A DNA stretch of 50,759 bases from Spirochaetaceae bacterium (GTDB lineage Bacteria > Spirochaetota > Spirochaetia > Treponematales > Rectinemataceae): contig JANXYO010000102.1 of NCBI GenBank assembly GCA_025356015.1, positions 1-50,759 of the forward strand, written 5' to 3'. The notes under the pieces are model-generated. The model did not search any database. It worked only from the letters and a program-made list of their open reading frames with translations, and was not told where the DNA came from. The position numbers were made by a program, and so were the translations under genes. Positions 1-50,759 of this stretch are shown here, in pieces (the stretch's first letter is position 1; each line of letters begins with the position of its first letter).

Positions 1-2570
1 AGGACCGCCGCTACCTCTTCGAGGAGGCGGCGGGCATCACCAAGCACAAGGTGCGCTCGCGCGAGGCGAGCCTCAAGCTCGAGCGCACCGAGGAGAACAT
101 GCGCCAGGTGCATGGGATCCTCGGCGAGGTGAAGCGCAGCCACGACACCCTGAAGACCCAGTCCGAGAAGACCATAAAGTACCGTGCCCTCCGCGAGGAG
201 ATATTCGCCTCCGAGCTCGACCTCCACCTCCTGCGGTTGCGGCAGTTCGTCCAGGAGAAGGACCGCAGGGACGAGGACATCGCGGGCAAGACCAAGGAGA
301 GGGACAAGGTCAAGGGCGAGATCGACGCTATCAACCTCTCCCTCGAGGAGAATCTGGACGTCGTCAACGGCATGGAGTCCAAGCTCGTCGAGCACCAGAA
401 GACCGTCTACGGCCTCGCCGTGGAGAGGGTCGGCAAGGAGAAGCAGCGCAAGCTCCTCGCCGAGAGGCTGTCGGAGGCCAGGGCCAAGATCGACCAGGCC
501 CGCCTCCGGGCGAAGAGCGTCCAGGGCAGGCTCGAGGGCCTGCGCGAGGACGAGGAGGAGAAGCAGGGCGAGCTCGCCTCGCTCAAGGCCCGGCTGCGCG
601 AGATCGAGAAGAACATCGAGGGCTTCGAGTCCAACATAAAGGCTGCCGAGTTCAGCATCCGCGAGAACGAGTCTTCCGCGCAACGCGCGGAAGCGGAGAT
701 CGGCAAGCTCGAGGGCGAGCGGGGCGAGGCGAGGCGCCGCCTCGACTCGATCACCGAGGACATCGTCGCCCAGCTCGATGCGAGGCTCAAGGAGTCCGGC
801 TACTCGGGAGCGGAGCGCCGTGCGGCCGAGGAGGCCATCGAGGGCCTCGTGTCCGCGATCATCGCGCGCCTCTCCGGGAAGGCCGCCCTCTTCGAGGACC
901 TCGCCCGAGCCGTGGACCAGGGCGGCGCCGGGTCCGAGGGCCACAAGGGCGAGGACGCGCGGACCCACATACTCAAGGCGAGGGAGGAGCTCCTCGCCAC
1001 GGCCGCCCAGGCCGAGGAGCTGCGCGAGCGCTACGAGGCCTACAAGAAGACCACCCCTGCCTTCATCGACGAATTCCTCTCGCCCGAGGGCATCATCACA
1101 AAGAAGCGCTCGATCGACCGCGAGATCGCGGCCTGCGACGAGGGTGTCGTGTCGAGAAGGGCGCGCATCGCCTCCCTGCGCGAGGAGAACAAGTCCTTGG
1201 GCGAGCGCGTCGAGGGATACCGGAACACCCTCGAGGAGCTTCGCGGCAACCGCATCAGGATGCAGACCCAGGGCACTGCGGCCGAGGAGTCCCTCGGCCT
1301 CCTGCGTCGTGAGATATCGGGCCAGGAAGCCTACCTCAAGGAGCTCGAGAACGAGATCTTCCTCGACGAGAAGCGCATGGGTGAGACCCAGGACGAGCTC
1401 CTCGAGCTGGACGGCGAGATAGCCGACATCGAGAAGAAGGGCAGGGAGCTCACCGCCGAGCTCGAGCGCCTTGAGCGCGAGATCGCGCTCAAGAACTCCG
1501 ACCTCTCCAAGCGCCAGGAGGACCTGAAGCGCAAAATCGAGCGCCTCGGCGTCCTTCAGACCGAGCTCGAGCGCCTCCACCTCGGCCTGGCCCAGACCGA
1601 GACCGAGATCCGCAACGTCAAGGAGAACTTCTCGGAAGTCTACTCGCGCGACCTCATGGAGTACGAGGCGAGGATGTTCGAGATCCGCGCCCCTGTCTCC
1701 GAGCTCCGAGAGGCGATGACGGCGCTCAAGAACAGGCTCAAGGACCTCGGTTCGGTCAACCTCATGGCCCCCGAGGAGTATGCCGAGGTCAAGGAGCGCT
1801 ACGACTTCCTCTCAGGCCAGCTCGCCGACCTCGAGGCGGCGAAGACGGACCTGAAGCGGATCACCGACGAGATACGCGACGAAAGCGCCGCCCTCTTCCT
1901 CGAGACCTACAACAAGATCAAGAAGAACTTCCACAACATGTTCCGCCGCCTCTTCGGCGGGGGGCGCGGCGAGCTGCGCCTCGTCGACCCCAACCACGTG
2001 CTCGAGTCCGGCATCGAGATCTACGCCCAGCCGCCCGGGAAGAAGCTCGAGGCGATCTCCCTTCTCTCGGGTGGCGAGAAGACCCTGACCGCCATCGCCC
2101 TGCTCTTCGCGACCTATATGGTCAAGCCGAGCCCCTTCTGCTTCCTCGATGAGATCGACGCGGCCCTGGACGAGCAGAACGTCATCCGCTTCGTGAACCT
2201 CCTGCGGGAGTTCGGTCGCACGAGCCAGTTCGTCATAATTACGCACAACAAGAAGACCGTCACCGGGGCCGACACCCTCCTCGGGGTGACCATGGAGGAG
2301 TCCGGCGTGACCAAGGTCATCGCCGTGCGCCTCGAGCGCTCCGACGGCCAGCCCATCAAGGCCCTCGAGCCAGTCGTCGGAATGCTCGAGGAGGAAGTGG
2401 AGTACGAGGAGGGGACCGAGCTCCCCCTCGCTCCCGAAGACCGCCCCTCCCGGGCCCAGGCGGCCAGGGACCAGACGCCCCAGACGGGCCTGGCCCAGGA
2501 GCCCGCGTCGGGTCAGGCGACGAGCGATGTCCCCGAAGCCGTCCCTTCTGCCGGGGGAGGGGAGGCCTAG
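1..2570 (+). CDS. smc: Chromosome segregation ATPase SMC (5'-truncated by window edge)
   Basis: SMC dimers organise and separate the chromosome, acting with ScpA/ScpB in the cytoplasm. The frame is open from base 3 and begins in the conserved RYLFEEAAGITKHK stretch, which normally sits about 150 residues into SMC, so the Walker A end lies outside the window. Long heptad-rich arms follow (about 50-730 and 1150-1850). The C-terminal head has the ABC signature LLSGGEKTLTAIALLF near 2060-2110 and Walker B FCFLDEIDAALDEQN near 2140-2180. The region between the arms (about 750-1110) does not look like the usual glycine-rich hinge, and the implied full length is about 1,000 residues against about 1,180 in most bacteria. 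The tail after the head is acidic and Pro/Ala-rich. It is the first gene of an apparent three-gene operon. The identity is very secure. Confidence 0.97.
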   Translation, partial: DRRYLFEEAAGITKHKVRSREASLKLERTEENMRQVHGILGEVKRSHDTLKTQSEKTIKYRALREEIFASELDLHLLRLRQFVQEKDRRDEDIAGKTKERDKVKGEIDAINLSLEENLDVVNGMESKLVEHQKTVYGLAVERVGKEKQRKLLAERLSEARAKIDQARLRAKSVQGRLEGLREDEEEKQGELASLKARLREIEKNIEGFESNIKAAEFSIRENESSAQRAEAEIGKLEGERGEARRRLDSITEDIVAQLDARLKESGYSGAERRAAEEAIEGLVSAIIARLSGKAALFEDLARAVDQGGAGSEGHKGEDARTHILKAREELLATAAQAEELRERYEAYKKTTPAFIDEFLSPEGIITKKRSIDREIAACDEGVVSRRARIASLREENKSLGERVEGYRNTLEELRGNRIRMQTQGTAAEESLGLLRREISGQEAYLKELENEIFLDEKRMGETQDELLELDGEIADIEKKGRELTAELERLEREIALKNSDLSKRQEDLKRKIERLGVLQTELERLHLGLAQTETEIRNVKENFSEVYSRDLMEYEARMFEIRAPVSELREAMTALKNRLKDLGSVNLMAPEEYAEVKERYDFLSGQLADLEAAKTDLKRITDEIRDESAALFLETYNKIKKNFHNMFRRLFGGGRGELRLVDPNHVLESGIEIYAQPPGKKLEAISLLSGGEKTLTAIALLFATYMVKPSPFCFLDEIDAALDEQNVIRFVNLLREFGRTSQFVIITHNKKTVTGADTLLGVTMEESGVTKVIAVRLERSDGQPIKALEPVVGMLEEEVEYEEGTELPLAPEDRPSRAQAARDQTPQTGLAQEPASGQATSDVPEAVPSAGGGEA

Positions 2571-2574
2571 GCCC

Positions 2575-3144
2575 ATGGCCCTCGCCCCGGTCCAGGCGGC
2601 CCTGGCCGCCCTCACGCGAGGGTGGAGGCGAGCCCTCGAACTCCTGCCCTTCGTGAAGAGGCGCGGCGAGGGCCGTGCCGTCGACGAGCCCTTCCACTCG
2701 ATCGAGGACGCGACCTCCTCGGCCGACATGCTCCTCGAGGCGAACGCCGCGATGACCCAGGGCTCAGGTCTCCGGGAATCGAAGATCGACCTGCGGGCGA
2801 GCCTTGCCGCGATGGCCAAGAACACCCTGCTCGTGGTCTGCCTCCTCGCGGGTCTCGCCTTCCTCCTCGTCGTCGTCGTGACCTCCATCATCGTTTCCTC
2901 CCCGCCGGCGAAGCCCAAGGCCCCAGAGACGCTTACAAGGGAGGGGACGGCCCTCGTGGGGTCATGGATCTACCCTCCCGGTCTCAGTCTCGAGCCGCGC
3001 GTCCTGATGGAGAGGGAGAAGCTGCCACCCTACGGGTACGAGGATTCAATCCGGCTCGGCATCGATCCGGCCAAGGTCGATAACGGCGCCTTGAGGGCCG
3101 CCAACGATTCGGCCATCGACGAGCTTTACAGGACGGTGCGATGA
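2575..3144 (+). CDS. Single-pass membrane protein of unknown function
   Basis: I do not recognise this family. I chose the ATG at 2575, four bases after the smc stop, because a purine-rich GGAGGGGAGG-type ribosome site lies just upstream. The same frame is open from 2527 inside smc. The 189-residue product has a basic N-terminal cytoplasmic part of about 80 residues, one strong hydrophobic segment (TLLVVCLLAGLAFLLVVVV, about 2824-2880), and an extracytoplasmic C-terminus containing a GSWIYPPGLSLEPR stretch. Its stop overlaps the start of the next lipoprotein gene (ATGA), so the two are probably translationally coupled and may act together in the envelope. Confidence 0.75.
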   Translation: MALAPVQAALAALTRGWRRALELLPFVKRRGEGRAVDEPFHSIEDATSSADMLLEANAAMTQGSGLRESKIDLRASLAAMAKNTLLVVCLLAGLAFLLVVVVTSIIVSSPPAKPKAPETLTREGTALVGSWIYPPGLSLEPRVLMEREKLPPYGYEDSIRLGIDPAKVDNGALRAANDSAIDELYRTVR

Positions 3145-4565
3145 CGAGAACAGGCAGAGCTCTCCTCCTCCTTGCCGCTGGCCTTTCCCTCGCGGCCGGC
3201 TCATGCGTCTCCACCCCTCCGTCTCCCTCTTCCAAGGGATCGGAGGCCCCGAAGGCGGGAACGGCCATGACGGCCCCTGCAAGTCTTCCTGAAGCCTCCC
3301 TTCCGCGCAGGGCCGCGAGTTCGCCCAGGCTCATCGTCGCCTCCCTGCCCGAGCCCCAGAGCGTGAACCCCGCGCGGGGCGAACTGCCCCTTGTCGCGGG
3401 ACGCCGCCTTCCTCCACGCTCCGTGGCCCTTGCCACGGCCGCCCTTCCCGATCCCGCAGTCCCTGGCCAGAAGGTCGCGGCGGCCAAGGCGGCCCCAGGC
3501 GGTCCCGCCGCGCCTCCGGCTAGTTCCGGACCAGGCCCCGCGAAAGGCGGAAGCCCCGGAGGGCCAGCCCCTGCCTCGCTTCCCCCCGCGAAGGCTCAGG
3601 CTCCGGCGGCGGCAAAACCGGCGGGGCCCGGGGCTCAGAAGCCTGCCGGGCCCGCGATCAAGCCAGCCGATCCGGTGGTCCTTCCAAGCATCCCTCCCAG
3701 CCCGCCGTCCATTGCCCCCCTCGTGAACCCCATCGCCGACAGGCCGGCCCAAGCCGGGAGAAAGGTCAGCGTCGAGGTCGGGACAAGGATCGACCTGGCC
3801 TTCGATGGCTCGGGCTGGACCTATCTGGGAGAGAAGAGCGGCAAGGACGGGATCCTCTACGACTCGAGGCGCTTCGAGGGAGCCGGCATCATCTTCAGCC
3901 TCATGGCTTCGAAGAGCGGCGATTTCCTCCTGCGCTTCCAACGCCAGGATGCGATGCGCGGCACCAGCAGCGACGAGCTCGTCGCCGTCAGCGTGACTCC
4001 CAGGAACGCCATTCTTGTTCCCCAGTCGGGAGCGGCCGCTTCGGCTACAGCTACGGGGCCGGCGGGGGGAACCGCCACTGTCCCCGCGCTGGCCACGGCC
4101 TCTCCGGCTACCGGCTCCTCTTCTCCGGGCGCTTCGGGCACAGGCTCGGCGACAGCCAGCTCGGGTCCCCTCGCGGCACCAGCGCTGGCTCCGGCCGCCC
4201 TGGCCCTGGCTTCCAGCCCTGCCGCCTCCGCCTCTGGCTCTCCCTCCCTCCAGACCGCCCCATCCGCCCCGCCCCTCGACAGCCCGGAGGGCATGCTGCT
4301 GGCCGCGCGGAACGAGCTCGCCGCGGCTAGGCCCCAGGGAGCCATCGATGCCCTCGACCGCCTGCTCTCGCGCTACCCCGCGGGCATGGACGAGGCCTAT
4401 TACCTCTACGGCTCGGCCCTCGAGCAGTCGGGCCCCTTGAAGGACATAAAGCGGGCCTACGACTACTACAGGAAGCTCCGGGACGACTATCCCATGAGCC
4501 CTTTGTGGGACAAGGCCAGCGAGAGGATCTCCTACATCGAGCGGCATTACTTCGAGATCAGGTAG
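3141..4565 (+). CDS. Lipoprotein with Ala/Pro-rich linkers and a C-terminal TPR (BamD/YfiO-like) region
   Basis: The N-terminus is a signal sequence ending in a relaxed lipobox (SLAAGSC, Cys about residue 21). A low-complexity Ala/Pro/Gly segment runs to about residue 200. A small beta-rich domain follows (about 205-290, with GSGWTYLGEKSGKDGILY), then a second Ala/Ser/Pro linker. The last 95 residues are helical with TPR spacing (AIDALDRLLSRYP, AYYLYGSALEQSG, AYDYYRKLRDDYPMSP), like the repeats of outer-membrane assembly lipoproteins such as BamD. Function is inferred: an envelope scaffold attached by lipid, probably working with the preceding membrane protein whose stop codon it overlaps. 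It ends tail-to-tail with the redoxin gene with an 8-base overlap. Confidence 0.75.
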   Translation: MTRTGRALLLLAAGLSLAAGSCVSTPPSPSSKGSEAPKAGTAMTAPASLPEASLPRRAASSPRLIVASLPEPQSVNPARGELPLVAGRRLPPRSVALATAALPDPAVPGQKVAAAKAAPGGPAAPPASSGPGPAKGGSPGGPAPASLPPAKAQAPAAAKPAGPGAQKPAGPAIKPADPVVLPSIPPSPPSIAPLVNPIADRPAQAGRKVSVEVGTRIDLAFDGSGWTYLGEKSGKDGILYDSRRFEGAGIIFSLMASKSGDFLLRFQRQDAMRGTSSDELVAVSVTPRNAILVPQSGAAASATATGPAGGTATVPALATASPATGSSSPGASGTGSATASSGPLAAPALAPAALALASSPAASASGSPSLQTAPSAPPLDSPEGMLLAARNELAAARPQGAIDALDRLLSRYPAGMDEAYYLYGSALEQSGPLKDIKRAYDYYRKLRDDYPMSPLWDKASERISYIERHYFEIR

Positions 4566-5085
4566 GGGCCCTGTAGACCCAATCGGGCCGCGCGCTCATG
4601 AGGGCACGCAGGTCCATGCGGATCTCCTCGCAGCTGGGGCGGCCGAGGTACCACCAGCCGTTGTAGATCTTGTGGATGGCAAGGTCCCTGTCCAGGATGA
4701 AGGTGTAGGGTATGTAGATCTCGCCGTGGACCTTGTCGGTGGAATCGACCATCTCGAGCTCGTGAAGGAGCCGGCGGTCGGAGTCCATCAGGAAGGGCCA
4801 GTCGGCCCCGAGGGCGTCCCGGTTCTCGTTGGTGTTCCTCTGGTCGTCGACCGAGACCAGGAGCATGTGGCAATAGTTGACCCTGAACTCGCTCTGGAGC
4901 TGCTCGACGTAGTTTGTCAGCTGCCTCCTCTCCTTGGGGCAGAAATGGCCCCTCCCGAAGATGAGCACCCCGGGGAAGCCACACAGGATGCTGGAGAGCT
5001 TTCGCTTCTCGCCGCTCTGGTCGGGAAGTTCGAAAACGGGAAAACTGTTGCCGATCCTTAGGTCGGCGCGCATCGGATAGTCCAC
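4558..5085 (-). CDS. Redoxin / AhpC-TSA-like thiol protein
   Basis: A 175-residue thioredoxin-fold protein of the AhpC/TSA superfamily, probably cytosolic. It starts at a GTG preceded by GGGAGG five bases away. The N-terminus IGNSFPVFELPDQSG is the usual redoxin entry strand. A Cys sits in GRGHFCPKERRQL, where a peroxiredoxin has its peroxidatic Cys. The canonical PxxxTxxC is not kept: Gly stands in place of Thr and no Pro precedes it. Peroxidase activity is therefore uncertain, and a thiol-disulfide or regulatory role is possible. The later VSVDDQRNTNENRD and IPYTFILDRD stretches fit the fold. It is a single gene convergent with the TPR lipoprotein. Confidence 0.8.
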   Translation of the reverse strand: MDYPMRADLRIGNSFPVFELPDQSGEKRKLSSILCGFPGVLIFGRGHFCPKERRQLTNYVEQLQSEFRVNYCHMLLVSVDDQRNTNENRDALGADWPFLMDSDRRLLHELEMVDSTDKVHGEIYIPYTFILDRDLAIHKIYNGWWYLGRPSCEEIRMDLRALMSARPDWVYRAPT

Positions 5086-5355
5086 GTATTCCTCCCTTCC
5101 CGCAGGCGGCGCGCGAAGGCGGACCCCACGCCTTTCGCGGTTGGGCCGCTCGCGCAGCCCCGGCCCACGTATGGAAGATAGCGATGGACCTTCATTAAGC
5201 GAACAATCACAGCAGGTCTGGGACGGGGCTGTTCCGACGAAAAGCAGGGCGAGGACCTAGCGAGGCCATTCGCAGGCCAGCTGGGACCTGTGCCCGCCTC
5301 CAGCTCCCCAGCTGAGGTCTCGAGTGCCGAGCCTTTGGCCGGGGCCAGGCCTGTC
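5086..5355. other. Intergenic region without recognised gene
   Basis: This 270-base stretch lies upstream of the redoxin start and downstream of the AEC carrier stop. The first bases hold the redoxin ribosome site. A minus-strand TTGTTC and a CTATCT about 19 bases later (near 5170-5200) could be a weak promoter. I see no convincing reading frame, RNA gene or strong hairpin. Confidence 0.4.
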
Positions 5356-6318
5356 TCAGAACAGCCTGTCTATGAAGCTCATGTAGATCGGAATCGTCAG
5401 CAGACTCGCGACTGTCGTGACCGAGGTCATCACACCCGCGTACTCGGCGTCGGCGCCATAGGCGCGGGCGATGATGGGGGTCTGGGTCATGGCGGGCATG
5501 GCCGCCTGGATGAGGAAGACCTTCTTCATGAGCAACGGCAGGTCGGTCCAGCCCACGGCGAGGACGAGGAGGGCGGGAGCGACGAGGAATCGGCCGGCGA
5601 GGACCAGGGCCATGCCCAGGTCGGGCCTGATGCGCTTCCACTCGACTCCTGCCACGGTGATTCCGATGAAGATCATCGACAGGGGGGTCGTCATGTTGCC
5701 CACGGTCTTGCAGAGGTCGAGGAGGAAGCCCGGAAGGCGGAGGCCGACGAGGATGAGGACCGAGGCCGCGATGAAGGAGAGGAGGGGAGGCGAGAGCATG
5801 CGCTTTAGGCCTTCGCGTGACACGATGCGCGCCGCCGAGCGTCCGCCCTTCGCCGCCCCGTCGCGGGCGATGCCGTAGACGCCGAGGGTCCAGAAGGTGA
5901 CGGTGTTGCCGATGTAGTACAGCAGGACGAAGGGCAGGCTCTTCTCCCCGAAGAGGACGAAGTTCACCGGAAGTCCTATGAATATCGTGTTCGAGAGGGC
6001 GAAGAGGGAGGCGAAGGTGCCCCTCCGGTGCGGGGGTATCTTGATGAGGCGGCCGAGGACCCGCGCGATGAGGAGGCTTGTCAGCATGACCACGAATGGG
6101 ACCGGGAGGCCGGGCAGCATGGCCAGAAGCTTCTGCCGGTCGTAGCCGCCCATAAGGTTTGAGATCATGTAGGCGGGAAGGGCCACGGACACGACAAGGC
6201 GGGCCACGAGGGAGGAGGAGCGCTCGTCAAACCAGCCGCGTTTGGCGAGGACGACGCCGAGGAGGATGAGGAGGAGGACCGATAGGACGCTTTCGAGGGC
6301 GGACAGCATGGGGCCCAT
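5356..6318 (-). CDS. AEC-family membrane transporter (auxin efflux carrier-like)
   Basis: An integral inner-membrane carrier of about 320 residues with roughly ten hydrophobic segments, matching the Mem_trans/AEC family that exports organic acids or similar anions. Diagnostic stretches are the N-terminal LILLGVVLAKRGWF, the ALSNTIFIGLPVNFVLFG stretch near the middle (the family's conserved GN/F-x-G-x-P region) and the C-terminal AAMPAMTQTPIIARAYG. The frame is open to 6429, but the first 37 residues look unlike membrane-protein coding, so I start at ATG 6318; ATG 6309 is also possible. It is divergent from the tRNA-editing gene, whose promoter must share the 110 bases between them. The substrate is unknown. 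Confidence 0.85.
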   Translation of the reverse strand: MGPMLSALESVLSVLLLILLGVVLAKRGWFDERSSSLVARLVVSVALPAYMISNLMGGYDRQKLLAMLPGLPVPFVVMLTSLLIARVLGRLIKIPPHRRGTFASLFALSNTIFIGLPVNFVLFGEKSLPFVLLYYIGNTVTFWTLGVYGIARDGAAKGGRSAARIVSREGLKRMLSPPLLSFIAASVLILVGLRLPGFLLDLCKTVGNMTTPLSMIFIGITVAGVEWKRIRPDLGMALVLAGRFLVAPALLVLAVGWTDLPLLMKKVFLIQAAMPAMTQTPIIARAYGADAEYAGVMTSVTTVASLLTIPIYMSFIDRLF

Positions 6319-6430
6319 CCTAGCCTCGTCCGGGCCGGAACGGGAAGGTGTGGCCTTAAGCCCGCCAGCCTCGCGATACCCGGGTCCGGAGCTTCCCGGC
6401 CCTGGTCCGGAAGCTGTACAATTCGCCACA

Positions 6431-7621
6431 ATGCGAGAAACCCAAAGACTCTACTACGACGAGAGCAGGCTGGCCTTGGCCAAGGCCCGGATCATCGAGG
6501 CCATGGACGGAGGCAGGAAGCTTGTCCTCGACCGGAGCATCTTCTATCCCGAGGGGGGTGGCCAGCCCTGCGACCTCGGGACGATAGGCGGCATAGCCCT
6601 GGTCTCCGTGACCGAGGAGGGAGGCAGGATCCTGCATAGCCTGGCCGAGCCCCTTAAGGCCGGCAGCGGAGCCGAAGTCGAGCTTGTCCTCGACGCCGGG
6701 CGCAGGCTGGACCACTCGGTCCAGCACTCGGCCCAGCACCTGATTTCCTCGGTCTTCACGCGGCTCTTCGAGGCCGAAACCCTGAGCTTCCATCTTGGCT
6801 CGGCCCGGTCGACGATCGACCTCGGCCTCCCCCCGCCCTCGGAACTGGACATAGCCGGGATAGAGGCCGCCCTCGAGGAGGCCGTGGCCTCCGACTATCC
6901 CTATGTGGTCCACCTCTGCCCGCCGGAAAGGGTCGCCGACTTCCCCCTGCGCAAGGCCCCTCCCGAAGGCGAAGAGGAGCTCAGGATCGTCGAGATAGAC
7001 GGCCTTGACTATAGCCCCTGCTGCGGGACCCACGTCTCCTCCTCCTCGGCCCTGCGCCTCGTGAAGATCCTCGGCGTCGAGAAGTACAAGGGCATCACCC
7101 GGCTTTCCTTTGTCGCGGGAGCCAGGGCCGCGGCTGACTATGCCGAGGTCTCGCGGAGCGTCAGGGCGGCGGCGAGGGCCTTGGGCTGCTCGGTGGGGGA
7201 GCTCGCCGACAGGGTCGCGAGGGCAGCCGAAAGGCAAAAATCGGTCGAGGCCTCCCTCTCGAGGCTCGAGAGGGACCGCGCCGTCCTCGAGGTCGAGATC
7301 GCCTCGGCGAAAGAGGGCGGCCTTCCACGTCTTGTCACCGCAGTCTACGAGGACAGGGACGCGAACGCGGCCCAGGAGGCGGTGCGCGCCCTCGCAGCGA
7401 GGGGGGCCATCGCCCTGGCGGCCAGCCTCGGCGAGCTCACCCTGGTTGCCGCAGGCCCCGGGGTCGAGGCTCGGCTCGGCGAGCGCCTCAAGCCCCTCGC
7501 CGAGGCCTCTGGCGGCCGCGGCGGAGGGGGCGCGACCTCGTTCAGGGCAGCCTTCAAGGACCGTTCGGGCCTGTTATCATTTATGAAGGCGGCCGAGGCC
7601 GAGCTGGCTTCCGGGCCGTGA
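6431..7621 (+). CDS. AlaX-like alanyl-tRNA editing hydrolase (with DHHA1-type C-terminus)
   Basis: Stand-alone AlaX proteins remove Ser or Gly wrongly attached to tRNA-Ala in the cytosol. The 396-residue product has the threonyl/alanyl-tRNA synthetase second additional domain in its first half, with zinc-ligand motifs HSVQHSAQHL (about residues 97-106) and CCGTH (about 197-201). A coiled-coil and then a DHHA1-type domain with a Gly-rich SGGRGGGGATSFRAA stretch follow, so it is the long AlaX form. The ATG at 6431 is chosen because homology-like sequence begins there; the open frame upstream is antisense to the AEC carrier. No strong ribosome site is visible. Confidence 0.88.
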   Translation: MRETQRLYYDESRLALAKARIIEAMDGGRKLVLDRSIFYPEGGGQPCDLGTIGGIALVSVTEEGGRILHSLAEPLKAGSGAEVELVLDAGRRLDHSVQHSAQHLISSVFTRLFEAETLSFHLGSARSTIDLGLPPPSELDIAGIEAALEEAVASDYPYVVHLCPPERVADFPLRKAPPEGEEELRIVEIDGLDYSPCCGTHVSSSSALRLVKILGVEKYKGITRLSFVAGARAAADYAEVSRSVRAAARALGCSVGELADRVARAAERQKSVEASLSRLERDRAVLEVEIASAKEGGLPRLVTAVYEDRDANAAQEAVRALAARGAIALAASLGELTLVAAGPGVEARLGERLKPLAEASGGRGGGGATSFRAAFKDRSGLLSFMKAAEAELASGP

Positions 7622-7668
7622 TCGGGAAGGCGGAAAAACGCGGCCAGGTGAATCATTTAGAACATCTA

Positions 7669-7697
7669 TTGACAGGTATTATTATAGTATTTATCAT
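7669..7697 (+). promoter_or_regulatory. Sigma-70-type promoter of the marR-like gene
   Basis: TTGACA at 7669-7674 is a perfect -35, followed after exactly 17 bases by TATCAT at 7692-7697 (five of six to consensus). The spacer is strikingly AT-rich (TATTATTATAGTAT) in a GC-rich genome. A strong AGGAGG ribosome site at 7712-7717 precedes the ATG at 7723. MarR regulators usually repress their own promoters, so the AT-rich spacer is a plausible operator, though I cannot define a clean palindrome. Confidence 0.8.
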
Positions 7698-7722
7698 CGC
7701 GGTACAGGCATAGGAGGACTAA

Positions 7723-8439
7723 ATGCTATTCGAAAAAGACGATCCGGCCAGAATCTTCGAGCTCTCCGCAGGAATCCACCTCCGTTCGCGCCGCGCCGCC
7801 GAGCGGGCTTTGAGGCCGCACGGTCTCACTTATGCCCAGTACGGTGGCCTTCTTGCCCTCGTCCGGGGCGGCTCGATGAGCCAGTCCGACCTCGCCGCCG
7901 CCCTCGAGACCGACACGACGACCGCGATGGTCGTTCGCGGCTCTCTTGAGCGCAAGGGCCTGGTAGACCGCAAGTCCCATCCCGAGGACGGCAGGGTGAA
8001 GATGCTCAACCTCACTTCCAAGGGACAGAAGCTCGCCTTCGTGGCCATGAAGGAGATCGATGCCTTCTACGCCAAGCTTGCGGGCCTGGTCTCCGACTCC
8101 GACCTCAGGAAGACCCTGCCGATCCTCGAGAAGCTCCACGAGCTCTCGACCGATGCCGCCGGTAGCCAGGCTGCCAGGATCAAGGCCCTCGAGCTCAAGA
8201 CAGGCGTCAAGACAAGCACCAAGGCTGTGAAGGCCGAGGCCAAGCGCCCCGCGGCGGTGAAGAAGCAGGCTGCAAAGCCATCCACGAGGCCGGCGGCCAA
8301 GGCGGCGAGCGTGGCAAGAAAGCCAGCCGCGAAGAAGCTCGCACCCACAAGACCCGTCCTAGCCAAGAGCCTGGCCAAGGTGGCGAAGCCCAAGGCCGCC
8401 GCGAAAAGCGTCGCGCCCAAGGCCGGGAAGAAGCGCTAG
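7723..8439 (+). CDS. MarR-family regulator with a histone-H1-like Lys/Ala tail
   Basis: Residues 1-145 are a MarR-type winged helix: GLTYAQYGGLLALVRGGSMS, then the recognition-helix region QSDLAAALETDTTTAMVVRG, then the wing DRKSHPEDGRVKMLNLTSKG. The remaining ~90 residues are almost only Lys, Ala, Pro, Thr and Ser, with repeated KPAAK/AKPKAAAK motifs like bacterial H1-type proteins (Hc1, AlgP). Such a tail binds DNA without sequence preference. The combination suggests a regulator that also coats DNA or has raised affinity for it. The gene has its own strong promoter and ends at a strong terminator. The MarR assignment is firm; the role of the tail is inferred. Confidence 0.88.
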   Translation: MLFEKDDPARIFELSAGIHLRSRRAAERALRPHGLTYAQYGGLLALVRGGSMSQSDLAAALETDTTTAMVVRGSLERKGLVDRKSHPEDGRVKMLNLTSKGQKLAFVAMKEIDAFYAKLAGLVSDSDLRKTLPILEKLHELSTDAAGSQAARIKALELKTGVKTSTKAVKAEAKRPAAVKKQAAKPSTRPAAKAASVARKPAAKKLAPTRPVLAKSLAKVAKPKAAAKSVAPKAGKKR

Positions 8440-8471
8440 AGGGCTGCATCCCGCTGCCAAGGCGCGCTATA

Positions 8472-8529
8472 ACGAGCCGCGGGGCCATAAAGAAGGGGCA
8501 CTGTCCCCTCTTTTAGCCCCGCGGCTCGT
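8472..8529 (+). terminator. Long-stem intrinsic terminator after the marR-like gene
   Basis: Perfect 14-base arms ACGAGCCGCGGGGC (8472-8485) and GCCCCGCGGCTCGT (8516-8529) enclose a 30-base loop. The loop holds a smaller GGGG/CCCC hairpin, and the outer stem is followed by CTTTT. It lies between the convergent marR-like and tldE genes and so can insulate both. Confidence 0.8.
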
Positions 8530-8555
8530 CTTTTGGCTCGGACCTGAGCTGCCCC

Positions 8556-9908
8556 CTAGAGGGTGAAGGTGAAGCCATCGACCAGGATGCCCGGGAGCAT
8601 CGAACCGCCGAGGGCGCGCCTGTCATAGGTCGAAGTCTCACTCACGAGCTGGCGCTTGCTGCTCAAGGCCTTGAGCTTGTCACCAAAGAGGTGATACAGG
8701 CTTTCGTCGAAACGCATGTCCTTGATCGGCGCGACAAGCCTCCCGCCTTCGATCCAGAAGCAGGCGAAGCGGGTCATTCCCGTCACGCGGGCGGAGTCGA
8801 AATCGCTCCAGTTCAGGTAGTGCAGGTTCGAGAGATAGAGGCCAGTCCCGATCGAGACGAAGACCTCCTCCTCGGCGAGCTCTCCCGCGCCGATCGAGGC
8901 CGAACGCAGGCCCTCCCATTCCGGAGAGGCATTCGAGGCCACCCCGTACTGTCTTGCGGAGCGGGCAGAGACCAGGCTGTTCGCGAGCCTTCCCCCTTCG
9001 ATGAGGGGGAGATGGTCGGGAGCCACCTCTCCGAGCTCGTTGAAGCGGGGCTCTATGCCGAGGCCGAAGTCCTGTGAAAGGGAGAAGCTGGGCGACATGA
9101 GCCGGCGCCCTTCCTTGAGGGCGATGAAGGCGCTCTCGCCCTCCCTGATCTGGCGCTCCGACAGGCCATTCCAGGAGAAGAAGGGCACGAACTCGCCCAG
9201 GGCGTCGGCAGCGATGTAGACGCGGTACTCACCCGCGGGGATGGTCCTCTCGCCCCTCGAGAGGGCCTCGAGCCGGGGCAGCTCGGAGCCGAGCTTCCGC
9301 GCGTACTCCTGATCGTCCCATTCGCGGCCGGCATACGAGGATTTCACAGCCTTGCCATTGGCCAACCAGGCCGAGTAGTCGACCACGAAGTTCTCGGTCG
9401 CGAACCAGTGGCGGGCCCCCTTGCTGTTGGCCGCGCCCCTGCAGACCGGTCCCTGGCTGTGAATACCGACAAAGTCGGCACCAGCGCCCTGGAATGGCCT
9501 GGCGGGGTCGAGGATGGTCTTGGGAAGCCTGCCGCTCTCGGGAAGCTGCCCCGTGAACTCCTCACGGGAGCTGCCCGCGGCGGCGGGAAGGGTCTGGTAG
9601 GGGTCCTCGGGGAGGAGGGCGGCCTCCCTGCGAGCCCTGTCGAGGGCGGCGGCTGCCGTCCTCGCGTCTAGCTCAGGGCTGTCGGTCGTCTCGAAGAGCG
9701 AGGACAGGGTCCGGCCGTCCCTGTAGTACTTGAATGACACTCGGGACTGGTCGACCTCGCCGATCTGTCTCGCGCCCCGGTTGAAGCGGAGGAAGGTCGA
9801 GGACTCGCCGGAAAATTCGATGGAGATGGCCTCGCCGGAGGCGAGCTCCCCGAGGAGGACTTCGCAGGCGCGGCTGAAACGTGCCTCGAGTTCGCGTGCG
9901 GTGCTCAT
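8556..9908 (-). CDS. tldE: TldE/PmbA-type metalloprotease partner subunit
   Basis: TldE forms a heterodimer with TldD that digests unfolded or modified peptides in the cytosol. The 450-residue length fits the family. The core has GGARLANSL-like and TGLYLSNLHYLNWSDFD sequences and the C-terminal SMLPGILVDGFTFTL typical of PmbA/TldD proteins. There is no HExxxH, as expected for the non-catalytic partner. Its ATG overlaps the tldD stop (ATGA), so the two subunits are probably made in equal amounts. Confidence 0.87.
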   Translation of the reverse strand: MSTARELEARFSRACEVLLGELASGEAISIEFSGESSTFLRFNRGARQIGEVDQSRVSFKYYRDGRTLSSLFETTDSPELDARTAAAALDRARREAALLPEDPYQTLPAAAGSSREEFTGQLPESGRLPKTILDPARPFQGAGADFVGIHSQGPVCRGAANSKGARHWFATENFVVDYSAWLANGKAVKSSYAGREWDDQEYARKLGSELPRLEALSRGERTIPAGEYRVYIAADALGEFVPFFSWNGLSERQIREGESAFIALKEGRRLMSPSFSLSQDFGLGIEPRFNELGEVAPDHLPLIEGGRLANSLVSARSARQYGVASNASPEWEGLRSASIGAGELAEEEVFVSIGTGLYLSNLHYLNWSDFDSARVTGMTRFACFWIEGGRLVAPIKDMRFDESLYHLFGDKLKALSSKRQLVSETSTYDRRALGGSMLPGILVDGFTFTL

Positions 9909-11344
9909 GCTCCACCTCCGAATATCTCGACGTCGCGGAAGGCGCAGACCGGGCTCGCGTGGCCGACGGTGATCACCTGGTTTGGCTCGCCCTTGCCGCA
10001 GTTCGGAGTTCCGAGGACCCCGAGGCTCGAGGCCTCACCAACCTTGAAGAGGTTCTTCCAGAAGGTGGCCGAGATACCGCGGTAGTTCGGGTTGCGAAGG
10101 GTCCTCGTGAACCTGCCGTCCTCGATGAGGCGCGCGTACTCGCAGCCGAACTGGAACTTGTTGCGGTGATCGTCGATCGACCAGGAGCGGTTCGACTCCA
10201 TCCAGACCCCCCGCTCGATGCCGGCGATGATGTTGCCCACCCTGTCGCTGCCGGCCTCGAGGTTGAGGTTGGCCATGCGGTCGATCGGGGCGCGGAACCA
10301 GTCCTGGGCGCGCTGGTTCGCGACTCCGGCGAGCCCCGAGCGCGCCTGGCTCTCCAGGCTCCCGAGGGCCCTCACAAGGATCCCGTCCTTGATTATGAAT
10401 TCCTTCCTGGCGGGGTTGCCGATGTCATCGGCAGCGTAGGAGGCGGCCTCGCTCGGCACCCCGGGGTCGAAGCTCACGTTCATGAGAGGAGAGCCGTATT
10501 GGAGGCTGCCTATGTCCTCGAGGCGGACAAAGGAGGAGCCGGCGTAGTTGCGCTCGTCGCCGAGTATGCGGTCGAGCTCAAGCGGGTGGCCGACCGACTC
10601 GTGGATCTGGAGCATCATCTGGTCTGGTGCGAGGACGAGGTCGGCCCTCATCGAGGGGCATTCCTCGGCCTCGAGGAGCTCGATGGCCTGCAGGGCCACG
10701 GCCCTCGCGCCGGCCTCCCCGGAGTCGAGGTCGAGGAGCTCCCGGCCACCCTGGTTGGTGCTGCTGCCCATGCCGTGGGAGCTGCGCCTCTGCGTCACCG
10801 AGCCGTCGCGGGCGACTGCCTGGTAGCCGCAGAGCAGGAGGGATGTCTCCTGCTCGATTGCCGCTCCCGAGGTCGAGACGAGCTCGCTGACTAAGTCCCT
10901 TAAGACCAGCTCGGCCGAGGCCAGGACTATCTTCTCCGAGACACGCATCGCCTCGGTGAGCCGTATGGCGTGCCGCGAGAGAAGGTCCCCGCCCAGGCTC
11001 GAGCGCAGTGCCCGTCTGGTCTCCCAGCCGAGGACGGTTGGCGGCCTCGCGGCCGGCTGGAAGCGGAAGGAGGCCCAGGCTTGGGCCGAGCGCGCGAGCT
11101 CGAGGGCCCTCGCCGCGGCGGCCTTCATGGCTGCGCTTCCGGGGGAGGCGGTGGCGGCGTAGCCGAACTGCCCCGCGAAGAGGACCTCGACCATGTATCC
11201 CTCGTCGGTGAAATCGTAGGCCGACTCGAATTTTCCGTCCTTCGCCTGCCAGCCGCGGCCGGCTGTCCTTACGCGGCGCAGGCCCACCCACTCGGCCTCG
11301 GCCGGTGCGCATGCTTCGAGTATCCGTCTAAGGTCCTGGGGCAT
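9905..11344 (-). CDS. tldD: TldD-type zinc metalloprotease subunit
   Basis: This is the catalytic subunit of TldD/TldE. The zinc-binding HExxxH motif is visible as MLQIHESVGHPLELDRILG, followed by the family's YAGSSFV and GSPLMNVSFDPG stretches and, near the end, NPNYRGISATFWKNLFKVG and GTPNCGKGEPNQ. I start at ATG 11344 because AGGAGG lies five bases upstream (reverse complement of 11350-11355); the frame is open further upstream but only as antisense to the MFS gene. The 479-residue product matches family length. Known substrates elsewhere include microcin B17 precursor and CcdA; none is indicated here. Confidence 0.92.
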   Translation of the reverse strand: MPQDLRRILEACAPAEAEWVGLRRVRTAGRGWQAKDGKFESAYDFTDEGYMVEVLFAGQFGYAATASPGSAAMKAAAARALELARSAQAWASFRFQPAARPPTVLGWETRRALRSSLGGDLLSRHAIRLTEAMRVSEKIVLASAELVLRDLVSELVSTSGAAIEQETSLLLCGYQAVARDGSVTQRRSSHGMGSSTNQGGRELLDLDSGEAGARAVALQAIELLEAEECPSMRADLVLAPDQMMLQIHESVGHPLELDRILGDERNYAGSSFVRLEDIGSLQYGSPLMNVSFDPGVPSEAASYAADDIGNPARKEFIIKDGILVRALGSLESQARSGLAGVANQRAQDWFRAPIDRMANLNLEAGSDRVGNIIAGIERGVWMESNRSWSIDDHRNKFQFGCEYARLIEDGRFTRTLRNPNYRGISATFWKNLFKVGEASSLGVLGTPNCGKGEPNQVITVGHASPVCAFRDVEIFGGGA

Positions 11345-11373
11345 CGCTCCTCCTGTCTCGGCCTGCAATCTTG

Positions 11374-12633
11374 CTATGCATTCGGATCGCGTGCAAGCAC
11401 GCGCTTTTCGAGCAGGGGCCTGTCCGCGAAGTGGAGCAGGAGCATGAGGACGGCGCCCGCGATGGCGACCACGAAGGACAGGGGCCAGGCCGAGGCCGGA
11501 CCGTGCCTGCCGATGTAGGCGCCCGTGACCACGGGGCAGAGCATCGAGCCGCAATTGCCGATCCAGGTGACGAGGGAGTTCATCCGGCTGCGGTGGGAGA
11601 GTGGGGAGCGCGCGGCTATGAACACGTTGGCGTTGGTCGCCGACACGATCTCGCCCAGGGTCCACACGACAGTGCTTGCGAGGACGATGAGCGCCGGGGA
11701 CAGGCCCTGGCCCGGAGGGCCGACGAAGACGAGCATCCCGAAGCCCAGGGCGTAGAGGCAGGAGGCCAGGGCCATGCAGGCGAGGCTGCCAAGGCGGCCG
11801 AGAAGGAGGGTGACCAGGGCCGTGGTCGCGACGACCGTGATACCGTTCGCCGTCATCGCGGCGCCAAAGACCCGCGCGCCCTCGGTCCCGAGCCGGTCGT
11901 TGAGGAAGACGGGGAGGCTGAACATGTGCTGGGAATAGACGAAGTTCAGGAAGGCCATCGCAAGGGCGAAGCCAAGGAGGATGGGGCGGCCGAGGAGGGC
12001 CCCGAGGAGTCCCCGGGACTCGGCTGCCTCGGCGCCGCCGGCAGCGCCTTCGGCGGCCCAGGGCTCGGGGAGGGTCTCGGGCACGAAGGCGAGGAAGAGG
12101 AGACTGACCAGCACGAGGGCAGTGGCGTTGCCCGCGAACATCAGGCTCGGGTGGCTCGAGAATAGGAATCCCGCGGCAAGGGGTCCGACCGAGAAGCCGA
12201 TGTTGTTCCCCCAGTAGAGGAGGGAGTAGGCGCGCTTGCGCTGCTCGTGGGGCACGAGGTCAGCGACGGTCGCGTTGAACACGGGCCAGGTGGCGTTGAG
12301 GAGGAGGCTCGCAGCCGCCACGAGAAAGGGCATCGCGCCGCTCATCCCGATGCCGAGGCAGGCGATGAACAGGGACGCCGCGCCGAGCTGGCAGCCGACG
12401 ATGACCCGCTTTCGGCCGATGCTGTCGCCCAGCTTCCCTCCCGCGAGCATCCCCAGGCCACCGACCAGGAACATCGCCGTCATGAAGCTACCGGCCCTGG
12501 CCGAGGACCAGCCGAGCTTGACCGTCAGGAGCATGGTCAGGAAGGGAAAGACGAAGTTACCCGCTGAGTTGATGAGACGGGCGAAGAACAGGACCCATAT
12601 GGTCCCCGGCAAGCGAAGCTTCTCGCTGGGCAT
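11374..12633 (-). CDS. Major facilitator superfamily transporter
   Basis: A 419-residue inner-membrane protein with about twelve hydrophobic segments split by a central hydrophilic loop (AAEGAAGGAEAAESRG, about residues 195-212). The MFS motif A appears as GGKLGDSIGRKRV between segments 2 and 3, and NATVADLVPHEQRKRAYSL marks the segment 4-5 loop, as in the MdtH/YfcJ-type drug or metabolite exporters. It is 29 bases upstream of tldD on the same strand and may be co-transcribed with it. The substrate cannot be told from sequence. Confidence 0.87.
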   Translation of the reverse strand: MPSEKLRLPGTIWVLFFARLINSAGNFVFPFLTMLLTVKLGWSSARAGSFMTAMFLVGGLGMLAGGKLGDSIGRKRVIVGCQLGAASLFIACLGIGMSGAMPFLVAAASLLLNATWPVFNATVADLVPHEQRKRAYSLLYWGNNIGFSVGPLAAGFLFSSHPSLMFAGNATALVLVSLLFLAFVPETLPEPWAAEGAAGGAEAAESRGLLGALLGRPILLGFALAMAFLNFVYSQHMFSLPVFLNDRLGTEGARVFGAAMTANGITVVATTALVTLLLGRLGSLACMALASCLYALGFGMLVFVGPPGQGLSPALIVLASTVVWTLGEIVSATNANVFIAARSPLSHRSRMNSLVTWIGNCGSMLCPVVTGAYIGRHGPASAWPLSFVVAIAGAVLMLLLHFADRPLLEKRVLARDPNA

Positions 12634-12736
12634 AGGCAGGCATTCTAGCGGGCCCGGGCCGCTGGCGGCTACGGCCGGCGCATCGGCGCAAAGAACATTT
12701 TGAGATTGTTTTTGATAGTTCCTTCGTGACGAATCT

Positions 12737-13588
12737 TCACTGTGCCAACGCCAGTTCGCCGGGAATCTCGATTTCCTCCCGGTTCTCCGCGACCTTGAGG
12801 GCGTCCTTGATCCGGAGCAGGTCCCCGAAGGCGTCGAACACGTCGCCGGCGAGGTATCGCTCGGGCTTCGGACCGCCCGGTGCTGTCGAGATGGCGAGGC
12901 TTGAGTTGAGCCTCTTCCCCGTCTCGTCGTTGGCGTCCCTCGGACGCAGAAGGTTCATGAGCTCGATCATGACGCCCTTGAACATGTTCTCGTGGACATA
13001 GTGGATGGTGCCGTCCTCGTCCACCGCGAGCACGACGCCGGCATGGGTCCGCGGATCGTCGAGGCGGTCGCCGTTGTCGTTCGCGTCCCAGGTGTTGTCC
13101 CAGATGATGACATCTCCGGGGCGCGGATACTTGTCGCTGTGCAGCACCCCGCGGTCCTTCAGGGTCATGCACAGGCGGTTCACTCCATTGCCCGTGTACT
13201 TGTCGAAGTCCTTCGTGACGTCGATGTCCATGTGGTAGAAGATCGCGCTCACGGTGCCGATGCAGTCCAGGACGAACTGCTTGCCGTTCACGATGACCTT
13301 GGCGTTGGGGGGCAGACCGATGAGGGTCTTCGCCGAGGCCAGCACCCTGAGCTCATCCTCGCTAGTGGGCATGCGTGCGGCCTCGCTGCTGCGGTAGAGC
13401 CCGAGGGCCTCGGCCGAGACCCCGCTTGGAGGGGCTGTCACCGCCTTGCCGGCCGGCTGGGCCAGTGGCCCCTGTGGCGCCGGGGCGGACGCGCCCTGCA
13501 CGGCAGGGGGGGCCGAGGAGCAGGAAGCCAGGACAGACGCAAGTATGATTGGGAGGGCCAGGGTGGTGAATGTGGAACAGATCCTCAT
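12737..13588 (-). CDS. Lipoprotein with an NlpC/P60- or CHAP-like cysteine peptidase domain
   Basis: The N-terminus is a lipoprotein signal ending VLASCSS (Cys at residue 23), followed by an Ala/Pro linker to about residue 65. The C-terminal domain has the peptidase pattern in order: Cys in FVLDCIGTVSAIFYH, a PRPGDVIIWDNT strand, His in THAGVVLAVDEDGTIHYV, and a final His in HYVHENMF. This suggests cleavage of peptidoglycan stem peptides. GAGGAG lies seven bases before the ATG. It is 17 bases from the CAP-domain gene upstream on the same strand, so it belongs to the envelope operon. Confidence 0.8.
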   Translation of the reverse strand: MRICSTFTTLALPIILASVLASCSSAPPAVQGASAPAPQGPLAQPAGKAVTAPPSGVSAEALGLYRSSEAARMPTSEDELRVLASAKTLIGLPPNAKVIVNGKQFVLDCIGTVSAIFYHMDIDVTKDFDKYTGNGVNRLCMTLKDRGVLHSDKYPRPGDVIIWDNTWDANDNGDRLDDPRTHAGVVLAVDEDGTIHYVHENMFKGVMIELMNLLRPRDANDETGKRLNSSLAISTAPGGPKPERYLAGDVFDAFGDLLRIKDALKVAENREEIEIPGELALAQ

Positions 13589-13605
13589 GCTGGGCTCCTC
13601 TCTTT

Positions 13606-15212
13606 TTAGAACTTATCGATGGGGCTGCTCAGTCTCCGCTCCCCGCCCTGGCCGTACGAAAGCCGCGTCGAGCCTCCCGTCTTGTTTCCAAGGCCGATGT
13701 ACAAGCTGGCCTGGGCGCCGCCGCGCGGTCTGTCGAGGAAGTAGGCGAGGATCGCTCCTGCGCAGGCAAAGAGGTCGCAGCGCTCGAAGGCCACGATGGA
13801 AGAGGGTTCGCAGGTGACCAGGGAGCTCGCCTGCGCACGGCGCGTGAAGCTGCAGTCCTCGAGCGCCAGACTTGAGCCGCCTCCGAGATAGAAGCTCGAG
13901 CGCTCATCGAAGTCGAGGCCGCGCCGCGCCGCCGCGCCGCCTATCGCGAAGGCCGCCAGCTTTTCCGGTCCCGAGTAGCGCAGGAGGGTCTTGCGTGGAA
14001 TGCCGACGATCCGGACCGCTGCCTTGATGTGGAGCTCATCGGCGAAGCGGTATTCCCCCGCCGCGAGCTGGATCGTGTTCCCAGATGCTGCCATCTTGAG
14101 GGCCGCTGCGAGGTCTTGGCCTGGCCTGTCGGGCACGGCCCTCACCGTCCATAGGGTCGCTCCGCGGGTCTTGAATTTCCAATCGAGGTTCTCGTCCTTG
14201 CCTGCGATCCTGAGCGTGGCGTGGACCGAGAATGTGGCTCCCCGAGCGAGGGGCTCCTTGGGCAGGATGAACACGGCGTTGAAGTTGTCCCGATATGATT
14301 TCGAAATGGAGGCGGCGTCGCCCGAGTAGATCCCCATGTCTGGTACCGCGACAGCGGGCTTCCCGGGGTAGCTTATCCATGCTGGCAGCTCAAGACCGGC
14401 CTCGTTCGTGAGCCTTGCCGAGGCCATCTCGAAGGACCTTAGGTCGTCCCAGGAAAGGGATATCGTGATGGGGTAGCCCGTCGGGCTGTCTGCCGGGCTG
14501 CGGGAGGGCCGGGGATCGGGATACTCGCCATTGCCGAAGTCGCACAATGCGTCGTCGAATCCCGGAGGCGGGAAGAGAATGAAGCGGCCGCGGGCCTCGC
14601 TGGTCCCGGGAGGGGCCGGGGCCTCCCTCGTCACGAAGAGGGTGCCGCCGCCGCGGCTTGCGGGATCATAGGCGAAGCCGAGGCCCACGCGGAGCTCCTC
14701 GGGCCTGAGGAACTGGAGGCGGTGGAGGGTCCCGCTCATGAGCCCTTCAAGGGCCGAAAGCGGGTCGCTGTTACCCTGGCTGATCCCGCTTGTCCTGGCC
14801 GCCTCGTCCCCTGCCTTTGTGTAGTACTTGTTTCCAGCGAGCTCGAAATGGCCCGAGGCGATCTTCATCCCCGTGGCAGCGAGGAGATAGTCGGCGTGGG
14901 CTTGGCCCATGGCGCTCAAGGACTGATCGTAGACATAGGGCCTGAGTCCAGCCGCCAGCCGGTATCGGTTGAGGCGGTTCAGCGCGCTCGCGCGTTCGCC
15001 CGGATAGGCCTTGGGAAGCTCGATGAGGCCCTTCCCCTCGACCAGGGCCGGGGGAAGGGGGGCGCGGAGCAGCCGGGAGAGTTCGGCGAGCTCGGGGGGG
15101 GGAGGGCTGCGGCCGAGGGCGGCGCGGGCTCGTCCTGCAGGGCGAGGCATGAGGCCAGGAGGGCGACAAGGCCGGCGGCGACGCAGGTGAATGAGGCGAG
15201 GGACGGCCTCAT
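13606..15212 (-). pseudogene. CAP-domain lipoprotein with C-terminal beta-helix region, frameshifted at a G9 tract
   Basis: The start is ATG 15212, overlapping the stop of the preceding lipoprotein gene (ATGA). The first 35 residues form a lipoprotein signal (GLVALLASC). At a run of nine C on the coding strand (15102-15094) the reading frame must shift by one to continue into the rest. A change to ten or seven C would join them. The downstream frame encodes a CAP/SCP domain (ALNRLNRYRLAAGLRPYVYD, GQAHADYLLA, with SGHFEL), an Ig-like linker (ARGATFSVHATLRI) and a C-terminal right-handed beta-helix-like part (SGNTIQLAAGEYRF, ALEDCSF). CAP proteins are secreted and have diverse roles. The lesion may be a phase-variable switch, a real mutation or a sequencing error. 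Confidence 0.75.
15094..15102. repeat. G9 homopolymer inside the CAP lipoprotein gene
   Basis: Nine consecutive G on the plus strand (C on the coding strand) lie about 37 codons into the gene, exactly where the signal-peptide frame and the CAP-domain frame must be joined. Runs of this length slip readily during replication. Confidence 0.85.
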
Positions 15213-17677
15213 GGCGAGGTCGCCGCGATGCCCGTGCTGGCGACGGCGACGAACTTCCCGTTTCCGTAGGCGACCGAGTTCCAGCTCGAGCTGGCTGGCA
15301 GGGTCTGGCTGGTCCAGGCGATGCCATCGGTCGAGGTCGCGGCGACAGTCCCTCCCTGGGCGACGGTGACAAATACCCCGCCTCCATAGCTGACGGAATT
15401 CCAGTTGGCGATGGCTGGAAGCGTGAAGGCGGTCCAGCTGTTTCCATAGGTCGAGCTCGCTCCAACGTTGCTGCCATAGCCCAGGGTGATGTACTTCCCG
15501 CTGCCATGTCCGATACATCTCCAATTCTGGGCGCTGGGAAGGGTGTAGGTCAGCCAGCTTGTCCCGGTGTTTGACATTGCGGTGGCTGTGCTGTTGGGGG
15601 CGACTGTCAGGAAGTTGCTATTGGCATAGATCAGCGGCACCCAAGGCGAGTTTGGTCTGGACACGAGGTTCCAGGTGATGCCGTCGGTCGAGGTCGCCAC
15701 GTCGCCATAGCTGTTGTCGATGGCCACGAACTTCCCGTTCCCAAAGGCTATCGATTCCCAGTTGGCGATGGCCGGAAGGGTCCTGGCCGTCCAGTTGATG
15801 CCATCGCTCGAGCTCGCCGCCTTGTTGCTTGGGTTGAGGGACACGGCGACGTACACGGAGTTCCCATAGGCCACCGACCTCCACGAGCCGGTGCTCGGAA
15901 GGTTGCCAGGAGTCCAGGTGATCCCGTCGGCCGAGCAGGCGGTGGCGATGCTATTGGAGATCGCGACAAACTTCCCATTGCCGAAGGCCACCGAAATATA
16001 GCTTGTGCTGTTTGGAAGGGTCCTCAAGGTCCATGTCGAGCCGGGGAAGCTGTAGAGGGCAGAGACATAGTCCGAGGAGGTCCAACCCGCCTTGTATGCG
16101 ATCGCCCAGATCGTCTGGTTTGTCGACACGCTGAAGGGACCCGAGTAGAGGGTCCCCACCGATGCCGTTGGCAGGCTGCCGTCGGTTGTATAGCGCATTG
16201 AGGCGCCGGCGCTCGCCCTGCTGAGGGTCAGGGTCTGGGGACCCGCGTAGATTCCCGAGCCCGGGCTGAAGCCAGGTGCCGCCGCCTTGAGCAGGTAGGC
16301 GGCGCTTGCCAGGGTCGAATCGCTCCACCCGCTCTTGAAGGCTATTGCCTTGAGGGTCCCGCTCACCGTGACGGGCCCCGGCGTCCCCGTGTACAAGGTC
16401 CCCAGGCTGGCGCTCGGGTTTGAGCCGTCGGTCGTGTAGCGGATCGAAGCGCCGGGGGTGGTGCTGGTGATGCTTACGTTCTGGGCGCTCGAGAAGGTGC
16501 CGCCCGAGGGGCCAAGGCTGGGGCTTGCCACCGGCAGCTTGTAGGCCGCGCTCGCCACTCCCGAGCTCGCCCAGAGCGTTCCGTACGCGATCGCCTTCAG
16601 GGTCTCGCTCGACGCCACGCTGATCGCCGACGAATAGACCGTCCCCGTGCTTTCCGTCGGATCCGAGCCGTCAGTGGTGTACCTGATCGAGGCCCCCGGC
16701 ATTGTCGTAGCGATGCTGACGCTCTGGGTCCCGGCATAGCTGCCGGCCCCGGGGCTGAAGACCGGTATCGAGTCCGGCAGGGTATATCTGGCTGTGGCCA
16801 CGGGGGAGTCTGACCAGCCCGATTCATAGGCGATCGCAAGTATCCTCGTGGTCGCAGGCACGCTGACCGCGGCTGTGTACAGGGTCCCGTGTGAGGGCGA
16901 AGGCGTGCTCCCGTCGGTCGTGTAGCGGATCGAGGAGCCCGGCATCGTCGAGCCGATGGAACGGCTCTGCGCGCCACCATAGGCGCCGCCCGGAGGGTTG
17001 ACGACAGGGGCAGCATCGGGGAATGTGCAGCCCGCCGAGGCATAGGCGCTGGTCGAGCCTGACTTGTAGGCTATGACCTTTAGGATCGCTGTCGCAGAGA
17101 CGCTAAAGGGTCCCGTGCCGGTGGGACCCGTGTATAGGGTCCCGAGGCTTTCTGTCGGGCTGCTGCCGTCGAGGGTGTACCGGATGGAGGCTCCGGGTGT
17201 CAGGTCCGAAAGGGCCACTGTCTGGGGGCTGCCGTAGCATCCGACAGGGAGGGCGATCGTCGGTGTGACCATGATCAGGTTGTTGACCGTGTAGGTCGAG
17301 GTGACGATGGTCGAATCCGTCATGCCCTCATGGAAGGCCATGGCCTTGATCGTCGTCACCGTGCCGTCGACGCCGGCGAGGGACAGTGGAGCGGCGTAGG
17401 TCGGCGAGCTTGAAGTCGGGTCCGGGGGCGTCGAGGAACCGAGGGAGGTGGAGTAGCGGATTACCGCCCCGGGAGTCGAGTCGGTGATGGTGATGGGCTG
17501 GATCGCCGGGCAGGGGCCGGCGGCGGGACTGAACACGGGTGAGGCTACCTGCCCACTTGTCTTCGCCTCGCTGGCGGCCTTGGTCACCACATCGCTCAGC
17601 GGATTGTGGCATGCGAGGATCAGCGCGATCGCGGCGAAAGGCGCGAGGCGCGATATCGGCTTCGACTTGGTTTCCAT
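15209..17677 (-). CDS. Surface lipoprotein: six chitobiase-type repeats plus seven-repeat beta-propeller
   Basis: I place the start at ATG 17677, behind GAGGAATGAAG (ATG 17683 is the alternative). A lipoprotein signal (APFAAIALILAC) follows, giving 822 residues. The frame is open without a stop into the upstream TPR gene, so as written it would be a fusion (see findings). Residues ~35-540 (about 17,530-16,050) hold six copies of a chitobiase/hexosaminidase C-terminal-type repeat with the signature SIRYTTDGSxPTxSxGTLYxG. The last ~275 residues hold seven copies of a ~40-residue unit (NSVAYGNGKFVAVA, TSTDGIxW), the count expected of a seven-bladed propeller. Both are typical extracellular binding modules; the ligand is unknown. 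Its stop overlaps the CAP gene start. Confidence 0.8.
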   Translation of the reverse strand: METKSKPISRLAPFAAIALILACHNPLSDVVTKAASEAKTSGQVASPVFSPAAGPCPAIQPITITDSTPGAVIRYSTSLGSSTPPDPTSSSPTYAAPLSLAGVDGTVTTIKAMAFHEGMTDSTIVTSTYTVNNLIMVTPTIALPVGCYGSPQTVALSDLTPGASIRYTLDGSSPTESLGTLYTGPTGTGPFSVSATAILKVIAYKSGSTSAYASAGCTFPDAAPVVNPPGGAYGGAQSRSIGSTMPGSSIRYTTDGSTPSPSHGTLYTAAVSVPATTRILAIAYESGWSDSPVATARYTLPDSIPVFSPGAGSYAGTQSVSIATTMPGASIRYTTDGSDPTESTGTVYSSAISVASSETLKAIAYGTLWASSGVASAAYKLPVASPSLGPSGGTFSSAQNVSITSTTPGASIRYTTDGSNPSASLGTLYTGTPGPVTVSGTLKAIAFKSGWSDSTLASAAYLLKAAAPGFSPGSGIYAGPQTLTLSRASAGASMRYTTDGSLPTASVGTLYSGPFSVSTNQTIWAIAYKAGWTSSDYVSALYSFPGSTWTLRTLPNSTSYISVAFGNGKFVAISNSIATACSADGITWTPGNLPSTGSWRSVAYGNSVYVAVSLNPSNKAASSSDGINWTARTLPAIANWESIAFGNGKFVAIDNSYGDVATSTDGITWNLVSRPNSPWVPLIYANSNFLTVAPNSTATAMSNTGTSWLTYTLPSAQNWRCIGHGSGKYITLGYGSNVGASSTYGNSWTAFTLPAIANWNSVSYGGGVFVTVAQGGTVAATSTDGIAWTSQTLPASSSWNSVAYGNGKFVAVASTGIAATSP
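15215..16045 (-). repeat. Seven tandem propeller-type repeats
   Basis: Seven ~40-codon units carry the core W.SVAYGNGKFVAV and ATSTDGITW: SYISVAFGNGKFVAIS, SWRSVAYGNSVYVAVS, NWESIAFGNGKFVAID, VPLIYANSNFLTVA, NWRCIGHGSGKYITLG, NWNSVSYGGGVFVTVA and SWNSVAYGNGKFVAVA. The number fits a closed seven-bladed beta-propeller. Confidence 0.75.
16050..17530 (-). repeat. Six tandem chitobiase-C-terminal-type protein repeats
   Basis: Six units of roughly 80-90 codons carry the core xIRYTxDGSxPTxSxGTLYxG followed by AIAYKSGWxxS. The first copy is the most diverged. Repeats 2-6 are similar enough at DNA level to recombine or expand and contract. Confidence 0.75.
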
Positions 17678-17738
17678 CTTCATTCCTCGCTCCAGCTCAT
17701 GGCTTCTTTCGGCAGCACCGAGTGCGGCGCGCCTTGTC

Positions 17739-19747
17739 TTATCTCTCTTTTCTGACAGGAAGGAGTACTTCGAGGCAAGGTCGGGCTGGATGGCCACAGC
17801 CTGGACGTAGGCCATCTTCGCCGCCCCGCAGTTCTCGCTCTCGTACTCGGCCTTGGCGACGCCAATGAGGACGCTCGGGTTGTCGGGGCCAAGCTTCTGG
17901 GCCTTCTGGTAATAGCCCATCGCGCCCGCCCAGTCCTTCCTGAGGAAGGCGAGGTTGCCGAGGTTCACGAGGGCGGGCAGGAACTCCTTCTTCCTGACCG
18001 CGAGCTCGAACTGCTCCTTCGCCTTCTCGAGGAGGCCAAACTGCGCGTAGAGGATGCCGAGCCTGTTTAGCGCGGCGGGCGCGGGGTTCGCTCCGGCGAG
18101 CTCGGCCCTCATCCCGGCCTCCCGAGCCAGGATCTCGCGAGACGTGAAGGCATTGATCTCGGAGCGGTAGAGGCTCCGGAACTCCTGCTCCGGGATGACC
18201 TGGAGGGCGCTTTCGCCGTCGCTCATCCCGACAGGCTCGTAGATCTTCCAGGCTTCGTGCAGTGGATAGAACTTCCGGTCAGAGCCGTTCTCCCTCCACT
18301 CCCGGGCACCCTCCTTCCAGGCCTTGAGGAAGCCCTCCTTCACCATGGTGATCTCGACGGGGAACCAGAACTTGCCCTCGCTTGCGATGAGGTCCTCGGT
18401 ATTGGAGAAGAACCCCCTTGAGTCCGCGGAATCGATGCCGGGCGCGAAGGCCAGGAAGATGTGGCCAGGGATCGTGATGAAGGCGGTCTCGATGCCGATG
18501 GATTCCAGCAGGGCCGAGTAGAGGATCGAGATGTCGCTGCAATCTCCGCCCTTGTACCTGAGGGTCTGCTGGGGGAACTGCAGGTAGTCCACCGCGAACT
18601 TGTTCACCGCGAACTCGGCGTAGGAGCCCTTGGGATTGACGGTGTAGCGGAGGCCGTGGAGTCCGAGCGCCTCGAACATGCCGAGCGCGATCCTGAAGTT
18701 GAGGTTCGCGACCGGGCTCGCCTCGTCCCGCACAACAGCATTCACGGCCTTCGAGAACTTCATGACCATGGGATCCTTGGCCGTGACAAAGGAGGCGGCG
18801 CGGCGATCGTCTTCCCAGGTCATGGCATTGCGGTCGTAGATGCGGATGGTCTCGGAGCGCTCGAGCTGGAGCCGGCTCTCGCCCAGGGTGTAGGACACGA
18901 TCACCGAAGCCTGCACCTTGGTCCCTTCCGTGATGTTCAGGACGGAATCCTTGAGCAGGGCGTAGAGCTTCACGTCCCGGGCCTCCCCGGTCTTCATCGA
19001 GGGGATTTCCTCGCAGGTCTTGGGGCCGTCCATGAACTGCGGGATAAAGAAGCTAAGCTTCACATTCTTGATCTCACCCTTCTCCTGATATGGGATCCGG
19101 GCGCTGCCAAGTGGGGTGGTATCGAAGTACTTGTAGACCACGGGGAAGACAGGGCTGAGCGTGACGCTTGGTATCTGCATCCTGGGCTGGGGCTTGGCCG
19201 AACCTGCCTTCGCCGCCGGTGGGTCGAGCTTAAGTCCGAGCCTGAGCCTCGATCCGCGGTAGAAGGAGGTCGGTGTCGAAAGGTAGTCGGTCCAGCCCGC
19301 CCCAAGGCCGATCGCCCAGCCGGGGCTGATCTCGATGTCAGCGCCTGTGTCGATGGCGTAGAACAGCGAGCCGCCTGTCTTGGAATCGTACACGCCGAGG
19401 TAGTAGCCGCCGATCCCCACCAGGCTCAGGCTGACCTTGCCGAGCCTCGTCTTGAGGCCGCCGCCAGCCCCCACAGACAGGATCGACAGACCCGTCGAGG
19501 TCGCCTTCAACTGGGCGCCCGTATGGTCGATGGCCCCGCGGGCCACGAATCTCTGCGCGAAGGGCAATTGCTAGTCCAGGCCGAGGGTCGTGGACAGGCC
19601 CAGGGAGTATTCGGAGGCGCTGTCGAGGAGGGGAATGCTCACTCCCGGCTGCACCTCGATGCTCAGGCCCTGGGCCTGGGTGTTCGAGATGGCAATGATG
19701 AAACATCCGAGCAGGACAAGGGTAGGCGATGCCATTTTATGGGCCAT
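17739..19747 (-). pseudogene. Barrel-transglutaminase-TPR envelope protein, interrupted by an in-frame TAG
   Basis: ATG 19747 has AGGAG eight bases upstream and begins a signal peptide (LVLLGCFIIAISNTQAQG), then GLSIEVQPGVSIPLL. After 58 codons a TAG (19573-19571) stops the frame, yet the same frame continues at once as QLPFAQRFVARG. The region to about 19,200 looks like amphipathic barrel strands (GGYYLGVYDSK, AIGLGAGWTDY). A transglutaminase-like peptidase core follows, with Cys in YKGGDCSDISILYSAL and His in TIPGHIFLAFAPG, then TPR-type repeats (ALNRLGILYAQFG, ALVNLGNLAFLRKDW). The natural end is probably SEKER-stop at 17739, one base out of frame. Expressed intact it would be an outer-membrane or periplasmic protein. 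The head of the envelope operon is therefore broken twice as written. Confidence 0.7.
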
Positions 19748-19976
19748 TTCCGTTGCTCCTGATGTGGCTGCCCCGAGGGGCGATCCCGACTAGGGTCACC
19801 AGGAAATTGCATCACCGCTTTGTGGGGGGCCCGCCCCGGTGGACGAGCCGTCATTGTCGGTATCGGCCCAAGTCCCGCCGGGATCGGCTCAGGCCAGGAG
19901 GCTGAAGCGCGGCCATGGCCCAAGGGATGCTTTTTGACGAGGGGGAGTGGCTTTGCGGGGCGAGGGCCCTGGGCGG

Positions 19977-21089
19977 CTAGAGCTCGAGGGGTCTGCGGTT
20001 GTCCGAGAGACGCCGGCTGAGGAAATCGCGGTCGAGGTCGAGCTCGGCGACCGCGCGGCGCAGCTGATCGGCCGAGAGGAGGTTCTGCTCGGCGTAGAGG
20101 TAGACGAGGGCACGTTCGGCGATGCAGGGGACGCGCAGGGCGTCGAGCATCTCGGGGCAGGGGGCATCGCACTCGAGGTGGCGGGCCTTGAGGCTCTCGG
20201 CGAGGCGGGATCGGCCCCTGCCATCGGCCATCGCCGCGAGTTCCTCGAAGAGGGGGGCCTCGTCGCCCCGGGCCGCCGCCTCGCCGAGGGGCTTCAAGGT
20301 GAAGTAGGTGTACTCCTTGCCGGGAAGGAAGTGGTGCTCGTCGCAGCGGGTGCAGTAGTTCGGCTCCCTCCCATCGGCCTTGGCCCTGTCCCCTCCGATG
20401 ATGATGAGGGGGTCGAAATAGAGGGCCGGGCACTCGCGGGCCTCGACGGTGTAGTAGCGGTAGGTGTACAGCGAGTCGGCGAGGCAGTCCTCGTGCTCGC
20501 AATAGGCGGTGAGGGGGAAGAGATCGGTGGAGTTCTCGATGAGGAGCCTCGCCGTCTGGTTGAAGATCTCGCGGCGGAAATTGAGGACGAGGGTGGGGCA
20601 GACGAATACGATGCCCCGGCGCTCGGACTCGTCCTTCATGAGGTAGGCGATCCTCTCGTCGTAGAAGGCCGCCTCGTCGACGATCCAGGTCCCGATCCCC
20701 GGTCTCTCCTTGATGAGGGCCTCGAGGCCAAAGGAGTCGCGCGCCCGCCCCAGCCTGTCGCCCACGCGCTCGTAGCCGCCACGGTAGGCGAGGGCGTCGT
20801 CGGGGTATTCGGGGAAGCGGGCGGCGTCGAGGCTCGAGCGGACCACGAAGATGTCCCGGCGGTCGGCGCCCGAGCTCGTCATGGCCGAATCGCGGGCAGC
20901 GCCGGTCTTGCGGCGCGCGACGAGGCTGTCACGCCACATCCGGGCCGAGAACTCGGTCTTGCCCGAGCCCATGGGGCCGATGACCAGGATGCGCCGGCCC
21001 GGGCGGGTGAAGTCGAAGTGGTTGAAGGGGTGGTGGACCCTGACCAGGGGAAAGCCCAGGTTCTTGAGGAAGCTGTCTGTGTCGTCCAT
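19977..21089 (-). CDS. Enlarged thymidine-kinase-like (TK1 family) protein
   Basis: The core matches TK1-type deoxynucleoside kinases: P-loop VIGPMGSGKTEFSARMW, Walker-B-like WIVDEAAFYDE, the FVCPTLVLNFRREIF lasso region, then a zinc-ribbon with CEHEDC and CTRC around DPLIIIGGD. TK1 phosphorylates thymidine for salvage in the cytosol. Unlike the usual ~190-residue enzyme this one has 370 residues, with an insert after the P-loop (RKTGAARDSAMTSSGADRR) and a helical C-terminal extension of about 120 residues. The start MDDTDSFLKN at 21089 lies eight bases after the previous gene's stop. It could be a true kinase or a derived nucleotide-binding protein. The fold assignment is good, the activity less certain. 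Confidence 0.75.
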   Translation of the reverse strand: MDDTDSFLKNLGFPLVRVHHPFNHFDFTRPGRRILVIGPMGSGKTEFSARMWRDSLVARRKTGAARDSAMTSSGADRRDIFVVRSSLDAARFPEYPDDALAYRGGYERVGDRLGRARDSFGLEALIKERPGIGTWIVDEAAFYDERIAYLMKDESERRGIVFVCPTLVLNFRREIFNQTARLLIENSTDLFPLTAYCEHEDCLADSLYTYRYYTVEARECPALYFDPLIIIGGDRAKADGREPNYCTRCDEHHFLPGKEYTYFTLKPLGEAAARGDEAPLFEELAAMADGRGRSRLAESLKARHLECDAPCPEMLDALRVPCIAERALVYLYAEQNLLSADQLRRAVAELDLDRDFLSRRLSDNRRPLEL

Positions 21090-21097
21090 CGCCTGCC

Positions 21098-22063
21098 CTA
21101 GACTTCCTTCGGGTTGAAGACGCGCCGCAGGGAGATGAGGGCGCCGGCGATGCTTGCGCCGATCAGGCCCGTGGCCATGAAGCCGCGGGACACCTGGCCG
21201 AGGACCCGGGCCATCCACGAGCGCAGGGCCCCTCCGCCTGAGCCCGTCATGGAGACGTGGACTGCGGGCGGGCTCAGGCCCTGGAGGATCGAGGCGCCAG
21301 GGAGGAAGAGGACTATGCCCAAGGCCAGCACGGCCAGCGAGGGGATGAGGAGGTAGCGGCCCGCGCACACGATCCGCCTGCCTGCGTCCTTTCCGCCAAG
21401 CCAGGCGAGGAGCGAGAGGAGGATGACGGAGAGGGCCGACAGCAGCGCGATGCCGCGGTTCACCATTGCCTGGCTCAAGGCCCTCGGCGCCGATCCCTCC
21501 CGCGTTGAAGGAAGGGCCAGGGGGACCCTGTCGGGGATCTTCGCGATCGAGGCCTTGAGGGCGCGCGAGGCGAGCTCGGCCGCCCGCTCGGGTTTAACCG
21601 AATCGGGCCTGAAGCTCAGGTCGCCTTGAGCCGGAGTGCCCGCGCGGACCGGAAGGGCCGCCGTGTAGTCCCGTGCAAGGGCTTCCTGCCGCGCCTCGAG
21701 GGCTCTCTTGGCAGCCCCCATGTCGATGGCAGGAGCGGACCCTGCCTTGCCCTCGACAGCGTCGAGGACGGCGTCGACCGAGAGCGAGGCGAAGGCCTTG
21801 AGCTCGCTCCCCAAGAGGTTCTTCTGGGCAGCCGCGACAAGGGCCGGTCCGTTCAGGGTCAGCTCGCCCAGCTTGAGCTCAGGCTCGGCGCCCGTGGCGA
21901 GGCCCGGGGCCCTGAGGGCCGCATACAGAGACTCGTCGGTGACGAGCTTCCTGTAGAACTCCCGGTCGAGTATCCAGGGCCGGCTTGCGAGCATGAACAG
22001 GGCTGCCAGGGCGAGGGGCAGGCCAAAGCAGAGATAGAGAACCATCGCGAAGAAGCGGCGCAT
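21098..22063 (-). CDS. Membrane protein of unknown function
   Basis: I do not recognise this family. The 321-residue product has an N-terminal hydrophobic segment (residues ~4-26, MVLYLCFGLPLALAALFML) and a ~170-residue extracytoplasmic domain rich in Ala and charged residues (DREFYRKLVTDESLYAAL). At the C-terminus are three more membrane segments (ALLSALSVILLSLLAWLGG, LLIPSLAVLALGIVLFLPG, GLIGASIAGALISL). It sits 18 bases after the peptide-binding protein gene and 8 before the thymidine-kinase-like gene, so it is probably co-transcribed with both. Confidence 0.75.
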   Translation of the reverse strand: MRRFFAMVLYLCFGLPLALAALFMLASRPWILDREFYRKLVTDESLYAALRAPGLATGAEPELKLGELTLNGPALVAAAQKNLLGSELKAFASLSVDAVLDAVEGKAGSAPAIDMGAAKRALEARQEALARDYTAALPVRAGTPAQGDLSFRPDSVKPERAAELASRALKASIAKIPDRVPLALPSTREGSAPRALSQAMVNRGIALLSALSVILLSLLAWLGGKDAGRRIVCAGRYLLIPSLAVLALGIVLFLPGASILQGLSPPAVHVSMTGSGGGALRSWMARVLGQVSRGFMATGLIGASIAGALISLRRVFNPKEV

Positions 22064-22081
22064 GGCAAGCCCCCTTTTTTT

Positions 22082-23707
22082 CTATCGCGCGAAGGCCACG
22101 TTGGGGCGGATCTTCCGCTCCCCGAAGGCGAAGTACTTGAAGGGATGGATGTCCAGGGCGTTGCCGTACCAGCCCTGGATGAAGTCATTGTCGAGGATGT
22201 TGACCGCGACACTGTGGTAGATGGGCAGGACGGCAGCTCCGGCGAGGAGCCTCGTCTCGGCCTTCGCGAGGGTGGCGAGCCTGTCGCTCCCATCCTTCGC
22301 GGCCGCCGCCGCGAGCATCGCGTCGTACTCGCCGTCGGCGAGCCCGGCGTCGTTGAGGTTCGAGTCGCTCGACCACATCTGGAGGAAGGCGAGGGGATCG
22401 GCGAAGTCCCCGATCCAGGTGGTGAGGGCGAGGGTGTAGTCGGTCTTTCCCGGACCCGAGCGGACCGACTCGAAGTAGTGGGCAGCGGGGATGAGCTTCA
22501 CGTCGACCTTGAGCCCGGGAAGTGTCGACCAGGCGGTCTGCATGAGAGCGGCGACGCGTTTGGCGTCGTCCCCGTCGGGGGTGAGGATCGAGATCGCGGG
22601 GAGGCCCTTGCCCTCGGGGTAGCCTGCCTTGGCGAGGAGGCTCTGGGCCTGGGCCGTGTCGCTGTCCTGGATGCCCTTTGCGTCCTGGTAGCCCTCGAAG
22701 GGAAGGACGAGGGTGTCGGCGGGTATGAGGTAGTTGTCGCGCGAACGCAGGTCCTTCCAGGGCAGGAGGAGGGCAAGGGCGCGGCGGACGTCCGGATCGC
22801 TCCAGGGCTTGTCGCGGCAGTCGAAGAACCAGTAGTGGGTCCCGAACATCGGGTTGACCTGGACAGCCCCCTGGTCCTGGAGGGCCTTGAGGTCCATGGC
22901 GCCGGCGAGCCAGTGGACCTCGCCGTTGTTGAAGCGCCTGGTCACGTCGCTGTCGTCGTCGCTGAAGACGACGCGGATGCGGGGGATGGCGACCGAGGAT
23001 GAGTCCCAGTAGTGCTCGTTCTTCACAAGCAGGGCGCCGCTTGAGTCCATCGACTGGAAGCGGTAGGGGCCGTTCACCGGGAAGGGGAAGTTCTTGCTCC
23101 AGTCCCTGGCCAGAAGCAGCGAGGGGTGGATGGGCGAGAAGCTATGGTGGCTGAGCAGGCGGGTGAAGTAGTCGGTCTTCGTCACGAGCTTGACCTGGAG
23201 GACCTTGTCGGCGATGACCGATATACCGACCGAGGCGGGGTCGTGGTTCTTCCCGAGCCTGTAGTCGCGGGCACCGGCGATCACGTCGAAGAAGGCCGCG
23301 TAGTCTGCCTTTGTCGCGGGGGAGAGGGCGCGCATCCAGGCGTCGGCGAAGTCCTTGGCCACGAGGGGGCTCCCGTCGGACCAGGCCGCGTTGTCCCTTA
23401 TGTAGAAGGTGTAGGTGCGCCCGTCCTGTGACCTCGTGTAGGAGGAGCAGGATGCGCGGACCGGCTCGAGGCTGCTCGGATTGTAGGTGAACAGGCCCTC
23501 GTAGGTCGCTGTGAAGAGCTGGGCCTCGGCCGAGTAGATGGAGTGGTGAGGGTCGAGCTGGACCTCGAGCGCGTTGAACGAAACGACGAATTCTTCGGGT
23601 TTGCCCTGGTCCACAGCGGCCGAGAGCGCCTCCGTCGCGGCAAGGAAGCCTATTGATGCGGCGAAGAGCACCGCGAGGGCCAATCTGGACCGCTTCTCAA
23701 TTCCCAT
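22082..23707 (-). CDS. Oligopeptide ABC transporter substrate-binding protein
   Basis: A 541-residue SBP_bac_5 (OppA/DppA-type) protein with a Sec signal peptide (LALAVLFAASIGFLAATEALSA). Family marks: FNALEVQLDPHHSIYSAEAQ, YEGLFTYNPSSLEPVRA, YTFYIRDNAAWSDGSPLVAKDF, VNGPYRFQSMD, FNNGEVHWLAGAMD, and near the end the short IGDFADPLAFLQMW. It captures peptides in the periplasm for import. No permease or ATPase genes lie beside it, so it is an orphan that either uses a system elsewhere or has another peptide-binding role. Confidence 0.9.
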   Translation of the reverse strand: MGIEKRSRLALAVLFAASIGFLAATEALSAAVDQGKPEEFVVSFNALEVQLDPHHSIYSAEAQLFTATYEGLFTYNPSSLEPVRASCSSYTRSQDGRTYTFYIRDNAAWSDGSPLVAKDFADAWMRALSPATKADYAAFFDVIAGARDYRLGKNHDPASVGISVIADKVLQVKLVTKTDYFTRLLSHHSFSPIHPSLLLARDWSKNFPFPVNGPYRFQSMDSSGALLVKNEHYWDSSSVAIPRIRVVFSDDDSDVTRRFNNGEVHWLAGAMDLKALQDQGAVQVNPMFGTHYWFFDCRDKPWSDPDVRRALALLLPWKDLRSRDNYLIPADTLVLPFEGYQDAKGIQDSDTAQAQSLLAKAGYPEGKGLPAISILTPDGDDAKRVAALMQTAWSTLPGLKVDVKLIPAAHYFESVRSGPGKTDYTLALTTWIGDFADPLAFLQMWSSDSNLNDAGLADGEYDAMLAAAAAKDGSDRLATLAKAETRLLAGAAVLPIYHSVAVNILDNDFIQGWYGNALDIHPFKYFAFGERKIRPNVAFAR

Positions 23708-23775
23708 CGGATCTCTCCTTGTCGAAAGCAGGGCATCGCCTTAAGGAACACCAGCGAGGGGCCAGGGGTTACGGA

Positions 23776-25191
23776 CTAGACGTCGCGTATGCCGAGCCTC
23801 TTCATCTGCTCGAGTTCCTCGCGCTGCGAGACGTATTCATGCTTTTTCTGGTTCGCCTTGATAATCGCGCCCTTCACCGTCGTGAGCTCGATCTTCACCG
23901 ACTTGATCCTGGTCTTTTCCTCGGCCTCGGCGGATTCCCTGAAGAAATCGTCGAGGGACAGGAAGAGCTTGTGGGCCCGCTGGAGCTCCTCGATGTTGCG
24001 CACGAGGAATTTGTAGCTCTGGTCCTCGTTCATTCCCTCGAGGCGCTTCTGGGCCGGCCCTCCCCGCTGCAGGAGGCCCGAGAGTGCCTTTGCCTTCCTC
24101 GAGTAGTCCTCCATGAACTTGACGAAGTCCAGCTCCTCGCTCGTTCGCAGGCTCGTGATGGGGTCGGGGATCTCGATGATGTAGCTGATCCCCTTGTCAC
24201 CGGGCTTGAACATCTTCCTGATCATCTTGGTGAGGTTGGCGATGAAGCCCTTGTCCCGCAGCTCGAAGACGGCCGAGTTGTCGGCGAGCTTGGAAAGCGC
24301 GTCCTCGAGGGGATAGGCCGCGCTCGCGAGGACACGCACGCCGTCGAGTATCGTCGCCTTGAAGGACCTCTCCTTGCTCTTCTCGACCTTCTTCTCGACC
24401 TCGACCTCGAGCCGCTTGAGCACCGCCTCGCGGAGCGAGGGGCCGTCTGAGGTGAAATCCTCGAGGAGGACCTCCTCGACCAGCTCCGGATAGAAGGTCC
24501 TCTCGGTCGAAATCTCGCTGAACTTGCGCTTGACCATGCGGATCGAGTCCTCGCGCTGGGTGATGATGAAATTCGCGTCGAGCCCAAGCCCCGGGAGGAC
24601 AATCTGGCGGAGCTGGAGCTTGTAGAGCTCCTTGTGGTAGTTGGTGAGTTCCTTGAGCGAACCGAGGATCTCCCTTGTCGCCTTGTCCAGCTGGCCCACC
24701 GAATCGGCGATGATGCCCGAGGAGAGCTGGTCTGTCCCTTTCTTGATCATGCCGACGAGCTCGGCGAGGGCACGGGTGTTGAGCGAGTTGCTCGTGTCGG
24801 AGAATTGCGCGAAATTGAAATACTTCGAGATCCCGAGCATGCGCTTGATGCGGCCCATGGTGAGGAACTCGCAGGAGAACTGGTAGTAGTTGTTCAGGAA
24901 ATCCAGATAGGAGTCGAACTGGGATATCCGGTTGCTCATCTCGTCGATCTTGTCAGACTCGATGAAGGGCCCTTCGGGCGGGTTGGTCACCTCGGAGATC
25001 TTCAGCTCGTACTTGTAGGGGTCCTCATGGATGACCCCCTTCTTGAGCAGGACCTGCGAGACGCCCCGGAAAGCGGCTTGGAAGACCTTGAAGGCGTTCC
25101 TGAGATTCTGCAGATCCACGGCGTCGAGGCGCTCCCTCTTGGCGTCGAGACGCTCCTCGAGGGTCTTCGAGTAGGCTTGCGGGTCTTCCAT
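23776..25191 (-). CDS. Large cytosolic helical protein of unknown function
   Basis: I do not recognise this 471-residue family with certainty. No signal peptide or membrane segment is visible. It is rich in charged heptads (AKRERLDAVDLQNLRNAFK, LEVEVEKKVEKSKERSFK) and helix-forming stretches throughout, ending KKHEYVSQREELEQMKRLG. The ATG at 25191 is chosen because the open frame upstream is antisense to the divergent DUF4416 gene; no strong ribosome site is visible, so the start is uncertain. It precedes the oligopeptide-binding gene by 68 bases on the same strand. Confidence 0.7.
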   Translation of the reverse strand: MEDPQAYSKTLEERLDAKRERLDAVDLQNLRNAFKVFQAAFRGVSQVLLKKGVIHEDPYKYELKISEVTNPPEGPFIESDKIDEMSNRISQFDSYLDFLNNYYQFSCEFLTMGRIKRMLGISKYFNFAQFSDTSNSLNTRALAELVGMIKKGTDQLSSGIIADSVGQLDKATREILGSLKELTNYHKELYKLQLRQIVLPGLGLDANFIITQREDSIRMVKRKFSEISTERTFYPELVEEVLLEDFTSDGPSLREAVLKRLEVEVEKKVEKSKERSFKATILDGVRVLASAAYPLEDALSKLADNSAVFELRDKGFIANLTKMIRKMFKPGDKGISYIIEIPDPITSLRTSEELDFVKFMEDYSRKAKALSGLLQRGGPAQKRLEGMNEDQSYKFLVRNIEELQRAHKLFLSLDDFFRESAEAEEKTRIKSVKIELTTVKGAIIKANQKKHEYVSQREELEQMKRLGIRDV

Positions 25192-25233
25192 GGTTTCAGA
25201 GTATGGTTTAAATTCCGCCCTGAGGCAAGATCC

Positions 25234-25752
25234 ATGGGTTTTCAAGGCGCTTTCCGGCCAGAGCGGCTCCTCGTCGCCGTCCTTTCCGCCCCCGATGCCG
25301 ACCAGGAGACCCTCGTCGCCGCCCTCGGGGAGGGTCTGGGCCCTGTCGATTTCAAGCGCGGAGCCGGAGTCTTCGGCTGGAGCTCCTACTACGAGGAGGA
25401 GATGGGTAGGGGCCTCGTGAGGACCTTCTACTCCTTCGGACGCCTGGTCGACCCCGCATCCTTGAGCTCCATCAAGATCTGGACCAACGCGCTCGAGGCG
25501 CGGTTCTCATCGGAGGGAAGGCGGCGCCACAACCTCGACCCCGGCCTCCTCTCCCTCTCACGCCTGGTCCTCGCGACCACAAAGAACCGCGCCCACCGCC
25601 TGCCCCTGCGCGACGGCATCTACGGGGAGCTCACCCTGGTCTACGAGAAGGGGGGCTTTCAGTTCCTTCCCTGGACCTACGCCGACTGGCGCAGCGAGAA
25701 ATACCGGGCGATCCTCGCTGAGCTGCGCTCCCGTCTCAAGGAGGAGCTTTAG
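25234..25752 (+). CDS. DUF4416-family protein
   Basis: The 172-residue product shows the features I associate with DUF4416: an N-terminal LLVAVLSAPDADQETLVAAL, then GWSSYYEEEMGRGLVRTFYSFGR, NLDPGLLSLSRLVLATTKNR, AHRLPLRDGIYGELTLVYEK and a final LPWTYADWRS. The family is conserved, cytosolic and of unknown function. ATG 25234 is preceded by GAGG nine bases away. It is divergent from the helical protein, with 42 bases between the starts. Confidence 0.85.
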   Translation: MGFQGAFRPERLLVAVLSAPDADQETLVAALGEGLGPVDFKRGAGVFGWSSYYEEEMGRGLVRTFYSFGRLVDPASLSSIKIWTNALEARFSSEGRRRHNLDPGLLSLSRLVLATTKNRAHRLPLRDGIYGELTLVYEKGGFQFLPWTYADWRSEKYRAILAELRSRLKEEL

Positions 25753-25823
25753 GCTCGGACGCAATGGGGTGAATACGCTCCACAGCTGAAGCGCCGGTCT
25801 TGGGCTGACGCGTTCTGTCTTCC

Positions 25824-26603
25824 ATGGGGAGAACCAAGATCGGCCGCGTTGCGCGCCGCCTGCTGCCTGGCCTTTGCCTCGCGGCCCTCTCGGCCTGCCC
25901 GGGAGACTGGCCACTCCCCGTACTCGCCCGTCAGGAGCTAAGCCTCGAGCTCCCGCCCCTCCCCGCCTCATGGGCCAACGCCGATGGCCTTGAGTTCTCC
26001 CTGTCCTGGAGGGACGAAAGGGGCGGGATGAAGTCGGCCCTCGCGAGACCAGGTTCGATGCTTGCGGTCTCGGTCAGGCGCGGGGAATGGCAGGCCATCC
26101 TCGCCCAGGCCCGGTGGAAAGGCCGGGCCCTCTGCCCTGCTGGCGCCCTCTATCCCCAGGCTCTTGCCCCCGTCTTCGCCCCAAGCCTGGGCCGCGAGGT
26201 CCTTGGGCTCACCTGGAGGGGAGGCTATCTCGCCTCGCTCGCCCTCTGTCTCAAGGACTGTGGTGAGGATCCGCGCGCCTTCGCCCTCGAGAGCCTGGGT
26301 CTCGAGGCCGAGCGGCGCTCCCTCGATCCCTGGAGCAGGCCTCCTCCCGAGGTGGCCCGGGAGCTCCACGTGGCCAGCTTCCGCATCGACTCCTTCGGGA
26401 TGGGAGAGAGGAGGGAACTGGTCTTCCCGGGGCCGGGACCCTGGCTGCCCGAGAGTCCCTTCGCCCCTGCAGCCCTGCCCGCGGCTTCCGGCTACACAGC
26501 CTGGCTCGGCAGCGGCATCCACCGCTTCCTGGGCAGGGGGGCCGAGCTCATCGTCAGTGTCCCCGAGGACAGGGGCCCGGCCATCATCGTGGAACTGCCC
26601 TAG
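25824..26603 (+). CDS. Putative lipoprotein of unknown function
   Basis: The 259-residue product begins with basic residues and a short hydrophobic stretch ending in a lipobox (LCLAALSAC, Cys about residue 25). The mature part is beta-rich by eye ([31 protein letters not shown]), with no motif I recognise. The ATG lacks a clear ribosome site, so the start is provisional. It follows the DUF4416 gene by 71 bases, and its stop overlaps the convergent chemoreceptor gene by four bases. Confidence 0.65.
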
Positions 26604-28457
26604 TACTCCTCGAAGCCCTCGTCATCGGCGGCCGGCCTTTTCGCTCCCAGGGCGATCGCCGTCGTATGACTCTGGGCGGCCCGGGCCTGCGGGCCGGGAA
26701 TGGCCATGGCCGGGATCGGCGGCAGGGCGGGAGAGCTTGCCTCGGCCTCCATGCCTTCCAGCGCGAAGAATGACATCGTCTCCTGGAGCGAGATGGCCTG
26801 GCTCGAGAGCTCCTCTGAGGAGGCTGCCAGCTTCTCGGCCGAGGCCGAGTTCGCCTGGATCACCGAGTCTAGCTGGGACATGGCCTGGGTGACCTGTTGC
26901 ACGCCCGAACTCTGCTCGTTGCCCGCAGCTGCTATTTCCTGCATGAGGTCGGCCGTCCTGCGGATGTCCGGCACGATCTGCTCAAGCAGGCCTCCGGCCT
27001 TCTCGGCAACCGCCACCGAATTGGCGGATAGGACCGATATCTCCTTCGCGGCCGTCTGCGAGCGCTCGGCGAGCTTGCGCACCTCGGTTGCCACGACGGC
27101 GAAGCCCCGGCCGGCCTCGCCAGCCCGTGCAGCCTCGATGGCCGCGTTAAGGGCCAGAAGATTGGTCTGTCTCGCGATCTCCTCAATTATGGATATGCTC
27201 GAGGCGATCTGCTTCATCGCCTTGACGGTGTCCTGCACGGCGGTGCCTCCCTCGGTGGCGTCCTGGGCCGTCCTCCGGGAGAGTTTTTCCGTAGCCATGG
27301 CGTTCTCGGAGCTCTGCTTCGTCGTGGCAGCCATCTCCTCCATGGTGGCCGATACCTCCTCGGCGCTCGCCGCCTGTTCTGTCGAGCCCTGGCTCATCGT
27401 CATCGCCGTGGCACTGATCGCCTTGCTCCCCTTGGTCACCTGGGCCGCGCCGGACTTGACGCTCGAGGCGATCTCGCGGAGCTTTGCGACCATCTCGCCC
27501 AAGGCCGAGATGAGCAGGCCGACCTCGTCCCGGTAGGCCTTGGGCATCTCGACGCCAAGGTCGCCAAGGGCCAGGCGATCGGCCGCGGCCGCGGCTGCGG
27601 TGAGGGGCCTGAGCCTTAGGCCCATGAACAGGAAGATGCCGGTCCAGGCGGCAAGGACCCCGGCGACGCCGACCACCGCGAGGAGGACGGCCGTGCCAAT
27701 CGCGCTCGCGTTGATCTCCGCAATCGCAAGGGAGATGGCAATGATGAGGCCATAGGATTCATTCTTCTCGAGGGACTGGACCTTGTCCACGCCGTTCAAG
27801 TTGAAGTACTGGATCGATCCCGAGGGCAGGGTGAGCTGATCCTTCCCCCAGGGCAGGGTCGTGGTGTCCAGCTTGAAGAGGAAATCCTTGTTGCGGTGGG
27901 CGATCACGAGGCCCTTGCGGTTCAGGATCACCGGATAGCATGGAAATGAGGGGAAGGCCCGTTTTCGCCGACTTGTAGGGCTCGCTCACGGAAATCTTGC
28001 CATCCGTGGCATTCGCGATGCTGGCACCATAGCCGGCCTCCTGCTTGTCCTGGGACGGGGTCCCCGCCTGAGCCAGGGCCTCTCCAGCGGACGCGATGAT
28101 CCTGGGGATCTTTTCCGCGCTTGCCAGGACCACGCTTTCGTAGAGCTTCTTCTCGTCAAGGACCGACTTCAGCAGCTCCGGGGCCAGGCCTGGCTTTCCC
28201 GTTCTGGCCGCGGTCTTCACAAGGTCGAGGCCTGCGAGGAGGCGGGCCTCGTTGAGGTTGTCCTGGTAGAAGTCGTCGACCTGGGCGCTGATGGTCCTGT
28301 TGAAGCTCTGGATTTCCTGGAGGTAGACAGCCTCAAGCGAACGCCGGGCGGAGGCGTAGGCGATGAGACAGACAGCGGCCGTGAGGACGACTATGATTGC
28401 CGCGACGGCCAGGGAAAGCACAGCCCTGAGGCCGACCGAGCCCCTTTGCTTTTTCAT
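26600..28457 (-). pseudogene. Methyl-accepting chemotaxis protein with a frameshift in its sensor domain
   Basis: MKKQRGSVG at ATG 28457 (AAGGAGG five bases upstream) starts an N-terminal membrane segment (VLSLAVAAIIVVLTAAVCL) and a periplasmic Cache-like sensor. Near 27,931-27,941 the frame must shift. As written it reads [11 protein letters not shown], while the next frame reads [19 protein letters not shown], the expected Cache continuation. Downstream come a second membrane segment ([20 protein letters not shown]), a HAMP-like linker and a full signalling domain with the conserved tip [20 protein letters not shown]. Intact it would be about 619 residues and feed CheA/CheW. As written a receptor without signalling domain would be made. 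A sequencing error is possible. Confidence 0.78.
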
Positions 28458-28749
28458 GGATCCTCCTTGTGGCCGCGGTTGGCTGCATAGAAACAGCCCA
28501 CGGGCTCGCACTGTCCATTGGTGGCCTCGCTGTTGTGGCTTTCAGGGAACGGCCTTCCAATTCCCCCGGCATGTGGTATGAGCTCAAATATAGGCCTAAG
28601 GATGGGCCGTCGATGATCATATTTGTGGCGGGAAATCGGGGCAGGAGCGGTGCACAGCCGTTTCTGCATGACGCAGAAGACTCCAGCGCCCTGCGCCAGC
28701 TAAGGGCGCTGCTCCGTGGTGTGCCTTTATCTTCTCCGCTACTTTCTTC
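28458..28749. other. Intergenic region upstream of the chemoreceptor and downstream of phoR
   Basis: About 290 bases hold no convincing gene. They contain the ribosome site of the chemoreceptor gene and the hairpin at 28684-28711. I see no clear sigma-70 or flagellar-type promoter, though an AT-richer patch near 28,570-28,630 could carry one. Confidence 0.4.
28684..28711 (-). terminator. Hairpin downstream of the pst-pho operon
   Basis: Perfect 9-base arms CAGCGCCCT (28684-28692) and AGGGCGCTG (28703-28711) with a 10-base loop lie about 40 bases after the phoR stop. The U-tract on the minus strand is poor (GAGTCTTCT), so termination efficiency is uncertain. Confidence 0.45.
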
Positions 28750-30621
28750 CTAATCGCTTTCTCGGTCCGCGCCGCCCGGCGGTCCCGCCACGGGTATCCT
28801 CATCCTGAAAGTCGAGCCTTCTCCCTCCCAGCTCTCCACAGCGACCGAGCCGCCGTGGGCCAGGGCGATGTGGCGGACAATGGCGAGGCCGAGCCCCGTG
28901 CCGCCGAGCTCGCGGCTTCTTGCCTTGTCGACGCGGTAGAAGCGCTCGAAGAGCCGGCCTAGGTCCTTCGCCGGGATGCCCGCACCGCGGTCGCGGACCT
29001 CGAAGAGGACTGAGCCCCTGGGGCTGCCTCCTTGTGCAGGCCCGGGGCCCTGCGCGCCCTCCTCGAGGCTGGCGGCGATCGAGACGGATGAACCCGGGGG
29101 CGAGTACTTGATGGCGTTGTCGAGGAGGTTGATGAGGGCCTGCTCGATGAGGCCGGCGTTGGCCCGGGCCTCGAGGCCTTCGGGGCAGTCGACCTTCACG
29201 ACGAGGCCCTTGGCCTCGGCCTTGGGGGCGATGGCGTCCAGGGAGTCGGTGATCACGTCGCAGACCCGCACTGTCTCGCAGCGCAGCCACTCTCCTCCGC
29301 CCTGCTCGAGCCTCGCGAGGGCAAGCAGGTCGTCGATGAGGCTCTCCATGCGCTCAGCGTTGCGCGCCACGATGGCGAGATAGCGCGAGCTCCTCCCCGT
29401 GTCGCCCTCGGCCTCGGCCAGGGCCTCGGTGAAGCCCTTGACGATCTGCACGGGGGTGCGCAGTTCGTGCGAGACGTTGGCGACAAAGTCCCGCCTCACG
29501 CGCTCGAGGCGACGAAGCTCGGTGATGTCGTTTAGCACCAGCACCACTCCTGAACCGCCTGCCCCGTCGGCTTGCTGTGGCCCCGCCATGCGCATGGGGG
29601 CGGCAAGGGCCTGGAACCAGCGTTCCTTTGGGAGGTAGAGGGCGAGCTCGGTGCTCTCGGGCCGTCCCGAGCGGAGACAGGACTCGGCGACGGCCTGGAG
29701 TTCGGTGGAGTGGGTGGCGGCCAGGAGTTCCTGGCCCGCCATCAGCTGCGGGCTCGAGCCGAAGAGGGTGGAGGCCGAGGGGTTCGCGAGCCTGAGCACC
29801 AGGCCCTCGTCGAGGGCGAGGACGGCCTCGACCATGGCGCCAAGGACTGCCTCGAGCTCGGCGCCGAGGCTCTGGGCCGAGTGGATCCTGGTGTCGAGCT
29901 CGAGGGCCATCGCGTCGAGGGTCCTCGCGAGGGAGCGGACCTCCTCGGGCCCGGACTCGGCCTCGAAGTGGGAGAGCCGCCTGCCACCGGTGGCGAAGCC
30001 TCGGGCCGTCTCGGCGAGAAGGGCGAGGGGGCGGGAGAGCCTGCGCGAGAAGCTCGCCGCGGCAAGGGCCGCGAGGGCGAGGAAGCCGAGGGTGGCGAGG
30101 ACGAAGCTAAGCCGGGCCGAGGCGAGGCGGGAGTCGAGGCTCGGGGTCTCGAGGGCGAGGCGGAAGACAGCGAGGACCTTGCCGTCCCTGATCACGGGAG
30201 CGGCGCCATAGATGAGCTCCTTGCCCACAGACACGGAGCGCCGTCTCGCCGAGCCAGTGCGCCCCGCGAGGGCCGCGATGACCTCGGGCCTCTGGCCGTG
30301 GTTCTCCATTGTGGCGGGATCGGCCATCGTGTCGGCGGCGACGCTTCCGTCGGGGAGGATGAGGGTGAGGCGGAAGTCGCTGTGCTCGGCCGCGCGGGCG
30401 AGCCATGATGAGGCGACGCTCCGCCCCTGCGGCCCGGGATCGAGCTCGGCCTCGGGCAGGGCCGAGGCGAGGGTCCGGGCTGCCTCGCCGAGGGAGCTCG
30501 CGTTGGCCTCGTCGTAGAGCCGGCCCATGATTGAGAAGCCGAAGCCGAGGAGGAGGGTGCAGGCGATGAGGAGGGCCGCGATCAGGGTCGCCAGGCTCTG
30601 GCGGAAGAGGCTTGTGGCCAT
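28750..30621 (-). CDS. phoR: Phosphate-regulon sensor histidine kinase
   Basis: A membrane sensor kinase that, in the Pho system, autophosphorylates and passes phosphate to PhoB when phosphate is scarce. The 623 residues contain: membrane segment 1 (~8-30), an extracytoplasmic loop of about 130 residues, segment 2 (~168-190), a HAMP linker, a PAS domain (~255-370, ending VVLVLNDITELRRLERVRR), the HisKA H-box FVANVSHELRTPVQIVKG, and the ATPase with N-box NLLDNAIKYSP, G1 DRGAGIP and G2 GGTGLGLAIVRH. The large periplasmic loop is bigger than in E. coli PhoR. It is the last gene of the operon, six bases after phoB. Confidence 0.92.
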   Translation of the reverse strand: MATSLFRQSLATLIAALLIACTLLLGFGFSIMGRLYDEANASSLGEAARTLASALPEAELDPGPQGRSVASSWLARAAEHSDFRLTLILPDGSVAADTMADPATMENHGQRPEVIAALAGRTGSARRRSVSVGKELIYGAAPVIRDGKVLAVFRLALETPSLDSRLASARLSFVLATLGFLALAALAAASFSRRLSRPLALLAETARGFATGGRRLSHFEAESGPEEVRSLARTLDAMALELDTRIHSAQSLGAELEAVLGAMVEAVLALDEGLVLRLANPSASTLFGSSPQLMAGQELLAATHSTELQAVAESCLRSGRPESTELALYLPKERWFQALAAPMRMAGPQQADGAGGSGVVLVLNDITELRRLERVRRDFVANVSHELRTPVQIVKGFTEALAEAEGDTGRSSRYLAIVARNAERMESLIDDLLALARLEQGGGEWLRCETVRVCDVITDSLDAIAPKAEAKGLVVKVDCPEGLEARANAGLIEQALINLLDNAIKYSPPGSSVSIAASLEEGAQGPGPAQGGSPRGSVLFEVRDRGAGIPAKDLGRLFERFYRVDKARSRELGGTGLGLAIVRHIALAHGGSVAVESWEGEGSTFRMRIPVAGPPGGADRESD

Positions 30622-30626
30622 GCGCT

Positions 30627-31322
30627 CTAGTCCTTGAGCCGGTAACCGACCCCGCGGACCGTCTCGATGCAGTCGCAGTCCTCGCCGAGCTTTCGCCTGA
30701 GCGAGAGTATCTGCACGTCGACCGCCCGGTCCGTGACGGGGTAGTCCCTGCCCTTCACAGCGTCAATGATCTGGCTGCGTGAGAAGACCCAGCCCGGGTT
30801 GCGCAGGAGGAACTCGAGAATGGCGAACTCGGTGGCCGAGAGCTCGACCTTCCGCTCGCCGATCCTCAGCTCGTGCCTTCCTGAGTCGAGCCTCAAGCTC
30901 CCACTCGAGATGACGGACTCCGCGCGAGCGGACTGGGCCGGGAGCTCGACCGTCCTTCGCAGGGCCGCCCTGATCCTCGCCACGAGGACCTTGGGGCTAT
31001 AGGGCTTGACCACGTAGTCCTCGGCCCCGAGCTCGAGGCCAAGGACCACGTCGGCCTCCTCGCCCTTTGCCGTCGTCATGATGACGGGTAGGCGTTTGGT
31101 GCCGGTGAGGCCCTTGATGCGGCGCAGGACCTCGAGGCCGTCGATGCCCGGGAGCATGATGTCGAGGACGACGCAGTCGGGATTGGCGCCGGGGAAGCGC
31201 TCGAGGCCCTCCTCGCCGTCGCTCGCCTGGACGATGGTCCAGCCCTCCTTGCCCAGGGCGTGGCCGAGGAGCTCCCTGATGTCGGGGTCGTCCTCGATGA
31301 CGAGGATAGTGGCCTTTGCCAT
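30627..31322 (-). CDS. phoB: Phosphate-regulon response regulator (OmpR/PhoB type)
   Basis: The 231-residue product has a receiver domain (VIEDDPDIRELLG, phospho-acceptor Asp in DCVVLDIMLPGIDG, Thr in IMTTAKGEE, Lys in EDYVVKPYSPK). A C-terminal winged helix follows, with LSATEFAILEFLLRNPGWVFSR and DRAVDVQILSLRRKLG. Phosphorylated PhoB binds tandem 11-bp direct repeats, and seven such arrays are visible to the right in this window. Its ATG overlaps the phoU stop (TAATG). Confidence 0.94.
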   Translation of the reverse strand: MAKATILVIEDDPDIRELLGHALGKEGWTIVQASDGEEGLERFPGANPDCVVLDIMLPGIDGLEVLRRIKGLTGTKRLPVIMTTAKGEEADVVLGLELGAEDYVVKPYSPKVLVARIRAALRRTVELPAQSARAESVISSGSLRLDSGRHELRIGERKVELSATEFAILEFLLRNPGWVFSRSQIIDAVKGRDYPVTDRAVDVQILSLRRKLGEDCDCIETVRGVGYRLKD

Positions 31323-31981
31323 TAGTCGTTGAGCTCCACGTGCTTCCCCTCGACCATGAAGACCACGGCCTCGCAGATGTTGGTCATGTGGTCGCCCAGG
31401 CGCTCGAGGAAGCCCGAGGTCGTGAGGAGCTTGACCGCGCGCTCGATCTGTTCTGGCCTGTCCTTCATGAGCTCGAGGACCTCCTTCACGAGGGCCTTGT
31501 GCTCGTGGTCGATGCTTTCGTCGAGGGCGGCGATCCGCCTCGCCTCTTCGGCGTCGTGGTTGAGGTAGGCAGCCACGGCCCCCCTGATCATCGTGCAGCC
31601 GGTCTGGGCCATGCGCTCGAGGGCCTCGAACTGCCGGAAAGGGGGCTCTCCCGTGAAGCGCTTGACGGCCTTGGCGAGGTGGACGGCGTGGTCGCCCGCG
31701 CGCTCGAGGTTGTCGGTGACCTTGAGGACTGTGACGAGCTCGCGGAGGTCGCGGGCGACGGGTTGCTGGGTTGCTATGAGGATGGCGGCCTGGTCGTCGA
31801 TCTTGAGCTGGAGGGCGTTGACCAGCTCGTCATCGGCCTTGACCTCGGCGGCGAGCTCGAGGTTCTGGGTCTTCATGGCCTCCATGGCCTTCCGGAGGTC
31901 CTCCTCGACCCTCGCTCCCATGGAGAGGACGTCGTGGTTGAGCCTCGCGAGCTCCTCTATGAAATGCATCCTTGTCTGCAT
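31322..31981 (-). CDS. phoU: Phosphate signalling protein PhoU
   Basis: PhoU links the Pst transporter to PhoR and keeps the regulon off when phosphate is plentiful. The 219-residue product shows the two three-helix PhoU repeats, with metal-binding signatures KVTDNLERAGDHAVHLA in repeat 1 and TTSGFLERLGDHMTNICEA in repeat 2. The length is normal. It is co-transcribed between the small phosphatase-like gene and phoB. Confidence 0.95.
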   Translation of the reverse strand: MQTRMHFIEELARLNHDVLSMGARVEEDLRKAMEAMKTQNLELAAEVKADDELVNALQLKIDDQAAILIATQQPVARDLRELVTVLKVTDNLERAGDHAVHLAKAVKRFTGEPPFRQFEALERMAQTGCTMIRGAVAAYLNHDAEEARRIAALDESIDHEHKALVKEVLELMKDRPEQIERAVKLLTTSGFLERLGDHMTNICEAVVFMVEGKHVELND

Positions 31982-31993
31982 CGCCTGTATCTC

Positions 31994-32191
31994 CTAGCGC
32001 TCCGCGTGGCTGGCGATGAAATCCCTCACCGCCGTCTCGATCTGGTCCTTCACCACCATGGGGTTGAGGCTGCCAGGCTCGAGCCCGGCGCTCTCGACCT
32101 CGAAGCCCGGGCCCACGAGATCCTTCAGGAAGGCCTCGGCCATCTGGTTCCTGCCTGAGTTGTGGACGCAGAGAAAAAGCACCCTGGTCAT
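31994..32191 (-). CDS. Miniature LMW-phosphatase/ArsC-like protein
   Basis: The 65-residue product starts [20 protein letters not shown], which holds the CX5R phosphate-binding loop of low-molecular-weight protein tyrosine phosphatases and thioredoxin-type arsenate reductases. It goes on through [13 protein letters not shown] and then jumps to a helix ([17 protein letters not shown]) resembling the C-terminal helix of full-length (~135-residue) relatives. The central ~70 residues with the general-acid Asp are missing. The start 32191 follows a CAGGAGGA ribosome site. Its place between pstB and phoU suggests a phosphate- or arsenate-related role, perhaps binding only. Confidence 0.7.
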
Positions 32192-32231
32192 CCTGTCTTC
32201 CTCCTGTCTTCCGCCACGGTCTGCACCTGGC

Positions 32232-32989
<758 letters not shown>

Positions 32990-32993
<4 letters not shown>

Positions 32994-34603
32994 CGTGTCT
33001 TCGCTCCCTTTTCGCGGCCGCCGCCCATCTTGCCTATGAGGCGTTTCGCGGAGAAGTTGAAGGCGACCACCACCAGGATGAGGACGGTCGCGGTCGAGAA
33101 GGCCCTGTCGAAGGAGATACCCTCGGCGAAGAGCAGGTAGATATGGGAGGAGAGGACCCGGGCCGAGGAGAAGAGACCCTTGGCGAGCTTGTAGTCCGAA
33201 CCCATGGTGAAGAGGAGGGCGGCCGTCTCCCCGACAGCCCTGCCGATACCCAGTATGAGCCCCGTGAGGATGCCGGGGGCGGCGGCCGGGATCGCCACCC
33301 TCACGATGGTCTGGAGCTTGGTCGCCCCAAGGGCGAGGGAGCCCTCGCGCAGGCCAGCCGGGACGGCCTTCATGGCCTCCTCCGAGGTCCGCACTATCGT
33401 GGGCAGGATCATGAGGGTGAGGGTGAGACAGCCCGAGAGGAGGCCGAAGCCGAAGTGGAGGATGTTGACGAAGAAGAGGAAGCCGAAGAGGCCGAAGATT
33501 ATCGAGGGTATGCCCGCCAGGGTCTCGGTGCCGAGGCGGAGTATCCTGATCATGATGCCCTGTCTCGCGTATTCGACGAGGTAGACGGCAGCGGCGACCC
33601 CGATGGGCGCGGCCATGAGACCGGTGAGGATGAGCATGAGGAAGGTGTTGGCGATGATCGTGGAGATGCCGCCCACCTTGCCCGAGAGGCCGGGGCTCTC
33701 GAGGAGGTAGCTCAAAGAAAGGTTCCAGCCGGACTCTGTGCCGCTCCACATGAGGGTGGGCAGCTCCTCGGCCTTTGCGTCTCCGGCGAAGAGATAGCCG
33801 ACGCTGCCGCTCTGGTCCCCGAGGGCCGCGAGGTAGGCGGCCATGTCCTTCTCCCTCGCTCCCCCCGACACCGAGTGCCCGCCATCGGAGAGGACCCGCT
33901 GGAGCTCCGTCCCCGCGGGGGGCTCGAGGAGGTGGACGGCGAGGTCGGGGCCGCCGAGCTCCTTCCAGTTCGCTATCTTTCCCGCCATGAGGAGACGCAA
34001 GGCAGGGTCGCTCAAGTCCTCGATCCCGCGGTTCTCGACGAGGGCTGTGACCTCGCTGTTGGCGGCGATGACGACGCGTCTCAAGGGGATGACCTTCACG
34101 CCCTTCTGCCCGGCCAGGTCCTCGGCGGGGAGGACGGCGACGGCGCCGAGGGTCGAGCGCACCCGCTCGATCGCTCGGGCCGCGTCGGGGGCCGTCTCCA
34201 CAAGGCCGCCCCACTGCGGAGTGCTTCCAAAGAGGAAGCGCGATACCTTCGCGCCATCGGCCGTCGAGCTGTCGAGTGCGATGGGGACGAGGTCCTCCTT
34301 GTCGGCTGTGATCTTTGACCAGTTGAGGTACTCGTCGGTATACATGCCGTAGAGGACGGGGAACTCGATCCTGTCCAGTGGTGTTCCCTCGTTGACAACG
34401 ATGGCGAGACCATCGGGAGCGGCCTCGGAGTTCGAGAGGACGGTCGATCTGACTACGTTCTCGTAGCGAAGGCCGCGGTAGACGATGAAGATGAGGATCA
34501 GGGCGAGGATGCCAATGGTGAGGAAGGAGAGACCGCGCACGATGGCGAATGCGATGGCCTGGCTGCGCAGTCGCGATGCGTGGCCGCTTGTCGGCTTATG
34601 CAC
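32990..34603 (-). CDS. pstA: Phosphate permease PstA with an inserted PstS-like periplasmic segment
   Basis: The start is GTG 34603, overlapping pstC by eight bases. Residue ~24-44 is the first membrane segment ([20 protein letters not shown]). From ~311 on, the normal PstA permease follows with its EAA-type loop [20 protein letters not shown] and [16 protein letters not shown]. Between them lies an extra ~250-residue stretch (34456-33706). It holds two segments resembling PstS lobes: one with [20 protein letters not shown], the other with [19 protein letters not shown], the latter close to ISNWKDVGGPDLKIVVVN in this operon's PstS. The 537-residue length is nearly twice normal. The permease role is sure; the insert's function is inferred. 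Confidence 0.92.
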
Positions 34604-35516
34604 CGCCGCCCCCTTCCGTCGCCGCCATCGAGCGCTTCAGGGCGACCTGGACGGTGAGGTTGAGGACGAGGATGAAGACGAAGAGGACGATGCCCGTGGC
34701 GAAAAGGCTGGTGAGGTGGTCGCCGGTCGCGTAGCTCATGTCGGTGATGATGTTCATCGTCAGGGTCCTGACCATGCCCGTGAGGCCCTTGGGCATGAGT
34801 GGGGCGTTCCCGCCCACCATGAGGACGGCCATGGTCTCTCCTATCGCGCGGCCCATGCCCAGGATGACCCCGGCGATGATGCCCGAGCGGGCAGCGGGCA
34901 CGAGGACGCGCACGATGGTCTGCCAGTGGGTGGCCCCGAGGGCCAGGGAGCCTTCCTTGAGCTCGCGCGGCACGGCGCGCAGGGAGACCTCGGTGACGCT
35001 GATGATGGTGGGCAATGTCATGATGGCGAGGACTATCGAGGCCGAGAGGACGGAGTAGCCCGAGCCGCCGAAGAGGCTCCGCGTAATAGTCGATATCAGG
35101 GCTATGCCGAAGAGGCCGTAGATCACCGAGGGGATCCCGGCGAGGAGCTCGACGGTGGAGTGGATGATGCGCGATGAGCGTTTCTCGGCGAGCTCGGCGA
35201 GGAAGATCCCGACGGCCAGGCCGATGGGCACCGCGAAGGCGAGGGCGAGGCCGGTGACGTAGAAGGAGCCCACGATGAAGGAGAGGATCCCGTAGCCCGG
35301 GACCTTGGCCGTCGGCTCCCAGCGGGTGGAGCCCAGGAACTCGAGGACGCTCACCTTCTGGAAAAGGGACAGGCCGCGCTGGAAAAGGAAGACCGTTATC
35401 AGGATGACGGCCAGGACGGAGAGGGCGGCGCAGGCGAAGAGCAGTCCCTCGGCCGTCCTCTCGAAAAGTTTCCGATGCTTCACTCTATCATCCAGGTTCC
35501 GGGCATGTGGATGCAT
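34596..35516 (-). CDS. pstC: Phosphate permease PstC
   Basis: PstC forms the membrane channel with PstA. The 306-residue product has about six hydrophobic segments and the conserved [20 protein letters not shown] loop that contacts PstB, plus ILGMGRAIGETMAVLMVGG. ATG 35516 (MHPHARNLDD) is chosen; its ribosome site is weak, and GTG 11 codons later (VKHRKLFERTA) is an alternative. The open frame further upstream runs through the inverted repeat after pstS and is not likely coding. Confidence 0.93.
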   Translation of the reverse strand: MHPHARNLDDRVKHRKLFERTAEGLLFACAALSVLAVILITVFLFQRGLSLFQKVSVLEFLGSTRWEPTAKVPGYGILSFIVGSFYVTGLALAFAVPIGLAVGIFLAELAEKRSSRIIHSTVELLAGIPSVIYGLFGIALISTITRSLFGGSGYSVLSASIVLAIMTLPTIISVTEVSLRAVPRELKEGSLALGATHWQTIVRVLVPAARSGIIAGVILGMGRAIGETMAVLMVGGNAPLMPKGLTGMVRTLTMNIITDMSYATGDHLTSLFATGIVLFVFILVLNLTVQVALKRSMAATEGGGGA

Positions 35517-35538
35517 CCTTTTTCGATGAACAGAATCA

Positions 35539-35602
35539 AACCGCAGAGACGCGGAGCCGCAGAGAGAGGAAGAAGAAGTCGAGGCTCTGCGCCTCTGCGG
35601 TT
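35539..35602. repeat. Imperfect inverted repeat between pstS and pstC
   Basis: Arms AACCGCAGAGACGCGGAGCC (35539-35558) and GGCTCTGCGCCTCTGCGGTT (35583-35602) pair at 18 of 20 positions around a purine-rich 24-base loop. The hairpin would form in the transcript just after the pstS stop and before pstC. Binding-protein genes often carry such a structure to stabilise the upstream message and lower expression of the permease genes. The CGCAGAG-rich arms also resemble a palindromic repeat family I recall from intergenic regions of many environmental bacteria. Confidence 0.8.
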
Positions 35603-35612
35603 CCATTTCCTT

Positions 35613-36440
35613 TTACTTCTTCGGCACCGGGATGTAGTCGACCGACTTCACGATCGCCTGGCCCTTGGGGGAGAGGACGAAGTCGATGAAGGCCTTCTCG
35701 ACGGAAGCCGCCGCGGGCGCGCCCTTGGTGAGAAGGAAGAGGGAGCGCGAGATGGGATACTTCTTGGCGATGACGTTGGCGACTGTCGGGGCGACAGCGT
35801 CGACCTGGAGCTCGCGGCCGCCGGCCTTGATGACCTGGTCGGCGAAGGCCATGCCCACGTAGCCGATGGAGCCGGGGGTCGAGGCGACCTTCGCGGCTAC
35901 CTCGCCGTTCTCCTTGGTCACAATGGCGTCCTTTGTGTAGGCGACTGCCTTGCCGAAGTCCTTCAGGCAGACGAGCTCCCAGAAAGCGGCGTATGTGCCC
36001 GAAGATTCGTCGCGGTTGACGACGACGATCTTGAGGTCGGGGCCGCCCACGTCCTTCCAGTTCGAGATGTCACCGTGGTAGATCTTGGCGAGGTTGGCGC
36101 GGGAGATGTTGGCAAGCTTGATGTTCTTGTTCACAACCACGCTGAGGCCGTCGAGGGCGATCACCACGGGCTTCCCGTCCATGAGCTGGTCGGCGGAGAA
36201 CTCGGCCGAGGAGCCGGCGAGGCTGATCTGGCCGGCGAGGAGGGCCTTGAGCCCCGCGCCAGAGCCCGTGGCCTCGTAGGAGATCTTGACGCCCGGGTTG
36301 TTCTTCTGGAACTGCTCGATGGCGGCATAGGCGATCGGCGCGACCGTGGTCGAGCCGCCGAAGGTGAAGGTTCCCGAGAGCTGCGCGAAGGCCGAGCCGG
36401 CGAGGGCTAAGACCAGGGCAAGGGCCGTGAGCTTCTTCAT
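35613..36440 (-). CDS. pstS: Periplasmic phosphate-binding protein
   Basis: The 275-residue product starts MKKLTALALVLALAGSAFAQ (signal peptide), from ATG 36440 with GGAGG six bases upstream. Phosphate-pocket motifs are present: FTFGGSTTVAPIA, ATGSGAGLKALLAG, SGEI-type GDISNWKDVGGPDLKIVVVN, RDESSGTYAAFW and STPGSIGYVG. It captures phosphate for PstCAB. It heads the pst-pho operon behind a four-unit Pho box. Confidence 0.96.
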   Translation of the reverse strand: MKKLTALALVLALAGSAFAQLSGTFTFGGSTTVAPIAYAAIEQFQKNNPGVKISYEATGSGAGLKALLAGQISLAGSSAEFSADQLMDGKPVVIALDGLSVVVNKNIKLANISRANLAKIYHGDISNWKDVGGPDLKIVVVNRDESSGTYAAFWELVCLKDFGKAVAYTKDAIVTKENGEVAAKVASTPGSIGYVGMAFADQVIKAGGRELQVDAVAPTVANVIAKKYPISRSLFLLTKGAPAAASVEKAFIDFVLSPKGQAIVKSVDYIPVPKK

Positions 36441-36500
36441 GAAGTTCCTCCGTAGGGAGTCTGCGATGTGGCTCACCTGAGCCTGCGGAGACCTTACGCG

Positions 36501-36544
36501 AGTTTAGTCAGGGAACGGCGAGAGCCATGTTAGAAAACGGTTAA
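36501..36544 (-). promoter_or_regulatory. Pho box (four 11-bp units) and promoter of pstS
   Basis: Read on the minus strand, four contiguous 11-mers occur: TTAACCGTTTT, CTAACATGGCT, CTCGCCGTTCC and CTGACTAAACT. TAAGGT follows four bases later (36496-36491) as a possible -10. The first unit contains the stop codon of the upstream metallophosphoesterase-like gene. The spacing and position match PhoB sites; the base composition of the unit is this genome's own variant. Confidence 0.75.
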
Positions 36545-37623
36545 TGCGGCGTTTCGGTCTCGGTGGTCGGCCGGGCGGGAAGGCCGAGGCGCTGGCGCAG
36601 CGAATCGAGCTCGACCTCGCGGAGCACATGGCGCCTCACCCCGCAGCCCTCCAGGGTCTCGACGCGGAGGGAACGGGCAGCGAGGCTGCGGTGGGGCCGC
36701 CTGTCGTCGGTCCAGCGGATCTGGCGCAGCGCTCCGCCCTCGATCTCGATCAGGTTGAGACCCGATCGGCGGACGGCCCTCCCCGCGTTGAAAAGGCAGG
36801 GCGCGAGGCTTCCCTCCTCGCCTGTCGCGAGGCTCGGGGCCATGTCCCTGGACCCGCCATGGAAACGGGCGTTCTTCTCCTCCTGGAGGCGGAGCAGGGC
36901 CTCGAGCACCCCGGCGTCGCTGCCCTCCCTCCCCGCTTCGCCCGCGAGGATGGAATCCATCGAGGCGCGCAGCTCGTCCCGCCGCGTCCGGCTCTCGAAG
37001 AGCGTCCTGCCCGTGTGGCCGAAGATCGTCGCGATGCCAAGTTCGCGCGACGCGCGGTAGAGCCTCAGCTCGGCGTTGTGGAGCCGCCGGGGATCCTTGA
37101 GGTCCTCGGCGTCCCGAATGCGTCGAGGCTTGTCGATGTACGAGTTGACGAAATCCCGGTAGTCCCTCCCCGCGAAGAAGCGGCAGGCCTGGTGGCCGTG
37201 CAGGACAAAGAGCTCGAACTCGCGCCACAAGAGCCTGAGCCCGTGGATGTGGCGGTAGCGGGGGCGGGCCTTGCGCACCAGGCCGAGGTCCCGTTCGCCG
37301 AGCAGCCTTCGCAGCGAGCCCTGGGCGGCGAACTCATCGAGGAGGGCAAAGATCCGCCTCCAGGCCTCGGCGATATCCTTCGACCAGAACGAGCGCAGGT
37401 TTTCGGCATCCCCGTTGAGGACGAGGGTGTAGCCCTCAGGCAGATAGGCAGCCCCGAGGACTGCCTCAACAAGGTCGCGCCGCGGAGCCGCCCTGTCGTG
37501 GTTCCGGCCGTCGCCCAAACCGAGGTCCGAGACGATGACATAGCGGGAGCAAGGGGACAGTCTCTCCTGCGGGCTCCTGTCATGCAGGCCGCGGAAGGAC
37601 TCGAAAAAGGCTCTGTATCTCAT
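36541..37623 (-). CDS. Metallophosphoesterase paralogue with lost metal ligands (probable pseudoenzyme)
   Basis: The 360-residue product aligns along its length with the intact metallophosphoesterase encoded at 38644-39741. Each metal motif is changed: SDFHMGDG becomes SDLGLGDG, DGDVEDL becomes NGDAENL, GNHD becomes GERD, and GHTHRP becomes GHTGRT. HGHQACRFF is kept. The frame is long and open and the fold core looks preserved, so it is not a recent pseudogene. It could bind a ligand or partner rather than hydrolyse phosphoesters. ATG 37623 has AGGGGCG upstream. It follows the PHP gene by 53 bases and precedes pstS. Confidence 0.75.
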   Translation of the reverse strand: MRYRAFFESFRGLHDRSPQERLSPCSRYVIVSDLGLGDGRNHDRAAPRRDLVEAVLGAAYLPEGYTLVLNGDAENLRSFWSKDIAEAWRRIFALLDEFAAQGSLRRLLGERDLGLVRKARPRYRHIHGLRLLWREFELFVLHGHQACRFFAGRDYRDFVNSYIDKPRRIRDAEDLKDPRRLHNAELRLYRASRELGIATIFGHTGRTLFESRTRRDELRASMDSILAGEAGREGSDAGVLEALLRLQEEKNARFHGGSRDMAPSLATGEEGSLAPCLFNAGRAVRRSGLNLIEIEGGALRQIRWTDDRRPHRSLAARSLRVETLEGCGVRRHVLREVELDSLRQRLGLPARPTTETETPH

Positions 37624-37676
37624 GGTTTCGCCCCTGCCTGGGTCGGGCCGCAGGCGTCCCGTCGAATGCCGCGGTT

Positions 37677-38567
37677 CTAGGCCGCGGGCCTGAGTCCAGG
37701 CTTACCGCGTCCGCGTTTGGCGAGGGCCTCGCTCCGCCAGCCTTCGGACCCTAGGACCATGACCCGCTCGTAGCCAAGGCCGGAGAGGATGGCCGCCGCC
37801 TCGCCGAAGGCGAAATCGAGGTCGGCGCTGCGGTGGGAGTCCGAATTGATGGTCGTCGGGATCCCGAGCTCCAGGGCCCTGCCCAGCAGCCGGGGGCTCG
37901 GATAGGGCTCGTCGATGTAGCCACGGGCCATGCCTCCCGTGTTGAGTTCAAGGATCGAGCCCGAGGCGGCCACGGCCCTGAGGGCCGCGTCCGCGAGCTC
38001 GCGGTACCAGGCCTCGCCCTCGTCGAAATATAGGGACCCGCTGTTGTATTTCCGCACGAGGTCGAAATGGCCGATGATGTCGGGGCGCTCGAGTCTGGCC
38101 ATGTCGGCCACGGACGCGAAATAGGCGGCGACGAGGGCGCGGATGTCGCCCCCGAACTGCTCCTCGAGGCCCAGGGCGAAGCTCGCGGGGCTGTCGTCCA
38201 TCTGCCAGGGAAGGCCGACTTCGGTCCGACCCACGAAATGCACCGAGCCGATGCGGTAGTCGAAGCCCGAGAAGGCCGGATCCGAGGGGCCGATGAGATC
38301 GGGTATGTAGTCGACCTCGAGGCCAGTCCAGACCGAGATCCTTCCGCGGTAGAGACGCCTGAGCGAGTCGATCTCGGTCCTGTAGCGCTCGAGGGTCGAG
38401 GGCCAGCGGCCCAGCCCGATGCACCAGGTCGAGGGGAAGGGCAGGGGGGCGTGGGAGGAGAAGCCCAGGGCCGACATGTCCCGGTCCAGGGCGGCCTCGA
38501 CATACGCGAGGGGCCGCTCGGCGCCGTCGCAGAAATCGCAGTGGCAGTGATAGTTCGTCCAGCTCAT
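37677..38567 (-). CDS. PHP-family phosphatase (histidinol-phosphatase-like)
   Basis: The PHP superfamily uses a trinuclear metal centre to cleave phosphomonoesters. The 296-residue product starts with NYHCHCDFCDGA (HxH ligands), then FSSHAPLPFP, TGLEVDYIPD, RIGSVHFVG, RPDIIGHFDLVRKYN, SILELNTGGMARG and TTINSDSHRSADL, matching HisK/HisJ-type histidinol-phosphate phosphatases. ATG 38567 has AAGGAGG upstream. With no his genes nearby and a Pho-box array in front, scavenging of phosphate from phosphoesters is as likely as histidine synthesis. Confidence 0.85.
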   Translation of the reverse strand: MSWTNYHCHCDFCDGAERPLAYVEAALDRDMSALGFSSHAPLPFPSTWCIGLGRWPSTLERYRTEIDSLRRLYRGRISVWTGLEVDYIPDLIGPSDPAFSGFDYRIGSVHFVGRTEVGLPWQMDDSPASFALGLEEQFGGDIRALVAAYFASVADMARLERPDIIGHFDLVRKYNSGSLYFDEGEAWYRELADAALRAVAASGSILELNTGGMARGYIDEPYPSPRLLGRALELGIPTTINSDSHRSADLDFAFGEAAAILSGLGYERVMVLGSEGWRSEALAKRGRGKPGLRPAA

Positions 38568-38592
38568 CGTCTTCCTCCTTCCCGTAGGCAGA

Positions 38593-38636
38593 AAGATGGT
38601 CGGTCTTTCGTGAGAATCCCGTGAGGCTGGCGATAG
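38593..38636 (-). promoter_or_regulatory. Pho-box-like array upstream of the PHP phosphatase gene
   Basis: The minus strand reads as four contiguous 11-mers: CTATCGCCAGC, CTCACGGGATT, CTCACGAAAGA and CCGACCATCTT. The middle two match each other at CTCACG. The array ends 25 bases before the ATG, so it is promoter-proximal; no good -10 is visible. Confidence 0.65.
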
Positions 38637-38643
38637 ATTCGGG

Positions 38644-39741
38644 CTAATTCGGCCTTGTCTGGGGCCAGAGACCTGAGGCCCTGTCGCCGAGGAGCTCGAT
38701 CCTGGCGAAGACCTGGTCGAGGTAGTCCTGGCGGAGGAGGTAGCGCGAATAGGGGCTTCCATCGAGCGTCGTCGAGCCCAGGGCCTCGCGCCGTATGTAC
38801 TCGCGCGCCGAACCCTCGCCGGCCCAGTGGACGAGGCCGATGGCTCCGCCCTCGATCTCGAGGGCGGTGACCCCGTGCCTCCCCGTGGCGCAGCCGGAGT
38901 TGAACATGCAGGGGATGAGGAGGCCGCGCTCCTCGTAGAGGCTCCTCGAGAGAGCATATTTCATGTCCCGGTCCTCGAGCCGCTCGAGCTCGATCCGGTA
39001 GATGCCGACGAGCTCGGCGATCTTCCGGCGGCGCTCAGGCTCGGCGAGGGAGTACTCGCGCAGCTGCTCCTCGATCGCCCATCGCAGGCTGTCGTACTTC
39101 GTGAGCGACTCGAACAGGGGCCGGTGGGTGTGGCCGGAGATCGACACGATCCCGAGGCGCTTCGAGGCCCGGTAGATCCGGCGCTCCTGCTTGAACTTGT
39201 GCCGCGAGTCGCCCGATATGCTCGTGTTGCGGATCCTCAGGGGCTTGGCCAGGTAGCGGACCACGAAGTCCGAGATGTAGTCGCGTTTCACGAAGAAGCG
39301 CGAGGCCTGGTGGCCATGGAACACGAAGATGCGCCTTCCGCGGCGTTCGAGCACGAGGCCGTGGAGGAGCTCGAAGGGGTAGTCGGGCTCTGTGAGGAGG
39401 CCGAGGTCGTGGTTGCCGACGATCTTCCTCAGCCGACCCTCCCTCGCGAAGGCATGAAAGATGTCATAGAGCTCGCTCCAGGCCGAGCGGATCTCCGGCA
39501 TGCGGAACTTGCTCAGGTCCTCGACGTCCCCGTCGAGGACGAGGGTGTAGCCGCGCTCGAAGTACCAGCGCGCGAGGATAGTCAGCACGAGGTCGCGGTT
39601 CCATTCGAGGTCGTCGCGCCTGCCCCCGTCACCCATGTGGAAGTCGCTGAAGAAGACGTAGCGAGGGGCGTCGTCGAGGCGCTCGGTCGGGCAGGCGGCG
39701 ATGAGCTCCTCGAAGGAGCTCAGGAAATCCGCGAATTTCAT
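38644..39741 (-). CDS. Calcineurin-like metallophosphoesterase
   Basis: The 365-residue product carries the full set of metal-binding motifs: SDFHMGDG (DxH), DGDVEDL (GDxxD), GNHDLGLL, FHGHQASRFF and SGHTHRPLFES. It belongs to the large cytosolic phosphoesterase superfamily; the substrate is unknown. A conserved C-terminal region (MFNSGCATGRHGVTALEIEG) is shared with its ligand-less paralogue at 36541-37623. ATG 39741 has GGAGG five bases upstream. It lies after the STAS-ATPase pair on the same strand, with a GC-rich hairpin between. Confidence 0.87.
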   Translation of the reverse strand: MKFADFLSSFEELIAACPTERLDDAPRYVFFSDFHMGDGGRRDDLEWNRDLVLTILARWYFERGYTLVLDGDVEDLSKFRMPEIRSAWSELYDIFHAFAREGRLRKIVGNHDLGLLTEPDYPFELLHGLVLERRGRRIFVFHGHQASRFFVKRDYISDFVVRYLAKPLRIRNTSISGDSRHKFKQERRIYRASKRLGIVSISGHTHRPLFESLTKYDSLRWAIEEQLREYSLAEPERRRKIAELVGIYRIELERLEDRDMKYALSRSLYEERGLLIPCMFNSGCATGRHGVTALEIEGGAIGLVHWAGEGSAREYIRREALGSTTLDGSPYSRYLLRQDYLDQVFARIELLGDRASGLWPQTRPN

Positions 39742-39760
39742 CGAACCTCCCGGGGGATGT

Positions 39761-39799
39761 CCCCCCACAGGGGCGATTCTCGCTTCCCCGCGTGGGGGG
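39761..39799 (-). other. GC-rich hairpin before the metallophosphoesterase gene
   Basis: Arms CCCCCCAC (39761-39768) and GTGGGGGG (39792-39799) enclose a loop with a second CCCC/GGGG pairing. It sits in the 84-base gap between the ATPase stop and the metallophosphoesterase ribosome site. It could be an attenuator or processing site; there is no U-tract. Confidence 0.4.
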
Positions 39800-39825
39800 G
39801 CGGTTAGGATTCCATGAGCATTATG

Positions 39826-40359
39826 TCAATCGGATCCCCCGGAGAACCAGCGGACCACGCCGACCTTCCGGCGCGAGGCGTCGTAGATCATGCCGCCGTT
39901 CCAGTACTCCAATGCGGCCACGAGGCTGTTCCCCCCGTCCTCGGCGTCGCTCCGGGGGCCGCGGTAGCTGGCCAGGTCCAGGAATGCGTCGAAGTCCTCC
40001 TCGAAGAGGGCGGTCTGCCGCCGGCGGTAGAAATCGTTCCACGCCTCAAGCTCGGAGAATCCCTCCCCCTCGTCCTCGACGATGAAGCGGGCGCGCTTGC
40101 GCAGGTCGTACCAGACCCTGAGCCTCTTCGCGCTGTCGCAGCGATTCCCGTGCTTGACCCCATTCTTGATGATCTCGGAGAGCTGCTGCTCGAGGAGATT
40201 CCCCTCGCGGAAAGCGGGCGGGCAGTCGGCAAGGACAGCGAGGGTGTAGTCGCGTATCTTGGAGAAGATGCTCGGAAACTCGATATGGCGCATGCCCTGG
40301 GCGTCGAAGAGCTCGTTCCTGTCGTCGACGATGAGCTTCCGGACGATGAGGGTCTTCAC
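39826..40359 (-). CDS. HATPase-type serine kinase / anti-sigma-like protein (RsbW-like)
   Basis: The 177-residue product has the GHKL ATPase boxes: N-box LSEIIKNGVKHGNR, G1 VEDEGEGFSE, and a G2-like GGNSLVAALEYWNGGMIYD. This is the architecture of partner-switching kinases (RsbW/SpoIIAB) that phosphorylate a STAS antagonist and hold a target protein inactive. An insert of about 30 residues separates G1 and G2. Its ATG overlaps the STAS gene stop (ATGA), the classic pairing. No sigma factor gene is nearby, so the target is unknown. Confidence 0.85.
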   Translation of the reverse strand: MKTLIVRKLIVDDRNELFDAQGMRHIEFPSIFSKIRDYTLAVLADCPPAFREGNLLEQQLSEIIKNGVKHGNRCDSAKRLRVWYDLRKRARFIVEDEGEGFSELEAWNDFYRRRQTALFEEDFDAFLDLASYRGPRSDAEDGGNSLVAALEYWNGGMIYDASRRKVGVVRWFSGGSD

Positions 40360-40706
40360 CTGGTCCCCCGCGCGGTAACGGCCTCGCCGGGACCCGGAGC
40401 CCCCATCCTCATCAGGGGGAGGATGCTGGTCATCGCGAGGACCCGACGCGGGCCCCCGCCGAGGCCCACGAAGCTGAGCTCACCGCCCAGGCGCTTCGCC
40501 GCCTGGAGGATGCCGATGATCGCGCCCACCCCCGTGCTGTCCAGGTAGCGGAGCTCCGACATTTCGAACACCAGACGCCTAACCCCCGACTCCATCTTAC
40601 CCAGCACCGCCGCCTTGAACCGCGGCGCGTTGTAGAGGTCGCAGTCGCCCGCCATGCGCACGACGATGCGCGACCCCGACTCATGCTCGCTGAATGACCA
40701 TTCCAT
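40356..40706 (-). CDS. STAS-domain anti-sigma-factor antagonist (RsbV/SpoIIAA-like)
   Basis: The 116-residue product is a single STAS domain with the phosphorylatable serine in RYLDSTGVGAIIGILQAA. In partner switching the unphosphorylated form binds and neutralises the ATPase-type kinase. ATG 40706 has GGAGG five bases upstream. It is the first gene of a minus-strand operon with the kinase, behind a Pho-box-like array that faces the divergent phosphatase gene. Confidence 0.9.
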   Translation of the reverse strand: MEWSFSEHESGSRIVVRMAGDCDLYNAPRFKAAVLGKMESGVRRLVFEMSELRYLDSTGVGAIIGILQAAKRLGGELSFVGLGGGPRRVLAMTSILPLMRMGAPGPGEAVTARGTR

Positions 40707-40742
40707 GTTTTCCTCCTCGGCGTCGGCCCAAGATCTGGGGTC

Positions 40743-40786
40743 AGGACCGTCAGGTTTCCGTGAGGACGGCGCTAGAAACCGGCTAA
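40743..40786 (-). promoter_or_regulatory. Pho-box-like array upstream of the STAS-ATPase operon
   Basis: The minus strand reads TTAGCCGGTTT, CTAGCGCCGTC, CTCACGGAAAC and CTGACGGTCCT, four contiguous 11-mers with the CTnAC/TTAGC start. The array ends 36 bases before the STAS ATG. A second array for the divergent phosphatase gene starts 10 bases to the right. Confidence 0.65.
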
Positions 40787-40796
40787 TAGCGCCGGC

Positions 40797-40839
40797 CAAA
40801 CGCTGGCCTAACCATCGCCTAACCGAAGGGGCGGAGAAT
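40797..40839 (+). promoter_or_regulatory. Pho-box-like array and -10 of the SpoIIE-type phosphatase gene
   Basis: The plus strand reads CAAACGCTGGC, CTAACCATCGC and CTAACCGAAGG as contiguous 11-mers (40797-40829). Four bases later comes GAGAAT (40834-40839), a four-of-six match to the -10 consensus, with the same geometry as at pstS. GGAGG at 40852 and the ATG at 40861 follow. Confidence 0.72.
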
Positions 40840-40860
40840 GCGCTCAATTACGGAGGGCGG

Positions 40861-42069
40861 ATGAAAGAGAAGCTTCTGAGGGAGGTCGAGGCGGGCAGGC
40901 TCTACAGCTCGTCGGCCCTGCGCGCCGCGCGCCATTTCTGGACCGTGGCCGAGGGCGCGAAGGCGAGCGAGCTGGCGGACGAGCTTCAGGAGGCGGTGGA
41001 CATCGTCGTTGTGGCCGTGCTCGACGCCTCGGGCGGACCCCTCGGTGTGATCCCGAGGGAGCGGCTTTTCGCCCTCCTCTCCAAGCCCTTCGGCCGCGAG
41101 ATCCTGGGGCGCACAAACGTGGGCGAGCTGGCCCAGCCGGCTCCCTGCTTCGACGCGCACGCGGGCATCTTCGCGGTCGCCGCCGAAGCCCTTGGAGCCG
41201 ACAGCGAACTCAGGATTCCCTTCCTCATCCTGGTCGACGGCGGGGGTGGCTTCAAGGGTGTGCTCTCATCCCGGGACCTCGCCGCCTATCTCTCCCGCAT
41301 GACCCAGGACGACATCGAGCTCGCCGGCAGGCTCCAGGAAAGGCTCCAGGACGGTAACGAAGAGCTGGGCGGCGGGGCCCTGAGCTTCGAGGCATGGTCC
41401 CGGGCGGCCAAAGGCGTGGGCGGCGACTTTTGCTTCACCAAGCGGCTCGAGGGTGGGCGGTCCTTCCTCGCGTTGTGCGACGTTTCCGGGAAAGGCGTGG
41501 CGGCCTCGCTTGTCGTGGCCATGGTCTGGGGCATGCTCAGGATGCATGACTACGGCCGGGACCTCGTCCACCTCGTCGGCAGGCTCAACCAGGCCGTCGT
41601 CGAGACCTTCCATCTCGAGAAGTACCTCACCGGATTCTTCGCCGTCTTCGACCCCTCCAGCGGGGAGCTCCGGGTCGCGGACATGGGCCACGGCCACGGC
41701 CTCCTCCTGCGCGCTGGCCGGGTCTACGCCCTGCGCGGCGGGAAGAGCAACCTTCCAGTGGGCGTGGAGACCGAGGTCGAGGTCCAGGTGGAGCGCTGGC
41801 GCCTCGTTCCCGGCGACCGGCTCTTCGTGTTCAGCGACGGCCTCACCGAGCAGGAGGACGCGGGCGGCAGCGAGTTCGGCGAGGCCCGCCTCGTCGCGGC
41901 CCTGAAGCGCCGGCTGGGCGGGGAAGGACCCATCGGGGCCCGGCTCGCGGCCGCGCTCGACGCCTACCGCGGCGGGATTCCCCAGCAGGACGACATGTCC
42001 TTCATGCTCCTGTCCTACCGCGGCCTTGGTCACCGGGCCCGCGACGCCGAGGGCAAGGAAGGGAATTAA
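40861..42069 (+). CDS. CBS-domain SpoIIE/PP2C-type serine phosphatase (RsbU-like)
   Basis: The 402-residue product has an N-terminal CBS pair (about 25-165; GVIPRERLFALLSKPFGREI, LILVDGGGGFKGVLSSRDLA). A short helix (MTQDDIELAGRLQERLQ) leads to a PP2C domain with metal-binding motifs AAKGVGGDFCF, LCDVSGKGVAASL, VADMGHGHGLLL, FSDGLTEQED and QQDDMSFMLL. RsbU-type phosphatases dephosphorylate STAS antagonists and release the target of the kinase, so this completes a partner switch with the divergent STAS-ATPase pair. The CBS pair may sense an adenine nucleotide. The long in-frame extension upstream crosses the promoter and is not coding. Confidence 0.9.
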   Translation: MKEKLLREVEAGRLYSSSALRAARHFWTVAEGAKASELADELQEAVDIVVVAVLDASGGPLGVIPRERLFALLSKPFGREILGRTNVGELAQPAPCFDAHAGIFAVAAEALGADSELRIPFLILVDGGGGFKGVLSSRDLAAYLSRMTQDDIELAGRLQERLQDGNEELGGGALSFEAWSRAAKGVGGDFCFTKRLEGGRSFLALCDVSGKGVAASLVVAMVWGMLRMHDYGRDLVHLVGRLNQAVVETFHLEKYLTGFFAVFDPSSGELRVADMGHGHGLLLRAGRVYALRGGKSNLPVGVETEVEVQVERWRLVPGDRLFVFSDGLTEQEDAGGSEFGEARLVAALKRRLGGEGPIGARLAAALDAYRGGIPQQDDMSFMLLSYRGLGHRARDAEGKEGN

Positions 42070-42110
42070 CCGATTTCTAATCCTTCCCCGGCCAGCCCCG
42101 GCGCGATACT
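42066..42110 (+). promoter_or_regulatory. Pho-box-like repeats and promoter of the histone-like gene
   Basis: TTAACCGATTT (42066-42076) and CTAATCCTTCC (42077-42087) are contiguous 11-mers; the first differs from the pstS unit TTAACCGTTTT at one base. A weak third unit and GATACT (42105-42110, four of six to -10) follow. The first unit starts three bases from the preceding stop. Confidence 0.65.
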
Positions 42111-42155
42111 GGAAATCAAATCACCCGCGGCGCGCGGGAAAGCAGTGAGGTCCCC

Positions 42156-42539
42156 ATGTCCAAGACAGTGCGCGAAAACATCGACAAGGCCACAAGGCTC
42201 ATCTCCAGACGCGAGGCTGATCTCGAGGAAACGGTCCTAGCCGAGCTCAATGCGGCCCTCGGCGCCGTGAAGGCCCAGCTCGAGGAGCGCAAGGCCCTCA
42301 AAAGCGTCCTGCGGGAGTCGGCCAAGCTCCTCGAGGCCAGCGCGAAGGACCTGGGCAAGGTAGTGCGGAAGGTCAAGAAGGCGGCCGAGGCGTCGGCCAA
42401 GGCCAGGAAAGCCTCGGCGCTGGCGGAGAAGGCGCGCGCCAAAAGCCGCGCCCCTGCCAAGGCGGCGCCCCCGAAGGGCGGAGCAACCAGGCCAGCCGCC
42501 AGGCCTCCTTCCCCGGCCAAGAGCGAGGCCCAGACCTAG
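42156..42539 (+). CDS. Histone-H1-like basic protein
   Basis: The 127-residue product has a helical, charged N-terminal half (ENIDKATRLISRREADLEET). A Lys/Ala/Pro-rich tail follows (KVVRKVKKAAEASAKARK, PAKAAPPKGG), composed like bacterial H1/Hc1-type proteins, which bind and compact DNA. GAGG lies five bases before the ATG. The tail resembles that of the MarR-type regulator at 7723-8439. The Pho-box-like repeats suggest it is made under phosphate starvation; that is an inference. Confidence 0.75.
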   Translation: MSKTVRENIDKATRLISRREADLEETVLAELNAALGAVKAQLEERKALKSVLRESAKLLEASAKDLGKVVRKVKKAAEASAKARKASALAEKARAKSRAPAKAAPPKGGATRPAARPPSPAKSEAQT

Positions 42540-42664
42540 TCGGCTGGCCGCGATGAGCGAGGGGGTGAATATGGGCGTGGCGACCTTAAGGCTCGCCTGG
42601 CCCGTCCCTCCCTCGTCCCGGTCTTCTTGCTCATGCCGAGGCGGGAAGCCCGCCTCCTCATCCC

Positions 42665-42828
42665 TTTCCCGGCGTGAGAACACCCTCATGGCCCACCTGT
42701 CCGCGGAGAGCTTGGCCTCCTTCTTGAGTTCGGCCAAGACCTCAGATAGCCCCTCTGCGTCGAGCTCGGCCCCGGCCTCGAGGACCACGACGGCCACGCT
42801 CACCGTCAGCAGGGGCATGCGGCGTTCC
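42665..42828 (-). pseudogene. Detached C-terminal remnant of a GGDEF domain
   Basis: Out of frame with the EAL-CBS gene, this stretch reads RMPLLTVSVAVVVLEAGAEL, then GLSEVLAELKKEAKLSADRW. It resembles the last strands and helix of the GGDEF domain found in EAL-CBS-GGDEF proteins. The middle of that domain, including the GG(D/E)EF active loop, is absent, so a deletion joined the two ends out of frame near 42,820-42,835. The rest of the 42,540-42,805 gap shows no other gene. Confidence 0.65.
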
Positions 42829-44197
42829 CGGCCCGGTCGCCGTTGCGGAAGCCATAGCGGTCGTTGAAGGGCTTGAAATTGTCGAAGTCTAAATAGGCGA
42901 AGGCCACGCCCCGGCCGGGATCGGCGAGGCGGAGGGCGCAGACCTCGGCGACGCGGAGGTTGCCCGGAAGCCTCGTGAGCGGATTCTGGTCGCGGGCCTC
43001 GGCGAGTTCGCGCTCCGCCACCAGGCCGAGCAGTTGCTCGGCGGGCAGGAGCCCGGCGTAGCGCCCTCCCTCGGTGAACACCACCCCGCCGCCGTCGGTT
43101 TGGTCGCCGTAGAGCTCGACGATGCGCGCGAGCTCGGTGCCGAGGGGGGCGCTCGGGGCGCGGACGAGGAAGGCCGTGGGGCCGAACTCGGTCGCCATGT
43201 GCTCGAGGAGGGAGATGCCGTAGGGCGAGTAGACATAGCGCCGGAAGTCGCGCTCGCGGTAGATTCCCACGGGTTCGCCCTCCTCGTCGACCACTGGTAT
43301 CATGGAGGCTTCGGGGTCCTTCCTGAAGCGGGCCAGCACCGAGGCGATGTCGGAGCCGAGGGCGACCGGCTCGGTCCGCAGGATGCATTCCTCGCCGATC
43401 CTGCCCGACTGGGATTGGGCCCGGCGGTCCTCGCCGCCCGCAGCCGCCTCGGGATATTGCAGCGACAGGCTCGCGGTGTCGAGGCTGGGCCGGGCGATGT
43501 AGAAGCCCTGGACCATGTCGCAGCCCGCGCGGGCGCAGAGCCTGAGCTCCTGCTCGGTCTCGACCCCCTCGGCCACGACGCTGATCCCCATGAGATGGGC
43601 CATGCCCGCCACCTTCTCGAGGAAGGCGGCCTTGCGCGGGTCGTCGGCGGCACCGCTCACGAAATAGCGGTCGACCTTCACGATGTCGGGTTCGGCGCGG
43701 TGGAGTAGCTTGAGGCCGGCGTAACCCGAGCCGAAGCCGTCGAGCGCAATGCGGAAGCCCTGATTCCTGTACGCCGAGATGACCCGGTCGAAGCCCGTCC
43801 GGCTGTCGGGTTCGTGGAGCTCCGAGAGTTCGAACACGATCCGCGAGGGTCTGAGGCCCACGGCTTCGGCTATCCTCAGCGTGTTGCCCGTGGCGTAGTC
43901 GGGCATCTGGAGCAGGCGGTTGTCCATATTATAGAAGATCTTGGCCTTGCCGAGCCCGGCCCTGGCGAAGGCGCCGAAGGCCTTGGCCCTAAGCTCAAGG
44001 TCGAGGGCGTAGAGGACACCCTCGGCGTAGGCGCGGTCGAAGACCTCGGTGATGCTGCCGAAGCCTGCCTCGTCCCAGCCGCGAAGGAGGGCTTCGAAGC
44101 CGTAGGTTGTCCCATTCGCGAAGAGGGCGATGGGCTGGAACGCGAACTGCAGGCGGGTGAGGGCGGTGCTCCATTCTGGCGACAGGACTGTGTTCAT
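42806..44197 (-). CDS. EAL-CBS protein with a truncated GGDEF domain (cyclic-di-GMP phosphodiesterase-like)
   Basis: EAL domains hydrolyse cyclic di-GMP. Here residues ~15-245 carry GFEALLRGW, FYNMDN, IVFELSE, PDIVKVDR, VVAEGVETEQEL and MVQGFYIARP. The DDFG metal motif reads LDGFGSG: the second Asp is Gly (GAC GGC, near 43,740), so activity may be weak or lost. A CBS pair follows (~275-400), then NPLTRLPGN and LDFDNFKPFNDRYGFRNGD, the first ~50 residues of a GGDEF domain. It then runs out of frame into AGNAACPC and a TGA. It is probably a sensor or binding protein now. It is transcribed divergently from the chemoreceptor. Confidence 0.82.
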   Translation of the reverse strand: MNTVLSPEWSTALTRLQFAFQPIALFANGTTYGFEALLRGWDEAGFGSITEVFDRAYAEGVLYALDLELRAKAFGAFARAGLGKAKIFYNMDNRLLQMPDYATGNTLRIAEAVGLRPSRIVFELSELHEPDSRTGFDRVISAYRNQGFRIALDGFGSGYAGLKLLHRAEPDIVKVDRYFVSGAADDPRKAAFLEKVAGMAHLMGISVVAEGVETEQELRLCARAGCDMVQGFYIARPSLDTASLSLQYPEAAAGGEDRRAQSQSGRIGEECILRTEPVALGSDIASVLARFRKDPEASMIPVVDEEGEPVGIYRERDFRRYVYSPYGISLLEHMATEFGPTAFLVRAPSAPLGTELARIVELYGDQTDGGGVVFTEGGRYAGLLPAEQLLGLVAERELAEARDQNPLTRLPGNLRVAEVCALRLADPGRGVAFAYLDFDNFKPFNDRYGFRNGDRAGNAACPC

Positions 44198-44214
44198 TCT
44201 TTCCCTCCGGCACG

Positions 44215-44257
44215 ATGATAGCCACCCAGCTCCAGCACTCCGTGAAGATGGTGTTAA
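44215..44257 (-). promoter_or_regulatory. Pho-box-like repeats and promoter of the EAL-CBS gene
   Basis: The minus strand reads TTAACACCATC, TTCACGGAGTG and CTGGAGCTGGG as contiguous 11-mers (44257-44225). After a four-base gap comes TATCAT (44220-44215), five of six to the -10 consensus. The gap equals that at pstS. Confidence 0.65.
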
Positions 44258-44290
44258 TTGCCGATAAATGCCCGGGACCGGGCCCGCGAT

Positions 44291-44323
44291 CTCACTGAAA
44301 GCTAACCGAAGACTAACGAAAGC
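44291..44323 (+). promoter_or_regulatory. Pho-box-like array upstream of the chemoreceptor gene
   Basis: Three contiguous 11-mers, CTCACTGAAAG, CTAACCGAAGA and CTAACGAAAGC, lie 50 bases before the chemoreceptor ATG. The second differs from CTAACCGAAGG at the phosphatase gene in one base. No good -10 is seen downstream. Confidence 0.7.
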
Positions 44324-44372
44324 GCTTGGGGAGGGCGGCCACTATGGGCGCGCCAAAAGAGGTGGTACCTCG

Positions 44373-46199
44373 ATGCGGAAAACCCGTCTCTCCCTTCTCT
44401 CCCGGATGATGATCTTCACTGTCGGCAGCGTCCTCCTCACTGGCGGGCTGGCCATCTTCCTGGCCCTGAGCGGCCTCGGCTCGCTTTCCAGCGGGATTGT
44501 CGAGGCTGTCTACGGCAGGATCCTCGACGCCGCCTCCAAGTCCTTCGCCGCCGCCGCGGCGGTGAACTACGGCGAGTTCGCCCTCTCAGGCGGCCATCTG
44601 GTCGGCGATGGCGGTGCTCCCGTGCAGAATAGCTCCCAGGCCGTGGACGCCATGGCGCGGCAATCCACCGTCGAGGCTGCCATCCTGGTCTCGTCCGGGA
44701 AGGGTTTCGAGATCGAGCAGACGAGCGTCAGGGCAGGCGACGGCAAGCGCCTGCGGGGCCTCGGGCTGGAGCCCGGCTCCCCCGCGACCGCTGCGCTCGC
44801 CGCGGGCTCCGAATACCGCGGCCGGATCTCCCTCGACGGTCGGCCCTACATCGCGGCCGCGAGCCCCATCCTCGACCAGGGCGGCTCGGTCATCGGAGCC
44901 CTCCTCGTGGGGCAGTCGGTCATCGAGGTCGACGAGCTCACGGCCGACGGCTACCGCTCCGTCCTCCTGCGGATCCTCCTCGGCTGCCTCGCCTCGGTGG
45001 CCCTGAGCGCGCTCGCGGCGGGATTCGCCCTGCGCTCATCCATAATGCCGCTGCGGCGGACCGTCAGCCTCCTGGAGAAGATCTCGGCCGACGGGGGCGA
45101 CCTGACCCGGAGGATCGAGGCGAGGCGAAGCGATGAGACGGGTCAGCTCGCGGCCTCCTTCAACCGCTTCGCCGAGAGGCTGCGGGCGGAGTTCTCCCGG
45201 ATGAAGCTCGAGGTCGCGAGCCTCGGCGGGAACGCCGGCGAGCTCGAGGCGAGTTCGGTCGCCGCCGCGGCCGCGGTCGCGAGGATATCGGGCGAGATCG
45301 GCAAGGTGAAGGACAGGGTGGTCGACCAGAGCGCGAGCGTGTCGGAGTCGACGGGCGCCATGGAGCAGGTGGCGAGGACTATCGAGGCCCTCGACCGGAG
45401 GATCGCGGAGGAGGCCGGAGCCATCGAGGGCTCCTCGGGCTCGATCGCCAGAATGGCCTCGGGGATCGAGACGGCGACCCACCGCGTCTCGGCCCTCGTG
45501 GAGAGGGTCGGGCGGCTCAAGCAGGCCTCCGACGACGGGGGCGAGGCGGTGAGGACCGCAGCCCTCGAGGTGGCCGAGGCGGCGAACAAGTCGGAGCGGC
45601 TCCTCGAGCTCAACGGCCTCATCGCCGCGGTGGCCTCAAGGACCGACCTCCTCGCGATGAACGCCGCCATCGAAGCGGCCCACGCGGGCCAGGCGGGCCG
45701 GGGCTTCGCCGTCGTCGCCGACGAGATGAGGAGGCTCGCCGAGGAGACCGCGGCGAGCTCCAAGCAGGCGGCTGAAGAGCTTCGCGACGTCGCCACGTCG
45801 ATCGGCAGGATCGTGGAGTCCTCTGGCCGGGCCGAGGCGGCCTTCGAGCGCATCGGGGAATCTGTGGCCCTCACCGCCCTGGACCTGGCCTCCATCGACC
45901 TCGAGATGACGGGGCAGAGGGCGGGGTCGGCCGAGGTCCTGCGCTCGATGGACGCGATGCGCGAAGCCACCAGGGCCATTATCCAGGGCGGGGCCGAGAT
46001 GCGCGAGGGCGGGGGCGAGGCGATCGCCGAGATGCAGCGCCTGCTCTCGCTCTCGGGCGCCATAGAGGTGAGCGTCTCGGCGATGGCCGCCGAGCTCGCG
46101 GCGATCTCCAACCAGACCGAGATGGCGGCCCAGGCCGCGAGGAGGAACGCCGAGGTGGCCGCCGCCCTCGGCGAGGAGCTCGAGCCCTACAGGACATGA
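44373..46199 (+). CDS. Methyl-accepting chemotaxis protein
   Basis: The 608-residue receptor has membrane segments at ~12-34 ([20 protein letters not shown]) and ~190-215 ([19 protein letters not shown]). Between them is a Cache-type sensor ([35 protein letters not shown]). A HAMP ([27 protein letters not shown]) and the signalling domain with tip [19 protein letters not shown] follow. ATG 44373 is behind GAGGTGG. It signals to CheA/CheW. The Pho-box array suggests it is made during phosphate limitation and might steer cells towards a phosphate source; the ligand is not known. Confidence 0.92.
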
Positions 46200-46209
46200 G
46201 CCGGGCGCT

Positions 46210-47154
46210 CTAGCGCAGCATGCCCCTTATGTCCGCCACCCTCATGACGGAGTTCGCCTCCATCCAGGAGCCGATGCCCGCGAGGACCCGCGCGGGGGTG
46301 GTAGGGTCGACGAAAGTTCCCGTGCCGACCTGGACCGCGCTCGCGCCCGCGAGGAGGTACTGGAGGGCGTCCTCGGGGCCCATGATGCCGCCGAGGCCGA
46401 TCACGGGGATGCCCACGGCGCGGGAGGCCTTGTACACGCAGGCCACGCCCACGGGGAGGATTGCAGGGCCCGAGAGCCCGCCGGTGACCGTGGCGAGGCG
46501 GGGGCGGCGCTGGCCCACGTCGATGGCCATGCCCACGAGGGTGTTGATGCAGGAGACGGCGTCGGCCCCTCCCGCCTCGGCAGCCCTGGCTATGGAGCCG
46601 ATGTCGGCCACGTTGGGCGTTAGCTTCACGATGAGGCAGCGCTTGGTGACGGCCCTGAGGGAAGACGTTAGGCGCTCGACTTGGGCGGGGTCGGTGCCGA
46701 AGGCGAGGCCGCCGTGTTTGACGTTCGGGCAGGAGACGTTGACCTCGTAGCCCACAATCCCGGGCCCGTCGGGGTGCCCGCTGGCCTGGGGACCGAGGGT
46801 GGCCTCGATCCTCTGGAGCACCGCGAGGTACTCGGCCTCGGTGGCGCCGGCGACGTTGACGATGACGGGGCAGGGGTAGGCCAGGAGGGCGGGCAGCTTG
46901 TCGGTGAGGAAGGCCTCGACGCCGGGGTTGGCGAGGCCGATCGAGTTGAGGAGGCCGGATGGGGTCTCCACGATGCGCGGCACATCGTTGCCGGGCCTGG
47001 GCTCGAGGGTGATGGCCTTGGTGTAGAGGGCGCCGAGCGAGCCGAGCTCGACGAGGGCCTCGTACTCGGAGCCGTAGCCGAAGGTGCCCGAGGCCACGCC
47101 CACGGGGTTGGGAAGGACCAGCTCGCCGATGCGGACGGAGAGATCGGCGCTCAT
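46210..47154 (-). CDS. pyrD: Dihydroorotate dehydrogenase, class 1B catalytic subunit
   Basis: PyrD oxidises dihydroorotate to orotate in pyrimidine synthesis; the 1B type passes electrons to PyrK and NAD. The 314-residue product has NPVGVASGTFGYG, LYTKAITLEPRPGN, SIGLANPG, YEVNVSCPNVKHGG (catalytic Cys in NVSCPN), VKLTPNVADI, INTLVGMAID, GGLSGPAILPVG, GLGGIMGPEDAL and AGASAVQVGTG for FMN. Its start overlaps the pyrK stop (ATGA). It ends tail-to-tail with the chemoreceptor with a ten-base gap. Confidence 0.96.
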   Translation of the reverse strand: MSADLSVRIGELVLPNPVGVASGTFGYGSEYEALVELGSLGALYTKAITLEPRPGNDVPRIVETPSGLLNSIGLANPGVEAFLTDKLPALLAYPCPVIVNVAGATEAEYLAVLQRIEATLGPQASGHPDGPGIVGYEVNVSCPNVKHGGLAFGTDPAQVERLTSSLRAVTKRCLIVKLTPNVADIGSIARAAEAGGADAVSCINTLVGMAIDVGQRRPRLATVTGGLSGPAILPVGVACVYKASRAVGIPVIGLGGIMGPEDALQYLLAGASAVQVGTGTFVDPTTPARVLAGIGSWMEANSVMRVADIRGMLR

Positions 47155-47933
47155 GTGGGCCTCCTCGGGTTCCAGTCCACGGGCGAGGGCCTGCCCGCAT
47201 CGGCGCTGAACACCGGGCCGTCTGAGCAGGCGCGCAGATAGCCGGCCCCGTCGGACCGGCGCAGCGCGCAGCCCATGCAGGCCCCGACCCCGCAGGCCAT
47301 CCACTGCTCGGCCGAGAGGCTCGAGGCCCATGACCGCTCGGCGGCGAGCCCTGCCAGAGCGGCCAGCATGGGCGCGGGGCCGCAGCCGTAGAGGCGGACG
47401 AGGCCGGATGGCACGTTGCGCGAAATCCACTCTGAGGGCTTGCCGCGGAAGCCCGATGAGCCGTCGTCGGTGCAGGTCACGCAGCCCTGGGGCAGATCGA
47501 GCCGGGGCAGGGCCGAGGCTTCGCGGAAGCCGAGGACCAGGGTGGAGGCGGCGAGGCTCTTCGCGAGGAAGAGGACGGGCCCGAGGCCGATCCCGCCGGC
47601 GGCAAGGATGGCCAGCTCGCCGGGCCCTGGCCTCGGGAAGCCCCGGCCGAGGGGGCCGATCGCGTCGATGGCCGAGCCGGGGGCGAGCTCGGCGAGGATC
47701 GAGGTCGCGGGACCCCTGACCTGGTAGATCGCCGAGACGCGCCCGCCGTCCTCCGACATGCCCGAGAAGGCGAAGGGCCGCCTGAGCAGGGGATCGCTGC
47801 GGGGCGAGACCCTGAGGCTGAGGAACTGGCCGGGCTCGGGCTGACCAGCCCCCTTGTCCCATGACAGGACCAGCTCCTTCCAGCCGGGCGCCACAGCCCT
47901 GTTGGAGATGATCTCGGCTTCGAACTGCTTCAC
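47151..47933 (-). CDS. pyrK: Dihydroorotate dehydrogenase electron-transfer subunit
   Basis: PyrK carries FAD and a 2Fe-2S cluster and links PyrD to NAD. The 260-residue product shows PGQFLSLRVS, the FAD-binding RRPFAFSGM, AAGGIGLGPVLFLAKSL for NAD, YGCGPAPMLAAL, and the cluster cysteines in MACGVGACMGCALRR plus a fourth in YLRACSDGPVF. The start is taken as GTG 47933 (VKQFEAEI), since no ATG fits; its ribosome site is not obvious. Confidence 0.94.
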   Translation of the reverse strand: MKQFEAEIISNRAVAPGWKELVLSWDKGAGQPEPGQFLSLRVSPRSDPLLRRPFAFSGMSEDGGRVSAIYQVRGPATSILAELAPGSAIDAIGPLGRGFPRPGPGELAILAAGGIGLGPVLFLAKSLAASTLVLGFREASALPRLDLPQGCVTCTDDGSSGFRGKPSEWISRNVPSGLVRLYGCGPAPMLAALAGLAAERSWASSLSAEQWMACGVGACMGCALRRSDGAGYLRACSDGPVFSADAGRPSPVDWNPRRPT

Positions 47934-48010
47934 GCGCGCAACAGTAGACGCGGGGCGGGGCCGTGTCAACCTTGTGCAAGGCCGCGCTTCGCCTGTATGC
48001 TCCGACCACA

Positions 48011-49036
48011 ATGGACGGGTTCTACGACATCGTCATCCTCGCGACCCTCCTCGTGCTGGGGGCGGCGGCGCCCCGGCTCCGAGTCGGCGGGCGCCATATC
48101 CTCGCGATGCCGGCCAAGGCCGTCGACCTTATCCTCAAGCTCATCATCTGGGCGCTTCTCCTCGCTATGGGTTTCCGTCTCGGCAATGACAGGGAGCTCG
48201 CCGCCAGGCTCGGGGAGATAGGCCTCCTCGCCTTTTCGAGCGCCTTCCTCGCCCTCGCGGGCACGGTGGCGGCCATCGTCCTCTCGAGCCTTGCGATGAA
48301 AAGGCTTTCGGGCGGGCGCGGGCCCAGGTCCCGGGTAACCGCCCCCGAGCCGCGGGCTGCCGCCCCCGAGCCCGGAGCCCAGGCCAGGGTGCCCCGGGGG
48401 GGCTCGGGCGAGCGCGGCAGGCTCATCCTCTCGAACCTCAGGGCCCCCGCCAGCCTCCTCGGCTTCGTGGCCGGTGGCTTCCTTCTCGGCATCGCCCTGC
48501 CAAGGCTCGCCGGCCTCGACCTGGCCTCGATCTCGGCCTGGATCCTCAAGGCCCTCCTCTTCTTCATCGGGATGCAGTTCTCCCTCTCGGGCTTTTCCCT
48601 GAAAGGGGCCTTCTTCAAGCTCGAGAACCTCCTCGTGCCGCTCGCCACCATGGTTGGCAGCTTCGCCGGCAGCCTGGTCCTCCTGCCCCTTTTCCGCCTG
48701 CCCCTGGGCAAGGCCCTCGCCCTCGTGGGGGGCTTTGGCTGGTACAGCCTCTCGGGAGTCCTCATCTCCGATCTCGGGGATCCCGTCCTCGGCTCGGCCT
48801 CATTCCTCTCGAACATGGTCAGGGAATCGGTCGCCCTGCTCTGCATCCCCTTCCTCGCGAGGACCCGCTTCCCGACGACAGCCGTGGGCGTGGGGGGCGC
48901 GACCTCGATGGACGTCACCCTTCCGATCATCTACGCGAGCGCAGGGCCTTCCATGGTGCCGGTGAGCTTCGTGAGCGGAGCCGTCCTGAGCGCCTCGGTC
49001 CCCCTCCTCGTTCCGCTTCTTTTGCTCATAAAGTGA
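48011..49036 (+). CDS. lysO: LysO-type lysine exporter (DUF340 family)
   Basis: LysO exports L-lysine across the inner membrane. The 341-residue product has about eight hydrophobic segments. Family marks in the C-terminal half are GGFGWYSLSGVLISDLGDP, SFLSNMVRESVALLCIP and AVGVGGATSMDVTLPIIYAS. A hydrophilic Pro/Arg-rich linker of ~40 residues (RVTAPEPRAAAPEPGAQAR) separates the N-terminal membrane part from the rest and is longer than I expect. ATG 48011 is used. It is divergent from pyrK by 77 bases. Confidence 0.85.
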   Translation: MDGFYDIVILATLLVLGAAAPRLRVGGRHILAMPAKAVDLILKLIIWALLLAMGFRLGNDRELAARLGEIGLLAFSSAFLALAGTVAAIVLSSLAMKRLSGGRGPRSRVTAPEPRAAAPEPGAQARVPRGGSGERGRLILSNLRAPASLLGFVAGGFLLGIALPRLAGLDLASISAWILKALLFFIGMQFSLSGFSLKGAFFKLENLLVPLATMVGSFAGSLVLLPLFRLPLGKALALVGGFGWYSLSGVLISDLGDPVLGSASFLSNMVRESVALLCIPFLARTRFPTTAVGVGGATSMDVTLPIIYASAGPSMVPVSFVSGAVLSASVPLLVPLLLLIK

Positions 49037-49184
49037 GGCGGAAAGGGGCTCTGGCGCCCGTTCAAACCTTGCTCTTTGCGAATTCAATGCAGTAATCTAG
49101 TAGTTGGCATTTTTTGCGTGGAGTGAGGCCGGCCCCCGGGGTTCGTTGCTTAGGCCCCGCAGGTGCCTCTTAAGGGGTGGATAG
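49037..49184. other. Intergenic region upstream of the small unknown gene
   Basis: An AT-richer patch (49,065-49,110) contains TTGCTC and, 18 bases later, TAATCT, a weak sigma-70-like promoter reading rightwards, then a run of six T. No gene is evident. Confidence 0.35.
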
Positions 49185-49484
49185 GTGGTGGCGATATCGA
49201 AAGACCAGCTTTTCGGGCTCTTCCCGGTCTTCGTCCTCGACCTTACGGCCGAGGGACTCGGGAGGGAGGGCGCCTTCCCATATTCCCGCAAGAGCAACAA
49301 CAACTCCGTGGAGTTCATGGTCTGGCGCAACAAGTCCGACCTCGAACTTTTCGTCAAGCGCAACGGGTCTTTCAAGAACAACTTCGAGATCAGGCAAGTG
49401 GACGAAGAGAACTACATCCAGGTGATCGAATCCCGTCTCCCCAAGGACAGGTCTCCCCAGTTCCTCCTCATCGACAGCCGCTAG
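49185..49484 (+). CDS. Small conserved-looking protein of unknown function
   Basis: I do not recognise this 99-residue protein. It starts at GTG (MVAISKDQLFGLFPVFVLDL) behind AAGGGG and has a compact mix of strands and charged loops (EFMVWRNKSDLELFVKRNGS, RSPQFLLIDSR). Codon use is less GC-biased than its neighbours, with AAC- and AAG-rich stretches. It ends with a four-base tail overlap with the SGNH hydrolase gene. Confidence 0.6.
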   Translation: MVAISKDQLFGLFPVFVLDLTAEGLGREGAFPYSRKSNNNSVEFMVWRNKSDLELFVKRNGSFKNNFEIRQVDEENYIQVIESRLPKDRSPQFLLIDSR

Positions 49485-50335
49485 CGAGGCTGCTCAAGGA
49501 TGAAGGACTCGGCCAGGTCGGCCGCCATCGAGGCGCCGTGGGTGTTCAGGTGGATCCCGTCGACCAGCAGGTGGTAGCCGTTTGAGGCCGAGATCTCGTC
49601 GAGGCTCTTGCCGAGCATGAGGCGGGAGCGGACGGCCCGGCGCTGGGCGAGAGAGATCCGGCGGAAGGGCAGGGGATTGCCCTGAGGCAGGGCCTCGAGA
49701 TAGGCGCACATGCGCTCACGCAGGGGCAGGTAGGCGCTACCCTCCTCCTTGGCGATCAGGGCTATTACCCGCGAGTATTCCTCGGTCCTGAGGTAGGCGT
49801 AGTGCCCCGTCTCCTCCCCTATCGGGGGGATCGAGAAGAGGCCGATGCGCGCACCGGTCTCCCGCTTGAGCCTCCTCACGATAAGGGTGAGGTTCTCCCG
49901 GAAGAAGGCCAGGTTCGGGCGCTCGGGCAGTCTGTGGATGGCGTAGTAGCCAAGGACAGAGCGCAGGCCGAAGGTCGCGTTGACATCGTTGGTCCCGATG
50001 AGGATGGTCACGGCCTCGGGTCTTAAGGCGACGATCTCCTCGAGTCTCCCCGCGAGGTTCCAGGCGAGCTCTGAGTTCACGCCGGCGTTCACGAAGTCCC
50101 TGTCGGGAAGCCGGCCGGCCAGGAGCTCCACGTAGTTGGCGCTCACCGAGCCCCGGGTTATAGAGTCTCCCGCGCAGACGACGAGGCTTCTGGTCCTCGT
50201 GGGATGGGAGAGAGCGTAGGCGCGGGGATCGTTCGGGGGCGGATCGGTCCTGAGCCTCGAGAGGGCCATGTAGGCGAGGACAAAGAAGACCAGGGCAAGG
50301 CCGAGGACGACGTTTAGGGGTGTGACGAAGCTCAT
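49481..50335 (-). CDS. SGNH/GDSL-family hydrolase, membrane-anchored
   Basis: The 284-residue product has an N-terminal membrane segment (LNVVLGLALVFFVLAYMALS) and then an SGNH esterase domain: block I VVCAGDSITRG with the catalytic Ser, block III ILIGTNDVNA with Asn, and block V VDGIHLNTHG with Asp and His. Such enzymes deacylate lipids or remove acetyl groups from carbohydrates; the anchor places it at the outer face of the inner membrane. ATG 50335 overlaps the stop of the small coiled-coil gene (ATGA). Confidence 0.88.
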   Translation of the reverse strand: MSFVTPLNVVLGLALVFFVLAYMALSRLRTDPPPNDPRAYALSHPTRTRSLVVCAGDSITRGSVSANYVELLAGRLPDRDFVNAGVNSELAWNLAGRLEEIVALRPEAVTILIGTNDVNATFGLRSVLGYYAIHRLPERPNLAFFRENLTLIVRRLKRETGARIGLFSIPPIGEETGHYAYLRTEEYSRVIALIAKEEGSAYLPLRERMCAYLEALPQGNPLPFRRISLAQRRAVRSRLMLGKSLDEISASNGYHLLVDGIHLNTHGASMAADLAESFILEQPR

Positions 50336-50517
50336 TGCCCTGTGCCGAGGGAGGAGAGCCTTTTCTCGACCTCGGCGAGGCGCTCCTCGAGGTTCCTGAT
50401 CGTCCGCTCCAGGCGTTCCTTCTCGTGGACGAGCCTCTCGGCCGGGTCCTCGCTCGCCTGGGGGGCCGTGAAGCGCGCCTTCACCGCTGCGGGGCTCGGG
50501 ATCCGCAGCAAGCTCAC
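50332..50517 (-). CDS. Small coiled-coil protein
   Basis: The 61-residue product ends in a regular heptad helix (HEKERLERTIRNLEERLAEV) and overlaps the SGNH hydrolase start, so it is probably coupled to it. The start is GTG 50517, but the frame is open to about 50,577 and the true start may be upstream. The function is unknown. Overlap with a plus-strand coding-like frame makes its N-terminus doubtful. Confidence 0.5.
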   Translation of the reverse strand: MSLLRIPSPAAVKARFTAPQASEDPAERLVHEKERLERTIRNLEERLAEVEKRLSSLGTGQ

Positions 50518-50759
50518 CGGGCAAGCGCCGGTGCTCGACCAGCTCGCCGAGGCCTGCGCGTTCCAGCAGAAGCGCGGCTACGACGTCTGGCCCCGGGAGC
50601 GGTTCAAGCACCAGTCAGAGTGCTCCTGGTCGGACGCTTCGGTGTCGCTGCACTCGCTGTGGAAGAAGCCGCGCCTCCACCTCGTCTACCTCAACACCCT
50701 GCTCGACGTGGTCAACGACCCCGACTACTCGATTCACGCCCTCTACCGCTTCGACGTAG
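50468..50759 (+). CDS. Coding-like frame running off the right edge (partial)
   Basis: From about GTG 50468 or GTG 50531 a plus-strand frame stays open to the window end and reads like protein: LTGQAPVLDQLAEACAFQQK, then WPRERFKHQSECSWSDASVS, then LHLVYLNTLLDVVNDPDYSI. I do not recognise it. There is no clear ribosome site, and it overlaps the N-terminus of the minus-strand coiled-coil gene, so only one of the two starts can be right there. Confidence 0.4.
   Translation, partial: MKRAFTAAGLGIRSKLTGQAPVLDQLAEACAFQQKRGYDVWPRERFKHQSECSWSDASVSLHSLWKKPRLHLVYLNTLLDVVNDPDYSIHALYRFDV

Follow-up and report, generated by a model that had tools for sequence, protein, structure and literature searches.

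In Escherichia coli, the Pho box consists of at least two directly repeated 11-nt units, to which PhoB binds head to tail (PMC4415409). The box replaces the −35 element, and 10 bp separate it from the −10 hexamer downstream (PMC1906773). The SphR box of cyanobacteria, CTTAACCT, is described as 8 bp plus a 3-bp linker (PMC1906773), i.e. it has a period of 11 bp, and at least three repeats have been reported. The PhoP box of Streptomyces coelicolor (GTTCACC) is also made of 11-nt units, in variable number (PMC4415409). In Pseudomonas aeruginosa, Pho control is reported to be tied to an anti-sigma system through PhoB, the anti-sigma factor VreR and the sigma factor VreI (PMC4971064).

The stretch of DNA analyzed here (the window; 50,759 nucleotides) is contig C14 within the 4.17-Mb genome of a Spirochaetaceae bacterium, assembled in 150 contigs. 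Tandem 11-bp repeats in this window are most probably Pho boxes (we put the probability at roughly nine in ten), i.e. PhoB-activated promoters of the pst-pho operon and of phosphatase, EAL, chemoreceptor and partner-switching genes. As in E. coli, direct repeats of 11 nt would be bound head to tail and would take the place of a −35 element, with a core of CTGTCAT in E. coli versus YTAAC or YTCAC here. The TTAAC core of the cyanobacterial box is almost identical to our units 1 and 2, and the TTCAC core of the Streptomyces box recurs in units 3 and 4. Unit number varies here as it does in S. coelicolor, and the four units found here compare with the three or more of cyanobacteria; the targets differ from those of both groups, as do the operator classes from those of S. 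coelicolor. Unlike the E. coli Pho regulon, the set of targets includes a partner-switching module, and no alkaline phosphatase of family PF00245 was found in the genome. In the original prediction the consensus seemed to be specific to this lineage. This did not stand, as YTNAC-N6 resembles both the Streptomyces GTTCACC and the cyanobacterial CTTAACCT (PMC4415409, PMC1906773), and the identical array layout occurs at pstS in a Dethiobacter (Firmicutes) MAG.

The Pho regulon as such is a known kind of system. A search of the open literature, with subscription journals mostly outside its reach, turned up neither a description of Pho boxes or of a Pho regulon in spirochaetes nor any report linking PhoB to an anti-sigma-type switch and a cyclic-di-GMP enzyme in these bacteria. 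New are the description of a Pho regulon in these spirochaetes and a partner-switching module that, judged from its promoters, is apparently under phosphate control.

Gene content and tandem arrays of the window

The pstS-pstC-pstA-pstB-phoU-phoB-phoR operon runs from 36440 to 28750 on the minus strand. It comprises pstS (35613–36440; TIGR02136 above cut-off), the permease gene pstC (34596–35606; PF00528), a putative pstA (32990–34603, from the list of open reading frames and assigned by its position in the operon), pstB (32232–32975, the ATPase part of an open reading frame at 32232–34214), phoU (31322–31981; PF01895, with TIGR02135 above cut-off), phoB (30627–31322) and a gene for a phoR/pnpS-like sensor kinase (28750–30621; HAMP-PAS-HisKA-HATPase). 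The predicted presence of phoB in the window was thus borne out: its product is an OmpR/PhoB-family response regulator with Response_reg and Trans_reg_C domains, whose best curated NCBIfam model is PhoB (TIGR02154), although the 225.9 bits remain under the cut-off of 296.2. At 26600–28511 on the minus strand, a chemoreceptor gene appears to be divided into two overlapping frames, a dCache half (27759–28511) and a HAMP-MCP half (26600–27931), which is possibly due to a frameshift.

Upstream of the pst-pho operon, phosphatase, signalling and motility genes occupy 36.5–46.2 kb. A PHP-domain phosphatase of the HisJ family (37677–38567, minus strand) was assigned by domain and family models. The metallophosphatase at 38644–39741 (minus) is classed as calcineurin-like from the SDLH/NGD-type motifs of its homologue in the relative G010; it matched no Pfam or NCBIfam model. 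A paralogue of the latter gene (36541–37623, minus; 39% identity) begins 54 bp past the PHP gene and probably shares its transcript; no array was found upstream of it. These are followed by genes for a SpoIIAB/RsbW-like HATPase (39826–40359, minus; PF02518/PF13581), a STAS anti-anti-sigma-like protein (40356–40706, minus; PF01740, with TIGR00377 above cut-off), a PP2C-type CBS-SpoIIE phosphatase (40861–42069, plus; PF07228, 1.2e-35), an EAL-CBS protein (42806–44197, minus) and a Cache-domain chemoreceptor (44373–46199, plus; domain scan). A domain scan and comparison with a homologue showed the GGDEF domain of the EAL-CBS protein to be truncated. Over the full EAL-CBS-GGDEF reading (42541–44197, minus), the GGDEF core is gone: residues 457–523 of the G010 homologue are unmatched and the frame changes. 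The cyclase activity has either been lost recently, or the assembly is in error at this point.

Tandem 11-bp units were present at seven promoters, namely those of pstS, the PHP gene, the metallophosphatase gene, the STAS-HATPase operon and the CBS-SpoIIE, EAL and chemoreceptor genes. All but the last follow a common plan of four abutting 11-bp units, a gap of 4 bp and a −10 or −10-like hexamer. The pstS array (36501–36544, minus) reads TTAACCGTTTT CTAACATGGCT CTCGCCGTTCC CTGACTAAACT CGCG TAAGGT, its −10 being located at 36491–36496, and the metallophosphatase array (39786–39829, minus) reads TTGACATAATG CTCATGGAATC CTAACCGCCCC CCCACGCGGGG AAGC GAGAAT, with the hexamer at 39776–39781. The remaining arrays of this plan are those of the PHP gene (38604–38647, minus; CCATCT at 38594–38599), the STAS-HATPase operon (40743–40786, minus; CCAGAT at 40733–40738), CBS-SpoIIE (40786–40829, plus; units 3 and 4 strongest; GAGAAT at 40834–40839) and EAL-CBS (44225–44268, minus; unit 4 weak; TATCAT at 44215–44220). 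At the chemoreceptor gene (44291–44334, plus), three good units are followed by a fourth that is degenerate and, at +5, by a −10-like CACTAT (xAxxxT).

The 11-mers quoted in the original prediction were all present at the named genes, and they abut exactly. A hexamer four bases on, claimed for pstS, the phosphatase and EAL, was confirmed there and extends to the STAS, SpoIIE and metallophosphatase promoters. Six of the seven listed targets were retained and the metallophosphatase array, which had been missed, was added. The seventh, a histone-like gene, is unproven as a Pho target. Its doubtful site (42066–42087, plus) overlaps the SpoIIE stop codon and consists of two Pho-like units with neither a third or fourth unit nor a −10 at +4, and no orthologue of the gene was found in 58 related genomes.

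Array specificity, spacing and conservation

For a comparison with chance, each site was dropped in turn from the matrix, and the rest was scored on a 400-kb sample of the same genome, on both strands. No better four-unit match was found for pstS, PHP, STAS or SpoIIE, and one match was as good as the metallophosphatase site. The chemoreceptor array gave two hits for four units and none for its three units, and the EAL array 13 hits for four units and one for its best pair. The site at the histone-like gene was ordinary as a four-unit array, yet its pair was unequalled in the sample. Within the window, the array sites reached four-unit scores of 16.6–30.5 (each site being included in training) versus 11.2 for the best match elsewhere. 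A genome-wide pattern search with the four-unit consensus and at most one mismatch returned four matches, three of them inside the window. Both the consensus search and the leave-one-out results therefore agree with the expectation that strong arrays are not spread through the genome. A second matrix of 54 bp was built from 65 sites of relatives, leaving out the genome itself; its ranks 1–6 in the 50.7-kb window are six of the array sites, with a score of 43.3 for pstS and rank 2 for EAL.

Two further properties were evident among the relatives' sites. The matrix score at a period of 11 was far above those at periods of 7–10 and 12–16, and the xAxxxT of the −10 stood at exactly +4 in 68 of 80 sites. 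Since the −10 is absent from the matrix, its position counts as independent evidence.

Conservation was assessed with a matrix derived from the window units only, run on the DNA upstream of orthologues and compared in each case with dinucleotide shuffles (400 for pstS, i.e. a floor of p = 0.0025). An array was detected at 23 of 24 pstS loci of relatives (p < 0.01, all at 0.0025), spanning GC contents of 33–71% and PstS identities of 40–80%; the single locus devoid of an array (L092) is also devoid of a linked phoB or pstB. A second PstS family with about 30% identity (same bacterial family, L039–L059) had the array at 18 of 23 loci, giving 41 of 47 for both sets. As the array is kept with quite different PstS proteins, the operator seems to outlive gene replacement. 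In most of 26 loci, phoB belongs to the pst locus; it is either part of the operon or a neighbor of pstS, from which the array separates it. The named relatives identified by way of pstS are uncultured Spirochaetota. An extra array was noted downstream of pstS, ahead of the pstC-side genes, in the relatives G012 (L073:2487) and G011 (L075:12110).

Beyond pstS, the units are conserved upstream of the metallophosphatase (18 of 30 orthologues, with none in a distant group of 38–42% identity), CBS-SpoIIE (12 of 19, p < 0.01) and EAL (6 of 7) genes, in accordance with the expected conservation in relatives. For PHP, 2 of 17 genes had an array, namely the one in the window and the syntenic in-cluster gene of G011; the 15 PHP genes outside the cluster had none and provide a built-in negative control. 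Arrays were also found at alkaline phosphatase genes of the relatives G010, G011 and G024, that of G011 being weak. Taken as sequence elements, the arrays look like real PhoB docking sites, retained in many uncultured spirochaetes that together form a large group.

It is extremely improbable that the repeats match a loose motif by chance or merely reflect features common to promoters in general. The unit is indeed degenerate, with about five informative positions per 11, and at two mismatches the four-unit consensus was no commoner genome-wide than the reversed control pattern. Against this stand the leave-one-out results over 400 kb, the sharp period of 11, the fixed −10 spacing and the conservation over GC contents of 33–71%; conservation, period and −10 spacing already exclude chance for pstS, SpoIIE/STAS and the metallophosphatase.

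A narrower reading would restrict Pho boxes to pstS, the phosphatase and the partner-switching genes and regard the EAL and chemoreceptor arrays as decaying or fortuitous. We consider it unlikely. The four-unit leave-one-out results are weaker for both sites (13 and two hits per 400 kb, respectively), no good orthologue of the chemoreceptor was found among the relatives, and its array is poorly conserved, with weak support in G004. However, the EAL array is present in six of seven orthologues and is ranked second among the window's sites by the relatives' matrix, and the three near-perfect contiguous units of the chemoreceptor are the sole such triplet returned by a pattern search of the genome.

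OmpR-family regulators have a common winged-helix fold and often recognize repeats of similar period. The arrays might hence be read by another member of the family, such as a KdpE- or WalR-like paralogue, with the nearness of phoB being incidental. A look-alike is indeed present in the same genome: a kdpA-like gene, named from its sequence, is preceded by the TTAAC repeats TTAACGCCGCC TTAACGGGATG (C148:4513–4528; L114), with TATCAT in matching spacing. This gene was rejected as a Pho target, and the pair is probably a KdpE site. Its score with the relatives' matrix is 2.3, compared to 43.3 for pstS. Together with the arrays at 41 of 47 pstS loci and at phoA in three relatives, and with the linkage of phoB to the pst locus, this makes a different OmpR-family reader very improbable, and PhoB is the preferred regulator. 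The identification of the tandem repeats as PhoB sites in the original prediction is thereby supported, as it is by the −10 spacing, the period and the conservation.

Sites elsewhere in the genome show that the regulon, proposed to be local, is not confined to the window. A PhnS-like ABC transporter operon (L113, 3426–7509) has a Pho-type array with TATAAT at +4 (C55:22493–22508), reading CTAACCTGATT CTAACGAATGC CTATTCTATTC CCGCCAAATGG TTCT TATAAT. With 25.3 in the relatives' matrix, it ranks third behind pstS and EAL; the match of the transporter to the PhnS model is far below cut-off. The gene divergent from this operon encodes an Fe-ADH_2 protein. A DUF5666 lipoprotein-like gene with a CTAACCGTATT CTAAC pair upstream (C144:6186–6201; L115) was rejected as a target, scoring 5.5 in the same matrix. 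The 54-bp matrix also returned a lone match of 22.5 bits at C36:32224 (L220:12224), with TAGAGT at +4; where a target gene would be expected to begin, no start is evident.

A partner-switching module with head-to-head arrays

The presence of Pho arrays at a partner-switching module in addition to phosphate uptake genes makes the set of targets as unusual as first proposed. All three parts of the RsbU-RsbV-RsbW and SpoIIE-SpoIIAA-SpoIIAB systems are represented, i.e. a SpoIIE-type phosphatase, a STAS protein with a DSTG motif (phosphorylatable Ser/Thr predicted) and a SpoIIAB-like ATPase, pointing to an RsbU/V/W-like module, each arm of which has a Pho array. Conservation is highest in the HATPase (66–81% identity), and all 12 HATPase members examined gave a weak match to Pfam HATPase_c_2. 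The structure predicted for the HATPase has a modest pLDDT of 61; in a Foldseek search its best solved matches were SpoIIAB and RsbW, with SpoIIAB on top (E = 9.7e-4). In contrast to the Rsb and SpoII systems, the phosphatase carries a CBS domain, the gene order is divergent, both sides have Pho arrays, and no sigma factor gene was found among the neighbors scanned in the window. The parallel reported from P. aeruginosa likewise ties Pho control to an anti-sigma system, there of the ECF sigma type and here a STAS/HATPase/SpoIIE partner switch (PMC4971064).

In 19 of 19 genomes examined, the STAS-HATPase pair and CBS-SpoIIE are transcribed in opposite directions, away from each other. In 17 of these, including the window, the array on the STAS side (opposite strand) scores above 10. 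In the window, the two arrays stand head to head with an overlap of one base. In eight of the 19 genomes the nominal first SpoIIE unit coincides exactly with the first STAS unit on the other strand and fits the STAS strand better; because of this common unit, the STAS and SpoIIE arrays abut without a gap.

The spacing was compared with that of the E. coli phoA promoter, given the 10 bp between box and −10 (PMC1906773). If GTCAT of the E. coli heptamer is aligned with YTNAC, the unit would lie 15 bp from the −10 in both systems (in E. coli, counted from GTCAC). With equal spacing of this kind, the geometry would be the one usual for promoters that PhoB activates and that lack a −35 element. In the proposed mechanism, phosphorylated PhoB, supplied by the window's own pstSCAB-phoU-phoB-phoR operon, would bind the arrays head to tail; four 11-bp units leave room for two dimers. 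Bound PhoB would substitute for the missing −35, and a sigma70-type RNA polymerase would start from the −10, 15 bp past the start of the last unit. Phosphate starvation would then turn on the pst-pho operon, which has the strongest site, so that PhoB should control its own supply. It would also turn on the phosphatase genes, the EAL-type cyclic-di-GMP phosphodiesterase, the chemoreceptor and both arms of the divergent partner-switching module.

With regard to the last of these, we lean towards the view that in Spirochaetota PhoB acts directly, under phosphate starvation, on a conserved anti-sigma-type partner switch through a compact head-to-head Pho operator, besides its role in phosphate supply. 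If so, a second layer of regulation, with an alternative sigma factor or a cyclic-di-GMP/motility output, would receive its transcriptional input from the Pho system. The arrays yield a position matrix usable for the whole order, with which sequenced relatives may be searched for their Pho regulons. They also bring to light a conserved partner-switching module that, from its promoter sequences, appears to be controlled by phosphate.
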